Shown: positions 1 to 64,000 of the stretch, one piece after another
How positions within the stretch are numbered: position 1 is the stretch's first letter
Layout of the letters: the number at the start of each line of letters is the position of its first letter
Assembly (NCBI RefSeq): GCF_964204865.1
Contig: NC_135259.1
Location: 3,038,001-3,102,000, forward strand
DNA: 64,000 bases
From: Styela clava
Taxonomy: Eukaryota; Chordata; Ascidiacea; Stolidobranchia; Styelidae
Direction: 5' to 3'
Program-made: the position numbers and the translations under genes
Notes under the pieces: generated by a model
Databases searched by the model: none
What the model was told of the DNA's origin: nothing
What the model saw: only the letters and a program-made list of their open reading frames with translations

Positions 1-1
1 T

Positions 2-136
2 AGATTGGCTGCTCTTAGAATCTTCATTCGCGCTGATTCACAAGGCAAATTTCCAGAGCCGGAAACAAAAGAATTACTGGGCGCTCCAAAGCCAGTAGAA
101 CCTTGTTGCTGTTTTGTAGGCTGTGCTGTCATGTGA
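2..136 (+). CDS. 3' terminal exon of an unidentified CAAX-box protein (partial)
   Basis: An open frame enters from the left edge and runs 44 codons to a TGA at 134-136. The peptide starts RLAALRIFIRADSQGKF, passes through a Pro/Glu-rich stretch and ends PCCCFVGCAVM. The last four residues, CAVM, fit a CAAX prenylation box, and Met in the last position usually favours farnesylation. The upstream cysteine cluster could also be palmitoylated, so I infer a peripheral membrane protein. The TAG at bases 1-3 could be the end of a splice acceptor, but the preceding sequence is outside the window. A poly(A) signal AATAAA lies at 693-698, giving a 3' UTR of about 0.55 kb. I do not recognise the family, since too little of the protein is present. 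Confidence 0.6.
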   Translation, partial: RLAALRIFIRADSQGKFPEPETKELLGAPKPVEPCCCFVGCAVM

Positions 137-692
137 GCACAATTGATATAATGGTGCCCATGTTCGTGACATTTAGTATGCATTCACCGACGTCAATGAT
201 ATTTTGCATATCAGTTCATATTTACTGGCCGCACAATTCGATACCACATGAGCAATAATAGATTCTTTTCAATGCTTTGTGTTTTGCACGATCCCTAATG
301 TCACGTAACATGAAAACTACAGAAAGCCCAGTTTATGGGGAATTTTGAATATTGCCGAAAGTATGTTTTGTACCATTGTGCCCGATATTGTTTGGTCTGT
401 TTTCATCCCAGCCCATAACAATGCTTTCCAAGCTAAGTGTTGTCAACTTCAGTCGCCTTGCTCAGTACGTAAAAAGTACGATTAATGGTGTTAGGAAACA
501 AAATATTAATGTAAAAAGCCATTCGGAATCTTAAACAAATTTTGATAGACTAACCGTTGATATAATTTAGAATAGGTTCATGTTTTTAATGTTTTGATAA
601 ATCTCAGGTGCTCTATTTTTGTGTTATGTGATTAGTCTTTTTATGTAAATATTTGCTTGACAATTATACCAGAATATAATTCTTGAAGTTTG

Positions 693-698
693 AATAAA
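693..698 (+). other. poly(A) signal of the CAAX-protein gene
   Basis: AATAAA in an AT-rich context, about 560 bases after the stop codon at 134-136. It is the first canonical signal downstream. Confidence 0.5.
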
Positions 699-2761
699 AG
701 AAAACCAATTTAAGACTTTGTAACTAGTTTATTTTTCAATAATCTACGAAACTGGATTGACGATACAAAATTTGAGGTAAAAAATATGTGAACAATACTG
801 TGCGAACTGAACTTATGAAATGAAAAATAATACCGTATGCAGAATTAGAGAGTTTCTTCAAAACAATGGACGGTTTCTCAAACGACACGATTCTATAGTG
901 ACAAATCCCATCGGTTTTTCACAACATTCGTAACCAATGTGGCATGGCTTTGTACACACATATATACAGTACATAAATATGTATGCACTACTGATAGACT
1001 TAAAATTACACTACCAAAGTAACATGCTATGCATAAAAGACGTTGCATCCTCTAGCTAGGCCTAGAATATTTAAATTAGGTGCAGGTTTTGATAACATTT
1101 GATGTCGTTCGTAACACATACTCAACTTTAAATTTATGTGTATTAATAGATTATGTGTCTACTTTAATTTTTGAACTATTCGAATCAACACTGATGAGTA
1201 AGCATGACGACGAACAGTATAAAAAACTAAATGTAGACGAATAAATATATTAGAGGGAGGGACAGCGAAGATTCCGTTTTACATAGAGAAAACATGAACA
1301 GAATTCAAAGTAAATTACTGTATATATATTTGACTGTTTGGTTGATATTGAGTTATGTGGCTCAGTAAACAAGGCCAATGAAGGTTATCGATGCTCGTGA
1401 GCCACATTTTTCAAAGAAAACATTCAGCCATTCACGTTTGGAAGATTATAGATTAAATATGTTTATTATTCGTACCAATATTGTTTTTTTTCTCACTCAG
1501 TCTGAACAAAACAGTATAATGGACTGACTACCTTACAGTATTTGTAACGATCAAGAACGGAAATCTTTTTCATGGCGGGGTATGTTGTACGGAAAATCGC
1601 CGTACTGGTGCCATCGCATCTTTATTTAAGATAGCCTTTCTAGTAGTCGCAGGCCCAAAAAAATTGTTTCTTTTTGTTATTGATTTTTCGGCATTGTTAG
1701 GTGTCCGTGCAGAAATGGTGAGTTAAAACGCATGAATTTCTAGAGAAAACTGCTATTCAAATTTATTGTCACACCGACTTTAAACGAATTCTGTGAGAAA
1801 CGTTTTTATAACATGGTGTATTTTGCAACATGATTTGCTAGCTAGTTTTGCTAATATGACAGTGGCACTCAGGTACTGGTATAGGGTTTGCAACGCAAAG
1901 GGATTGGAATTGCTCCCACGTACCAGATTCACTGAACTAAAAACTCGTTTCGCGGGCACACCATCCAAAATTGGCACTTTTCCGCGGGCCGCACAATTTT
2001 TCCTTGTGGGCCGCAGTTTGCACACCCCTGCCCTAAGCTATGTCATTTGCGAGGGTATTTAATAATGACATCATGAAATTTCAACTGTTTTTAAAATATA
2101 TTTTGAAGTCATAAATAGATTTAGACTGTTCACCTACGCTAAGTATAGATTAGATAGAATTTTGTAATTAAAAATAGTTTTAGAAACTGAAGGCTGTAAT
2201 GAAACGTCACGGCACCAGAAACCCCGAAGTCATAATACCTGTTTCTATCGCTGCCTGCCTAAATGACGGTTTAAAAATTTTCTTGGTCGGGCAACGTCGG
2301 GCAACTTTATGGGCATGTATTACAAACATAATGAGGCGATAGTTTGAAGCCTAACCTGCTCAAATCAAAGATCGTCAGCATAAACGAGCATGCATAATGA
2401 GTACGCGCCAACGATGCATTTTATGCGGTGACGGTACATCGTACACCGCAACGTATTTTGCTGAATAACTAGCTTTGTGGTGATGCAAATTCGAGAATGC
2501 TTGACTTTTAGAACGAGGAGATCATGAAGTGAATATAGTATGCCAAGAAATTAAGTTGTATGAGCTCAGTTTTATTCGAAACTTTATTTAACAAAAAAAT
2601 TGTTAACCGATTAATAAGTTACACAGAGTTGATTAAATATTTTATCAATTAATACACATTTAATCTGCTGCGTATACGTATGAAATTGGAAACACTCCTG
2701 AAATAGGCGCGATCCAACTTCTCATTTATTCATGCCAAAGCGAAATTTCAGATGAATAAAA
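699..2761. other. intergenic, no gene seen
   Basis: AT-rich sequence without splice-flanked open frames or recognisable protein. The only identifiable item is a transposon end near 2030, listed separately. Confidence 0.5.
1850..2030. mobile_element. hAT-like transposon end (one terminus)
   Basis: The stretch ends with GGGCCGCAGTTTGCACACCCCTG. Read on the other strand this is a CAGGGGTGTGCAAACT terminus followed by GC-rich GGCCC blocks, which is typical of nonautonomous hAT elements in animal genomes. I cannot find the matching second terminus, so the left limit is approximate. Confidence 0.4.
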
Positions 2762-3703
2762 TTAAATCACATCTTCAGTAGTTTTGCCTTCGGTGGTATT
2801 ACTTGAATTTAAATCATTTCCTTGTTGTCTTCCGCCATGACATTTGCGAAGTGCAAAACATGGCAACATTCTGGTCTGCCAGTCTTCGAAACAAAAGAGC
2901 AGACACCATAAGCTAAAAGCTATATTCACATAATAAACCACCGATAATCCAGATAAAGATAACACAACAAATGCAATAATGTCGCTAAGAATTGCTATAG
3001 GAGTAATTATCATCGATCTTTTTAATAACTTGATGGAGTTTCCTTGTAAACTTTGACCTCTGAAAGATTTACGCAACGTTCTTCTGTGACGGAATAACGG
3101 AATTATGAACAGTGTAAGAGTGGATATTTCGGTTTCAATTTGATAAAGAAGAAAAGATATTGTCATCCATTTTGGAAAGCAAGTCAGTCTTACTACGCTT
3201 TTACGAATGCCTTCATATCCAATCGCAATACTCAGAAAAACATTGAAAAATAACATAAAATACCCTTGAAACCGACTGAAATTATGCAACGCTTCCGACG
3301 AGAGATGTCTCAGTGATTGTTCGCTGTGAAACATTGTCTGACGGAGCCACAGTATGATATACTGTAACATGAATACCCATTGTGACAAAAGCACGTCAGC
3401 TACGTAGATTGCACTATTTATATTTCGATGAAACAGGAACACAACAACCATTTTCGCTAAAGTGACAATGCCGGTGAAAACAAGTGTCAAATTCATTACA
3501 GATCGAAGGTTCGACGCCATCAAAAGGTCCGTACATTTTTCCATTCGGAGCTCAAACAATCTCTTTGAAATAAGAACGTAAATCTGACAGAACGTTATAT
3601 ATATCAAAACTATTGCAACAACTATATCCACGTAAAATTTCTCGTCAAGTATATGCTCCAAGGACTCAACGAAGGTGTGAGAATTTTTGTTCGAACAGTT
3701 CAT
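2762..3703 (-). CDS. orphan seven-transmembrane protein, intronless
   Basis: A single uninterrupted frame of 313 residues starts with ATG at 3703. It has seven well-spaced hydrophobic segments, roughly residues 26-47, 70-92, 96-118, 147-167, 178-205, 230-257 and 260-281. The short N terminus carries an N-glycosylation sequon (NCS, residues 2-4), and basic residues cluster in the loops after helices 1, 3 and 5. The tail is polar and Ser/Thr-rich. This looks like a G-protein-coupled receptor or a related seven-helix protein with the N terminus outside. I do not see a DRY-type motif after helix 3 or an NPxxY motif in helix 7, so it is not an ordinary rhodopsin-family receptor, and I cannot name a family. 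A possible poly(A) signal on the minus strand is at 2730-2725. Being intronless fits many animal chemoreceptor-like genes or a retrocopy. Confidence 0.65.
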   Translation of the reverse strand: MNCSNKNSHTFVESLEHILDEKFYVDIVVAIVLIYITFCQIYVLISKRLFELRMEKCTDLLMASNLRSVMNLTLVFTGIVTLAKMVVVFLFHRNINSAIYVADVLLSQWVFMLQYIILWLRQTMFHSEQSLRHLSSEALHNFSRFQGYFMLFFNVFLSIAIGYEGIRKSVVRLTCFPKWMTISFLLYQIETEISTLTLFIIPLFRHRRTLRKSFRGQSLQGNSIKLLKRSMIITPIAILSDIIAFVVLSLSGLSVVYYVNIAFSLWCLLFCFEDWQTRMLPCFALRKCHGGRQQGNDLNSSNTTEGKTTEDVI

Positions 3704-5834
3704 ACTGGATGGAGTTGTGATTCTGTCCTATAATATTGTGATAAAATCCTGATTTCAGCAGCGAATCTCTATTTTGACTGATAGTTATAATGCAGCAATC
3801 TGTTAAAACAAATAGAATAAGTATTGGATTTTGATGCCATGTAGGCGAATATCAAATAATAGTAGAACTCAACTGAATATGGCTTCTTATCTTAAGTCCT
3901 GTGCTAAGAAAGTGCGGTGAGACATTTTCTAAAAACCATTAGATACCTATATTAATTATGATTAAAACACATAATATTTTTCTAAACACGATGATATTTA
4001 CAAAAATTTTCGGTTCTTGCCCCTCTGTACTCTACATGTATACACAGTGTAGAATCTCAAATAAATATTGGAAATATTATATTCCGATTCATATAGATCT
4101 TTATGCAAATTCTAATTTGCTTAACTCATTTATTGAACACACACTTCAAATAACTTCCTTGTCTTTTTCGCCAATAGAATTCGTGCATTGGACAAGCCTA
4201 CCTCAAGCTTCTAGGCAGAAAAGTATTTTTGTTCAATTGTAAGCGAATTCGGTACTTCCATCATATGACATGATCATTTTCTTCGTTATCATTGCCATAT
4301 ATATATATATATATTCGCAAAGGAACCCAAACGCATATTAAAGAAAAATGAATCACAAAAGGACTTGCTATTTATTGAAACATCCCATTGAAGTCTAAAC
4401 TTTTCAATTTTGTAATGTAACATTTATGTTATGCATTGTCTCTGCATCGATAGTTGCATCGCAAAAGATATATCGCCGACCTTTGACCCTAGAAAATTTT
4501 GCAATTTTCACCTGATTTGTGTGTTTTCACTCAACTACCTAATCTCGAATATTTGAAAGTAACAAATTGTATCAAAATACCCAATCTAATCGTTTTTGGT
4601 ACCATTCTTTTGATTTTAAGTGACGGTAAACCAAAAACCATCTTACAATATGTGTGATTAAAAGTGTATGAGCGACCTGTGAACAATGGATCAAAATAAC
4701 CATTGTTTTATCATTGTTATGATACAGATGGTAAACGCGTGACTGACCTTCTGTTCCGACGCTTTTCTTGTCGGAGAACGCTTAGGAATTTTTTCCTTTC
4801 CAGCGTTTTGTCCCGCCGTCCCGATAAGTCAGCCAAAAGTACCGCTTTTCCAGCATAATACACAAACATGTTCTCGGTACTGTTGTTTCTGTGTAGCGCA
4901 GCGCTAGCCTACTTACTGAAGGTGAATGCGTTCGTTTCCCGCTGATTCCCATTAATGGCAGACGTATCGCATGTAAAACCAATACTAATTAGTCTAAATT
5001 CGAATTATTTGTACCGGTATATTTGACGTCAATTTCTCCCTATTTTTCGAACTGAACCCGATATTTGCCTTTATTTGGATAGAGAATATGCGCATGAAAT
5101 TTCGATAACAATATGGTCAATAAAGACAGCCGGGACAGCTTATTAGGAATGTAGGCCTATGTAGTAAAATCGGAAAATGTGAAGTTACAAAATCACAGCT
5201 AAGGAAGGGGTCGTTGTCTTTTGTGGCGTCCCGATTTGAGGTCACAAAAATATGGTAACCTACTAACCTTACATGTAACGGATTCTGGAACATTACGCCA
5301 CACGTGAAACGAGCCGAACTTTCGAATGGATAAGGATTTTTCTGTTATGTAAAATTTACACGCCGATGCGAGCATTTTAGGAATCTTATCATATTAATTT
5401 AATTGTCGCGTTTGCGTCAACTTACGACAAAATAAAATCATAAGTACTTTAAATTACTGCAGCACTCTGCGGTCCTAAACTGTGTGTATAATGCCCGATT
5501 ATAACAAGTTTTGATGATATTGACTGCCACTTGTGATTAGTTTCAAGATATCGCTGTTAATCCCAAGATCTGCGATAAAATCTCAAAATTTATTTTGGTA
5601 CAAATAAAAAACCGCTTGAACATACCTTACATTGATTAGTTTATATATCAACATAATCAGGCCGCAGCCAGGCTTTTTGAAAATCGCCCGAAAATACACA
5701 TTCAACGCCTTTAAATCCCCGCGGAACGACTTTTTAAACATCCTCGCGATTACACCACTCGCTAAAAGAGTTTGGTTACGTCAAATTAAGGACATAACTA
5801 TAAAATGTCACGGCCGTAAGAAAGCGTGGCAAAC
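3704..5834. other. intergenic, no gene seen
   Basis: No convincing coding potential. The stretch contains an (AT)n run at 4297-4315. Near 4468-4500 there is a short piece related to the MITE at 11796-12291 (shared motif CGACCTTTGACCC). Confidence 0.45.
4297..4315. repeat. (AT)n microsatellite
   Basis: An uninterrupted AT dinucleotide run of about 18 bases. Confidence 0.9.
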
Positions 5835-6002
5835 TGTTCCATTACATTTGAACCCACGTACAACCTACGACAATTGCACCTGCATACTATTGCACCTATG
5901 GAAATTTGCACCCACGGATATTTGAGCCCATACTAATCCATGGATTTTATTGAACCCGCGGATATACGGGTGGAAATGTATGGGATCAAATGTGCTGTCA
6001 CC
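5835..6002 (+). mobile_element. Mutator-like MITE, copy 1 (diverged)
   Basis: It belongs to the same family as 33495-33674, 44143-44329, 47967-48139 and 53508-53629. It carries the sequence TTACATTTGAACCCACG near its left end, repeated TTGCACC and TTGAACCC units inside, and GCTGTCACC at the right end. No clean target-site duplication survives here. Confidence 0.6.
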
Positions 6003-6223
6003 GTTCCATTATATCTAGTTTTTATTCGCATTTTTGCGATGTTGTGAATACTACAAATCTGATCTGTTCTTGCAACACTGATTCCGCTCTAACACGACGC
6101 TGTCTCTCCGATTGTTTTTAAGATATCAACGGTAGAAATATCCCTAGGTCTGCGATAAAATATCGAAGACTACAATTGATTTTGGTACAATATAAATTGA
6201 TTGAATGTGCATTACACATTATC

Positions 6224-6650
6224 GGTGGTTCCGAACTTTTTTCTCAAGCGACTCAAATTTTTCGAAAAACAGATTTTGTAAAATGCTATATATATATATG
6301 CTCAAATACTAGGTGGTATGTAATGTGTATTAACTGAATAATATTAATCAATCATTTTTGAGTAAAATTTATTTCCCCAAAATTGAGTCAAAGTGAAAAA
6401 GGTGCGCTTACTTGCCTGCCATAGCCAGTTTTTGAAATCGTGGCATAGGTTTACTTACTTAAAACAGCAGCTATCAAGTTTTTACGCCGTGATACTTCCC
6501 ACATACATAATTACTATTGAGAAACACTTCGAAACAAATATCGAATAAATTAGAAAATAAAACCAGTATCTTTTCGGTTTTTGTTGAACAAACGAGCGAC
6601 CCAAGAAAATTTTTCAATTTTGGGTCGCGACTCTTAGGTTGGGGAAAAGT
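6224..6650. mobile_element. hAT-like MITE relic
   Basis: The left end reads CGGTGGTTCCGAACTTTTTT. The right part contains GGGTCGCGACTC followed by GGTTGGGGAAA. This resembles the CAGTGGTTCCCAACCTTTTT...GGGTCGCGACC arrangement of hAT-derived elements. The ends are degraded and no duplication is visible. Confidence 0.35.
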
Positions 6651-8065
6651 GAGTGTTATATATCACAATGACCAAGGTAAAAGTTGCTTGCGGTTTAAAA
6701 GGTCTATCGAGCGCATAATTGAATGTGTGCTCAAATTCAGTGGCTATGGTATAGATATAGATCCCAAAGGCAATTTACCATAATGTGTGCCGTATTTTGC
6801 GATTTGAAATGTCTGAAAAGCGTTTTTAATTTGTTGTGGGCCCCCTAAAAAACTAATTTTTCCTCATTATTTTATGTATTCGATAATGCAGTAAAAAAAA
6901 GTTGGCAGGGGGAAATTAGGCGAGAATAAATGACGATGTAAAGGTGTTTACGGCCCAACGTTGCGGCTCACACTGAATTCGATCGGCGAATACAACAAAA
7001 TACAATCGCACGCCTTTCAGACCTTTTCACAATCCACACAAATTGAACGGAAGCCACCCTCTAATCGCATATCACGCCTTGAATTTAATGTAGGATGCCA
7101 CGCATATGCTCGCTCTTGTGACAAATTATAAATCTGTCCGAATACACCACATAACTTTTATTTTAACAATGTATATATTATATACGGACGTATAAACATA
7201 TTTGTATTAAAATTTAACGATATAATACTAAATATTACGAGATTTGAGGCTTTTAATTCCACGCGATTCCGCCATACGAAAAGCATTGTTTGAGCGCCGC
7301 AGAATGTGATTATACAGAAAGCCACTCAAGCGTTCAACGTCTGCGGCGATGACAATGAGTTTTCCATCCATCGATCGATTACTTGGAAGTTGGAACGGAA
7401 TTTACAATCACTAAAAGCGACTAACTGTTGCGTAGTTCAAGTTGGCTATATTGCTATCGTTTAATTCAAGTATATTTTGACTTCATTAGCAGCGTAAAGG
7501 ACGATAAAATCGCGGAAACGGCATGACACAAAGAGACGACAAAGGTCGGTTGGATGAGTTGCATCTAATACAATGGTTCTTAATTACAGTGACACATTAT
7601 ATTTCAAAGATATTTATGGGTGGGACGGATATAACGGTACGTACTGTATATATCTCGGACTGAAACGGTGACTGGTGACGCGGTGTTTGACACGAAGGCG
7701 TCCCATGTACATTTAAGTGTCGTTGTTGGGTAGAGCAATACCCCTTTGCATTAAATGAGAAGAAGAGAGTAGCGATTGAATTTATTACTTGCATGCAGTT
7801 GCTTTTTGTGAAACAAGTTGATATATACACCAATGGTCGGAGCCAACATCGATTAAACATCTAAATTACCCCACAACTGTAAGTGACTCAGCAGTTTTTC
7901 AACATGTTTGTCCACCGACATTTAGGTCTCAAATCTTGCATCCTATTCAAAGTTAAACATTTATTTGAAACTCCATCTGAACATTCTAATATATCATGGG
8001 ACTTATTACAACCCTTAGGCACAAGTTTAACTTCAGATAGTTGTTAAAAATTTAATATTTTTTAG
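6651..8065. other. region upstream of the first APRT coding exon seen
   Basis: This stretch should contain the promoter and the missing 5' exon of APRT, because the exon at 8066 begins inside a codon and has no start. A donor-like sequence, AACTGTAAGTG, is at about 7876-7886. No open frame with an ATG leads into it, so the first exon remains unassigned. Confidence 0.3.
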
Positions 8066-8622
8066 GTTCAAGGGATGAGAAGATTGAAGAAATTAAAACA
8101 AGAATCAGAGAGTATCCAGACTTTCCTAAACCTGGCATCACATTCAGAGATGTCTTTCCACTGTTCCATCATCCTTCATTGCAACATACAATAGTGGAAC
8201 TACTTAAAGGCCAAATCGACGAGAAATATTCAAATAGAAAAATTGATATGATTGTTGGCATAGATTCTAGAGGGTTTTTATTTGGACCCGAGCTTGCTAA
8301 TGCACTGGGCTGTAATTTCATTCCTGCGCGGAAAAAGGGAAAACTACCTGGTGCAACCGTGACACAATCTTACCAATTGGAATATGGATCAGATACATTG
8401 GAGATGCAAAAAGAATATGTAGTTGCTGGAAAATGTGCTATAATCGTTGATGATTTGATTGCTACTGGAGGGACAATGGCCGCAGCATATAACCTTTTAA
8501 CAAACTCTGGTGTTGAGGTACTAGAATGTCAATGTCTTGTTGAACTTCCAGAGTTGCATGGGAGAGATAAGCTACCAAAACAATGTCCAGTTTTTTGTTT
8601 AGTAGAATATGGAGGTTGCTAG
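8066..8622 (+). CDS. APRT: adenine phosphoribosyltransferase, main exon (5' exon not found)
   Basis: APRT salvages adenine with PRPP to give AMP in the cytosol. The exon follows a TTTTTTAG acceptor, begins with the last two bases of a split codon and runs 184 full codons to TAG. Family hallmarks are PDFPKPGITFRD near the start, the adenine/PRPP-binding stretch GIDSRGFLFGP, RKKGKLPG, and the PRPP-loop motif IIVDDLIATGGTM. The end VFCLVEYGGC matches the position of the C terminus in animal APRTs of about 180 residues. Only a few N-terminal residues are missing, so a short first exon must lie upstream. A poly(A) signal is at 8774-8779. The gene converges on CENPK, whose stop codon is 269 bases from the APRT stop. 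Confidence 0.93.
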
Positions 8623-8773
8623 ATCAGGACATTTTTAACTTGAAAATCATGTCTAATTTCTTATCTGTTCAATTCATTTTCCTTAATTAAGCTTATTTTT
8701 ACCATCCTGTTTTACCACTTGATTATTTTTAATTAAAATCTCATGAACGAAGCTGCTGTAATGGAAGGAAATT

Positions 8774-8779
8774 AATAAA
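8774..8779 (+). other. poly(A) signal of APRT
   Basis: AATAAA about 150 bases after the APRT stop. The opposing CENPK signal is only about 85 bases further right, so the two transcripts nearly abut tail to tail. Confidence 0.6.
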
Positions 8780-8863
8780 TAAGTGAAGACCCAATTAGAA
8801 TGGATTTGAATACTCTGGTCCATAAATCATATTAGTGAAAATGCAATATCACATTACAAAGGG

Positions 8864-8869
8864 TTTATT
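8864..8869 (-). other. poly(A) signal of CENPK
   Basis: TTTATT on the plus strand, which is AATAAA on the minus strand, 22 bases beyond the CENPK stop codon. Confidence 0.6.
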
Positions 8870-8890
8870 CAGGTTTTTAAATCCAGACAT

Positions 8891-9655
8891 TCATATACCT
8901 GTATATAACAACTTTACCAGGGATGGATTCTTTTGATGGCGACAGCATATATTATATCTCAAAAGAAGTTCTATATGTGGCGGCCAGAAATCATCTGTTA
9001 TTTCCAGATAAGGGTTTTCAGGAGTTTGTATACTCAAGTTTATCAACTTTTTTACTAAGAAATTCAGCGATTTATAAGTTTCTCTATTTTTCTTAGAATT
9101 TGTGCTGGAAGGAAACCATTGATCTAAGAATCCATTCATTTTTTGTTGAAATTTCTTACGTCCTTTTGTATATGTTATTCGTTTCATTGTCAGCTGCTCC
9201 AAATATTCCTCCGTAAATTGCTCATCTGTTTGACCAATACTTTTGTGCTTTTCACTCATTTGTTTCAGTTTATTTTGTATTCCTTGGGATATTTGGCGTT
9301 GCTCTATCATCACACTGCTTTTGTCTTCCAATTTGGCTTCCATAGCCAACACAGATTTTTGCAACATTTCTAATGTTTCATCAGATTCTTTAATGGTGTT
9401 TTCAAGGTCTTTATCAAAGTTAGTGGCAACTAACAAAGAATTGTTTATTACTTTAAACGGTTCCCTTGCCTTCAAAGTTATTTCTTCATTTCCCAGAATT
9501 CTCAAGTTTTGTTTGGCAATGTCCTCTGCAGATTTAGGTGCAGTTTGTGAAAGGGAAATATTTTGAACTTCAGTTTTCAATGAATTCAACTTTTCTGCAA
9601 GCTGATGACACATGTCAAACAACTGAGTTTCACTCTCTTCAAGGGAAGAAGCCAT
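8891..9655 (-). CDS. CENPK: centromere protein K homologue, intronless
   Basis: CENP-K is a subunit of the constitutive centromere-associated network and works next to CENP-H/I at the inner kinetochore. The 254-residue frame starts at ATG 9655 and is close to the usual length of about 270. The N-terminal two thirds is charged and heptad-like, in keeping with the coiled coil of the family. The diagnostic part is the C terminus: PYLEITDDFWPPHIELLLR, then a short Ile/Cys segment, then RHQKNPSLVKL. It has the same order and spacing as the conserved FWPPYVELLLR...RHP.DP tail of vertebrate CENP-K. The gene is a single exon and lies 456 bases downstream of PSMD8 on the same strand. A possible splice acceptor, GTAAATACAG, sits about 30 bases before the ATG, so a 5' UTR intron or trans-splicing is possible. 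Confidence 0.85.
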   Translation of the reverse strand: MASSLEESETQLFDMCHQLAEKLNSLKTEVQNISLSQTAPKSAEDIAKQNLRILGNEEITLKAREPFKVINNSLLVATNFDKDLENTIKESDETLEMLQKSVLAMEAKLEDKSSVMIEQRQISQGIQNKLKQMSEKHKSIGQTDEQFTEEYLEQLTMKRITYTKGRKKFQQKMNGFLDQWFPSSTNSKKNRETYKSLNFLVKKLINLSIQTPENPYLEITDDFWPPHIELLLRYNICCRHQKNPSLVKLLYTGI

Positions 9656-10111
9656 CAGATTTATAGGTACCTGTATCTGTATTTACATTACACAAAATAC
9701 AATATCAGTATGTATAAGTTTTTAAGACGTTGAGAATGCATTATTAGGTAGTCCCAGTTGCATCACAAATGGCACATACACAATCTAGGTAAATGCTCAT
9801 GTCAGATGGTCATAGAATATAGTTCAAAACGAGAAGAACAATACCAGACATTTTATATATATCTAGTTGTGTTACTTGAAATTGATTGTATGGAAACATG
9901 CAAAGTAGTGTGCATTGTGATGAAATAGGCCTAGGACTACAAAGTACAAAACCTCAAATACTAAATTTACAGCATTATTAGTTTGTATCAAACTTGACCA
10001 GCCAAACGATAAATAATAAATCAATTTTTTGCGATTGATCCAACATCAAAATTTTAGTGTACTGTCCAACAAACAAATTTCAAAGAATGTTTCAAACAGT
10101 AACCAGAATAT

Positions 10112-10912
10112 TCATATAATCATTTCAAGTTCTCTTGCATAATCAATAACCTGAGATGCCAGTTCTGAAGATGGTAGTGTGGTTTCCACCTCTTGTTGGT
10201 TTTTAGCATTGAACCTATATCTTTTATCAGGCCCTGATTGCCAACCCCTTTTTGTAGCATATTCGGCAAAATCAGATTCCGTTTCAAAGTACAACATGTG
10301 TAAAGCATCTTGAACCGCGATGTTAGGATATGCTTTCTCAATACAGCCTGCGATTTCATCCCTAATGGTGCCAAGTAAAATGTCTATAAAGAAGTTATAA
10401 CTGGCAGCAGGTACGTTCCCTTTGGCCAAAAACAATTTATTGTAGCTCCCTTCCATTAAATACTGCTCCATTGAAATTGGGTGATGAATATAGATGTTGT
10501 TTTGAATGTCCGATGCTGGTAACCGCTCCAATTCTGTATGAAACTCTGCAACTCTATTTTGTGAAAGAAGGCAAAGTAAATTGAGCCCTAAAAGTTGGTG
10601 CTTATATGGAGATTCTGGTGCGTTCGTACCCTTGTCATCCAAATAATAACATTTCAACTGTGACATGTAACGCTCGAATCCTGGAATATCTTCTTTCATT
10701 ATGCACAGCTGAGCTCCTGTTTCTAGAACATCTCTTGCTAACACAAATTCTTGTATATTTGGAGTCGCATCAGCGGGTAAAAACGACAATTCTGTCAAAG
10801 CAATTTTAATCGTTTTCAACAAGTCAGTGCATTTACCCAGATCAGGCTTCTTTTTATTGAATTGTTTAGTCAGATTCTGATATAGACCAGCGGCTTCTTT
10901 AAAAGTGGTCAT
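10112..10912 (-). CDS. PSMD8: 26S proteasome regulatory subunit Rpn12/PSMD8, intronless
   Basis: Rpn12 is a PCI-domain subunit of the 19S lid and completes lid assembly onto the base. The frame is 266 residues with ATG at 10912. It is collinear with animal PSMD8 throughout: [91 protein letters not shown] and [22 protein letters not shown]. The C terminus ends [14 protein letters not shown], the helix that docks onto the lid helical bundle. The N terminus is as short as the classic 257-residue form of mammals, without the longer alanine-rich extension. The gene has no introns. CENPK follows on the same strand. No canonical poly(A) signal is obvious between the two genes, so read-through into CENPK is conceivable. 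Confidence 0.95.
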
Positions 10913-11795
10913 TTTATACTTTTATTGATACACCACAAGAATACAGTATAATTATAATTTAGACTGTCGAAGATATTGTATATTAGCAATTCAACAAAAT
11001 ATTAAATACATATACAGATATACTAAAACAACCTGCGATGGTGAAAGTTTTCCTAACGCTCAACATGCAATAACAGCAGGTCTACCCACAGACATAAGGC
11101 CTATCGCTACGCCTACTATAAACAAACAGTGGGCAAACCGCGGCTCGCCAGAGTTTTCATGCGGCTCTTCTCGCTAGCAATAATTATTATCCACAAGTCA
11201 AAGCAATAGCCCTATTCGTTACCCCAGTACGTTGGGGCACAGTTCACCAATTTCAAGATGTACGGTACATACATTTGGTTCAATAAAACAAACACTCTGT
11301 TTTTCTCTGAAACGAGGGCGTCTGGCAAAACAGTAGACTGGTCCATATTTATCCCGGGGAGAGAAAAGAAAAACAAGGCGACTTAAACACATGGCACACC
11401 AAAGCCCTTTGACCTTGCACAGTTAACAGTCCATGGGATTAGTTAGCCAGTTGTTTCGGATGCATGGACTTGAGAAACTTCAAAAGGTCAATAAACAAGT
11501 GTTATTACAGTAGAGTGCCGATATAACAATATAGCCCTATACTAATGTAGACCTCAGCTCTAAAATCAGAACACCCACCTTCCAACAAAAATTAATCCAT
11601 TTAGCCACTTTGTACAATAGCGTAAGTTATAACCTAGACCAGTAGGGTAGTGTTCACGCCACAAAGCTGTTAGGAGTCGCATAATTTGCTGACTAATTCA
11701 GATTCGTTCGAAAAGTGATGACCTAATTTTCGTCGATTTAGCACTGGAGGTCGTAGTTGCAGTCGCTTTTGGGAATAATTTTGTCCTCGCCCGGC
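10913..11795. other. intergenic, repeat fragments
   Basis: It holds a stretch at 11128-11165 like an hAT end (CAGTGGGCAAACCGCGGCTC) and, at 11270-11336, a short repeat found again at 28885-28945. No gene is seen. Confidence 0.4.
11270..11336 (+). repeat. short interspersed repeat, copy 1
   Basis: It contains TTTGGTTCAATAAAACAAAC followed shortly by AAACGAGG and CGTCTGGC. The same words in the same order recur at 28885-28945. Confidence 0.55.
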
Positions 11796-12291
11796 TATGG
11801 ACCTTTCCCCGAGCATCGTTTTCCTTGTTTACTTCGTGACATTGGTCAATCAGCAAGATGCAAAAAATGACGTAACAATGCCCCCTTTTCGCATCCGCTC
11901 AGACACTTTTCTCACTCAGACAGATTTTCAAGTGTGGTTGTAAACATTACCTCGTTTTCGCGTTTTTGAACTTTATTAGTTAGTTTTCAGTTGTGTTTCG
12001 GAAACTTAAATATAAATCAGACGATTCAATGATCACTCTGTCTTCTTAGGAGTTTTAATTTGATTGCAGTAATAAAAATTAGTGTAGAAATAGCTGTGAT
12101 AGACTAGCCTGAAATTCTTTACCGGAACTTTCAAAAAACAGATTGTTGTAATCATAATCATGGTTTGAAACACACACCCCATTTTACAGGCGCCAACTCG
12201 CAAAAGCACTCTTAAAATAACCCCGAAAATTTTGCAATGGTAAAGTATAGGAAAAATTTTTCAGGGGTCAAAGGTCGGGGAAAGGTCCATA
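11796..12291 (+). mobile_element. 0.5 kb MITE with TATGGACCTTTCCCCG inverted ends, copy 1
   Basis: The left end TATGGACCTTTCCCCG and the right end CGGGGAAAGGTCCATA are perfect inverted repeats. The outer TA on each side could be a TA target duplication. A reverse-orientation copy is at 45786-46287, with matching internal words such as TTCGTGACATTGG and GCATCCGCTCAGACAC. There is no coding capacity. Confidence 0.7.
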
Positions 12292-12334
12292 CTGTTCTAT
12301 ATCTAGATTGATTTTATAGTTGATGCTATAAGTA

Positions 12335-12752
12335 TAAGTTTACTTCGACTCCATAATCAGCATAACAATAAAATGATTGGTTAAAAAATTAGATAAAAAC
12401 TGATTATGAAATCAGGAGAGCAAACAAAACCTTAGATAAGATTTAAAACGTACAGAATGTATACAAGATGGAAGGTTTTGCCAAGAAGAAGTGGTACGTG
12501 TTCACTCACCTAAAATAATGGAAATATTTTACACACGCTCACACGCACCCACACACACAACCATACAGAAGTTAAAAATTACATAGGGGTAGTTAAAAAA
12601 AAATAAATAAAAATTACTTGCCACACCATATTAATAAATTTATAACGTTTGTCACTGCCGAATTGATAGATTTTATAAATGGGAGTGAACAGTAGAAATA
12701 AACTTTTATGAAAAATATATTGCCAAGCTGATTATAGTTGGAGTCAATTGCC
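12335..12752. repeat. interspersed repeat family A, copy 1
   Basis: It starts AGTATAAGTTTACTTCGACT, continues CCATAATCAGCATAACAATA and AACTGATTATGAAATCAGG, and ends with GCTGATTATAGTTGGAGTC. The start and end are partly inverted copies of each other. Related copies are at 12765-13020 and 22388-22745. The AATAAACTTAT read on the minus strand suggests the 3' tail of a non-LTR retrotransposon. Confidence 0.5.
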
Positions 12753-12764
12753 AAAAATAAGGTA

Positions 12765-13020
12765 TAAGTTTATTTCGACTCCATAATCAGCATAACAATA
12801 CATTTGACAGATAAAAACAAATAAATAAAAACTGATTATGAAATCAGGGGAGCAAACGAAATCTTAGATAAGGTTTATAACGTACAAAATATAAGATGGA
12901 AGGTTTTGCCAAGAGGAAGTGGTAGGCTACGTGTTTACTCACCAAACATTATCAAGTGATTTCACACACGCTCACATGCACCCACCAGCCACACACACAC
13001 ACACACACACCACTGAGAAG
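12765..13020. repeat. interspersed repeat family A, copy 2
   Basis: A near copy of the first part of 12335-12752, starting TATAAGTTTATTTCGACTCC. It ends in an (AC)n run at about 12989-13010. It lies head to tail with copy 1. Confidence 0.55.
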
Positions 13021-13689
13021 TTATTTAAGTGGCTTCTATTGAAAGTGTCTTCGATTTCAGGGGCCGTCAGTGTTTTTATGGTGTGTATTGCTTTCTCATA
13101 TTTTACTGCCTGCCTTTCCGTTGCTTTGGAGTATTTGGTTGTGCTGGGATTGATGAATTACTTAGAATAGCATGGGTTGGGGTGAATGTTGAGAGGAAAC
13201 TTGACGTCAGACCATATTGAAAGATATTCTGAACTTGGATAATTATTTCATAGACTGCCGGTACGCTACATTATGTTGCTTGGGTGGCGTTTCTTTTTTC
13301 ACCTTTTGTTTTATTGGATCTCTTAGCAACTAAGAGGAAATGCTGTTCTGCTAATCACGTGAAACAACAACCAATGTGCTCAATACTGATGCCTCGTATT
13401 TCGACTGAAATGGGAGAACCTTGTGGGGATTTGCAATTTGCATTGATGGTACCCCTAAAATGCCTGTCAAATCGAGGTTGTTTGCCACACTTCGCCAGAA
13501 TACGGATTCTGATCATGAAACTTTGCTGTTTCACACGGCTCTTAAATAGTTGTAGAAAACGATAGCTCGTGTTTACGAGATGGGTGCGGAGGTAAAGCTA
13601 TTCCTCAGGGAAAACAGGATATTCTGTTGCCATTCTCGTCGGAGAGTTTTCAACTGGTGTTGGCATACCTCGTTGACATTTTTGGAGCT
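13021..13689. other. no gene recognised
   Basis: Two overlapping open frames at 13029-13220 and 13284-13565 have no recognisable domain and no splice context. I see nothing else here. Confidence 0.3.
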
Positions 13690-16600
13690 CTAAATCATAT
13701 CAAGAATACAAGAGCCCGTAGACAAACGCAGACCAAAGAGTTTAAGAACCCTTGATTTTAGACAATAAGTTGCAACAGATTTTACAAAAACTGCAATCAG
13801 ACGATGAACGCTTGTGTAAGTGAACAGCCGAAGAAGAGGAAGATCGAACTGGGAGCCGTTCAACATCGTTGTCAAAAAAATCACGCGAAGGAGAAAATTC
13901 AAGATGACAAAGTTTACCAAGCGAAAGCCGTTGAATTTGCAAAGAAAAACCAACGATAACCTGAATGAAATTTCACAGCAGAGAAAAAGCAAAAATTTTG
14001 AATAAAATTTATATCGTCAACTAAAACCAGAACTGAAAGGAAATTAACTGGACACAAATAAACTATCCGGCCTAATGTCAGTAGAGGAATTTATGAAAAA
14101 AATGGATTTTAATGGGCAGGAAATTATACCAAAAAAATTAACTCAAATGTATATTGCTGACGATTTCCTTCTCTAAATGGCGTAACTTTAAAAACTATAT
14201 CGATTTTAACACGCAATCCATATACGAACAACAAAACGCATTGACTTTATCTATGAATGCGTGCAGTTGTTGCAGCACAATTGAATGTTGCTGTTAAATG
14301 AAAACTATAAACAATGCATATGAAAACAATTATCAACGGCAATCAAATATATAATCTCCGTATGTTACTTACCCAATTGAACCACGATTTCTTTTTTCTT
14401 ATGTCAAAAATGCGTTAGGCGTAGAGGATATTAAAAAAATTCCAACTGCTTACGATAGAGAAAAGTCCATCATGAACGCCATTTCAAAACAAACTTATCT
14501 GACAAAAATTTTCTGTTTAATCAATTTATACGCGATGTCGAAGGGCGTCGCTGAGCGAACTGAAGAACGAGCGGACGGCACTGCCTTGATTCTATATAAA
14601 ATAATGGAAAATTTTGAATATCATTTTGATCGTGCATAAATGAGAATGGGCACCATCGACTAAAGCCAGGACTGAAAAGAAATAAACTATCCGGCCGGAT
14701 GTCAGTAGAAAAATTTATGAAAAAAGTAAACAGGAAAATGTAGTTCAGGGAGCAGGAAATTATACCAAAAAGATCAACTCGAATGTATATTGCTGAAGAC
14801 TGCCAATCTGTAAATAGAGTAACGTTCAAAAGTATATCGAGGACATTTATCACGGAAGCCATATACGGACAACAAAACGCATTGACTTTATCTATGAATG
14901 CGTGCAGTTGTTCCAGCACAACTGAATGTTGCTGTTAAATGAAAACTATAAACAAAACAGAAAGAATCGAAGAGAGAGACTTTCACTATCAGAACTAAAA
15001 AAGACAACGAGGTAAGACAGAAAAATATGGAAGAAAAGTCAGACAAAAATATCACAGTTACTATGTTACACCGGCTCCTATTTCTTTGGGTATTCATGCG
15101 AAGAAACATATATCAATTTTTCACACTGAACGGTCGCCAAATTCAAATGTATAAATATTGCATTCTACTCTAATGAATGAGTATTCATATCTAGATGCAA
15201 ATGGCCCAAAGTGTAAGGATAAATAGGTTCTTAAACTAAAAGAATTCTGGATTACTGCGGACAACTGGGAACAGAAACTAGTGGCCCTGCAAAGCGAATA
15301 TTGACGGGACAGCTCTCGAGAAACATTCAAATCTCGAGAGTGGATTGATGACAGATGAAATAATATAGCTTTGGAGCAAACTATAATGACCTGCATAGCA
15401 AGTTTTACTCGTGCCTACTATTCTGCTAAGTTCATAACGAGAAGCGAGGCAATAAACCTCGAAATTTTAATTTTTGTGCTAAACAAGTCGCAATTGCAAA
15501 ATTGCTCGAAAAGAAACTATTGCTGATTGACTCACTATTAGTTTAAAAAAAAACCGGAAGTTTGTTCAATTATTGTATATCGGTTATTGTATCTGCATAT
15601 GTCGCTGCCGATAACAAAGTAATGGTACAGATTGCGGTGTTTACGTGATTGTTGGACTCCAGTCATACATCCAGTCAAAATTAGCTATCTAAATATCACA
15701 CGCATTCTCAGATAATAAAGATGCAGTACAAGTAACAAGTATGTCTGTCTGGGCATTGGTTCAAATAATGTAAATAGAACAATCCTTGCTAAACGCCAAA
15801 AATCTTCAAAACACAATTCAAAAAGTCCGACTCCCGGCGTAGTTTTAATGACATGTCAAAATCATGGTTTGCTATTATATAGACTACCAAGGTCATTCAT
15901 CGGGTTATGAAGACTCAGCCAATGTTAACAGTAAAAATCTCTATAAGTTGTTTTTCCGCCGGAAATCGAACTAAACAATGACACAAAGACACACTATGTC
16001 TAAATAAAATTAAATAAAAAAAAATTGCCCACTGGTACAATGGCAATAGATCGACCAAGGGACGAAAACGGGTAGAAAACGTTGCTTACAGGAAAACATG
16101 ACAAAAATACTGTAAATATAACACAATTGTTATTATACGATACAACATTTGAAATGGAAAACAATGAATGATTATAATGTTTCATATTGGTTATGAAGAA
16201 AACAAAATTTGGTATGTTATTAACTCAATTATAGTTTAATTTATAATTACAGTTATAGTTATCACAGTTTGCTCTTTCCTCATGTCAAAAATGCGTGGAG
16301 AATGTTGAAAGAATTCCAATTGCTTTCAATAGAGAAAAGTCCATCATGAAAGCCATTTCAAAACAAACTTATATGACAAAAATTGTTCGTTTTAATCAAA
16401 TTCTACGTGATGTCGAAAGGCGCCGCTAAGCGAATTGAAAAACGAGCGGACGACATTGCCTTGATTCTATATAAAATAAAGAAAATTGTTGAATGTAATT
16501 TTGATCGTGCAAAAATGGGAATAGGCACCATCAACTAAATAAAACCAGGACTGAAAATAAATAAACTGGACCTACCTAAATAAACTATCCGGCCCGAGTC

Positions 16601-17660
16601 AGTAGAGAAATTTAAAAAAAAATTAGACAGGAAAAATGGAATTCATGGAGCAAGAAATTATTCCAAATAGATCAATTCAAATGTATATTGCTGAAGATTG
16701 CCAATCTGTAGTTCAAAAGTATATTGGAATCCATATAACGGACAACAAAACGCATTGGTTTTCCAACACAACTGATTGTTGACTGTTAAATGAAAACGAT
16801 AAACAAAACAGAAACAATCGAAGAAAGACTTTCACTATCTGAACAAAAACAAGACGGGGTAAAGCAGGAAAATATGGAAGAAAAGTCAGACAAAAAGATC
16901 ACAGTTACTATGTTACACCAGCTCCTAATTCTTTTGGTATTCCTGCGAAGAAACATATATCAATTTTTGACACTGAACTGTCGCCTTGTTCAAGTGTATA
17001 AATATTGAATTCTACTGTAATAAATGATTATTCATATCTAGATGCAAATGGCCCAGAGTGTGAGGATAAACAGGCCCATAAACTAAAGGAAGTCTACTGA
17101 GGACAGAGACTTGTGACTCTGCAAAGCAAAAATTGACTGAACAGCTCTCGAGAAACATTCAAATCTGGAGAGTGGATTGATGACAGAGAAATTAATTTAG
17201 CTATGGAGAAAATTATAATCGACCTGCATCTTGTCGAGCAAGATTTACTCGTGCCAAATACTATGCTTATCTGGGCCGATGGGGATATGGGTGACTGGGT
17301 GTATTGGCTGAGTTCATTACGAAAAGCGAGGCAATAAAGCTCGACATTTTTATTTTTGTGCTCAACAAGTTGCAACTATTCGCAATTGCAAAATTGCTCG
17401 GAAAGAAACTATTGCTTATTGCCTCATTATTAGTATTGAACAGTTTCAAAAGAAAAACAGAAAGTTTGTTCAATTTTTGTCTATCGGTGATTGGATCTGT
17501 ATAGCCGCTGCTGATATACTATGGATAAATATAGAAATAATGGGAAACTGTGATATAGAGTCGTCCCCGCAACAAAGTAATGGTACAGATTGCAATGTTT
17601 ATTTGATTGTTGGAATACAGTGCATACAGAATGCAAGTTTTTTTGTTGCTGTCAAATGAC
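13690..17660 (+). pseudogene. tandem fossil copies of a gene with a C48 (Ulp1-type) protease domain, probably from a transposon
   Basis: Two degenerate units of about 1.88 kb follow each other (about 14385-16260 and 16265-17660), with a third partial unit at about 13820-14330. Position 14395 corresponds to 16276, 14680 to 16555 and 15660 to 17600. The frames are riddled with stops, but patches remain readable. One is NVERIPIAFNREKSIMKAIS at about 16296. ETFKSGEWIDDREINLAMEKI begins at about 17154. QSNGTDCNVYLIVG lies at about 17570, with its less damaged sister NGTDCGVYVIVG at about 15624. The last two patches match the substrate-groove and catalytic-Cys regions of C48/Ulp1 peptidases, where a Gln precedes NGxDCG. 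Such domains occur in SENP genes and in several DNA transposon groups. Multiple tandem decayed copies favour a mobile origin. I cannot identify the rest of the protein. Confidence 0.55.
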
Positions 17661-19198
17661 GTCTGTCCAAGATGGTGCGACTACTTATATCTAAAAACGA
17701 TCAGCGAACACTGCAAAACCTTAATGCGGAAAATTAAACATAACTGCGACGACTAAAATATTGAATAAAAAAATAATGAACAGCCATAAGGAACTCAAAT
17801 GAGACTGTAAACATTGTAGGCTACTGCAGACCAAACCGAGTCATTTGCCGAGCGGAATGTGTTTAGGCGACGTTGCTAGCGAATTTTCCTCCTTGTGAAC
17901 CATGTGTTTGCAGTTGGCATGAATTAATGTATAAACAATTGATTTATGAAAACATATTACAGCAAGACCTGGTAAGTTAAAACGGATAATAAAATAATTC
18001 ACGTCTTCGAGAAGAGAAAAGCACAAGTTGATGCTTTACAATTCACAAATAGTTTTTGCAAAAGCACGAGTAATACAAATATATATTTTATACCTACTTG
18101 TGGCTGTATATATCGATATTAACATTTCATGAAAAAAAAACAGAGAGTGAAGCTGTTTGTTTCATACAAAATTTGACTTGCTACAATAGTAGGGAAACAG
18201 CATGTAAAAGGAAAAGATAAAAATTATTTAAAAAAAATATATGACAACCCCCATGGCGAAAACCTAGAAATCAGTCACTTGCTAAATTTGACACCTCTCC
18301 ACCAGTCAAAATCTTTTTTTTTTTTACCAAAAAGGAGCAAATTCAATCATACAAAATGTATATATTTGGTTTTTCTTTTTGCGGGCTTTTAAAATTCTAG
18401 CCCGCACAACTGGAGATGAAATTTATAATGTAACAGAAATGTTTTTCTAGTAAGAAGAGCTGGAACGGAAAACTGCACGAGCGTGTGGAAAGGAAAAAAT
18501 TGGACACAGGTCTATATTTTTTGGTACCACGATTCGTGTGAAAATGTAACAAAAGAGAAATACTGGGAATGCCAAATTTGTATTCAGTGAGTCCGTATAA
18601 AAAACTGTAAGTATTTCGTTCGTAATCTATTCTGATGCTCGTATGCGACATGAAGAAACGATACGCCCTCCAATTAACAGTATGAAAAGATACACTCTGC
18701 TTTTTCCTAACCATCTTCAATTTCAGAGCCGACCGCAGTACAATTTAACGTTCTTTAGCGAGAAAAAAAACACAGAGGTTAATATGAGCACACAATAGAT
18801 GGTGATGCCAAAGGTTCGTATATTGTGAAATTGCACAATCGAATTGATCCAAATAGATAACGAAAAAATAGATAAATAAAATAGATATTACACTTCAAAC
18901 CTTAAAGCAAGTATATATATATATGTGATGAAACCAAATTTCTGACTAACAGATAACGTTTAAACAAAGACGAGCAACACTTAAGCGAGGGTGAGAAATA
19001 CGACATCAACTATTTGGCATGAAACGTTGCACTGAAATACCATAAAGGAAATAAATTGGGGCAACGATCTCGTTTCAGGAAACACAAAGTCAAATTACGA
19101 ATATGTTGTAATCTAAATCCTCTTAGGGCTATATACTTATGGCCATTAAAATAATGACGGAGTTCCACAGAGCGATAAAGTTTATCGAGCCACTACAA
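17661..19198. other. intergenic, no gene seen
   Basis: AT-rich, with A and T homopolymers near 18128 and 18310 and an (AT)n run near 18912-18922. The open frame at 18397-18720 on the minus strand has no recognisable feature. Confidence 0.4.
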
Positions 19199-20000
19199 CA
19201 GTGGTTCCCAAACTTTTTTGCGATATCAACAATCAAAGTTGATGACATACAAGTCATACATAGGCTTACCATAAATCTGAAACAAAAAAACGGGACGGTG
19301 CGATTTGGCAAACATTCGGTCGATTGCCAGTCTTTGTAATATTGAAACGTCTCCATGCCATTGCGGGTATATACGGCTGTAAATCTCTACTGATCATTGA
19401 ATTAGAAAAAAAAACACAAAAAACTAGTTTGTATTATTTATTTAGACCAAAAGTATTTGTTCATTAGTATTATCTTTTTCCAAAATTAAAATATTTTGTT
19501 GAAGTAAGTGAGCTGGCGAAGGCCACATTTCAAGTGAAGTTCGTACGCTGGAACATTTAGCATAGGACTATAAGGACTTCTTTTTTGAGAATTCGCGAAC
19601 TTATCAAGCTTTCAAACATTTCCGTAATCCTTTGCAAAGCAGGTAATAAAGAGAGAAACCGAGTGTTGCCATGCTGTAATAGCCGTTGATATTCAATATC
19701 AACGAAGTCGCAGAATGGTTTCGGCTCTGTTACTCGGACAGTGTAAATGTAAAAATATTTTTTTACATATTTATACAACTCCAAAGTTGGTGTTGCAGTT
19801 ATCCGCACAGAATCCAACAACTTTTCCCTGATGATTTTGATCGAGAACAGAGAGCAAGTATTCAGTAAACGTTTTGGCGGTTTCCCCGGGTAGAGATTTG
19901 AATTCTAATAGTTTTATCTTCACACCAACATCAGGTAAAAAATAACGAACCACAACTGGAACAAGCCCTATATGATATATCTTTTCTGTTTGAGGCATCG
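19199..20000 (-). pseudogene. hAT transposase relic with one terminus
   Basis: On the minus strand, 19998-19771 encodes a patch ending VVGFCADNCNTNFG. After a frameshift, 19820-19557 encodes YTVRVTEPKPFCDFVDIEYQ and LLQHGNTRFLSLLPALQRI. These fit the catalytic core of a BED/DUF4371-class hAT transposase, in which the ADNCNTN patch sits in the place of the TDN..N motif. The cysteine-rich middle of the protein is deleted between the two patches. A CAGTGGTTCCCAAACTTTTTT terminus starts at 19199, consistent with the 3' end of the element. I do not find the other terminus. Confidence 0.7.
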
Positions 20001-22387
20001 AGGGTTACTGATATAAAACTGGTTTAAAGTAAATCATCATTGGGTTCAGAGGAAAAAAGCGGAGCAATGCAATTAAAAATCACCGACTCTCATTTATTTC
20101 TGGGTAAACGTGCAAAATCAGCGAATTATCTTATCAGACAGTAAACATCAGAAATTCTAACTGTGTATATTTACAAGTTGATGCAAATTTAGGCTAAAAA
20201 AATTTTAAATCAATTTAGAGGTGCAGTCAAAACAGCAGTGTGATAGGCAAATGTCGACTGCCAACGACAAAGAATCATCCGAATTTGTTATCGCAAAGAA
20301 ATTGGTCAGTCGAGTCGTTTTGTGCTTCCTGCTTTGGATATGATAATAATAATCTTTATTTTGATTTCCCCAAAAAAACATACACATAACAAATAATGAA
20401 CACATAAAACAAACACACAGAATAATGGGAAATCGGGAAAACAGGCAAAACCTCGAGTAGGGTTTAAAACACGTATAAATACATGTGCCTGTTCACCCAT
20501 GATATTACACTCACAAACATATTACAAAAAAAAAGATAAAAACACGAACGTGTTATCGTTCCAACGTTCGGGCGTCTAACTTGTGTTACAAACAAAATGC
20601 GGGTGCGTAGGTTCTAATTTAAAACTGTTTACGTCGAAACGGACATGATTCGGGCTGTGTTTATTAAATTGGCGTAAACAAGTGCGAACTAGTGAGTTAG
20701 ATAAAAGCAGTGTCAGAATGAGTAATAAATAAATCGAAATGTCTTTTGGTTGATTTCCTCTTTGTAAATAAAATCCGACGTTGTGATGTGCTGTAGTGTG
20801 CTAGGTGCAATGTTTCATAGAAAATGCCTGTCCATCTCTTTTTCCTTAGTTCTTTGCGAAGCAAATATGTAAAATTGGAATCTTGGGTAGCCCGTACAGC
20901 AATTCCAAAGTAGTCTATTATTTCGTTATCCATCATTTAGAATGTTGATTGTTTCTAATTTTTGTATTCCATTTGTTTCCACTAACCAAGTTGTTATCTT
21001 CGGCGCTATTACTTTTTGTTTAGTTTTCAATTCTAGTATTTCACCTGTTTACCCTTCCATGCCTCTAGCTGAGACTTAAAACGAAGTCCACGACTAGATT
21101 CAATTCAATCATTCTGATTGGCAACGTCCTAATTTTTTCTCCATGTAATACGGGCATGTCCTCCAAATTATTTTGTGCACTAGATTTTCATGACCGTAAT
21201 TCATCTGATCGTTGACATATGAACGACCGTCATCACTAATAGAAAAACAGATCTGCAATGCGTACAGTGTACCTTTCCTCCTTCAGTTTGCTTCAGATAA
21301 GGAAAATCTTTCTTCAACTCATTGAAAAATGTGTACTTTCTTTATGGCATTTCGACAACTTAACGGTATTGCAATAACGCCAGAAAACGCATCAAAACAT
21401 ATACCAATTGTGAAATAACAATAGAGCAATTTCACTCTCTCTGAACAAGCGAAGTGTGTCGCAAAACAGTGGTAAATGGGCTGCCACCGTTAAAAACTTT
21501 GTATTAATATTGAATATATATGAATATGTTACCCTTGACAGCCGTGCTGACAAAACGGAACATTTGAGTTAACCGGCCGGGACGCTGGGACAGCTTGTCA
21601 AATCCGTGACTGTCCGGCTAAACCGGGACGTATGGTAAGCCTAGTCATACAGCATCTCATATCATCGTCAATCATGAACTTTCTCCGATATTTTGATTTG
21701 TATATGATTGCGTGTATTGAAAGAATGAGATATTCATGTTGGAGGCCAAACTGAAACTCCTCCGTTCAGGAACCATTGCCCCACAACGTTTGCGTGACTG
21801 GCTGTCGAGTGTCGACTACCGATATTATCCATAGTTTTTTTTTTAAACATCGGTATTTTGCAAATGTGTAATTTTTTTCTCCATAACTTGTATAATTTAT
21901 CCATAAATTAGTCGAAAAATGAAACTAGCCTAATGACGTTAAGATGCAAACACAACGGTAGCCTATGTTGATCCGAATGGCAAATCATTCTGACAATGTA
22001 TCGGTATTCTGCTTGAACGCAAATGCATAATACACGCTAGAACAAGCGATTAGGAAGAGGTAGCATACATGTGAATCAGTCAAAACTGGCACTGAATTCC
22101 CCGAACGTGATGGAATATTTACATAACACTTTCGTATTCCTAGTTGCTCATGTAGAAGCTTCACCACTTTGTCAGTGTCAAGTGCTTCTCCCGTTTACTC
22201 CAATATGCCAATCGTTGTTTACCGTTGACTGACTGCTGGATTGGGTGAGGCGCAATTCTTACCACTTCATGGCAGCTCCTGCCACGAACGAACCACGACA
22301 GCTCTTGCCATGGTTTTTTAACGCTATTCAGTAATCAGTATTAACGGTATAATCACAAATTAATGTACCAGATTTTAATTGATCATA
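20001..22387. other. intergenic, no gene recognised
   Basis: The open frame 20936-20697 on the minus strand (79 residues) is followed by an AATAAA-like sequence but has no recognisable domain. The remainder shows no coding signal. Confidence 0.35.
20341..20510 (-). repeat. possible non-LTR retrotransposon 3' tail
   Basis: The plus strand reads ATAATAATAATCTTTATTTT, the reverse complement of a typical A-rich LINE 3' end. It is followed by words (CAAAACCT...GTTTAAAAC) that also occur in repeat family A. No reverse transcriptase is left. Confidence 0.35.
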
Positions 22388-22745
22388 AGTATAAGTTTAT
22401 TTCGACTCCATAATCAGCATAACAATACATTTGACAGATAAAAACAAATAAATAAAAACTGATTATGAAATCAGGCACATGCACCCACCAGCCACCCACA
22501 CATGCAACCACTGAGAAGTTATTTAAGTAAGAATAAAACGCGATAAATTTAGGGTATAATATACAGTGAACAAAAAAATAAATAAATAAATACTAGAAAA
22601 GAAAAAAAATTATTTGCCACACCATATTGATATTTTTGTAATGGTTGCCATTGCCAACTTGATCGATCTTCTAATCGTTAATTAAAATATAAAAGGAAGA
22701 TTCTATTGAAAACATATTGCCAAGCTGATTATAGTTGGAGTCAAG
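22388..22745. repeat. interspersed repeat family A, copy 3
   Basis: It begins ATAAGTATAAGTTTATTTCG and ends AGCTGATTATAGTTGGAGTC. Between them are the same AACTGATTATGAAATCAGG and TTATTTGCCACACCATATT blocks as in copies 1 and 2. It ends in the same inverted word as copy 1. Confidence 0.6.
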
Positions 22746-24477
22746 TGCCAAGTTGCCCAACCAAAGTTGCCAGAATTGAGTGCATGAAGAGGTGGGCGAG
22801 ACCATTTCATTCCCCAAATTAGAGCCTATTATTGCCAAATTATAGTCCAGATTGTAATAAGTAATTAAAGTTACCGGTAACAGTAAAATTACTATAATTA
22901 AGTAAAGTAGGATGTGGAAATAAATTGGTTACAAAGGGTGTAAGTGAGGTTTTTCATTCTTGGGTATTGATTTCAGACAAGGATATAGAAATAAGGTTGT
23001 TATTTCACAGGATATCGGAGTCTTTTTTTGATTTTTTCCTTATGTGTTTTACTTCATTTAATTACTTTGAAGTAACCTGAAAAACAAAAAATAAAACCGC
23101 GAGTAGATGTTTCAATGATTGGGTGAAGGGGAACGCTCTGAACTATTTATTACAGGCAAAAAATAATTGTTTAATAGACAATAAGTTTATTTCGTCGTGC
23201 AAGAAATCACAATACAAATTCAGTATTACAGTACATTTCAAATACAGTAACGGATTTCATCGCAATTGACAGGAAGTCGCGAAGGACCAGGAATGGTCAT
23301 CACAAGTCTGCGACACCAAGATTAAAAACGAGTCAATAATAAAAAATTGAAATAAGTGAAAGCAATATGCACAAAGAAAAGCTTATCCATTCATAAATTA
23401 ACCAACAAGGTTGATATGAATCATTATATATGATTTGGGAGAGAAAGTAAAAATAAAAGTCGGGGAAATTCAATTGATATACAGTAATTATAAAAATAAA
23501 TCACCATATCATTCAGCTGTGCTTTTGTACAATTGCAGCGATTAAATTTTTATATATTGTCATATGCAACATTAAATTGAGCGATCATTTTATTTGATGA
23601 GAAAAATTAAATTAAGCAACCTCTATGTACGAATTATAAGGCACAATTCATACTCATTCATACTTTAATTAAATGGGATGGCATGGGAAATGGCATCATG
23701 TGGAATTAGATCTACTTAAACCCTAACCCCAAATCCATCAAAACTGTATCCATAAGGAAAACGTTCCAACTTACCCAGTATTTGTCACCCTTAGGGACAG
23801 CCCTATTTTAACGGCCCACCTGCCGCGTTTACAACAGCAAAATTATACCTGCCATTTGTTTTCAATTTGCTGCCGCGGTAACGGCAGCTTGACATTGGTT
23901 TGTGACAGCTAAAAAGTCAGTCGCCATAGTGGGCGGGCGCGTACTTTTACGTTTTTTAACTTTATTTCAAGTTATGCTCGCCTTCCAGGTATCTCTGCAT
24001 TTTGTTTGTTTGTCCAGTTTTTGTGTTGTTTTGTTTTTATGTCAGAGTACCGAAATAAATGATTGATTGATTGATAGGTTTGGCCGTAGCGGCCATGATA
24101 CCGGTATGGAAATACCGCCATGGTTTTGCGGCAGCTGCAGACGCCAAAGAATACTGCACTTGGATTGGGTTGGCCCCCCTCTATTTTTACCCAACCAGTG
24201 TCGGAGTTTTCAAGGATCAGTGGAAATGAGGTCAAGGCGTAAAATGTTTTTCCTCTACGCAGCTAGTAGTCTAGTTCTAAAACCCTGTAGTCAAGATGAG
24301 TACCGGTAACTAAGCTAATACAGTGATATACAGCCTTTTCTGCCTTTGACTTTCAAAGTTTTCCTGATTCACTAGATTCAGTGAATATTGTTTTACCAAT
24401 TCCAGGTTGATAGAAATTGATCTATATCTAGCGTTAGATTTATAGCCATCTGTAAATCTACTAAAAGCAAATTCCGG
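22746..24477. other. intergenic upstream of RNF170
   Basis: No gene is seen. At 24051-24076 AAATAAATGATTGATTGATTGAT resembles the short tandem tail of a LINE. The RNF170 promoter should lie in the last few hundred bases, but I recognise no specific element. Confidence 0.35.
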
Positions 24478-26421
24478 ATGACGGACGAGAGAAGTCCATC
24501 AGGAAATTATATTGAAGGTGTGGGCGATGAAGTTGTAATTTTTTTATCTACTCTGTTGATGTTCATTTTGCCAATTTCAACATATCTTGTACGGTAAGCC
24601 ATTTTTATTCTCTCATCCCAGTGTTTCTCAATATGGATGAGTTTGTAAAGCTGTAGAGGATAGCTTCAAACCTTCAGTCCAATTATTGTAAATAGTAGAG
24701 GACAGCTGGATGCACTCATGAAGCTTGCCTACTACAATCATTTATGAATGCATGATTTAAATATATTAGGCTCAAAATATGATACTGCTAGATCCAGCAG
24801 ATGCTGATCATATCCATTTTATTGTGGTGGGTCTGGTGCATCAAAATTATTGAATTGTTTATAATAATAATATACCACCTATTTATAGCTGTATATTATT
24901 TGTGACATCCAGCATACAAATAGAATGATTGCATTGCTACTTATTTTTTTAGTAAATACAGGTCAGATTCTGACCACGAAATTCATCCGGAAAATCAAGA
25001 AAGAGTAAACACAACAAGAAGTCATCTCAATATTAATGAAAATGAGCAAGAAGATGATGCTTCGGTAAGAATGTCAATAAAACTTGTCATACTCCATTTA
25101 TTGCATGTATTATGTGCTAAACAGCTCATTTGAAAAATCCCATCTATCCTTTTTCATAATCCAGTAATCCGCTTAGGTGAAGAAAACCTATTGTAAATTT
25201 TTTCAATTTATTATATGGTTTACAGGATGGGGAAGGAGTTGATGATCGGAGAAGATTTTACAGTGATCAAAGATGTCCAATATGTTTGCAGGAAGCAAGA
25301 TTGCCTGTTGAAACAAATTGTGGACATCTATTCTGTGGTATGTGAATATAGCAGGGCATTTTATATGAATATTGTATTATCAAGGTCTCTCGAACAGCAA
25401 AGAATTATTTCCAAATGGTGCTGCTTGTGATGGCTATATGAAATTAGAAAGGAGACAAAATAAAAACAAAAAAATGGAATACCCGTAATAATTTCATAGC
25501 CGATGGTGTTTCAGTGTCCAACTGACCATATAACAGAGTAGTTCAGAAAAGTTAGATAAAAAATGCTTTGATTGGTTTACTATTTCTGTTAAGTTATTAG
25601 GAATTGAATTTCCCCGATTACCAGATGAGAGGTCGAGATTAACCGTCTTTCCTCTTTCCTGGGATAAATATGTAAATCCTATGACCTACTGTGGCAAAAA
25701 TATTCTGAATTTACCATTTTACAGCACACTGCATAATAACATACTGGAGATTTGGGAATTGGCTTGGAGCTGTCAATTGCCCTGTCTGTAGACAGCAAGT
25801 ATCGCTGCTGTTGAGAAATTTTCAGGCTGGGGAAAACCACTCGGAAGCAACTCGTGACGCTTTGACTAATATAAACGATTATAATAGAAGATTTTCTGGA
25901 CAGCCTAGGCCGGTAAGTATATGAAGTGAAAATATACAACTTCTAACGGATAGTGTTGATATCAAAAAACAATTTGAAATGAATTTAGCTCGTGTTCAGA
26001 AGTACTTTGCCATGCTTTTTATAGTTTATCGCTGCATAACGTTGTGCTGTGCTAGCTTATTTGGTTAACACACACGGGGTGACTATTCCATGGCTGTTCG
26101 GTTTTGCCATTACACTGCCTGCTGTTAACCATCCAATGAGTATTCGTTTCTTATTTACAGATTTTGGACTACATCAGAGATATTCCTGCATTAATGAGAC
26201 ATCTTTGGAGTGAATTTTTCTCTATGGGAGGACTTGTTTTTATGTTCAGAGTACGTATTGTACTTTGCGCCATTGCAATACTACTTTACCTTATTTCACC
26301 TCTTGATTTTTTGCCAGAGGCAGTTTTTGGAATAATTGGACTACTCGATGATGTTTTCGTCCTAATGCTAGTATTAATATATATGACCGTAATATATCGT
26401 AATGTTGTAGCAGCCCGGTGA
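24478..26421 (+). CDS. RNF170: RING finger protein 170, ER-membrane E3 ubiquitin ligase (5 exons)
   Basis: RNF170 ubiquitinates activated IP3 receptors at the ER membrane for degradation. Exons are 24478-24593, 24962-25064, 25226-25337, 25725-25912 and 26161-26421, all with GT-AG borders. They join in frame to 259 residues, against 258 in man. The ATG at 24478 gives [20 protein letters not shown], followed by a transmembrane helix (about 21-38). The RING is canonical C3HC4: C90, C93, C105, H107, C110, C113, C129 and C132, split between exons 3 and 4. Next come [13 protein letters not shown] and a C-terminal DUF1232 region with [14 protein letters not shown] and two hydrophobic helices. All zinc ligands are present and there is no damage, so the gene looks functional. 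Confidence 0.95.
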
Positions 26422-26819
26422 AGTAAATTTCTATATTGCTCAAATGAGAAATTATTTGTGGATAATGTATTATCCTTTACTAGTCGCTATCAGATCAATA
26501 TGCATTATAGATATTACGGTATGTGGAACCGATGTGATTTTTCTATAAACACATTTTGAATATAATCAAGTCATACTTAAGGAAGGGCAATACAGAATTC
26601 TTGCGAGAGAGAGAGAGAGAGGTCATTGAATCTAATCCATACATTTCTATGATATAGATACCTATTTAAACTGCCATTATTAAAGGATTCTAGGTATTTC
26701 ACTCTTCTTTTTTTTTGATTTGTTCTTTAACTTTATTTACTTTTTAAAGATTATATAAAATATAGTTGAACTTTCAATGTTGTTATATGTTTTTCAGCAG
26801 TTACGAGTACACTACAGGC

Positions 26820-27335
26820 ATTAGGGCTGGGAATTTCAGTGACAACATTCAAACTGTTAAAATTTAGAATTATTATTTCACAATGGTCCCAGAGCAAGTT
26901 TGCAGTTCTGGCCCACTGGGGAGGTAATAGATTCAGATGCAAAGATGAAGCCAGAATGGCGCAACAATATATGTGTGTACCTGCTACCAATCAGAGTATG
27001 TATGTATTCAGCATGGCGATAAATATTGTTAAGTTGAAGCGTTCGTCACTACTTCCCTGAAATGTTGATATAATACAGAATGCGCAATTGGTGGATAGAT
27101 GCTCTTGCAATGAAATAGTGAAAATTACATATAAACTTGTCATTGTCAGCAACACTTGTACTTCAATTATTTACATTTTCTCAGAATTAGTGATATCCTT
27201 TTGAATTGAACACCACAGGAGATAAATTTAACTAATCATTTTTGAAGAAATTGTACAGTATAAAGGTGATTAATATTACCAGAGATGTCAGTTACCAGTA
27301 AGAAAAAAATCGTAACCGTTGACCATTCACAGGCC
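26820..27335 (+). mobile_element. hAT MITE, diverged relative of 44377-45038
   Basis: It begins TAGGGCTGGGAATTTCAGTG. Further blocks shared in order with 44377-45038 include CTTCAATTATTT, TCCTTTTGAATT, AAGAAATTGTACA, AGATGTCAGTTA and AAATCGTAACCGTT. The right end is degraded. Confidence 0.6.
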
Positions 27336-27824
27336 TTAAAGCCATATATGCAAGTCTTTCATTTTTCAGGTCAGATGTCACTGAAACAGTCTGACCCTAC
27401 CCGTCAGCATGTCTACTACTGTACTATTAAATCAAAACACATTGAGAAACATAGATGTACTTTTATTATATATGATAAAATACACAAACACTGGATGTTT
27501 TCCTTAACAGTACGCAATTGCATTGTAATTGGCACACTCCAATTTTCCAAGATACAATAAATTGGTAGGTATTGTTACTAGACTAGTGGCACTCACTTTA
27601 AAATTCAACCAGCCCCTTTATGATCCCCATATTGTCCAAATTTTCTCAGTTTGTCAGAGCAACTCATCTTCTGGATATAACACATCTTCATGAGGGTTGC
27701 AAAACTAAGTGAATTGACTTCAAAGTTCAAAACACTTCATATAAAATATTATACAACACAGTAAATATATAAACGGTCTCCACAATATCGAGAGTAAAAT
27801 GTATGATCAAGACTGACAGAACCT

Positions 27825-28043
27825 TATTTTACAGACCATAAGGCGCACTTTAAATCCCTTTTTGCTCAAAAATCGATTGTGCGCCTAATGTATGGATCAG
27901 GTAGTGCTTCATTGCCTGCCCTCAAAACCAGCTCCAGCATTGCTTCAAAAACGTTGAGTCTTATAGCCTGATGCGCCTCTTGTATGAATAAAGACCCAAT
28001 CTAAGCAATTAATTCAGTGTGCCCGAAGGTCCGTAAAATATGG
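27825..28043. mobile_element. MITE with TATTTTACAGACC / GGTCCGTAAAATA ends
   Basis: The left end TATTTTACAGACCATAAGGC and the right end CCCGAAGGTCCGTAAAATA are inverted near-repeats, both followed inward by GCGCAC/GTGCGC-type words. The element is about 0.2 kb and has no coding capacity. Confidence 0.6.
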
Positions 28044-28578
28044 TAACCATGACTATTACAGAAAATTCATTATTGTATTGTTGTGAAGCTGCAAAAAAAA
28101 AGGGACTGAAACCTGACACCATCACCTGACGAGACTACTATTTTGGCTATCCCAGCATGTATTCATAAATTACAAATGCCATGCCTATAATACTGAACAG
28201 TAGTCATGCTGATGGGAACCATCGATTCATTTCAACAACATCAGCTAAACCATCCAATAGGACTGGCAAAGTAGTTTGGGAAAGGCAACAAACATACTAT
28301 ATTAAAGTACCGCGACACATCACAGGTAAAAAGAAAAAGGCCTCTCATAAAAGTACAGTCCATTCTAAACGATGAAAAAGGTAACAAAATACAAAAGATT
28401 ACCTTCTAACAGAAAATGACATGATTGAGATAAAAGAGCTTCAGGTATAAACAATCAAAAAAACAATGTCAACTGCAATTCAACAACTTTAAGATACTCT
28501 ACCACGTCCAACCCCTCGCAAATACAAAGTCTGATAAATTAGTGTAGTTGTAAAAAGTTTCTTTCCAGAAAAGATCAT

Positions 28579-29751
28579 CTATAATAACGGACATGTACTT
28601 TTGGGTTTGAACGGGTTGTCTGGAGGTTTAACAACAAGATAATCCCGCTGTTCATTCTCAACAACAAATTGCATCAACTGCTGCGATGCATCAGAAACCT
28701 GAAAAGTGAACATAAGTATATATATCAGTATATACTGATATAGGACATGGTAAAACATAAACAACTCGAGAATCAAAACTATTAACAAGATGTATATGCT
28801 CTATAAATATGATATTAGCGACATTCGACTGACTGATGGCATTTCTCTATATGCAGTACGGCACACTATCCAAATTCTCTCCATTTGGTTCAATAAAACA
28901 AACACTCCATGTGTCTCACAAACGAGGGTCGTCTGGCCAGGTGCGTCATATCATGCCATGCTTTTCTCAATAATATTCTAAATTATTGGCGATCGTCACA
29001 TGACCAAAATTGCCCTTTTTTGCTAAAAACTCTCGAATGCTATGGTAAAATTTTTTTTCCTTTGGTAAATCGGATTATTTTTTTACGAGGAATTCAATGA
29101 TGACGTTATGAGATTGCGCTTTTTCGTGGTTCTTTGCACAACTTTATTATACTGTATTTTTACCGATAATGAGAAACAACAATGTCCAGAGGTCTCCCAA
29201 AGGTGGGGTGTATAATCATTGATAAAATGGGTTTCTTTGAAACGAGACAATGCCGCTCGATCTGTATAGTGTGCCATACTGATATGAGACTTCATCAAGC
29301 CATGATTGCTCATGCATGCATGATTGCTCAAAACCAATTGCTGAATTGATGGGAAACCATGTCAGCATGTGTACCGGTATTCGATGTAAAGTTAAGCTTA
29401 AATAAAATACAAATCTAGTCAAATTTCAATTCTAAAATGGTCACTGCAGTAAGTGGGAGTTACGATACCGGCATATGACTACTGTCAGTTTTACGTCAAA
29501 AGAAGAAACCTGCGAGATGAACAAATACCTAATACCGTACAAACATAATTTAGAATTGATAAAACATAAACCTGCAATGAGGTTAATAATATTAGACTGA
29601 AAGACTGTCCAGAAAACTGGTACTGCAGTACAGGCAGACAGGTGCCATGACTGGTGGAACTTACCATCGTTCGTCTTATGTTCATATGACAATTTAATTC
29701 TTCGATTTGTCGCCGAAGTTGAGAAATATGATTAGACATCTGTGCAGACAT
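28579..29751 (-). CDS. G-protein gamma subunit (2 exons)
   Basis: Gamma subunits pair with G beta and anchor the dimer to membranes through a C-terminal prenyl group. Exon 1 is 29751-29665, with a GTAAG donor, and exon 2 is 28698-28579, after a TTTTCAG acceptor. They join in phase 0 to 68 residues, the normal size. Exon 1 starts MSAQMSNHISQLRRQIEELN, corresponding to the N-terminal helix that coils with G beta. Exon 2 starts VSDASQQLMQFVVENEQRDY and ends DNPFKPKSTCPLL. NPFKPK is the family's pre-CAAX signature. CPLL is a CAAX box with terminal Leu, which predicts geranylgeranylation. Exon 1 could start at the second Met (codon 5) instead. I cannot assign it to a numbered vertebrate subtype. 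Confidence 0.88.
28885..28945 (+). repeat. short interspersed repeat, copy 2
   Basis: The same ordered words as at 11270-11336 (TTTGGTTCAATAAAACAAAC, AAACGAGGGTCGTCTGGC), inside the intron of the G gamma gene. Confidence 0.55.
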
Positions 29752-29981
29752 GACTTCGATACTTCCCTTGAAGTTCTTTCGGAAATATGCGACCAAATCA
29801 ACAGTAGCACAAAAGCAGTGAAAGTACGTATAAATTATATTGCCAGAATGGAGTAAAGTATGGTAACTGATACGCTGAAAAGAAACAAACGCCACACCTT
29901 CACTAAGTCTGCCTCGGGGCTAGAATGTTCATTCACCCGTTGCAGATTTACACCTTGTACAGTTTAAATTTGAGTCTAAAG

Positions 29982-30140
29982 CAGGGGTATTCAACTTCCA
30001 AGATAAAGGGGGCGGATTTTGACCACAAAAATGCTACGGGCCACAGAATATTATTACCATGTATTTGTGCTATTTGATTCATTTGTTAGTCCGATACTGA
30101 TGTATAATATGCTTTTTGGGCCGCGGGTTGAGGACCTCTG
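29982..30140. mobile_element. 159-bp hAT MITE with 8-bp target duplication
   Basis: It begins CAGGGGTATTCAAC and ends GTTGAGGACCTCTG. It is flanked by GTCTAAAG (29974-29981) and GTCTGAAG (30141-30148), which agree at seven of eight positions. The size of the duplication and the CAG...CTG ends indicate hAT. Confidence 0.75.
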
Positions 30141-30150
30141 GTCTGAAGTA

Positions 30151-30408
30151 TAGTTGGCCATTTTCGAATACTTGATGATTTCAGAATCGCATCGATTATT
30201 TTTTTTAATCGAATCTCGAATACTTGGTAGATACTTGAATTCATCGAACGACGTATAGCAAAGGGTCATCCGTACCAGTCATCAAAAGAGTCTTATGTCA
30301 CAATTGCATTTTAAAAATACGCCTGAAATGAAGGATTCACCTCGATCTTCGGCGGACAAAAAAAACGATTTGAGTTATTTACTATCCGATTCGAAATGCC
30401 CAGCCCTA
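30151..30408. mobile_element. hAT-like MITE of the TAGGGCTGGGCA family
   Basis: The left end TAGTTGGCCATTTTCGAATA and the right end (read inverted) TAGGGCTGGGCATTTCGAAT are imperfect inverted repeats. The interior is AT-rich, with CGAATC words. No duplication is visible. Confidence 0.5.
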
Positions 30409-31221
30409 GCCCGACGCAGTGGCTCTCAATTTCAAACATTAAACTTGTAAGGAGCCGGAAACAAACAACATAAGTTAAAAGAGTAACAAAACAATTTCGT
30501 TTTGTGTTTTGAAATTTTTGGAGAATGTGTTGTTACACCACTTGCAAAATAGATTTGCCACAGACAAAGTTTTTAAATAAAGGCCGATGTTGTGTTGTAC
30601 AGATGTTGTGCACAGCTTCCATATAATGTGTGATTTAACGAAAAAGTTATGTGTGGTGATATCGAAGGTGAAAGCTAAATCAGCACCTCATTCTTTTTTT
30701 GCCAAGCCGATGGATGTCCTCCTTTCCTTCGACAAATGTTTCAATCTCCTCAAAATGGTCATAAAATCTTTTGAAGCATCTGACTGATTAGGCTTTTATA
30801 GTTACACCCAGCTTTCATTAGGTTTGATGGCATTACCACCATGCTTGCTTTCTTTACTGTGGTTTTCTGTTACTGGTTCTTTTTCACAATTCACTTTCTA
30901 TACTCTTCACCCTTGAATTGATTACCCATGATTTGTATTTCTTTTTTTGATACACCCATTTGTCATTTCGTTATAAAAGTCTACATTATTTTTTTTTCAA
31001 ATACTTCACTGTTGCATTGCTGTTGATTTCAAAGCTTTGCCGCGGTAGGGTATTATTGTATTTGTTATTTAAAATTAGGAAATGGATAAGACCAATACTG
31101 TACACTGTACAGTACCGTACTATACAGTACGCAGTACGCACTTACACGCAAAGCCATTGGTACTATTGTGCGTCACATATGCATTGTGTCGTCACATATA
31201 CCCTGACGTATGCCATTTAGC

Positions 31222-31227
31222 CACGTG
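31222..31227 (+). promoter_or_regulatory. E-box CACGTG upstream of fukutin
   Basis: A palindromic CACGTG followed by ACTAC lies 47 bases before the fukutin ATG, within a GC-richer patch. A match this short is only suggestive of bHLH-zip factor control. Confidence 0.25.
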
Positions 31228-31273
31228 ACTACTACCCGCGAGCGATCCTGGCCTAGGCTTCGAGTCTGTCAGT

Positions 31274-32740
31274 ATGTCAGGTAAAATGGATTTCAGCAAA
31301 CAGGTTTCCGCTTTGAAAGTACGAACCTTGTTGACTGCAGTATGTTGCGTTTGTGTAATATCTATTGGTTACTCATACTTCTTTGTACACAACTTCCACT
31401 TTTTGAAACTGTCGCAGGATAACATTGATAACCAGTTGGAGAATATCGAGACTTTACTGGTTGCTTCGCGGACGCACACTGTGCCGTTACTCCTGTTTGA
31501 CATCGATATCTTGCCAAACATTTTTGTACCAAGATCCAAGACCTGGAAGGATACTCTGCATCAGTGCAAAATACTATGTAAGCATCACCCAGAAGAAAAA
31601 AATGTGATTACATTTGCAGCACTTGCCACCAAGTTTATAGCTTCGAAAGAAGATTACATAAACTCTCTAAAACACCTCGGATTTACGGTTCATTTGTCAG
31701 AAGTAGCTGACCCTAAACAGAAGGGACACTCAAATCCAGACATGATACCAGCTTATTTATGGATGGCACGAAAGAAACATGTTATACACATTGCATTTTT
31801 ACATGAACGTGGTGACGACATAAAATATATGTGGGTGGGACCAGTTACTGATCAAGACTGGATGGACACCGTAGCAGCTATAACACCAGCTATAGGCGAG
31901 GGATGGCATTCTATTGATGCGGTTGGGGCGAAATTTCCTCGATATGCACAAGGGTATGATCTTTCTCATAGATTTACAGGCTTGCCAATATATATAGACA
32001 ACCATAGAATTTCAGTACCTTATCATATCCGCGCTTTTCTAGACGAATATGCTAATTCACGTTTCATAGAGTGTGATCATGCAAAAGCTGAAAATTTCGT
32101 GGCAAAGTACGAAATCGAAATCCCCCAACAAGATAAACTTTTCCAAGAGGCCGCGAAAAAAATGCTAGTTGAAACAAAAAAGATTTTTGAAAAAATAAAA
32201 GTTCCGTTTTGGATTACTGGAGGAACTGTTTTGGGATGGTACCGTCAATGCAACATAATTTCTTACGATACAAATCTTGATATTGGCGTTTGGAAACACG
32301 ACTACAAAGAGGAAATTATTTCAGCAATGGAGGAAAATGGATTTTTCTTCAAAAGTAAATTCGGAACGCTGAAAGAAGGCTTAGAACTGGCGTTCTTGGA
32401 TAAATCAGACACGAAGATAAACATACATGTTTTCAGCAATGGTCACGATCACGTTACCCATCTTCGTACACGTAAAGACGGAAAAAGATTTCTTTTTAGT
32501 TATCCTCCATTTGAACTTTGCTGGTCGGAATTTGTCGGTATAAAAGTTAAAGTTTATTGCGATTCTTTGATGTATGTCTCACTTTACTTCGGACCTGGAT
32601 GGTATAAACCACAAAAAGATTGGCTCTGGTACGTCAACTCAAACCATGCCATTCCAATGGGTCATTGGACTCAACACGAATGGAAAAGCGTAATGCAAGT
32701 TCACCACCGGGAATCGAAGAAGGAAAATTTGAAGAAATAG
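31274..32740 (+). CDS. FKTN: fukutin-like ribitol-phosphate transferase, intronless
   Basis: Fukutin transfers ribitol-5-phosphate from CDP-ribitol to the core M3 glycan of alpha-dystroglycan in the Golgi. The single frame has 488 residues, against 461 in man, with ATG at 31274. A short cytosolic N terminus precedes a signal anchor at about residues 18-40, giving type II topology. The family blocks SRFIEC (about residue 261) and VPFWITGGTVLGWYRQCNII (about 310-330) follow, with TNLDIGV just after. Further on are a hydrophilic LicD-type C-terminal half and WCWSEF-like ELCWSEFVGIKVKV. Where vertebrate fukutin has DVD, this protein has NLD (Asn334, Asp336). The lysine-rich tail after MQV extends beyond the usual end. 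The vertebrate gene has many introns and this one has none in the coding region, so an ancient retrocopy or massive intron loss is possible. Confidence 0.9.
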   Translation: MSGKMDFSKQVSALKVRTLLTAVCCVCVISIGYSYFFVHNFHFLKLSQDNIDNQLENIETLLVASRTHTVPLLLFDIDILPNIFVPRSKTWKDTLHQCKILCKHHPEEKNVITFAALATKFIASKEDYINSLKHLGFTVHLSEVADPKQKGHSNPDMIPAYLWMARKKHVIHIAFLHERGDDIKYMWVGPVTDQDWMDTVAAITPAIGEGWHSIDAVGAKFPRYAQGYDLSHRFTGLPIYIDNHRISVPYHIRAFLDEYANSRFIECDHAKAENFVAKYEIEIPQQDKLFQEAAKKMLVETKKIFEKIKVPFWITGGTVLGWYRQCNIISYDTNLDIGVWKHDYKEEIISAMEENGFFFKSKFGTLKEGLELAFLDKSDTKINIHVFSNGHDHVTHLRTRKDGKRFLFSYPPFELCWSEFVGIKVKVYCDSLMYVSLYFGPGWYKPQKDWLWYVNSNHAIPMGHWTQHEWKSVMQVHHRESKKENLKK

Positions 32741-33494
32741 TTATTTGTTCAGAAAAGACTATTTCTGTAATTATGTGACGTATAAATTTATTTTTAGTAA
32801 GTGCTTGGAACTTATTATATACTCACATTGTCATTGTAAATTTTCTGTTATTCGAATCCTAATAATTTGGCCTCGATAATGGATGTATCTGTTAAAAAAA
32901 ATGAGTCAAAGCTGGGTATTGCGCATGATAGGATTTTACAATAATTATGTCAAACGATTCAAGTGTGTATAATGAGCATAAAATTGAGATCGCAATTAAA
33001 ATTTATCTAGTGACTTCCGGTTTGCAAAATCTGTATTAAAACTAACTAGTTAGTCATTTTTTAGTAAATATTAAATTACTGTGATATTTTCTGGTCAAGC
33101 TGAGATAATCGAGTCTCAAACATATTGCAAGACGCACCACATTGGTCGTTCTAATTATCCTGTATAGTTATTGGTTAGACACGTTTTTATGGTCATTTTA
33201 CTCCGTAGATGCACATTTACTCGTAACGGTTATGAAATTAACACAAATGTTGAGTAGTATTTTTGTATTATTGTTGTTGCGATTTATGAAGTTGATTAAC
33301 ATCTTTTTTTTCGTTATTTTATTGCTTTACAGATGAATGCATCGTTGTATTTAACATCAATTTAGCTAGAAACTAAGTAGTATAGTTGTCAGAAGGACAT
33401 GGGTATGACCGGTATGTTAGTCGTTGGGTATGACGGAACAACCGCCTATTAGAGTATCCTGACATACCACCTATATCGAAAAACTGGAAAATAT

Positions 33495-33674
33495 GGTTTC
33501 ATTACATTTGAACCCACGACAATTGCACCTAGCCACCTAATACTATTGCACCTATGGAAATTGTTTTGTTTTACGGATATTTGGACCCATATTAACCCTA
33601 ACCCATGGGTTTTAGCACCCGCATATAGATTGAACCCGCGGATATACACATGAGTTCAAAAATGTACGGTCACC
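33495..33674 (+). mobile_element. Mutator-like MITE, copy 2, with perfect 9-bp target duplication
   Basis: It starts GGTTTCATTACATTTGAACC and ends AATGTACGGTCACC. The flanks GGAAAATAT at 33486-33494 and 33675-33683 are identical. A 9-bp duplication is the mark of Mutator-like transposition. The interior is built of degenerate TTGAACCC and TTGCACC units. Confidence 0.8.
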
Positions 33675-34162
33675 GGAAAATATATGCAACCATGCGTATT
33701 TCAGTTCAGAACTTGACACTTTTTAAGAGGGAGGTTAGATGGTTTTCGCCTGGAACTAAATCAGGCAATCGATAATTCAAGTCGTGTGTTACAGCCAACA
33801 AATGCGTGTCAGACTGTAACAGGGAATTTGCTTCATTCGTCATGCGCCAATTGTGTCTTCAATTACACGTGTATCGATCGAAGTACATGTATATACTGTA
33901 TTCCCTCTATTTATACAGAGAGATTTCAGAATATAGTTCCGAATTTTAAATAGATTTTGGGAAAGAATATTCGACTAAGTCCATAGCGCTGCAGTACCAA
34001 TGCCTCTCAACATTATATTGTATTCGTTCACGTATAATGGAATATTTAAGGGAAATTTTCTAGCAAACTTCTTCTGTTCATAGCTAGTGGAAACAAAGTA
34101 GACGGATTTTAACGACACTTTATTTTGTAGTAAGTAATATATAATTACCGTATACATTTAAA

Positions 34163-35000
34163 ATGAGTAATCTCGTTCTAGTCTACTGGGACTTGAGAGG
34201 TCTTTGCGAGCCTGCAAGGATGATTTTAGAGTACGGTGGCATGGAATATGAAGATAGAAGGTTAAAAATAGCAGAGGCAAAATCATGGTTTGCTGAGAAG
34301 TTCTGTTTGGGAATGGATTTCCCAAACTTGCCGTACCTAATTGATGGAGACATAAAGCTTACCGAGAGTTGGGCAATTTACAGGTCTGTAAAAATTTTAC
34401 GTAAGATGTGAGTTTACCGAAAACTCATTTCTATTTATAATATGCAGAGTGGACAAATACGCCTGGTACAAAAAATGGTATTTTGCTATTGACTCAAAAT
34501 TTTCAAATCGTAACGCAATTCAAAATTTTGTCGAGTAATCATCATACTCCTTTTCCAGATATCTAGGGAAAAAGTTGAATCTATTTCCATCATCAGATGA
34601 AAATCAACGAAAGACAGATATGCTTCAAGGCGTCATTAATGACATCAGATGGGCATTTGCTAGGAGCATGTATAATGTTGACCTCTATGATAAAATTGAT
34701 GAGATCCGTAAGAATCAGACGGCAAAGATAGATATAATGGAAAAATATTTTACAGATCGGAAATTTCTGCTCGGAGATGATTTGAGTTTCCTTGATTTTG
34801 CTTTGTACGAAACTTTTGATCATCACCGTCTTTTCTTCACTGATATTTTTGACAAATCACCCGGTATTCAACGATTCATGGATGAATTCGAATCCATGAA
34901 ACCGATCTCCGAATATTTAAAGTCTAATAGATACAAAAAATTCCCGATAAATGGTCCCATGGCTACTTGGGGCGGAAAATCGGAAAATGACAGGAAATAA
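34163..35000 (+). CDS. Mu-type glutathione S-transferase, copy 1 (2 exons)
   Basis: Cytosolic GSTs conjugate glutathione to electrophiles. Exons 34163-34383 and 34559-35000 (donor AG|GTCTGT, acceptor TTCCAG) join within an Arg codon to 220 residues, the Mu-class length. The N-terminal thioredoxin-like half has the catalytic Tyr in VYWDLRG (Tyr8), EKFCLGMDFPNLPYLIDGD and the glutathione-binding LTESWAIYRYLG. The all-helical half contains RKFLLGDDLSFLDFALYETF and ends MATWGGKSENDRK. If the donor is ignored, the frame stops after 83 residues, so splicing is needed for a functional enzyme. A near-identical second gene lies at 50551-51732, with about ten amino-acid differences. The subclass is a judgement from overall similarity and length; Sigma or a tunicate-specific class cannot be excluded. 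Confidence 0.88.
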
Positions 35001-35427
35001 GTTGACTTATAGCAGCGAGTTATCTTTCAATAATGTTCATAATATACAAGAAGTCTGCTTTTATACTCCGATATTTGTAAGAATTACATACTTAAAAAGT
35101 TAAAAATGTCAAAAAAGAGGCTAGAATAAAAGTATTTGTAACAGTTTGTCCGTTAATAAAATTTACATTGAAATATGTTGATACCGATTAGTGATCTAAC
35201 TCTTACAGGGTCGATATAAAAAGCAACTTGTTATGTTTTCCATGTATTTATATACGAAAATTTGAAGGTCACATGGGATCACGAATAAAATGCGTATGTT
35301 TTCAGGTTATATTGGAACGATATTCCACAAATTAACTTTCGAAACGCTAAACGAGATTGAACTTCTAGGTTAGGTCACTGCTCTGAAGTACACGGGCGAC
35401 ATTTTAATCATCTGTGAGTGTAATGTA

Positions 35428-37554
35428 CAGGGATGGCCAATTCGAATATCGGAATTCACGTTCATAAGAATATCGGATATTTGTGTGACGTCACACATTT
35501 TCGACGCTGCTTTCAAGACCTTTCCGTTGAATGAAAACATTCTCGATAGAAACTTGCGCGTGATTGTTTTCATCACTCATCAGCGTAACGTGTTATTTAG
35601 GCCGTAAACGCCGTTACGATTGTATTATTTTCTCTAAAACGAAAATTTTTCACAAATTCGTTCCACGATAACGATAACATTTATTTTATTTTTGTACGCG
35701 CACGGAATTGTGAATCTGGTAAATACGTTCATTGGCGGCGAGTTTCTAAAGACAACGCAACTTTTTGATTGAAAAGCGGCAATTTAAAATACTGAAAATA
35801 AAATCGTAAACAATATAAGTTTTATTGAGGCCCGCGAAAATTAAAAAAACGCTCTTCTAGGCAGTGAAAATCGCAGAATTTCGTGTTTCGTCGCACACAT
35901 TATGTTTGGTCGGCGTTTAGGAACATATCGTCCCTAATTGGGGGGGGGGGGGGGGGGTCCTGATTGTCCATTACTTTAAATTGCCGTCGAATATTTTCGT
36001 GTTAACACGATACAAGGTAATATAATCAATCTAAAGTATATTCAATCAATTTTATTGTGATGAAATAAATTTTACCCTGAGATATTACTGCATATTTATG
36101 GATTTGTCGAACGGTTTTATCTAAAAATAATCAGAGTGGCAGCATTTCGATCGAGCGGAGTCACTGTTAACAAGTACATCTAAATATTTGCCCAATTCGC
36201 ATAATAAGGATCAAAACAATATTTAATCGGACAGTTTACCTCACGTTTTTATTTTTATAACCGCGGATTGCAATGGTATATAAGAGTGGTGAGGATTTTA
36301 TTTTGTCGACGCAACCGCAGGTCAAATTGAAGACAATTAAATTAATAAAACAAGACATTTTAAATACGCGTGTCGGTCACGAATTCAACACTTTGCACAA
36401 CAGAAAAATATATATTCGTTGTTATATTATTTGTTGTAAAAGTCGACTCTTTTAACAGGTGGCATAATCGCGGCGATGAATATGTATTTTTAATTCACTG
36501 CTAAACTTTATATGTATATTCATTGTATGAAATGAATTACCCTCTACAGTACACTTAACAGGGTTTTATATAATTATTTGAGATTTTTCTAACGGCGATA
36601 ACGAGTTGGCAAGATTGCAAAAATACGTATTAAAATAAAATACATCAGGCAGTTTATCTCGTAATTTTAGGTCACAGATCGCCGTGGACCGAACAGTAAT
36701 GTTTTTTTTTTTTGACGTAAGAAGAAGCAACCGCGAGTTACGTTGGACACATTAAATTAATATATAAAGATATTTTAGAATCTCGTAGATGTCATGGATT
36801 GAATACTTTACGTAAGATAATGATCATTATATGCTGAAAAGAAGGCTCTTTTAACGAGCGCGAAATCGCGGTGGGTGTTACAGGCGGCAATGGGAATTTC
36901 CAATTTCGAAAATCCTGGCTGCGCGCTGGCAGTGGTGGTCATCTATTCTCTATCTCTACTAATTTATTTCTAATTCCAAACACAACAATATGTTACACAT
37001 AATAACAATATGGTTCACATAAATTAATATACAAATATACTGGTAGGTAGTAGAATACCTCAGGCTTAAATATTAGAATTTATAAATGCATAATGGATTT
37101 TCGATTGTTGTTGCCTGTATTGCCAATAAATTTTTATTACTCTCAGAAAATATACACAATTATCTGAATACAAGTAGTATTTTTGTCAATAGACTTGACT
37201 ATTATCGTAATATCATGGTACCAATGATAGAAAGCGTCAGACAACTCCTTGGCTATCTTTTCATATGGTCATTTGTACAAAGTGAATAATTTTAATAAAC
37301 TGACGGTGTCACAAGTTGCTATTATTTTTTATTGATAGCTATGAACTATCAATTACTTTGTGTACATATACTGTTGGTTTGTGGCTTCATTCTGATATTT
37401 CTATTGAAGCTTATGTCCTAATTTACTGGGTTTTAATCAACTAAACCAAAAATGTGTTATTATCGATTTTAGAATGTATTCGGAATTCCAGATTCGAAAA
37501 CATTATTTTAGAATGTATTCGGAATAGTTTAGTATTCGGAAATGGCCAACCCTG
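35428..37554. mobile_element. 2.1 kb hAT element with perfect 8-bp target duplication, no transposase
   Basis: The left end is CAGGGATGGCCAATTCGAAT and the right end, inverted, is CAGGGTTGGCCATTTCCGAA. The flanking GTAATGTA at 35420-35427 and 37555-37562 is identical. Inside, two degenerate direct copies of about 0.43 kb can be seen (about 36000-36475 and 36475-36900), sharing CAACCGC, ATTAAATTAATA and CTCTTTTAAC landmarks. A run of 18 G lies at 35940-35957. I see no transposase, so the element is nonautonomous. Confidence 0.85.
35940..35957. repeat. poly(G) tract
   Basis: An uninterrupted run of 18 G inside the hAT element. A run this long is prone to slippage and assembly error. Confidence 0.9.
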
Positions 37555-38149
37555 GTAATGTAACATATGCCCTAACAAAACTTTGTAAATTTAATTCTTG
37601 TAAAAATAAGTAGCCGTGACCCCCCTGTATATGTATATATATATATATATAACTCTATTACGGTAGTTAAACGGACCTGCCATAATTGCAGTACTTAAGC
37701 GGACGTCGTTCCTGTGCCCGTATCATTGTTTTTAAATACGTGCTTGGAGAGGGCGAGAGCCGTTGACAACTACGGAGAAAAAGAGTCAACACAATCCTCT
37801 CGATAACAGATATAAAATTTTTGTCCGCTTAATTCGTCCACTTAATTCAGACCACCAAATGTTTTAGCCTATTTCGGCACTAAGCCGGACCCCTCTTATA
37901 TGTCGCCCTGGATGTCTACATAAATGATGTTGCTTTTATTTTAATACGCATTTTAAAGCGTATGACCTCGCTTTAATTTCCGATGGATTCGAACCATTTA
38001 GCAATACTTATCACAAAAAATAGCATTTCTTTTTTCAATGTCCAGTCTTTCGTGCAAGGGAGATGCACTGTGTTTGGTGTTGGAAATAATCTTCCATATC
38101 AAAAAATACTCGGAAATGCAACGTGATGGTAGACAAATCGAAACAAATT
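37555..38149. other. left border of the satellite region
   Basis: It contains an (AT)n run at about 37632-37651. Next come TTACGGTAGTTAAACGGACC and several AAGCGGAC/GTCCGCTTAA words up to about 37900. No gene is seen. A matching inverted sequence lies near 43404-43425. Confidence 0.45.
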
Positions 38150-41100
38150 GATCCAAACGTGTTATATATTTGAAACTGAGAAATACACAGAGCATATCAC
38201 AAATGTTCGCCTATTCCAACCCTATGGTGCAACATATAGATTAAACAGATGCTATGTTGTAAGTGTCAAGATATCAATACCAAGTCAAAATTATGGCATT
38301 CCAATAATATTGATAAACATTGCGCAAAATATACCGCAAAAACCCGCATATCTATATGGCTATAAGCGTATTAAACATATAATTGAAAAACAAAATTTTG
38401 AAATGCCATACATAGGGAGAAACAATACACAAAATATTTTTCAAACGTATCACCAATCTGATTGCTAAAGTGTGAAATATTATTTTAAAAAGGAAGAGTG
38501 GTATATAATAGTAAAATAAAATATGAAAGTGCTAATTATTTTGAGAAACAATAAAAGAAAATTATATATACGCAGAAGGTAACCGCAGAATGAAATTCGG
38601 AAATGCCAATAATATTGAAAAAATATCACACAAACTTTATCTCAAATGTCCACCTATCCGGCCTTTTAAGTTATACAAATAATTGTAAATGGGAATTCTG
38701 GTATGTCATTAATGAAGACAAACATCACACAAATTGGATTTCAAATGTTCATCTATCCGGTCACTCAAATATGGCACGTAATTGAAAAATGAACACCAGC
38801 CCTATTGAGAAAAAAACTCAAAATATATCTCAAATGTCAACTTATCCGACCACCTAAGGGTGGCATACAACAATTGAAAAAAAAGTCTTAAATCATATTG
38901 AGAAACATCACACAAAATATATCTCAAATGTCAACTTATCCGACCACCTAAGGGTGGCATACAACAATTGAAAAAAAAGTCTTAAATCATATTGAGAAAC
39001 ATCACACAAAATATATCTCAAATGTCCACCTATTCGGTCATTTAAGTGTGGCATACAACAATTAGAATAAAAACTCGGAAATCATATCGAGAAACATTAC
39101 ACAAAGTATATCTCAAACGTCCACCTATCCGGCCACCTAAGTGTGGCATTGAACATTAAAATGAAAATTCTGAAATCATATTGAGAAACATTACACGGAG
39201 TATATCTCAAATGTCCACCTAACCGGCCACCTAAGTGTGGCATACAAGAATTGAGATAAAAATTCTGAAATCATATTGAGAAACATTACAAGAAATATAT
39301 CTCAAATGTCCACCTATCCGGCCACCTAGGTGTGGCATACAAGATTTGAAATGAAAATTCTGAAATCTTATTGAGAAATATTATACAAAGTATATCTCAA
39401 ATGTCCACCTATCCGGCCACCTAAGTGTGGCATACAAGATTTGAAATAAAAATTCTGAAATTATATTGAGAAATATTACACAAAGTTTATCTCAAATGTC
39501 CACCTATCCGGCCACCTAAGTGTGGCATACAAGATTTGAAATGAAAATTCTGAAATCTTATTGAGAAATATTATACAAAGTATATCTCAAATGTCCACCT
39601 ATCCGGGCCACCTAAGTGTGGCATACAAGATTTGAAATGAAAATTCTGAAATTATATTGAGAAATATTACACAAAGTTTATCTCAAATGTCCACCTATCC
39701 GGCCACCTAAGTGTGGCATACAAGAATTGAAATGAAAATTCTGAAATCATATTGAGAAAAATTATACAAAGTATATCTCAAATGTCCACCTATCCGGCCA
39801 CCTAAGTGTGGCATACAAGAATTGAAATGAAAATTCTGAAATCATATTGAGAAATATTATACAAAGTATATCTCAAATGTCCACCTATCTGGCCACCTAA
39901 GTGTGGCATACAAGAATTGAAATGAAAACTCTGAAATCATATTGAGAAATATTACACAAAGTATATCTCAAATGTCCACCTATCTGGCCACCTGAGTGTG
40001 GCATACAAGAATTAAAATGAAAATTCTGAAATCATATTGAGAAATAATACACAAAGTATATCTCAAATGTCCACCTATCCGGCCACCTAAGTGTGGCATA
40101 CAAGAATTAAAATGAAAATTCTGGAATCATATTGAGAAACATTACACAAAGTATATCTCAAATGTCCACCTATCCGGCCACCTAAGTGTGGCATACAAGA
40201 ATTGAGATGAAAATTCTGGAATCATATTGAGAAACATTACACAAAGTATATCTCAAATGTCCACCTATCCGACCATCTAAGTGTGGCTGGCATACAAGAT
40301 TTGAAATGAAAATTCTGAAATTATATTGAGAAATATTACACAAAGTATATCTCAAATGTCCACCTATCCGGCCACCTAAGTGTGGCATAAAACAATTACA
40401 ATGAAAGCTCTGAAATCATATTGAGAAACATTACACAAAGTATATCTCAAATTTCCACCTATCCGACCATCTAAGTGTGGCATATAAGATTTGAAATGAA
40501 AATTCTGAAATTATATTGAGAAATATTACACAAAGTTTATCTCAAATGTCCACCTATCCGACCATCTAAGTGTGGCATACAAGATTTGAAATGAAAATTC
40601 TGAAATTATATTGAGAAATATTACACAAAGTTTATCTCAAATGTCCACCTATCCGACCACCTAAGTGGGGCATACAAAAATTGAAATGAAAATTCTGAAA
40701 TAATACAAAATATATATCTCAAATGTCCGCATATCCGACCACCTAAGTATGGCATACAACTATTGAAACAAAATTCTGGAATCGTATTGAGAAATATTAC
40801 ACAAAATATATCTCACACACTTATTAAGTGTGTGAAATTTAACTGAAATACGAAATTTCGAATACTAATCATATTTTGATGTTGTGGAAAATTGCTAAAA
40901 TTTATCTCTATTGTTCACCTATCCGATAACTTGAGAGTGACAAATATTATAAAACAAAATTTTGAAACCATATTGAAAAACAAAACAGAAAATAAATCGC
41001 AAATCGTCATCTTCTCAGCTACGTAAGTGTGTCATGTAAATGCAAAATGATATTTTGGAATGGCAATAATATTGAGAAGCATTCAAAAAAAATTTCAACC

Positions 41101-41310
41101 ATCCGACCATTTCAGAAGGTATGTAATTAAAACACGAAATTATGAAAAAAATATCGAGAAACATTACACACAACATATCTCAAATGTTCAATAAAGTGAC
41201 GTTTTCAGTGGGGCCTATAAATGCAAAACGAAATTTTGCCATGTCAACTAAAATGAGAAACATTACACCAATTATAACTCAAATGTCTGCCTATCAGGGC
41301 GCCTAAGTAT
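38150..41310. repeat. satellite array with 95-bp period
   Basis: The unit contains ATATCTCAAATGTCCACC, TATCCGGCCACCTAAGTG, TGGCATACAAGAATTGAAAT and TCTGAAATCATATTGAGAAA in that order. Successive CTCAAATGTCC starts at 39301, 39396, 39491 and 39586 are each 95 bases apart. The core from about 38830 to 40830 is well conserved. Units at both edges decay gradually, the usual picture of unequal crossing-over. There are roughly 30 units in all. Open frames read through the array are a by-product of its periodicity. Confidence 0.95.
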
Positions 41311-41626
41311 AGCAGTGATTATACAGTCAACTATACAAGCGATCAAAATGAAATTATTGAACCTCTATATCAATTTAGAATCTTTGCACAATTTATTTAA
41401 AATTTTTGCACCAACTCGGAATACAAAAACATGATTGTTATTTTGAATTTATAATTAAATAGTGAAAATGTATGCTAAGTATGTATACGAATGTGGATAT
41501 GCCCACTGGATTAAGTTGTTGAGTAGAGACATAATTATGCTCACTGCCGGTTCATCTTTATGAATTATACAGAGATGTCTTAAAGCTTTACAATAAACTT
41601 CTCGCAAGATATACAAAGCCGTGCAA

Positions 41627-42721
41627 TTATTTTTCTTTTCGTCGTTTCTTTTCTGGTTCGCGTTTGTTTAGAAGCTTTTTTTTTTGAATTGATTCACAGC
41701 CTTTTTCTTTTCCATATATATGGTTTTCTTTGAAATCACTTACATTGCTTATTGAAAGTGATTCTGAAGATGGTGCGGTATAGTCTGTTGACTTATCTGA
41801 AACTTTGGTCAAAAATACATGCATAAGCCACAAAACATCATCACAGTGTTTTAGTCCAATTCAAAATTACGCTACTCTTGATTGATCGAACAAACGAAAT
41901 GTTTGAAACTGGGAATTGCATTATTACTCAAATAAACCAGAGTTTCTAAACGGTGCACTACAATTATTCGTAGATAGCTGCGCTATTTGTGATGGGCTAC
42001 AAGTGATATTATGATTTGATTTATTATCATTCATTGGTATCAATTTAAGATACCGTATTTAATAAAAAACTAGCATAGCAAACTCATTTAGTCACCTCCT
42101 GGCACAGCTTTCTCTGAATCACTACCCGCATTTCCGTCTGCCAAGTTCTGAAACGTAGGCCATCTCGTTGGAGAGTCACCTACATGTGAACAAAAAATAC
42201 AGCCCAGTAAATAACTAGATGAAGATGGTAAAATAACACAGGGATATGTGCCAAATCACAAAACAAAATTGCTAGCAATGCAATTCTTCAAAACTGTTTT
42301 CCGAAGATAAAATATTCTAATCTAATATGAAGCGGTGTATTAGATATTTTTATTTACACCAAACTATACAAACATCTACTGAGTGGCGTCAACCACTCGC
42401 TTCTCGTATATCCTTCTGTTTCGAGAAAAAATTGAATTCATTGAATTTTCACAATCTTTGTTTGTATTTTTATCTGGATTTAGAAATCCTTCTGAATTAC
42501 ACACTCTTACAAACGCAAACCCAGTCGTGGCACTATTTTGATGGTCAGATTAGGACTACGACCAGTAAAAGCATAACAGTATCAGTAGTCTATATTTTGA
42601 TAATCTGGATTACGTGAAAAATCTCAACACCAAAAATATAGTAACCCTAATATTAAAAATCGTTATGACTAATCACCTTATCCGATGAGTGATGATTTCC
42701 AGCAGCATTCCTCGTGACCAT
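41627..42721 (-). CDS. possible small multi-exon gene, incomplete model
   Basis: Three exon-like pieces lie on the minus strand. The first, 42721-42677, reads MVTRNAAGNHHSSDK and ends at a GTGATT donor. The second, 42179-42088, follows a CATGTAG acceptor, reads DSPTRWPTFQNLADGNAG and on to VPGGD and a stop, with AATAAA on the minus strand at 42025-42020. The third lies after TTTCAG near 41806, runs STDYTAPSSESLSISN to a GTAAGTG donor, and if unspliced ends in the lysine-rich KKRRKEK. The first ends in phase 0 but the second starts with two bases of a codon, so at least one internal exon is missing. I recognise no family. This may be a real short gene or chance. Confidence 0.25.
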
Positions 42722-43745
42722 GAAAACCTTGTTTCAAGTTATTATGACTCGACTCCAACTCACTGGGTAACTAATAACACCTGACACAAAAGACTTGCAT
42801 CTCTTCTCCAAACACAACTGTTCTATTTTATCTAAATTTCTGCAATCACGCACTCATGAAGATCCCAATCCCCTCACGGCGTCCAGGTTACTTGCGAACA
42901 AAACGGCAAACGTGGTAAAGTTCTCGGCGAACCCGACAGTTTTACTATGCGTCACAAAGCCTCTTTAGTACGGAGTTGTGAATTGAGGTCCTTTTCAGTT
43001 TATTGAGCTTATATTGCAAAAAATCAGAATGGACGATCTTCATGTTCTGCCTGGTTATTGTATCAAAATTATCAAACCTATTCTCCAAAAATCGTAAAAA
43101 CATATACCGAAAAATTAAAAGATTTTTGCATAAACAAAATGTCCACTTTATGTACGAAAATTAAACCCGTTGATTATAAACCAGCAGCACCATTGTCCCC
43201 TTAAAGTTGGCGAAAATGTGCAGATATTTGAAAAATATTAAAGGAACATATTATTTTTGATACTGTTTTATGAGAGAAAAAGAGATTTCAGCAAAATATC
43301 GCAAAACTTTTTAATTACGGAACGTGGAATAATTAAGCGGACAGGAAAATGTCTACCCAATTTTTCCGTCTACATAACTGTCGCTTTTTTAGCGCGGTAT
43401 GTCTACTTAACTACCGTATTAGATATATATATATATGTATATATATCTATATATATATATATAGTTCCACAATTAAATTGATATAATCTAAGTTATAGTA
43501 AATGACAATACACTGAAAACTTTGATGCATGTATACAATGGCACTTAAACTACTTCGATAGCTAAATAATATTGACCAGTTCTTGAATTTGGGCAAGTAT
43601 TACGTGATCAGCCTTTTTTCTTGCGACGTAAACATTCTCATAAAAGCTTGCTGACGGAGAATTCTTTGGCTACGACCTCCAAATTTTCCATGGTAGGGAC
43701 TTTTGTTGAAGATGCCTAAGAATCCCAATACCGCTAGGCGCTACT
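42722..43745. other. no gene seen; right border of the satellite region
   Basis: It contains TACTTAACTACCGTA at about 43410-43425, the inverse of the sequence at 37664, followed by (AT)n at about 43427-43462. Nothing else is recognisable. Confidence 0.4.
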
Positions 43746-43857
43746 AACAAGCATTTTGTCAATGCGCTTGCACAAACAAAGTTATTCACAATATTCGTTT
43801 TCTTGTATATGATTACCATACTTTCTGCCATGAGAAAAAAGTTGATCAGGCCATTTA

Positions 43858-43989
43858 TCAAAACATGCCATTCCAATGGGTCATTGGGCTCAACGCGAAT
43901 GGAAAAACGTGATGCAAGTTCAACATCGAGAATCGACAAAGAAAAAATTAAAACAACAGTTATTTGTTCAGAAAACACTATGTCTATGA
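43858..43989 (+). pseudogene. fukutin 3' fragment, copy 2
   Basis: The frame reads SKHAIPMGHWAQREWKNVMQ and corresponds to the last codons of the gene at 31274-32740, starting at its codon 456. The true stop position is mutated, so the frame runs on to a TGA at 43987. Upstream sequence is unrelated to fukutin. The fragment lacks the anchor, the catalytic domain and a promoter. Confidence 0.85.
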
Positions 43990-44142
43990 TCATGTGACAT
44001 GTGAATTATCTCTAGTATGGTTCTTAGAACTTAATTTATATATATACCTTGAAACATGGTTTGGTATTCATTAACTTGGCCTCGATAATGCCTATTTCAA
44101 AAAATAAAGTCAAACCTGGGTATTGCAAATGATAGGATATTA

Positions 44143-44329
44143 GGTTCCCGTACATTTGAACCCACGACAATTGCACCTGCATACTATTGCACCTATGGAA
44201 AAAAATTTTGTTTTGCGGATATTTGAACCCATACTAACCTAACCCATGGGTTTTAGCACCCGCATATAGATTGAACCCGCGGATATACACATGGGTTCAA
44301 ATGTACGTGGGTTCAAATGTACGGTCACC
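44143..44329 (+). mobile_element. Mutator-like MITE, copy 3, with perfect 9-bp target duplication
   Basis: It starts GGTTCCCGTACATTTGAACC and ends TGTACGGTCACC. It is flanked by AGGATATTA at 44134-44142 and 44330-44338. The equivalent site in copy 3 of the duplication (about 52452-52462) is empty and has a single AGGATATTA, so this insertion came after the second duplication. Confidence 0.85.
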
Positions 44330-44376
44330 AGGATATTATAATAATTTTGCCAAACGATACAAGTATGTGTAATGAG

Positions 44377-45038
44377 TAGGGTTGGGAATTTCAGGGAAAA
44401 ACCTTAACCGGGTAAAATTAACCGATTAACCGTAGCGTGACGTTTCACATAATGATTTTAGCTTGTTACGTCACAAGGGTTACAAAGCTATTTCGCGTGA
44501 TCTTATCCCGGTATCGCTTAAAATTATCCACGAATCGAGATAGTTTTGTGATCGCTCTGCTGCAAGAGATATGCAGCGTGGGTAGGACATATGGAAGTAT
44601 TTTAGTAAAACCCGATTCCGTTATTAAATGTCATTTATCTGCCAAATTTTCAGTGTTTGATGTCCAAATTCTACTTTGAGATATATAGAGAAAAACAGCA
44701 TCAACTACGCACTTGTTGGTTGACATTGAATATACGATTTTAAAATAAAACCGTGAACAATATATTTCGACCTAAAACTGATTCATATTAAATATTGTCA
44801 AATTTTCATAATCAGCAATGTTGGTACTTCAATTATTTTTCACATTTATTGGGTCCTCACCAATACAGTTAGCAATATTCTTTTGAATTAAACGCCACGG
44901 AAAAAGGATTTGAGATAACGTAATCATTTTTTAAAGAATTGTACATTATAAAGATGATTTAAACCTGAGATGTCAGTTAACGGTTAAAATAAATCGTAAC
45001 CGTTAACCATCTAAATCGGTTAACCATTCCCAGCTCTA
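44377..45038 (+). mobile_element. 0.66 kb hAT MITE with perfect 8-bp target duplication, copy A
   Basis: The ends are TAGGGTTGGGAA and TTCCCAGCTCTA, inverted. GTAATGAG flanks the element at 44369-44376 and 45039-45046. Inside, ACCGGTTAACC-type words recur near both ends. It is present at the same site in 52501-53170 and absent at 32969-32976 in copy 1. Confidence 0.88.
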
Positions 45039-45785
45039 GTAATGAGCATATCTAGTGGATTCCGGCTTGCAAAATCTGTATTAAAACGAATTAGTCATTG
45101 AACTTCTCTACATTTAGTCATTGTTTAGTAAATATCAAATTACTGTGATCTTTTCTGGTTAAGCTGAGATAATCGAATCAAAAACATATTGCAAGACGCA
45201 TGTTCGTCGTGCTGATTATCCTGTATAGTTAGTTGTTAGGCACTTTTTATGGCCATTTCACTCCGTAGATGCACATTTTTTCGTAACGGTTATAAAATTA
45301 ACACAAATGTTGAGAAATATTTCTGTATTATTGTTGTTGCGGTTTATGGAGTTAACATATTTTTTTTCGTTATTTTATTGCTTTACAGATAAATGCAAAT
45401 GTATTTAATATCAATTTAGCTAGGAACTAAGTAGTATAGTTGTCAGAAGGACATGGGTATGACCGGTTTGTTAGTCGTTGGGTATGAGGGAACAACCGCC
45501 TAGCAGTGATTCCCAAAGTGGGCGATATCGCCCCCAGGTGGGCGAAAACGATACAGAGGGGGGCGAAAAAGTCGAAGGGGGCGATGTGGGGGCGATTTCG
45601 CAAAACCTGGTTTTGTTCGGCGCATCGTGCACTTGATTACTTTATTCTGCGTGCTTTCGTAGGTATGAATCATGTGGGAAATATCATACGCGAGAGGACT
45701 CGTCTCCGCCGTAAGGCACGGCGTATCCCAGTGGTCGGCAAATTACGGCCGGAATAAAATAATCTGGCCAGGGACGATTCACTGA

Positions 45786-46287
45786 TTGGATCTTTCCCCG
45801 ACCTTTGACCCCGGAAAATTCTTTCTATATTTTACCATTTTAAAATTTTCGGTGCTTATTTTAGGAGTGGTTTCGCGAGTTGTTGCCTGTAAAATGGGGT
45901 ATTTCAAACTATCATTCTAATTCATACCATTCAACAATCTGTTTTTTAAAATTACCGGTAAATAATTTTAGCCTAGTTTATCACAGCTATTTCTACTGTA
46001 ATTTTTGATTACTGCAATTAAACTGAAACTCCTAGGCAGACAAAGTGATCATTAAATTATTTGATTTTGATTTAATTTTCTGAAACACAACTAAAAACAA
46101 ACGAATATAGTTCAAAAAAACCGAGAAATTGAGGTAATGTTTACGACCACGCATGAAAATCTGTCTGAGCGAGAAAAGCGTCTGAGCGGATGCGAAATGG
46201 GGCATTCTTACGTTCATTTTTGCATCTTGCTGATTGGCCAATGTCACGAAGTAAACAAGGAAGTCTATGCCCGGGGAAACATCCAAT
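45786..46287 (-). mobile_element. 0.5 kb MITE, copy 2 (reverse orientation)
   Basis: The reverse complement of 11796-12291 with moderate divergence. The ends are TTGGATCTTTCCCCG and CGGGGAAACATCCAA. It is the innermost layer of the nest. Confidence 0.7.
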
Positions 46288-46678
46288 ATACAGACAAAAC
46301 GGCGTTTTGACGATGAATTGATTTTATTTATAATCTACGCTCAAGGAGTAAATTACATTTTTTACGTAACAGAATTTATCGTGAGACACGTTTAGACTAA
46401 ATTATATCATATCCTAACAATTTAGTGAACAGCTAGCTACTCGTTTAACGAGCCTACAATTCAATTATAATTAGACAAGTGGCAACACGCAGAAAAGTTG
46501 AGGCTGAGTGAAGGGGTTTAATATCGCAGTAAATATTCAAATATATTGCAATGCAATAAGGAAATAAAATTCATATTCTATTCGAGAGATTCATCACTGC
46601 TTAATTTTTGTAATAATGTAACTTCTTGAGGAGAATCTTTATCAAAATTTCACAAACCATGCGAAAATATTCACTAAG

Positions 46679-46876
46679 ATGTTTGGAAGTACATATTTGT
46701 GCAAAAAACTATTTTCGAAAATGAACATTACAAAGAGCAGGCAAAGAACTAGGATTAGTGATGCCCATTTAGAAATTGTTCCTTGGCGTCGTAATGCTAT
46801 AAAGCGTGATGCAGCAACAAGACAGTGTCACATCAAATGTCATTGTAATCATTTTTTAATAAGACGACTGAGTTGA
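46679..46876 (+). pseudogene. hAT transposase C-terminal (dimerisation) fragment
   Basis: It encodes FGSTYLCKKLFSKMNITKSR, then QRTRISDAHLE, ending in a stop. This is the hAT-C dimerisation segment of Zbed/SCAND3-like transposases (the family's YLCEQ.FS.M pattern). Nothing of the BED finger or catalytic core remains nearby. Confidence 0.8.
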
Positions 46877-47877
46877 ATTGTCGCAGTTTTAGCGCGCTGT
46901 TCCGTTTTTAACCTTTAAAAAATATATGCGACCCGCAAAAGACTATCAACCCTTAATTTTGTCCCGCGAGCGACATAAAATTTGCCGACCCCCGGCCGTA
47001 GCATAGTCGGTCACGGCTTTTTCCACATCCGAGTCCATGAATCTAAAGCAAATGGCTAATTAATTATAGGGATTGGTGATCGAACTGGAGGACGTGGTAG
47101 GATGAGAAATCGAGGATGAATTTTAACGAAGATCGTTATATATCATGTATTTTGGTGCAGGTCATCAGGCTATAGGGATGAATGAGATGTACGAAAATCA
47201 TTATTAGAAGTTTGGGAAAATTAACTTTGTTTTCATTATTTTAATGTGAAATGGGGTGAATTTAGGGAGTTAAATGTCATAAGGCAACTACACGGCGGTT
47301 TTTGAGGAGGTGGAACCCTGGATTCTTTCATTTCCGACCTCTTATATGGTAAAAAGGGGTTTACAGCCGTGTTACTATTGCTATCAAAACAACGAAATCG
47401 CCTTTTCATCAGTAAACGGGGTGATTTTAGATTGTGTCTGACAAAAATGTCACCAAATAATAAACGAGAATATTGGTCAGAGACCGAAGACTTATCGATC
47501 GAAAGTTAGGGGATCCCCCAAAACAGCGCTCTTACTCCATAGTGACACCTTTTGTCCCATCACTAATTAAATAATAACTCTCTAATTATACGACATAATC
47601 CATCTAAAATCAATGGGCTTCTGCTCCGACATATGATGATTGCACATGCAAAATCTGGAGCAGCTTCAATCTCGCTTTCGTGCTATATCGCGTGCATCCA
47701 ACAGACAGGCAGACAAATACCTATGAACATGCTGAACGATTAAAATCGATAAGTAATAAAACCCGCTGAAGAACACCAAACTCATCCATCTCATTAAAAA
47801 AGACTATAAAATATGATTTGTCTTCCTATTTGGTCTGTAATATATTCGTTTCTGACTTTAATTTTTTTTGTAGTGCT

Positions 47878-47896
47878 GGGGGGGGGGGGGGGGGGG
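47878..47896. repeat. poly(G) tract
   Basis: An uninterrupted run of 19 G just inside the right end of the outer transposon. Confidence 0.9.
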
Positions 47897-47966
47897 CGAT
47901 GAAGTTTGGGAACCACTGTATTAGAGTATCCTGACATACCACCTATATCGAAAAACTGGAAAATAT

Positions 47967-48139
47967 GGTTTCATTACATTTGAACCCACGACAATTGCAC
48001 CATACATGCTATTGCACCTATGGAAATTTTTTTTGTTTTACGGATATTTGAACCCATACTAACCCTTCCCCATGGGTTTTAGCACCCGCATATAGATTGA
48101 ACCCGCGGATATACACATAAGTTCAAATGTACGATCACC
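47967..48139 (+). mobile_element. Mutator-like MITE, copy 4 (orthologue of copy 2 in the duplication)
   Basis: It has the same insertion site and the same GGAAAATAT duplication as 33495-33674, here at 47958-47966 and 48140-48148. It was therefore present before the first duplication. Confidence 0.85.
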
Positions 48140-48400
48140 GGAAAATATATGTGTTCAGACTGGTGCGGCTATAAACATGGCTATATCAAGTCAAACTACG
48201 GTACCGGTTTTGATAGATGGATCCAGTTAGAGACAAAACCATTTTTCAGTTTGTGTTTCATGTATCTATGTAGAATTTTGGCTGAAAACTTCCATTAAAA
48301 ATGGTCATGGTTTTGCCACATGTATTTTTATGCGAATTTGAGGAAATCTATTCACTTGGATACCCAAGCAGCTCATATGATACAAAATCTTAATGACAAT

Positions 48401-50070
48401 TAGGGGTGGGCAAAATCGAATATTTTTTTTTGAATCGAATAGTTCGAATATTTTTAACGAATACCGAATAGTCGAATAACGAATATTTTTTTTATACACA
48501 ACAGGAGGTCTACAACGTCGGTCGATACTCCTTTGGAAGTTAATAAAGACATTGAAAAATCGGCTACAAAGCGTTTTTTTACTGGTTAATTTCGTCATAA
48601 TCGCTGATTGTTTTTGTCACCGTGACCGTTTTTGCGGCGATATATAATCTATAATACCGCCCTTTCTGTTATTTGCAAGTATTAATTCTTTCGGGTCGGC
48701 GGACATCGACGTTTATATTTCGGGTTTACCCGTGCGTTCACGTCGGCAACAGCTGTTAAAATCATTAAGGATTGATGTAAAAACCCAAATTAATATTATT
48801 CTCATTATTATCATTTGCCTTGGCTTTCATATTACTTATCAACGTTTGTAAATTTACCGTCACAATATTAAGCGAACGGTAATATTATTATCGATACCGG
48901 GATGTAGATATTTATCAGGACAATACCGTAATTAACTTTGCTATGCTTTTCTATGGTGTCTATGTTACTTTACAGATAAACCTCGCAAAACGAGGCGATT
49001 GCGTCAATCCCGAATGTTGATTTAAAATAGTGACTAAATAATTCGACAATAAAGGCATTTCTGCGTGGCCATATGACGAGATGACGTTAATAAACAGCGC
49101 TTCTTGAATAATAATTTACATATGCGACCTAATGCTGAAAAAAATTGCGCTTTTTTACTTTTGTGCCTAGTAGATGGCCAGGCGCTAATTATAACTCTTC
49201 CAAGTTCCGACGTTTTCTTTCAACAAACCGCGCGATCATTATAGCTACGGTAATATCGTTACCGAGTAATTCACAATTTTATTTACGGAATTTGCGAATT
49301 CCCCTCTACTTCTCTTGACAATTTTGATAATGTCACGCCCTATTTATTAGTGCAAAAAGGCTCAAAATATAACGAATGTAATCATTTCCGACGATAAAAC
49401 AATTCGTAAACGAGACAGTGCGCGTTGTTACATCGAAATTCACGATTGATTTTACGCCATACTCCTGTTCACGATTTCTACACTCCACCCGCCATGCATG
49501 CCCGAGTGAAATGTTTACACTTTCGAAACATTATTTGGTCAAGAATTAAAGGGATCACTAAAGAATTATTTGAAAGTACATTAAAAGATCTATGTCCTGC
49601 CATTTCTTTTCTGGTCATAGATTGTTCGTGTTATACTATGTATGGTTTCACGCAAAAGTTAATTCAACTTTTAATTTTCGTTAAACAAATTTATGTTTGG
49701 TTCATGCATGAAACGGCTAATCACGTGCCGCCAATCATACGGAGTTTAAAATCTGGAATAGTTATTTTAAATACCACATCTGATTTAACGTTTCTAAATT
49801 TAGGGAACGGTGTCGGTACCTCTTTGTGCAACATATGGAATTGAAATGAACGATCGAAACGCAAAGACGATTTTTCAAATTTGTCGCTTTTGTCTGTTAG
49901 CGAGCGTTGTAGGTGAATTCTCGCGCAATTCACGATCGGTTCAGAGACGTTCTGTGTCCAAGTGAAGCGACGCAGATCACGTGGTACCCGATATACGAAT
50001 AGTAAAATGCCATTCGAATAATTTAATATCCGATTCGCTATTCGTTATTCGAATATTTTGCCCAGCCCTA
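48401..50070. mobile_element. 1.67 kb hAT element with perfect 8-bp target duplication
   Basis: The left end is TAGGGGTGGGCAAAATCGAA and the right end, inverted, is TAGGGCTGGGCAAAATATTC. ATGACAAT flanks it at 48393-48400 and 50071-50078. Subterminal regions are rich in CGAATA words on both sides. The open frame at 49425-49844 has no recognisable transposase motif, so the element is probably nonautonomous. It sits inside about 0.33 kb of sequence (48150-48400 plus 50079-50163) that is also absent from copy 1. Confidence 0.88.
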
Positions 50071-50550
50071 ATGACAATATTCTTACGCAATAGCAGATGT
50101 TGATAACCGTGGTTAATATTTGGCCCACACCCATACATCCTCGAACATGATCAGAGCAGTCAACCATGCGTATTTCAGTTCAGAACTTAACCCTTTTTAA
50201 GAGGAAGGTTAGATGGTTTTCGCCTGGAACTAAACCAGGCGATAGATGATTCAAGTCGTGTGTTACAGCCAACAAATGCGTGTCAGACAGTAACAGGAAA
50301 TTTGCTTCGTTCGTCATGCGCCAAATGTGTCTTCAATTACACGTGTATCGATCGAAGTACATGTATATAGTGTATTCCCTCTATTTATACAGTGAGATTT
50401 CAGAATATTGTTCCGAATTTTAAATAGATTTTGGGAAAGAATATTCGACTAATCCACAGCGCTGCAGTACCAATGCCTCTCAACATTAGACGGATTTTAA
50501 CGGCACTTTATTTTGTAGAAAGTAAAATATAACTACCGTATACATTTAAA

Positions 50551-51732
50551 ATGAGTAATCCCGCTCTAGTCTACTGGGACTTGAGAGGTATTTGCGAGCC
50601 TGCAAGGATGATTTTGGAGTACGGTGGCATGGAATATGAAGATAGAAGGTTAAAAATAGCAGAGGCAAAATCATGGTTTGCTGAGAAGTTCTGTTTGGGA
50701 ATGGATTTCCCAAACTTGCCGTACCTAATTGATGGAGACATAAAGCTTACCGAGAGTTGGGCAATTTACAGGTCTGTAAAAATTTTACGTAAGATGTGAG
50801 TTTACCGAAAACTCATTTCTATTTATAATATGCAGAGTAGACAAATACGCATGGTACAGAAAACAAGAGAGCTACGCCCAAATATATGGACACGTCTGTT
50901 CGCAGTACAGTACGGTTTACCGTACCGTCAGATCACAGTCTACAAATATATTCACACCAAGCGAAGCAGTACAGTAGGACACAAAATGGCATCCGATGTC
51001 CGCAGAACGTTTAATGACGTCATAGCAAACAAAAACAAATCTCACAGAGCTAACAGAAAGATTTAAAATGAATAAAAGTAATAGCCTTCTGGGAAAATTT
51101 TTTATCTTCAACCACTGAAAATTTCAAAGCAATTGGTCCAGTATTCGAAGAGAAAAGCGATTTTTTTAAAAATGATGGAGACAAATAATAATAACAATAA
51201 AAAAATTTGAAACGATCGTTATGTCCACTACGTGTCCAAAAATTTTGTCGAGTAATCATCATACTCCTTTTCCAGATATCTAGGGAAAAAGTTGAATCTA
51301 TTTCCATCATCAGATGAAAATCAACGCCAGGCAGATATGCTTCAAGGCGTCATTAATGACATCAAATCGGCATTTGCTAGAAGCATGTATAATGTTGACC
51401 TCTATGATAAAATTGATGAGATCCGTAAGAATCAGACGGCAAAGATAGATATGATGGAAAAATATTTTACAGATCGGAAATTTCTGCTCGGAGATGATTT
51501 GAGTTTCCTTGATTTTGCTTTGTACGAAACTTTTGATCATCACCGTCTTTTCTTCACTGATATTTTTGACAAATCACCCGGTATTCAACGATTCATGGAT
51601 GAATTCGAATCCATGAAACCGATCTCCGAATATTTAAAGTCTGATAGATACAAAAAATTCCCGATATATGGTCCCATGGCTACTTGGGGCGGAAAATCGG
51701 AAAATGACAGGAAACAAGTAGCGAACTTATAG
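50551..51732 (+). CDS. Mu-type glutathione S-transferase, copy 2 (2 exons)
   Basis: Exons 50551-50771 and 51276-51732 use the same splice sites as copy 1 and join to 225 residues. The active-site Tyr8 (VYWDLRG), FPNLPYLIDGD and LTESWAIYRYLG are intact. Differences from copy 1 include Leu4Pro, Val5Ala, Leu14Ile, Arg-Trp to Lys-Ser in helix 4, and Asn to Asp and Asn to Tyr near the end. The copy-1 stop TAA reads CAA here, adding the tail QVANL. The intron is about 0.33 kb longer because of an insertion at about 50860-51240. No inactivating change is visible, so both copies look expressible. The upstream 0.4 kb (from about 50160) also matches copy 1, although about 60 bases just before the ATG are missing. 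Confidence 0.87.
50860..51240. mobile_element. insertion in the GST copy 2 intron, SINE- or MITE-like
   Basis: This is absent from the copy 1 intron. It has GGACACGT near its left end and ACGTGTCC near its right end, an imperfect inverted pair. It also holds a GTAC-rich palindromic patch at about 50904-50926 and an AATAATAATAACAATAAAA stretch at about 51186. The class is uncertain. Confidence 0.45.
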
Positions 51733-52175
51733 CAGCTAGTTATCTTCCAATAATGTGCATAATATACAAGAAGTCTGCTCTAATACTCCGATATTTGTAA
51801 GAATTACATACTTAAAATGTTAAAAATGTCAATAAAGAGGCTAGAATAAAAGTATTTGTAACATTTTTTCCGTTAATAAAATTTACATTAAAATATATGT
51901 TGATACCGATTAGTGATCTAACTTTTACAGGGTCGATATAAAAAGCAACTTGCTGTGTTGTCGATATTTTCCATGTATATATATACGAAAATTTGAAGGT
52001 CGCATGGGATCACGAATAAAATGCGTATATGTTTAGGTTATATTGGAACTTTATTCCACAAATAACGAGCATTTTGTCAATGCGCTTGCACAAACAAGGT
52101 TATTCACAATATTCGGTTTCTTGTATATGATTACCATACTTTCTGCCATGAGAAAAAAGTTGATCAGGCCATTTA

Positions 52176-52307
52176 TCAAAACATGCCATTCCAATGGGTC
52201 ATTGGGATCAACGCGAATGGAAAAACGTGATGCAAGTTCAACATCGAGAATCGACAAAGAAAAAATTAAAACAACAGTTATTTGTTCAGAAAACACTATG
52301 TCTATGA
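52176..52307 (+). pseudogene. fukutin 3' fragment, copy 3
   Basis: A near-identical repeat of 43858-43989, reading SKHAIPMGHWDQREWKNVMQ and running to the same displaced TGA. The shared changes relative to the gene at 31274 show that it derives from copy 2, not directly from fukutin. Confidence 0.85.
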
Positions 52308-52500
52308 TCATGTGACATGTGAATTATCTCTAGTATGGTTTTTAGAACTTAATGTATATATATATACCTTGAAACATGGTTTGGTATTCATTAACTTGGC
52401 CTCGATAATGCCTATTTCAAAAAATAGAGTCAAACCTGGGTATTGCACATGATAGGATATTATAATAATTTTGCCAAACGATACAAGTATGTGTAATGAG

Positions 52501-53170
52501 AAGAGTTGGGAATTTCAGGGAAAACACCTTAACCGTTAACCGGGTAAAATTAACCGGTTAACCGTAGCGTGACGTTTCACATAATGATTTTAGCTTGTTA
52601 CGTCACAAGGGTTACAAAGCTATTTCGCGTGACCTTATCCCGGAATCGCTCAAAATTATCCACGAATCGAGATAATTTTGTGATCGCTCTGCTGCAAGAG
52701 ATATGCAGCGTGGGTGGGACATATGGAAGTATTTTCGTAAAACCCGATTCCGTTATTAAATGTCATTTATCTGCCAAATTTTCAGTGTTTGATGTCCAAA
52801 TTCTACTTTGAGATATATAGAGAAAAACAGCATCAACTACGCACTTGTTGGTTGACATTGAATATACGATTTTAAAATAAAACCTTGAACAATATATTTC
52901 GACCTAAAACTGATTCATATTGAATATTGTCAAATTTTCATAATCAGCAATGTTGGTACTTCAATCATTTTTCACATTTATTGGGTCCTCACCAATACAG
53001 TTAGCAATATTCTTTTGAATTAAACGCCACGGAAAAAGGATTTGAGATAACGTAATCATTTTTTAAAGAATTGTACATTATAAAGATGATTTAAACCTGA
53101 GATGTCAGTTAACGGTTAAAATAAATCGTAACTGTTACCCATCTAAATCGGTTAACCATTCCCAGCTCTA
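52501..53170 (+). mobile_element. 0.66 kb hAT MITE, copy B
   Basis: The same element, insertion site and GTAATGAG duplication (52493-52500 and 53171-53178) as 44377-45038. The left end has decayed slightly to AAGAGTTGGGAATTTC. Confidence 0.85.
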
Positions 53171-53507
53171 GTAATGAGCATATCTAGTGGATTCCGGCTT
53201 GCAAAATATGTATTAAAACGAATTAGTCATTGAACTTCTCTACATTTAGTCATTGTTTGGTAAATATTAAATTACTGTGATCTTTTCTGCTCAAGCTGAG
53301 ATAATCGAATCTAAAACATTTTGCAAGACGCATATTTGTCGTGCTGATTATCCTGTATAGTTAGTTGTTAGGCACTTTTTATGGCCATTTCACTCTGTAG
53401 ATGCTCATTTTTTCGTGACGGTTATTAAACTTGTATTCTTGTTTTGAAGGTCGGTGTAAAGTTTTTTTGCGCTTCCATATGGAGCCCGCTGCTGAATTAT
53501 TTCTAAA

Positions 53508-53629
53508 ATCCATGGAATAGGGTTAGTATGGGTTCAAATATTCGTTGGTGCAAATTTCCATAGGTGCAATAGTATGCAGGTGCAAATGTCGTGGGTTTAA
53601 ATGTATCTGGGTTCAAATGTAATGGAACC
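53508..53629 (-). mobile_element. Mutator-like MITE, copy 5, truncated
   Basis: The reverse complement of the family. It ends on the plus strand with GGTTCAAATGTAATGGAACC and contains GTGCAATAGTATGCAGGTGC. Its other end stops near TCCATGGAATAGGGTTAG. Confidence 0.7.
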
Positions 53630-53840
53630 GAACCGTCCAGCATGGGTTAAAGCACGGATAGCCCTGTTTTGTAAAACGTTGATGCGGTGTAACAAAGTGT
53701 TGTTAACTGATCTTCAAGTTATGATACCATATGAGACTGAAACAAGGCGTAGTACACCATGCGTAGGGTAGACAATGAAGTATAACGCCTACGGCAATAA
53801 AGCATTTCTATCGCCTTGGCTAATTTAACAGCAGTGTTGG

Positions 53841-54861
53841 CAGTGGCGGTGCGTCAATAAGGCCAACCGGGGCAATGCCCCGGTTGTTTTTTCGGTATAA
53901 TAAAAAATATTCGAAAAATACCTCAATATCGGTTGCACAGACTGTCTACACTAGCCATATTCTCCCGACATGGTTCATTTTTCGCTCGCAAAGCCTTCGC
54001 CGAACGTCGACGGGGCGACGCCAATTTTGCCCCGGTTGCTCATTGTATATCGTATTCTCTCTTTTATCTTCCACTCGCCGCGTTTGTCTCGTTTGTTTTC
54101 TGTTTCTTTTACTAAATCATCGGGGCCGATCGGGGCTAGCCCCGAAATTATGACGACACAATGCCGACGTTTCTTACAACAACGTGTTGACATATTCACG
54201 CATTCCTTCTCGTTCGTTGGTTGCTTGAAGAGTTGATAGACGCAGAGCGAACATTCAGCACGCTGAAGCGTATTAAAACGTGTCTCAGAAACACAATGAA
54301 GCAAGATAGATTAAATTCCTTGGCTGTTCACAGTGAATGTTCCATTCACAGAGACGTTATTTCTGGGATGCATGACTTTAATCAGCGCGTTATTGAGCAT
54401 TTTGCTTTCAAGAAACCGCGGCGTGTTGCATATATGTTCAAGCAGTAGAAGTCTAGCAGCATATATATCTATGAGTGAGCGACGCATGTCCTTATCTTTG
54501 CATTAACTTTCCTTTCTTCATAGTAACGTTTTAAACCTTATTTTAGGTTTTGTCTGCTTTCCCGAAGTTTCTGTTAATATGTCATTCTATTTATCTGGGT
54601 AAATATTGCCTTTCCTTTTGAAAGAGGTTTCAAAATAAACTATGTCTATATTTATTAATCCCTTGACTTGGACCGGTTTTAAAGACATTTTTTATCGTTA
54701 AAAATTGTCGCTTTTGCCGATTGGTTGTTACCGATGGAATGGTTTTTATACTCATAAAATGATGGGAGAACTTACAGCGCTCATCCTGTCCCCGTAGATG
54801 GGGGTGACTTGGTCCCGCAGTAGCTTGCCCCGGTTGTCAAAATGACCACGCGCCGCCACTG
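53841..54861 (+). mobile_element. 1.0 kb hAT element with 8-bp target duplication, inserted in the LINE
   Basis: The left end is CAGTGGCGGTGCGTCAATAA and the right end, inverted, is CAGTGGCGGCGCGTGGTCAT. The flanks AGTGTTGG (53833-53840) and AGTGATGG (54862-54869) agree at seven of eight bases. Both ends are followed inward by CCGGGGCAA/TTGCCCCGG words. It contains a transposase tail at 54221-54448. Confidence 0.85.
54221..54448 (+). pseudogene. hAT transposase C-terminal fragment (ZMYM1-like type)
   Basis: It encodes DAERTFSTLKRIKTCLRNTM, KQDRLNSLAVHSE and a tail ending VAYMFKQ. This is the hAT-C dimerisation region (pattern ER.FS.LK.IK..LR..M...RL..L). The N-terminal zinc finger and catalytic residues have been lost by internal deletion. 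Confidence 0.85.
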
Positions 54862-55128
54862 AGTGATGGTTATTTGAATGTCCCATTGCAGTTTGTTATC
54901 AATGTGGATGCCAATATATTTGAATGAGCTAACGTTATCAAGAATAGTTCGTTCAATCTCAATTTTCAAAGATGTATGTGACCTGGTTTTGATTGGGGCC
55001 AATAGCATAGTTTTTGATTTTTCTACATTTAAAGTTAATTTGTTTATTTTCAACCAATTAGCTACTTTTTTTTATTTCGGTGTTCACTCTGGACTGAAGT
55101 ACATCAGGAGACTTATCACTATCTAGAA

Positions 55129-55750
55129 CAGCGGTTCCCAAACTATGGGTCGCCACCCACTGGTGGGTCGCAAAAGGAATCTTAGTGGCTCGTGAAATAA
55201 TGTAGAAAGCTTTGATTAATTATACTGGTTATTAGGATCGGTGGCGACTCGAATACGTGAATTTTCGAAAAAACAAAATAAATTAAATTGAATTTAAATT
55301 TTAATACGTGAAAGTTTCCCTTTTACGATCTTCTCAAAGGAACAAAAGTTTGCTACACAAAGAATGACCATGTGGCTTTTTTACGCATAGCAGTTTTGTA
55401 CTCTGTACAGCACTTCTTGCCGTGTTTCCTCGAAATTTAGACAGAATTCAGATTTATTTTCTTTTGAAGAATAACACTAGGGTTTTTTTTTGGAAGAGGT
55501 CTTTTGTGTTCATTTATCAAAAATAAAATTACGCTGTACAAAATCTAGAGATTTTTTAATAAACATTGTTCAAAAACCGATATCCATTGTTTTTATTGGT
55601 ATTTTCTATACAAAAATCAAGTGACAAATATCTTGAATAGTGGTGTGGAACCTTTCCTCTTCAACACATTTTAAATTTATTTTATTAATGGGTAGGGTTT
55701 CAAATTAGGTCTTATTTTCAGGCCAGGTCTTATTCTCGTTTCCTCCATCA
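55129..55750. mobile_element. hAT-like insertion in the LINE, right end not resolved
   Basis: It starts CAGCGGTTCCCAAACTATGG, followed by GGTCGCCACCCACTGGTGGG. It separates two RT blocks of the LINE that should be adjacent. The right limit is inferred from where RT homology resumes. No matching terminus is recognisable. Confidence 0.5.
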
Positions 55751-56353
55751 ATTTTATTAATTTATTAAAGGTAAATGGGTCGGTCGCCTTAAGCTGTGGT
55801 AATAAATAGTGAGTCCCAACTCTAGGTTGAAATCATCAGCGAATAATTTTGTAAATAATGTGCAGCTGTGTGCAAGATCGTTGATGAAAATTAGGAATAA
55901 TGTCGGGCCCAAGCCTGATCCCTGTGGGACTCCATGAGTCACATGTAAGGTAGGGGAACGGTATGAACCCATTTAAACAAATTGTGCTCTATTTGTCAAG
56001 TAATTTGCCAAGAGTTGGTTTGCTACTCCTCTAATTCCATATTGCCACATATAGACTAAGATTTGGTGATTAACGGTGTCAAACGCTTTCTTAGGACCTA
56101 AGAAAGTTGCACTCACATATTCCTTCTTATTTATTTTATCGTATATATGGGATATAGTGTCCAGAATTTCATGCGAAGTAGAATGTTTGGCTTGAAAACC
56201 AAACTGTATTTTATTATTAATTACATTAAATCCACAACTAAAGAGGTAATTCTTTCCTGACGAGCAGGGAGAATGGGATGAATAAGTTCCTATTTGGGCT
56301 GTTTACTGGAAGTCTCATCCAAATCGCCGTGATTATTCAGTTCAAACTGATGG

Positions 56354-56514
56354 TTAGCCTACAGGCCTTCTTTTGATGTGTGCTGAAAGATTACTGGTGA
56401 TAGCATGGTAACTAAGCTTGTCCCCGCATCTTTTGCACACGACGTACTGGCGTTCGTCATCGTCTTTAGCTGGGGGAGTAAAATAGCGCCAAACAGGTGA
56501 TTTCCTATTCATCA
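56354..56514 (-). pseudogene. BED-type zinc finger fragment of an hAT transposase
   Basis: On the minus strand the frame reads MMNRKSPVWRYFTPPAKDDD, then VVCKRCGDKLSYHAITSNLS, then AHIKR. The pattern is an aromatic VW.YF followed by C-x2-C and, further on, H-x(3-5)-basic, the BED finger of ZBED-like proteins. The second zinc-binding His lies outside or is lost, and the frame stops soon after. The sequence at 56875-56997 resembles the end of the TAGGGCTGGGCATTTCGAAT elements. Confidence 0.65.
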
Positions 56515-56997
56515 TAATGCTGCACAGGTACGCTATGCAGAGTATACATTCGTGAAGGTAACGATTTAAAAATACACAATATACCTGCAAAAGTGCACGC
56601 AAATAAATAGTCTTCTATTCCCCTTTCAATGTCGGCAATCTCAAAAACAATACACACGTGTAAATCTGCCTGCAGCTGACGGCGCAACCGTTCTTTCCGC
56701 ATTTTAAACAAATAACACGTCCTAAAAGCGTGAGAAACAAAATCACGCCGGCGTAGTACCCACGAGAAATAATAAAAGAGAAGAGCCTTGCCGTCAAAGA
56801 GAAGTGGCAAGTCTGGGTATGTTCCACACGCAGCAAAGAGAAGTGATAGAAATTGAAAGAACACAGTCATCGGAATGACCCGACGAGAGATGGCTTCACC
56901 TCGACCTCAGTGGACAAAAAAACAAGATGGCGGCGATTCGAAATTTCCGTTTGTACCGATTCGAATAATGTACTCTTCGATTCAACTGCCTGCCCTG

Positions 56998-57339
56998 TTT
57001 AGCAGTTATGTTTATTTTAGCAAAAACAAATTAAAGAAATAGATTAATGAAAAACGCGTATTGCATATATAGGTAACAGGAACATTTATATACACAAAAA
57101 TTACTAAAAATTGTTGAAAATAAAAGTTAATATATTGAAATAATATTGTTCATTTGATTAAAATAAATTTCAAAATTAATAAAGTTTACAATGTGATTCG
57201 TTCAATGACTCCATCAATTAAATTGAAAATCAAATCAAAATAAATTAGAAATTATTAAAAAGATAAACGCTAAAAATTATTTTATTTATTTCCTAATTTG
57301 TGACTTTTGGAAAAATTCATCAAGAATAAAAAATATTTT
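56998..57339. other. 3' flank of the aminotransferase gene
   Basis: Very AT-rich. The minus-strand poly(A) signal AATAAA is at 57286-57281, about 55 bases past the stop codon at 57340. Confidence 0.5.
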
Positions 57340-59910
57340 TTATTGTATGATATCAACAGATGTTTTACTTTTGCACGTCAATGCGCTCCAAAACTTTTCA
57401 AATGCCGTTTTCTCGGACTTTGTAACATTATTATTCAACCCTATTTCGTTTATGCTATATCTTGGATTAGCATTTTCGTCATGTTTCAAAGTGTTTTCTT
57501 TCTGGCCTATAAATTCATTGCTGTCAGAAATTAGGTTTGGATCAATTATTTCATTACGCTGACGAAGAGGAACATTATTCGATACGTTTTTCTCAATTTC
57601 TTCTTCTGTTAGTTGCGTGATTTTTCTTCTCGTGCGAAAGATGAGTTTTGATTTTTTATCGATTTTCTGCCCCTTTAATATGCATTGTGCTTCATAAGGG
57701 AGCATAAACCATCTCATATCTCGAACACTAGAATTTTCGTATTTTGGTCTTTGGTCTTCCACGTTCTTACCGACAATCTAGGAGAAACAAATTAAACCAT
57801 AACATGAAATATATTGAACTGCAGTATTAACACAAATCAAATTCTATAAAATGTTTTAGTGCATTCTGTTATAATACCTATTTAGCAATTACTGAGTCTT
57901 ATTATTAAAACTGAAGTGGTAAAATTTGTTTTCATACCTGCTTGGCATTAAAAAATATTCTTTCAGCTCGTTTCAAGCAGTCGATTCGAGAAGTTGGTAA
58001 TCCTTTTTTTATTGTAAGTGGCTGTCGGTTTTGAGAAGAGTGTAAGCCATTGGGACGAAAAGATAGATCGTCAAGCTTTTTGCACGAAAGTTCCTTAAAA
58101 ATGATAAATAAAACTTTTACAAGCAAAATTAAAATCTAATTGCTGAGCACTAGTTGTTGTTTTGAAGTAAACTCTAGTTCATTTCACCCTTTGGTACTTA
58201 CATCGATGTACTCAGTATGTTTCCACTCCCCAGAACGTGCACCATACTGATATTGAGGTAACAATGTCCAGCCGTGCTTTGCTATCATTGATACAGCACT
58301 TATGATAAAATCAGCATCTTCGTCGGACAAAAAATAAGTGAAATTCAGACGGGTAAATCCTGGCCTCAATACTTCATATTCTGTCTTCTCAGTGTCATGT
58401 CGCTTACGCGTTTTTGTTCTCTCCCTAAAAACCGATATTTTTATATGATGAGTTATCACTACATTTATTTCGATTTGATCTGAAGTATTTTGAAAGCTAC
58501 ATCCGATATTCTGACGATTGATATCTTGATCGTGAACAGTTAGATCGATATTTTTCTAAATTAAATGGATCGTAATTTATCACAAATGATTTATTTAATT
58601 TTTTACAACGTTTGATTTGTAAATACTAAAACATTCGTTATATAAAATGATTTGAAATTTCTATCAATATCCAATTTATTATATTACGATGAAGATAACT
58701 GCAGTGGGCAGACGCCTTGCACAAATGACGTAAAACTTACGGATCTTCAATTAAAATTCCTTCGAATTTCTTCTCGGCTACTCGATCAATTCCTAATAGA
58801 TGTAAGGCATATACTCCAGCACAAGCACAACCTCCTCTTGACTACATGAAAAAGGGAAAAAATATATCTGAATACGAATGAATGATAACGAAGCAATATG
58901 TATTATCAGTATCAGTACCTGTATTCCAAACAAGTCGTTCAGTAAAGCGGCAACAAAGTTGTAATGTAGGTAGTATCCACTATTAACGTTTCTTATTAGA
59001 AAAGAAAAAACTGCAAGTCTATGCTCATTTTGAATATGTATTGATAATTTTTCGTTCAGGATTCCAAGAATCTCCAGTTCTGGTATATCTTTCCACACTT
59101 CCATTGCTCTTGCATAAAGTTCAGTTTCACGCTTCATGATAACGTCGCATCCCACCGACTAAAACATAAAAACCATCAACGTTTAAAATCTGTTATATCA
59201 TCACAGGCCATTACAAAAGAGAAAAAATGTAAAAATAAATGATAAAAACTTCATATACAATTATAGCAAACGTTTACTTTTTTACCATTTTGAGCTTAAA
59301 TGCTAATCCCGCTCTAATAGAGCCTACGATTGCAGGTGTACCACCTTCTTCTCGTGATTCAATGTCTTTTAAATAGCGATGACCGTTTTCTGATACGAAC
59401 AAAACAGTTCCGCCACCGCATCTTGAAGGGACGGCGTTTCAAAATAGATGCTTCGATGCGATAAGTAAACCTGCATATTCAGAAAGTTTATGTCATGACG
59501 CAAATTATGCCAGAAGATTGGCCAAATTTCATTACTACCTTGCGATATTTATAGGGGTGTTATCATATAGAATTTTTGGTACTCCCGTAGTATGTGTACC
59601 AGGTTAGGCCGTGATTTTATTTCGATTATCCTTATTTTAGTTCCAGTACGAGTCGGCGACTGTCTGTGCCAGCCAAGTGAATATACCTCCTGTACATAGG
59701 CTTCCGTCCCTTTACACAACTTGATGTTAAGTAGGCGAACGAAATTAGTTACCTCCATATTGGTACACATATACTTCCGGAGTGCCGAATTTTTAATAAC
59801 AGATTAAAATCTAATTTCGAGCATATCTAAGATAAAAAAAAATAGAGTTTATACAAGATTCGAGATATAGACATCATACCGACATATTGCAGAAAAAATT
59901 GTATGTTAAT

Positions 59911-59960
59911 CAGGGGTGTGCAATGTTTCATTTATTTATTTGGGCCACACCAATAATTTA
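59911..59960. mobile_element. hAT-like terminus in intron 4 of the aminotransferase gene
   Basis: CAGGGGTGTGCAATGTTTCA followed by TTTGGGCCACACCAATAA. Only one end is visible. Confidence 0.4.
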
Positions 59961-60984
59961 GTTTTTCCATGTTCACAACAATTTAAAAAATCTTTCAGCG
60001 AAATAGCACTTTGATTTTGTTAGATTAAATTCATTCAAATATGACTCATGCATATACCCAAATATTTTTTCAGTACCTGGAGCATCTGGACTCCCAACAA
60101 ATTTATGCATGGATATAAACACAGCATCTTTCGAAGTGTTATATTTTCCAATTGGCTCTGGGTGCATTTGAATGTCCATATAAGGTCCTGCCGTCGCATA
60201 ATCCCACAGTGATATCGCGCCATATTTGTGAAGTAATGCAGCAACCTTTCGAGTGTCCGTTGTAATACCTGACCAAATCGAATTAAACATGGATAATTGC
60301 CGGAACAAATTACATCTCAAATCATGGTTTTACGATTTAACAATGTTACTTTACTATATGACGAAGATTTTGTTGCAATGCAGAAACAAAATGAAAGTTT
60401 AATTCTGTATTTTAATCGATTAATTCACTAATGCCTATCTAAAACTCATTTGGCGTCTGATTGTCAATTCGTATGGTTGATGTACTTGACTAAGATTATG
60501 ACACTTTGAGTTTGTTAAACTATAAATATTACATATAAATAATCTACAATAGACGTGATATTCATTGAATTCACATATTATTATCAAATGTGTAAATTTA
60601 AAGACAATAATCATCCATTGTTGACTGTTTGGAGAAAGTGATTTATTTGTTGCCATTCCCGAAGTGGCGTAATATATAAAGTCGCTCAAATATTCCGTCG
60701 TATCAGTGTCATACTTTGATTTAATATTTTGAACCTCTACTTTTGCTAGGCATATATATACTTTGCATTCTTTACTTTAAAATGAGTGATGCTCTAATCC
60801 TAATATATATGCATGATGATGTCAAGGAATTCAACATAGATCAACGTGATATTTAATATATCATGCATGTCGTAACTCGTAAATATTCTGTTTTGATTTG
60901 GGTAGTCTTTAAACATCTATTTTGCGTGGTCGAATTTTCATTTGGAGAATAAATTTTATTGCACTTATCAAGTTGGGTATATAT

Positions 60985-61434
60985 CAGGGGTGGCCTAACT
61001 ACGGTTCGCAGGCCAAATCCAAAAGTTTTGCCCACCCAGACCGGCGGGCCTTGTAAGTGTGACGCAAAAATTTACAGTTTATGAACAATATTTTCAGTGT
61101 TACAAAAGAAGACGTGGAAAACAATAAGCTTTGTGCCAAAACTAAATTTAATCGCAATCTCAACAAATTTCTTGTGTTATTTTTTAGTTAAAACATCAAA
61201 ATTAGTTTTAGTTCGGTTGTGGCTGTATCAGGAGGGCCAGATTGAATTACCCGCGGGCCGTAATTTGCCAATGTCAGATCTATAGTCAATACAAGTAACA
61301 CTTTTGCTTTTGTAACACTGTAAATATTGTTCATAAAATATAACTTTTTACGTCACACTTATCACACACAGGAGGGCGCCAGTTTGAGGGGACGAAATTT
61401 TTGTCCCTCGATCCACAAATCTTGCCCACCCCTG
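60985..61434. mobile_element. 450-bp hAT MITE with internal hairpin, in intron 3 of the aminotransferase gene
   Basis: The ends are CAGGGGTGGCCTAACTACGG and, inverted, CAGGGGTGGGCAAGATTTGT. The flanks are GTATATAT (60977-60984) and GTATATGA (61435-61442). The inner arms, about 61058-61110 and 61300-61355, are long inverted repeats sharing GTGTGACG, TATGAACAATATTT and CAGTGTTACAAAAG, so the element can fold into a long hairpin. Confidence 0.75.
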
Positions 61435-62976
61435 GTATATGATATACTTTATAACACCATCTAGTCTTTACAGTGTACTTGCTGACATTCTGGGAAAGAA
61501 TGAATGTATTCAATGAATATATATTAATCTCATTCCATTCCAAGCAGTCAGTTGACAGTCGAATGATTTTGACGGTGAAATAATATGAAAATGTGATATT
61601 TCAATTCACCGTGTTATTTCCTTTTACAGATCTTTAGATATCAATATAATATTACGTTTGAATATGCTTACCAGTGATATTCGAGGCGGCACTAAAAGTT
61701 CCTATCAGCGGTCTTCCGGAGTTTGCCCAGGCTCGCAAAGCAATCTCTAAATGTCTCAGGTTTATTCTACCGTCAGCTGATTTGCTTATGTTGACAACCT
61801 AAACAGACAATGAATGAATCATGTGTTGCTGTATCCTTCCCTACAGAACATCCTGAGGCAAAATCACAATGTATCTAATATCTTCAGCTATGAATGCATT
61901 AATGTAGGTAAATTATTTCCATCCTCACTCAATAATAATATTAGCATTCTATCCACTTACTTGACTATTCATTTCTCGCCATGGCAACAAGTTAGAATGA
62001 TGTTCAAATGGGCCACAGAAAACAACCGGAGGTTTAGGTAAATCCAAAACAGAAATGAGTTTATGTACAGCACCGGTTACGCCACTTCCAGCAAATATCA
62101 CAACGTCATCGTCGTCTGCCCCAAGAGCGTCGCGGATAATTTCCCTGAGAAAATGAGGATTTGTGATTTCAATTATAATGAAATTAACTGGTTATTAAGA
62201 GAATATCGTGAAACAAAAACGTGTTCATAGTATAATCCTGTAAACGTAAATGTAATCCACAAAAAATTACAATATTTTTCTGTCTGTTGCAAGAAATCTG
62301 CCAAAGAAAATAAATTTAAGATTTGATGTCATTTCCCAATATTTATGCTTCGAAAATATTTGGTCAAATTACGAAGAAATTCTTTTTCGACGTGAATGAA
62401 GAATAAAGCTGAGTCCTAAAATGACTTATAGTAATTTTCCTGATAGTATAGATTTATGTAAAATTTGAACTGAATTTTTCACATCGGCTTTTTAACGAAC
62501 ATATAAGACTGGAATTTTCAACATAAAAATGGACATTTCCAGTGGGTGGTCCAAAACTGAACTATAACTAGATTCCCATGAAGAGAGAAATGTTCACATA
62601 ATAATAAATTTTTTGCGCTTATCCTTTATTGCTTATAATATAAAATGATTTGTTACTTGGCTTCTTTTCTGAATAAAGTTGTTTGTGATGACGTCACTGT
62701 TGTAGTGGTATGAGTATTTGCGTACATTGGTAAAACTTGCTTCATTATGAAATTTTCAATTGAGTGTAAAGCTTTGCCAGAGGCGACGTAGTCGCAATAA
62801 AGAACTTTTCGAGGTCCAAAAGGTCCATCAAAAATTGCATCACGTCCGATTATATCTTTTTCAATAAATTTTAATAAGTTTTCTTTGTCTTTTTCTGTTA
62901 ATTCTTCACCGGGATCATCTTCGTCTGATTTGATTCCAGAAATTCTATTTTTCCATTCAAATCCTTCCCATGCCAT

Positions 62977-64000
62977 TTTGTCTTTTATTTGAATTGAAGT
63001 TCAATATTAACTGCAACTTTTCAACCGTAAGTTTATTCTGTAGATTTATTCAACTTTATAAAATGTATATTGTTTAGTCTATTTACTAAAATAAAAAAGC
63101 TCAAAAAACAAAAGTTAATTGTGTTAAGCTCTTTCATATTTGATTTAACAATGTTGAACTATTATCATTTTACATGATGTACCAATGGAAAATTACGCTC
63201 ACTAGGTAAAAATTGATAGTATTGCCATTTGTTACATGGTCTAACGCAGTTTATGCCGAGACTACGTAGTATCGAATATGTCAGTTATTACAGTAGCCAA
63301 TTCTTCAGCCTCAACTTTCTTATGGTTCTTACTGCCTTCTTCTTAAGAGTTGTTTCCGTATTCTTCCATACATACTTCAAATGCAAATTCCATGAAAGAG
63401 TATTACAAGTTTAGAAATTTCTATCATATCTTACCGTTACACCATTTTTCCGACGACGTTCAATTTAAACTAATAGTTAAAGTAAGCTAAAGGCAGAACA
63501 AATTCGTCGTAAACTAACAACTATGCTATTACGAGAAATGTGTATAATATACAATTCTTTCGATAAAATGGTTTAAGAAAACATGAAATTTCTGTACATT
63601 AGATGAAATATTGCTGTTTTACATGTATATTTAAATTCTCACAGTGATTCAGCTTTCACAAATAGAAAACTAAGACGCAAACTTGCAAACATTATGAATG
63701 TATAATTTGCTATGTTACTTTCTTTATATAGAATGAAGGATAAGTTATTTGAATTTTCCGTATAAATCACAGTAACGCCGTAAGATCAATGTCAACTATG
63801 CTATTTTAAAAGACCTATGTTAATTGCATGCAGTTAGAAGCGATAAGGTCACGAAAATACCTCTAGCACAACTATTTCTATTACAAGCAAAAATTGTTTG
63901 TTTTAAATGATCGCAATAAAACAATTAAAATAACTATTTAAAAAATATTGTAAAAAGGCCACATTACATAACGTAATATAATAAAAATTAACAAATTGGG
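62977..64000. other. upstream of the aminotransferase gene, no gene seen
   Basis: AT-rich sequence without recognisable coding or repeat structure. The promoter of the minus-strand gene should be within the first few hundred bases. No specific element stands out. Confidence 0.4.

Follow-up and report, generated by a model that had tools for sequence, protein, structure and literature searches.

Copies of a fukutin 3' end and a mu-class-like GST gene in Styela clava that differ unevenly along their length

Clusters of mu-class GST genes are of a known kind, and the locus described here resembles them in carrying local mu-class-like GST copies, with matches at 11 places on 75 kb. It differs from them in that two-exon copies on the plus strand lie beside an intronless array on the minus strand, and in that two of the copies carry a fukutin tail. 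For the duplicated block itself, the closest described counterparts are the duplicated blocks of the Drosophila melanogaster subgroup (Osada and Innan 2008, PMC2588116), where divergence is higher at the edge of a block than in its homogenised middle. The Styela block shares with these its local position, a homogenised part with an intact gene, and strongly raised divergence at an edge, whereas here just one edge is clearly raised, there is a third, truncated copy, and the comparison is made within one genome. The length of gene conversion tracts is treated in PMC3924818.

The window, that is the whole stretch of DNA analysed, is 64,000 nucleotides long and corresponds to positions 3038001-3102000 of a 22.5-Mb contig (NC_135259.1, here C13); the genome searched comprises 376.6 Mb in 379 contigs. 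A preliminary description of this DNA had proposed that a block consisting of the fukutin 3' end and a GST gene is present in three copies, and had called for a self-alignment of the window. The self-comparison together with alignment recovered all three copies, and the main matching pieces have E-values of 2e-53 or lower, which excludes chance. Their arrangement is as follows.

32639..35332, plus strand: copy 1 (A) of the duplicated block, with fukutin 3' end, flank, GST and flank (self-comparison, alignment)
43746..43857, no strand assigned: 112-base lead preceding copy 2 (self-comparison, alignment, own-genome search)
43858..52063, plus strand: copy 2 (B) of the block, with insertions (six separated pieces; self-comparison, alignment)
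52060..52067, no strand assigned: junction of copies 2 and 3, with TAAC common to the end of copy 1 and the start of the lead of copy 2
52064..52175, no strand assigned: lead preceding copy 3 (self-comparison, own-genome search)
52176..53429, plus strand: copy 3 (C), with fukutin tail, flank and a shared hAT-like insertion at 52501-53170, without GST (two pieces)

Between copies 1 and 2, positions 38608-41314 hold a satellite-like array of 95-base units, about 21 of them at 38803-40815. Elsewhere in the window, 14047-17516 contains another local direct repeat (14388-15613 against 16269-17516 at 77%) with shorter repeats around it, and 55973-56302 on the minus strand gives a weak reverse-transcriptase match under the Pfam cut-off.

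The gene from which the tails derive and the dead tail of copy 2 are these.

31274..32740, plus strand: fukutin gene, a single open reading frame of 488 codons plus stop counted from the first ATG, the start codon having been picked by reading the sequence
43858..43956, plus strand: dead fukutin tail of copy 2, 33 codons, with CAG at the stop position

Scanned from 31292, the frame ending at 32740 matches FKTN_N (1.6e-18) and then LicD (9.5e-5). Both matches pass the Pfam cut-off, LicD narrowly (23.0 against 22.6 bits), and FKTN_N followed by a LicD-type domain is the order by which we recognise fukutin; the names fukutin and GST given earlier are thus borne out, by Pfam domains for both and by matches to solved structures for GST. 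By tblastn within the window, the tails in copies 2 and 3 are 33 codons long and correspond to residues 450-482 of the 482 scanned, at 73% identity, with no frameshift and with the stop codon changed. The last codons of fukutin do recur, then, as had been reported, although they number 33 rather than 34. Upstream of copy 2, tblastn in the window detected no longer decayed fukutin, only residues 450-482, and in 263 kb around the locus there were no fukutin matches besides the gene and the two tails. The own-genome DNA search with 32638-33900, in which 40 of 2463 candidates were scored, did not list the tail of copy 2 itself and is for that reason uninformative on tails elsewhere. Having lost the stop codon and lacking upstream fukutin coding sequence detectable by tblastn, both tails are non-functional, as first proposed.

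Each of copies 1 and 2 contains a GST gene of two exons.

34163..34383, plus strand: GST copy A, exon 1
34559..35000, plus strand: GST copy A, exon 2 (220 aa in total)
50551..50771, plus strand: GST copy B, exon 1
51276..51732, plus strand: GST copy B, exon 2 (225 aa in total)

Both two-exon frames are intact and have identical splice signals. The frame of B is five codons longer (225 against 220 aa) as a result of a different stop; in three related nearby GST genes, the stop lies where it does in copy 1 in two and a codon later in one. GST A matches Pfam GST_N (1.3e-12) and GST_C_3 (1.9e-12), and GST B gives similar matches. In a PDB comparison run on copy A, the top hit (1.2e-46) bears the name glutathione transferase, the next is class-mu, and many more among the 60 listed are mu. 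With N- and C-terminal domains and these closest solved relatives, the proteins are classed on sequence as mu-class-like. The pair shows dN 0.019 and dS 0.024 (10 and 3 changes, P 0.72), changes too few to judge selection. To judge from their frames, both remaining GSTs look functional.

The way in which the copies are joined establishes the relationship between copies 2 and 3. The 112-base leads at 43746-43857 and 52064-52175 differ at 3 positions, and no counterpart was found beside fukutin. An own-genome search with 43500-43900, which passes over very common words, returned three matches (three of three candidates scored), and the lead was covered only by copies 2 and 3. The last base of homology between copy 2 and copy 1 (52063) directly abuts the first base of the lead of copy 3 (52064), so that the end of one unit is joined straight to the start of the next in the same orientation, the arrangement of a tandem duplication. 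Because the lead and a hAT-like insertion with the same 8-base target duplication are shared by copies 2 and 3 and absent from copy 1, and because the junction is direct, copy 3 repeats copy 2 in tandem, in truncated form. In these respects, the lead absent beside fukutin, the start of copy 3 at the end of the GST flank of copy 2, and the tandem origin of copy 3, the preliminary description holds. Neither self-comparison nor tblastn revealed a GST remnant downstream of copy 3, and when 35333-38500 was compared with 41400-58000, in case the original block had been longer, just three matches appeared, all short and weak.

The insertions in the copies allow the events to be ordered.

33495..33674, no strand assigned: MITE-like repeat in copy 1, with the 9-base target duplication GGAAAATAT; many genome copies
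44143..44329, no strand assigned: MITE-like insertion in copy 2 only, with the 9-base target duplication AGGATATTA; the site in copy 3 is uninterrupted
44377..45038, no strand assigned: hAT-like insertion of 662 bases common to copies 2 and 3 and absent from copy 1, with the 8-base target duplication GTAATGAG and ends matching at 11 of 16 bases
45502..47916, no strand assigned: stretch in copy 2 absent from copy 1, with hAT-like ends by eye and no clean target duplication found
48401..50070, no strand assigned: hAT-like insertion in copy 2, with the 8-base target duplication ATGACAAT and ends matching at 15 of 16 bases, within a longer 2-kb stretch absent from copy 1

The MITE-like insertion marked by GGAAAATAT is also present in copy 2, near 47967-48133, where the target duplication was recognised by eye. 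As the hAT-like insertion occurs in copies 2 and 3 but is missing from copy 1, the MITE-like insertion at AGGATATTA occurs in copy 2 and not in copy 3, and that at GGAAAATAT in copies 1 and 2, the order is the split of copies 1 and 2, the hAT-like insertion, the split of copies 2 and 3, and then the MITE-like insertion. Insertions 44377-45038 and 48401-50070 combine an 8-base target duplication with matching terminal inverted repeats, and on these features we label them hAT-like; an open frame inside 48401-50070 had no Pfam match. A clean target duplication was not found at 45502-47916, in the rest of 48152-50160, in the intron stretch 50864-51238 or at 34016-34098 in copy 1. The sequences at 33495-33674, 44143-44329 and 53503-53605 belong to one MITE-like family, with 9-base target duplications at the first two places; its genome copies are many, as judged from a search in which 40 of 2463 candidates were scored.

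The divergence between copies 1 and 2 is distributed very unevenly. With gapped columns left out of all counts, the fukutin tail differs at 16 of 102 coding sites and at 62 of 221 non-coding sites (28.1%). The following stretch 33004-33237 differs at 25/230 sites (10.9%) and 33238-33384 at 11/141 (7.8%), and the non-coding GST flank with the intron at 57/1147 (5.0%). In Fisher tests from which GST coding bases were excluded, the non-coding tail (P 6.6e-22) and 33004-33237 (P 0.0012) depart from the GST flank, and 33238-33384 is not distinct from it (P 0.16). Change-point scans, which include coding bases, those of GST among them, placed the best change at 32970 (support 32951-33304), equalled in none of 200 shuffles, and further ones at 33371 (1/500 shuffles) and at 32704 inside the tail (3/500 shuffles), the last of which probably reflects coding constraint. 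Copies 1 and 2 are not of a single age along their length. A non-coding divergence of 28% and of 5% within one block means that the GST half was homogenised later or acquired later, and a single copying step is insufficient unless the whole GST flank 33385-35332 is constrained. Part of the block is thus less diverged with coding constraint not the cause, as expected of gene conversion, although a template switch would give the same sign.

Comparisons with copy 3 show a similar step. Copies 1 and 3 differ at 72/325 sites (22.2%) over 32639-32976, coding part included, and at 28/230 (12.2%) over 33004-33237. Within 33004-33237, copies 1 and 2 agree against 3 at seven sites and copies 1 and 3 against 2 at four, too few to decide. 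Copies 2 and 3 are closer to each other, with 37 differences in 1356 sites (2.7%), than the GST flanks of copies 1 and 2 are (P 0.004), and copy 3 is therefore the youngest. The last part of the alignment of copies 2 and 3 is more diverged, at 13/257 sites (P 0.018 against the rest; the change point was equalled in 20 of 500 shuffles).

The reading that we prefer, to which we give a probability of about one half, is an old duplication of the tail and GST, subsequent gene conversion that homogenised the GST halves, and a tandem repeat followed by loss that produced copy 3. An old local duplication would have placed the fukutin 3' end and the adjoining mu-class GST some 11 kb further downstream, forming copy 2, in which the dead tail would then have drifted to about 28% non-coding divergence. 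Recent or repeated conversion between copies 1 and 2 may have overwritten the GST half, bringing it to about 5% and fading toward the fukutin edge. A hAT-like element would next have inserted into copy 2, after which the unit 43746-52063 would have been duplicated in tandem to give copy 3, and copy 3 would have lost everything past 53429, the GST included. Read from divergence alone, within one genome sequence, conversion is favoured by the fading of divergence across the GST half and by its agreement with the edge pattern described in PMC2588116. Simple copying of the tail and GST jointly, followed by partial repetition of copy 2 with no exchange afterwards, would fit the copy order and the junction; the 28% and 5% non-coding divergence in one copied block (P 6.6e-22, GST coding bases excluded) make it highly improbable. 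Of the two-step duplication originally proposed, the second step, copy 3 from copy 2, stands, but a simple first step with nothing after it does not, since copies 1 and 2 differ in the two halves at 28.1% and 5.0% of non-coding sites.

A template switch is a more serious competitor, though we consider it rather unlikely. What is now copy 3 would then have been an old fukutin tail, orphaned with its lead and serving as a homologous landing pad. A replication fork broken there would have switched to the homologous sequence next to fukutin, copied GST A as far as 35332 and jumped back to the lead via TAAC microhomology; in this way one event would have joined an old left part to a young right part in copy 2. 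The four bases TAAC are indeed shared at the junction. Copy 3 ends at the position homologous to 33237, near the drop in divergence between copies 1 and 2, which is natural under a template switch and a coincidence under gene conversion. The switch would also explain why copies 1 and 2 (10.9%) and copies 1 and 3 (12.2%) are about equally distant before that point, and why 33238-33384 does not stand out clearly against the GST flank (P 0.16). The stepped divergence of copies 1 and 3 (22.2% to 12.2%) also means that conversion between copies 1 and 2 alone fails to explain that part. Under the switch, the GST flanks (5.0%) and the pair of copies 2 and 3 (2.7%) should be of the same age, yet these differ (P 0.004), a discrepancy softened by the 13/257 in the last 257 bases of copies 2 and 3. 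Heterozygous haplotypes can differ by as much as the 2.7% between copies 2 and 3, and an assembly that placed two haplotypes in tandem would explain the closeness of these copies. False haplotype copies normally share long flanks, whereas here, short repeat matches apart, the sequences outside copies 2 and 3 do not match one another, nor do the flanks of copy 1 match those of the other copies, and each copy misses a different part (copy 2 the fukutin body, copy 3 the GST). Several insertions with perfect target duplications also speak against such an error, though allelic insertions fit too. From the sequence we regard an assembly artefact as unlikely, clearly more so than a template switch.

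The right end of the homology between copies 1 and 2 (35332/52063) lies inside a repeat that continues in copy 1, and is therefore a breakpoint and not the element's own end. An own-genome search with 34099-35332 (40 of 125 candidates scored) listed 43 matches. Thirty fall outside this GST cluster, and every one of these aligns with the last 78 bases of the query, which suggested a transposon boundary at 35332. Ten of the 30, retrieved with flanking sequence, show that the repeat extends beyond 35332 in copy 1, the longest reaching about 35427. The boundary was rejected; the edge was just the end of the query, and copy 2 is cut inside the repeat. The interspersed repeat spans 35256-35427 and has many genome copies; roughly its first 77 bases are all that remains in copy 2 ahead of the junction with copy 3.

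The preliminary description counted two GST genes in 20 kb. Two intact frames are present in the window, but they are only part of the 11 GST-matching places on 75 kb found within the 263 kb scanned around the locus (the window included), namely A, B and nine more that lie 12-45 kb beyond the window. Three of the nine are on the plus strand with two exon-like matches each, at 3114640, 3121030 and 3126815 of C13. The other six lie on the minus strand without an intron at C13:3133213-3147323, in steps of 2.67-2.72 kb; an in-frame stop interrupts one of them, and another is divided between two frames. GST A and B are 95.5% alike and form a group with support 1.000, and the other nine are 50-72% alike to them. 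Among the matches listed in the own-genome DNA search (40 of 125 candidates scored; blind to distant relatives), no GST lay outside this stretch. The minus-strand array (C13:3133158-3147385) has an 8.1-kb higher-order repeat, at 98.1% over 6.9 kb. Short plus-strand GST-like matches (residues 145-209) occur at five places between the array genes, for example at C13:3134844-3135031 and 3137526-3137713, and are perhaps a second diverged GST or a fragment. As the 11 GST places are clustered here, the duplication of A and B is probably one step in a local GST expansion.

As a local gene duplication the event is of an ordinary kind, with a GST half far more alike between copies than the fukutin half, and it puts GST A and B at the margin of a local cluster of mu-class-like GSTs. 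Thanks to the dead gene end carried in the duplication, how old the duplication is can be told apart from later homogenisation: the GST flank (5.0%) or GST dS (0.024) would make the duplication seem several times younger than the fukutin tail does.
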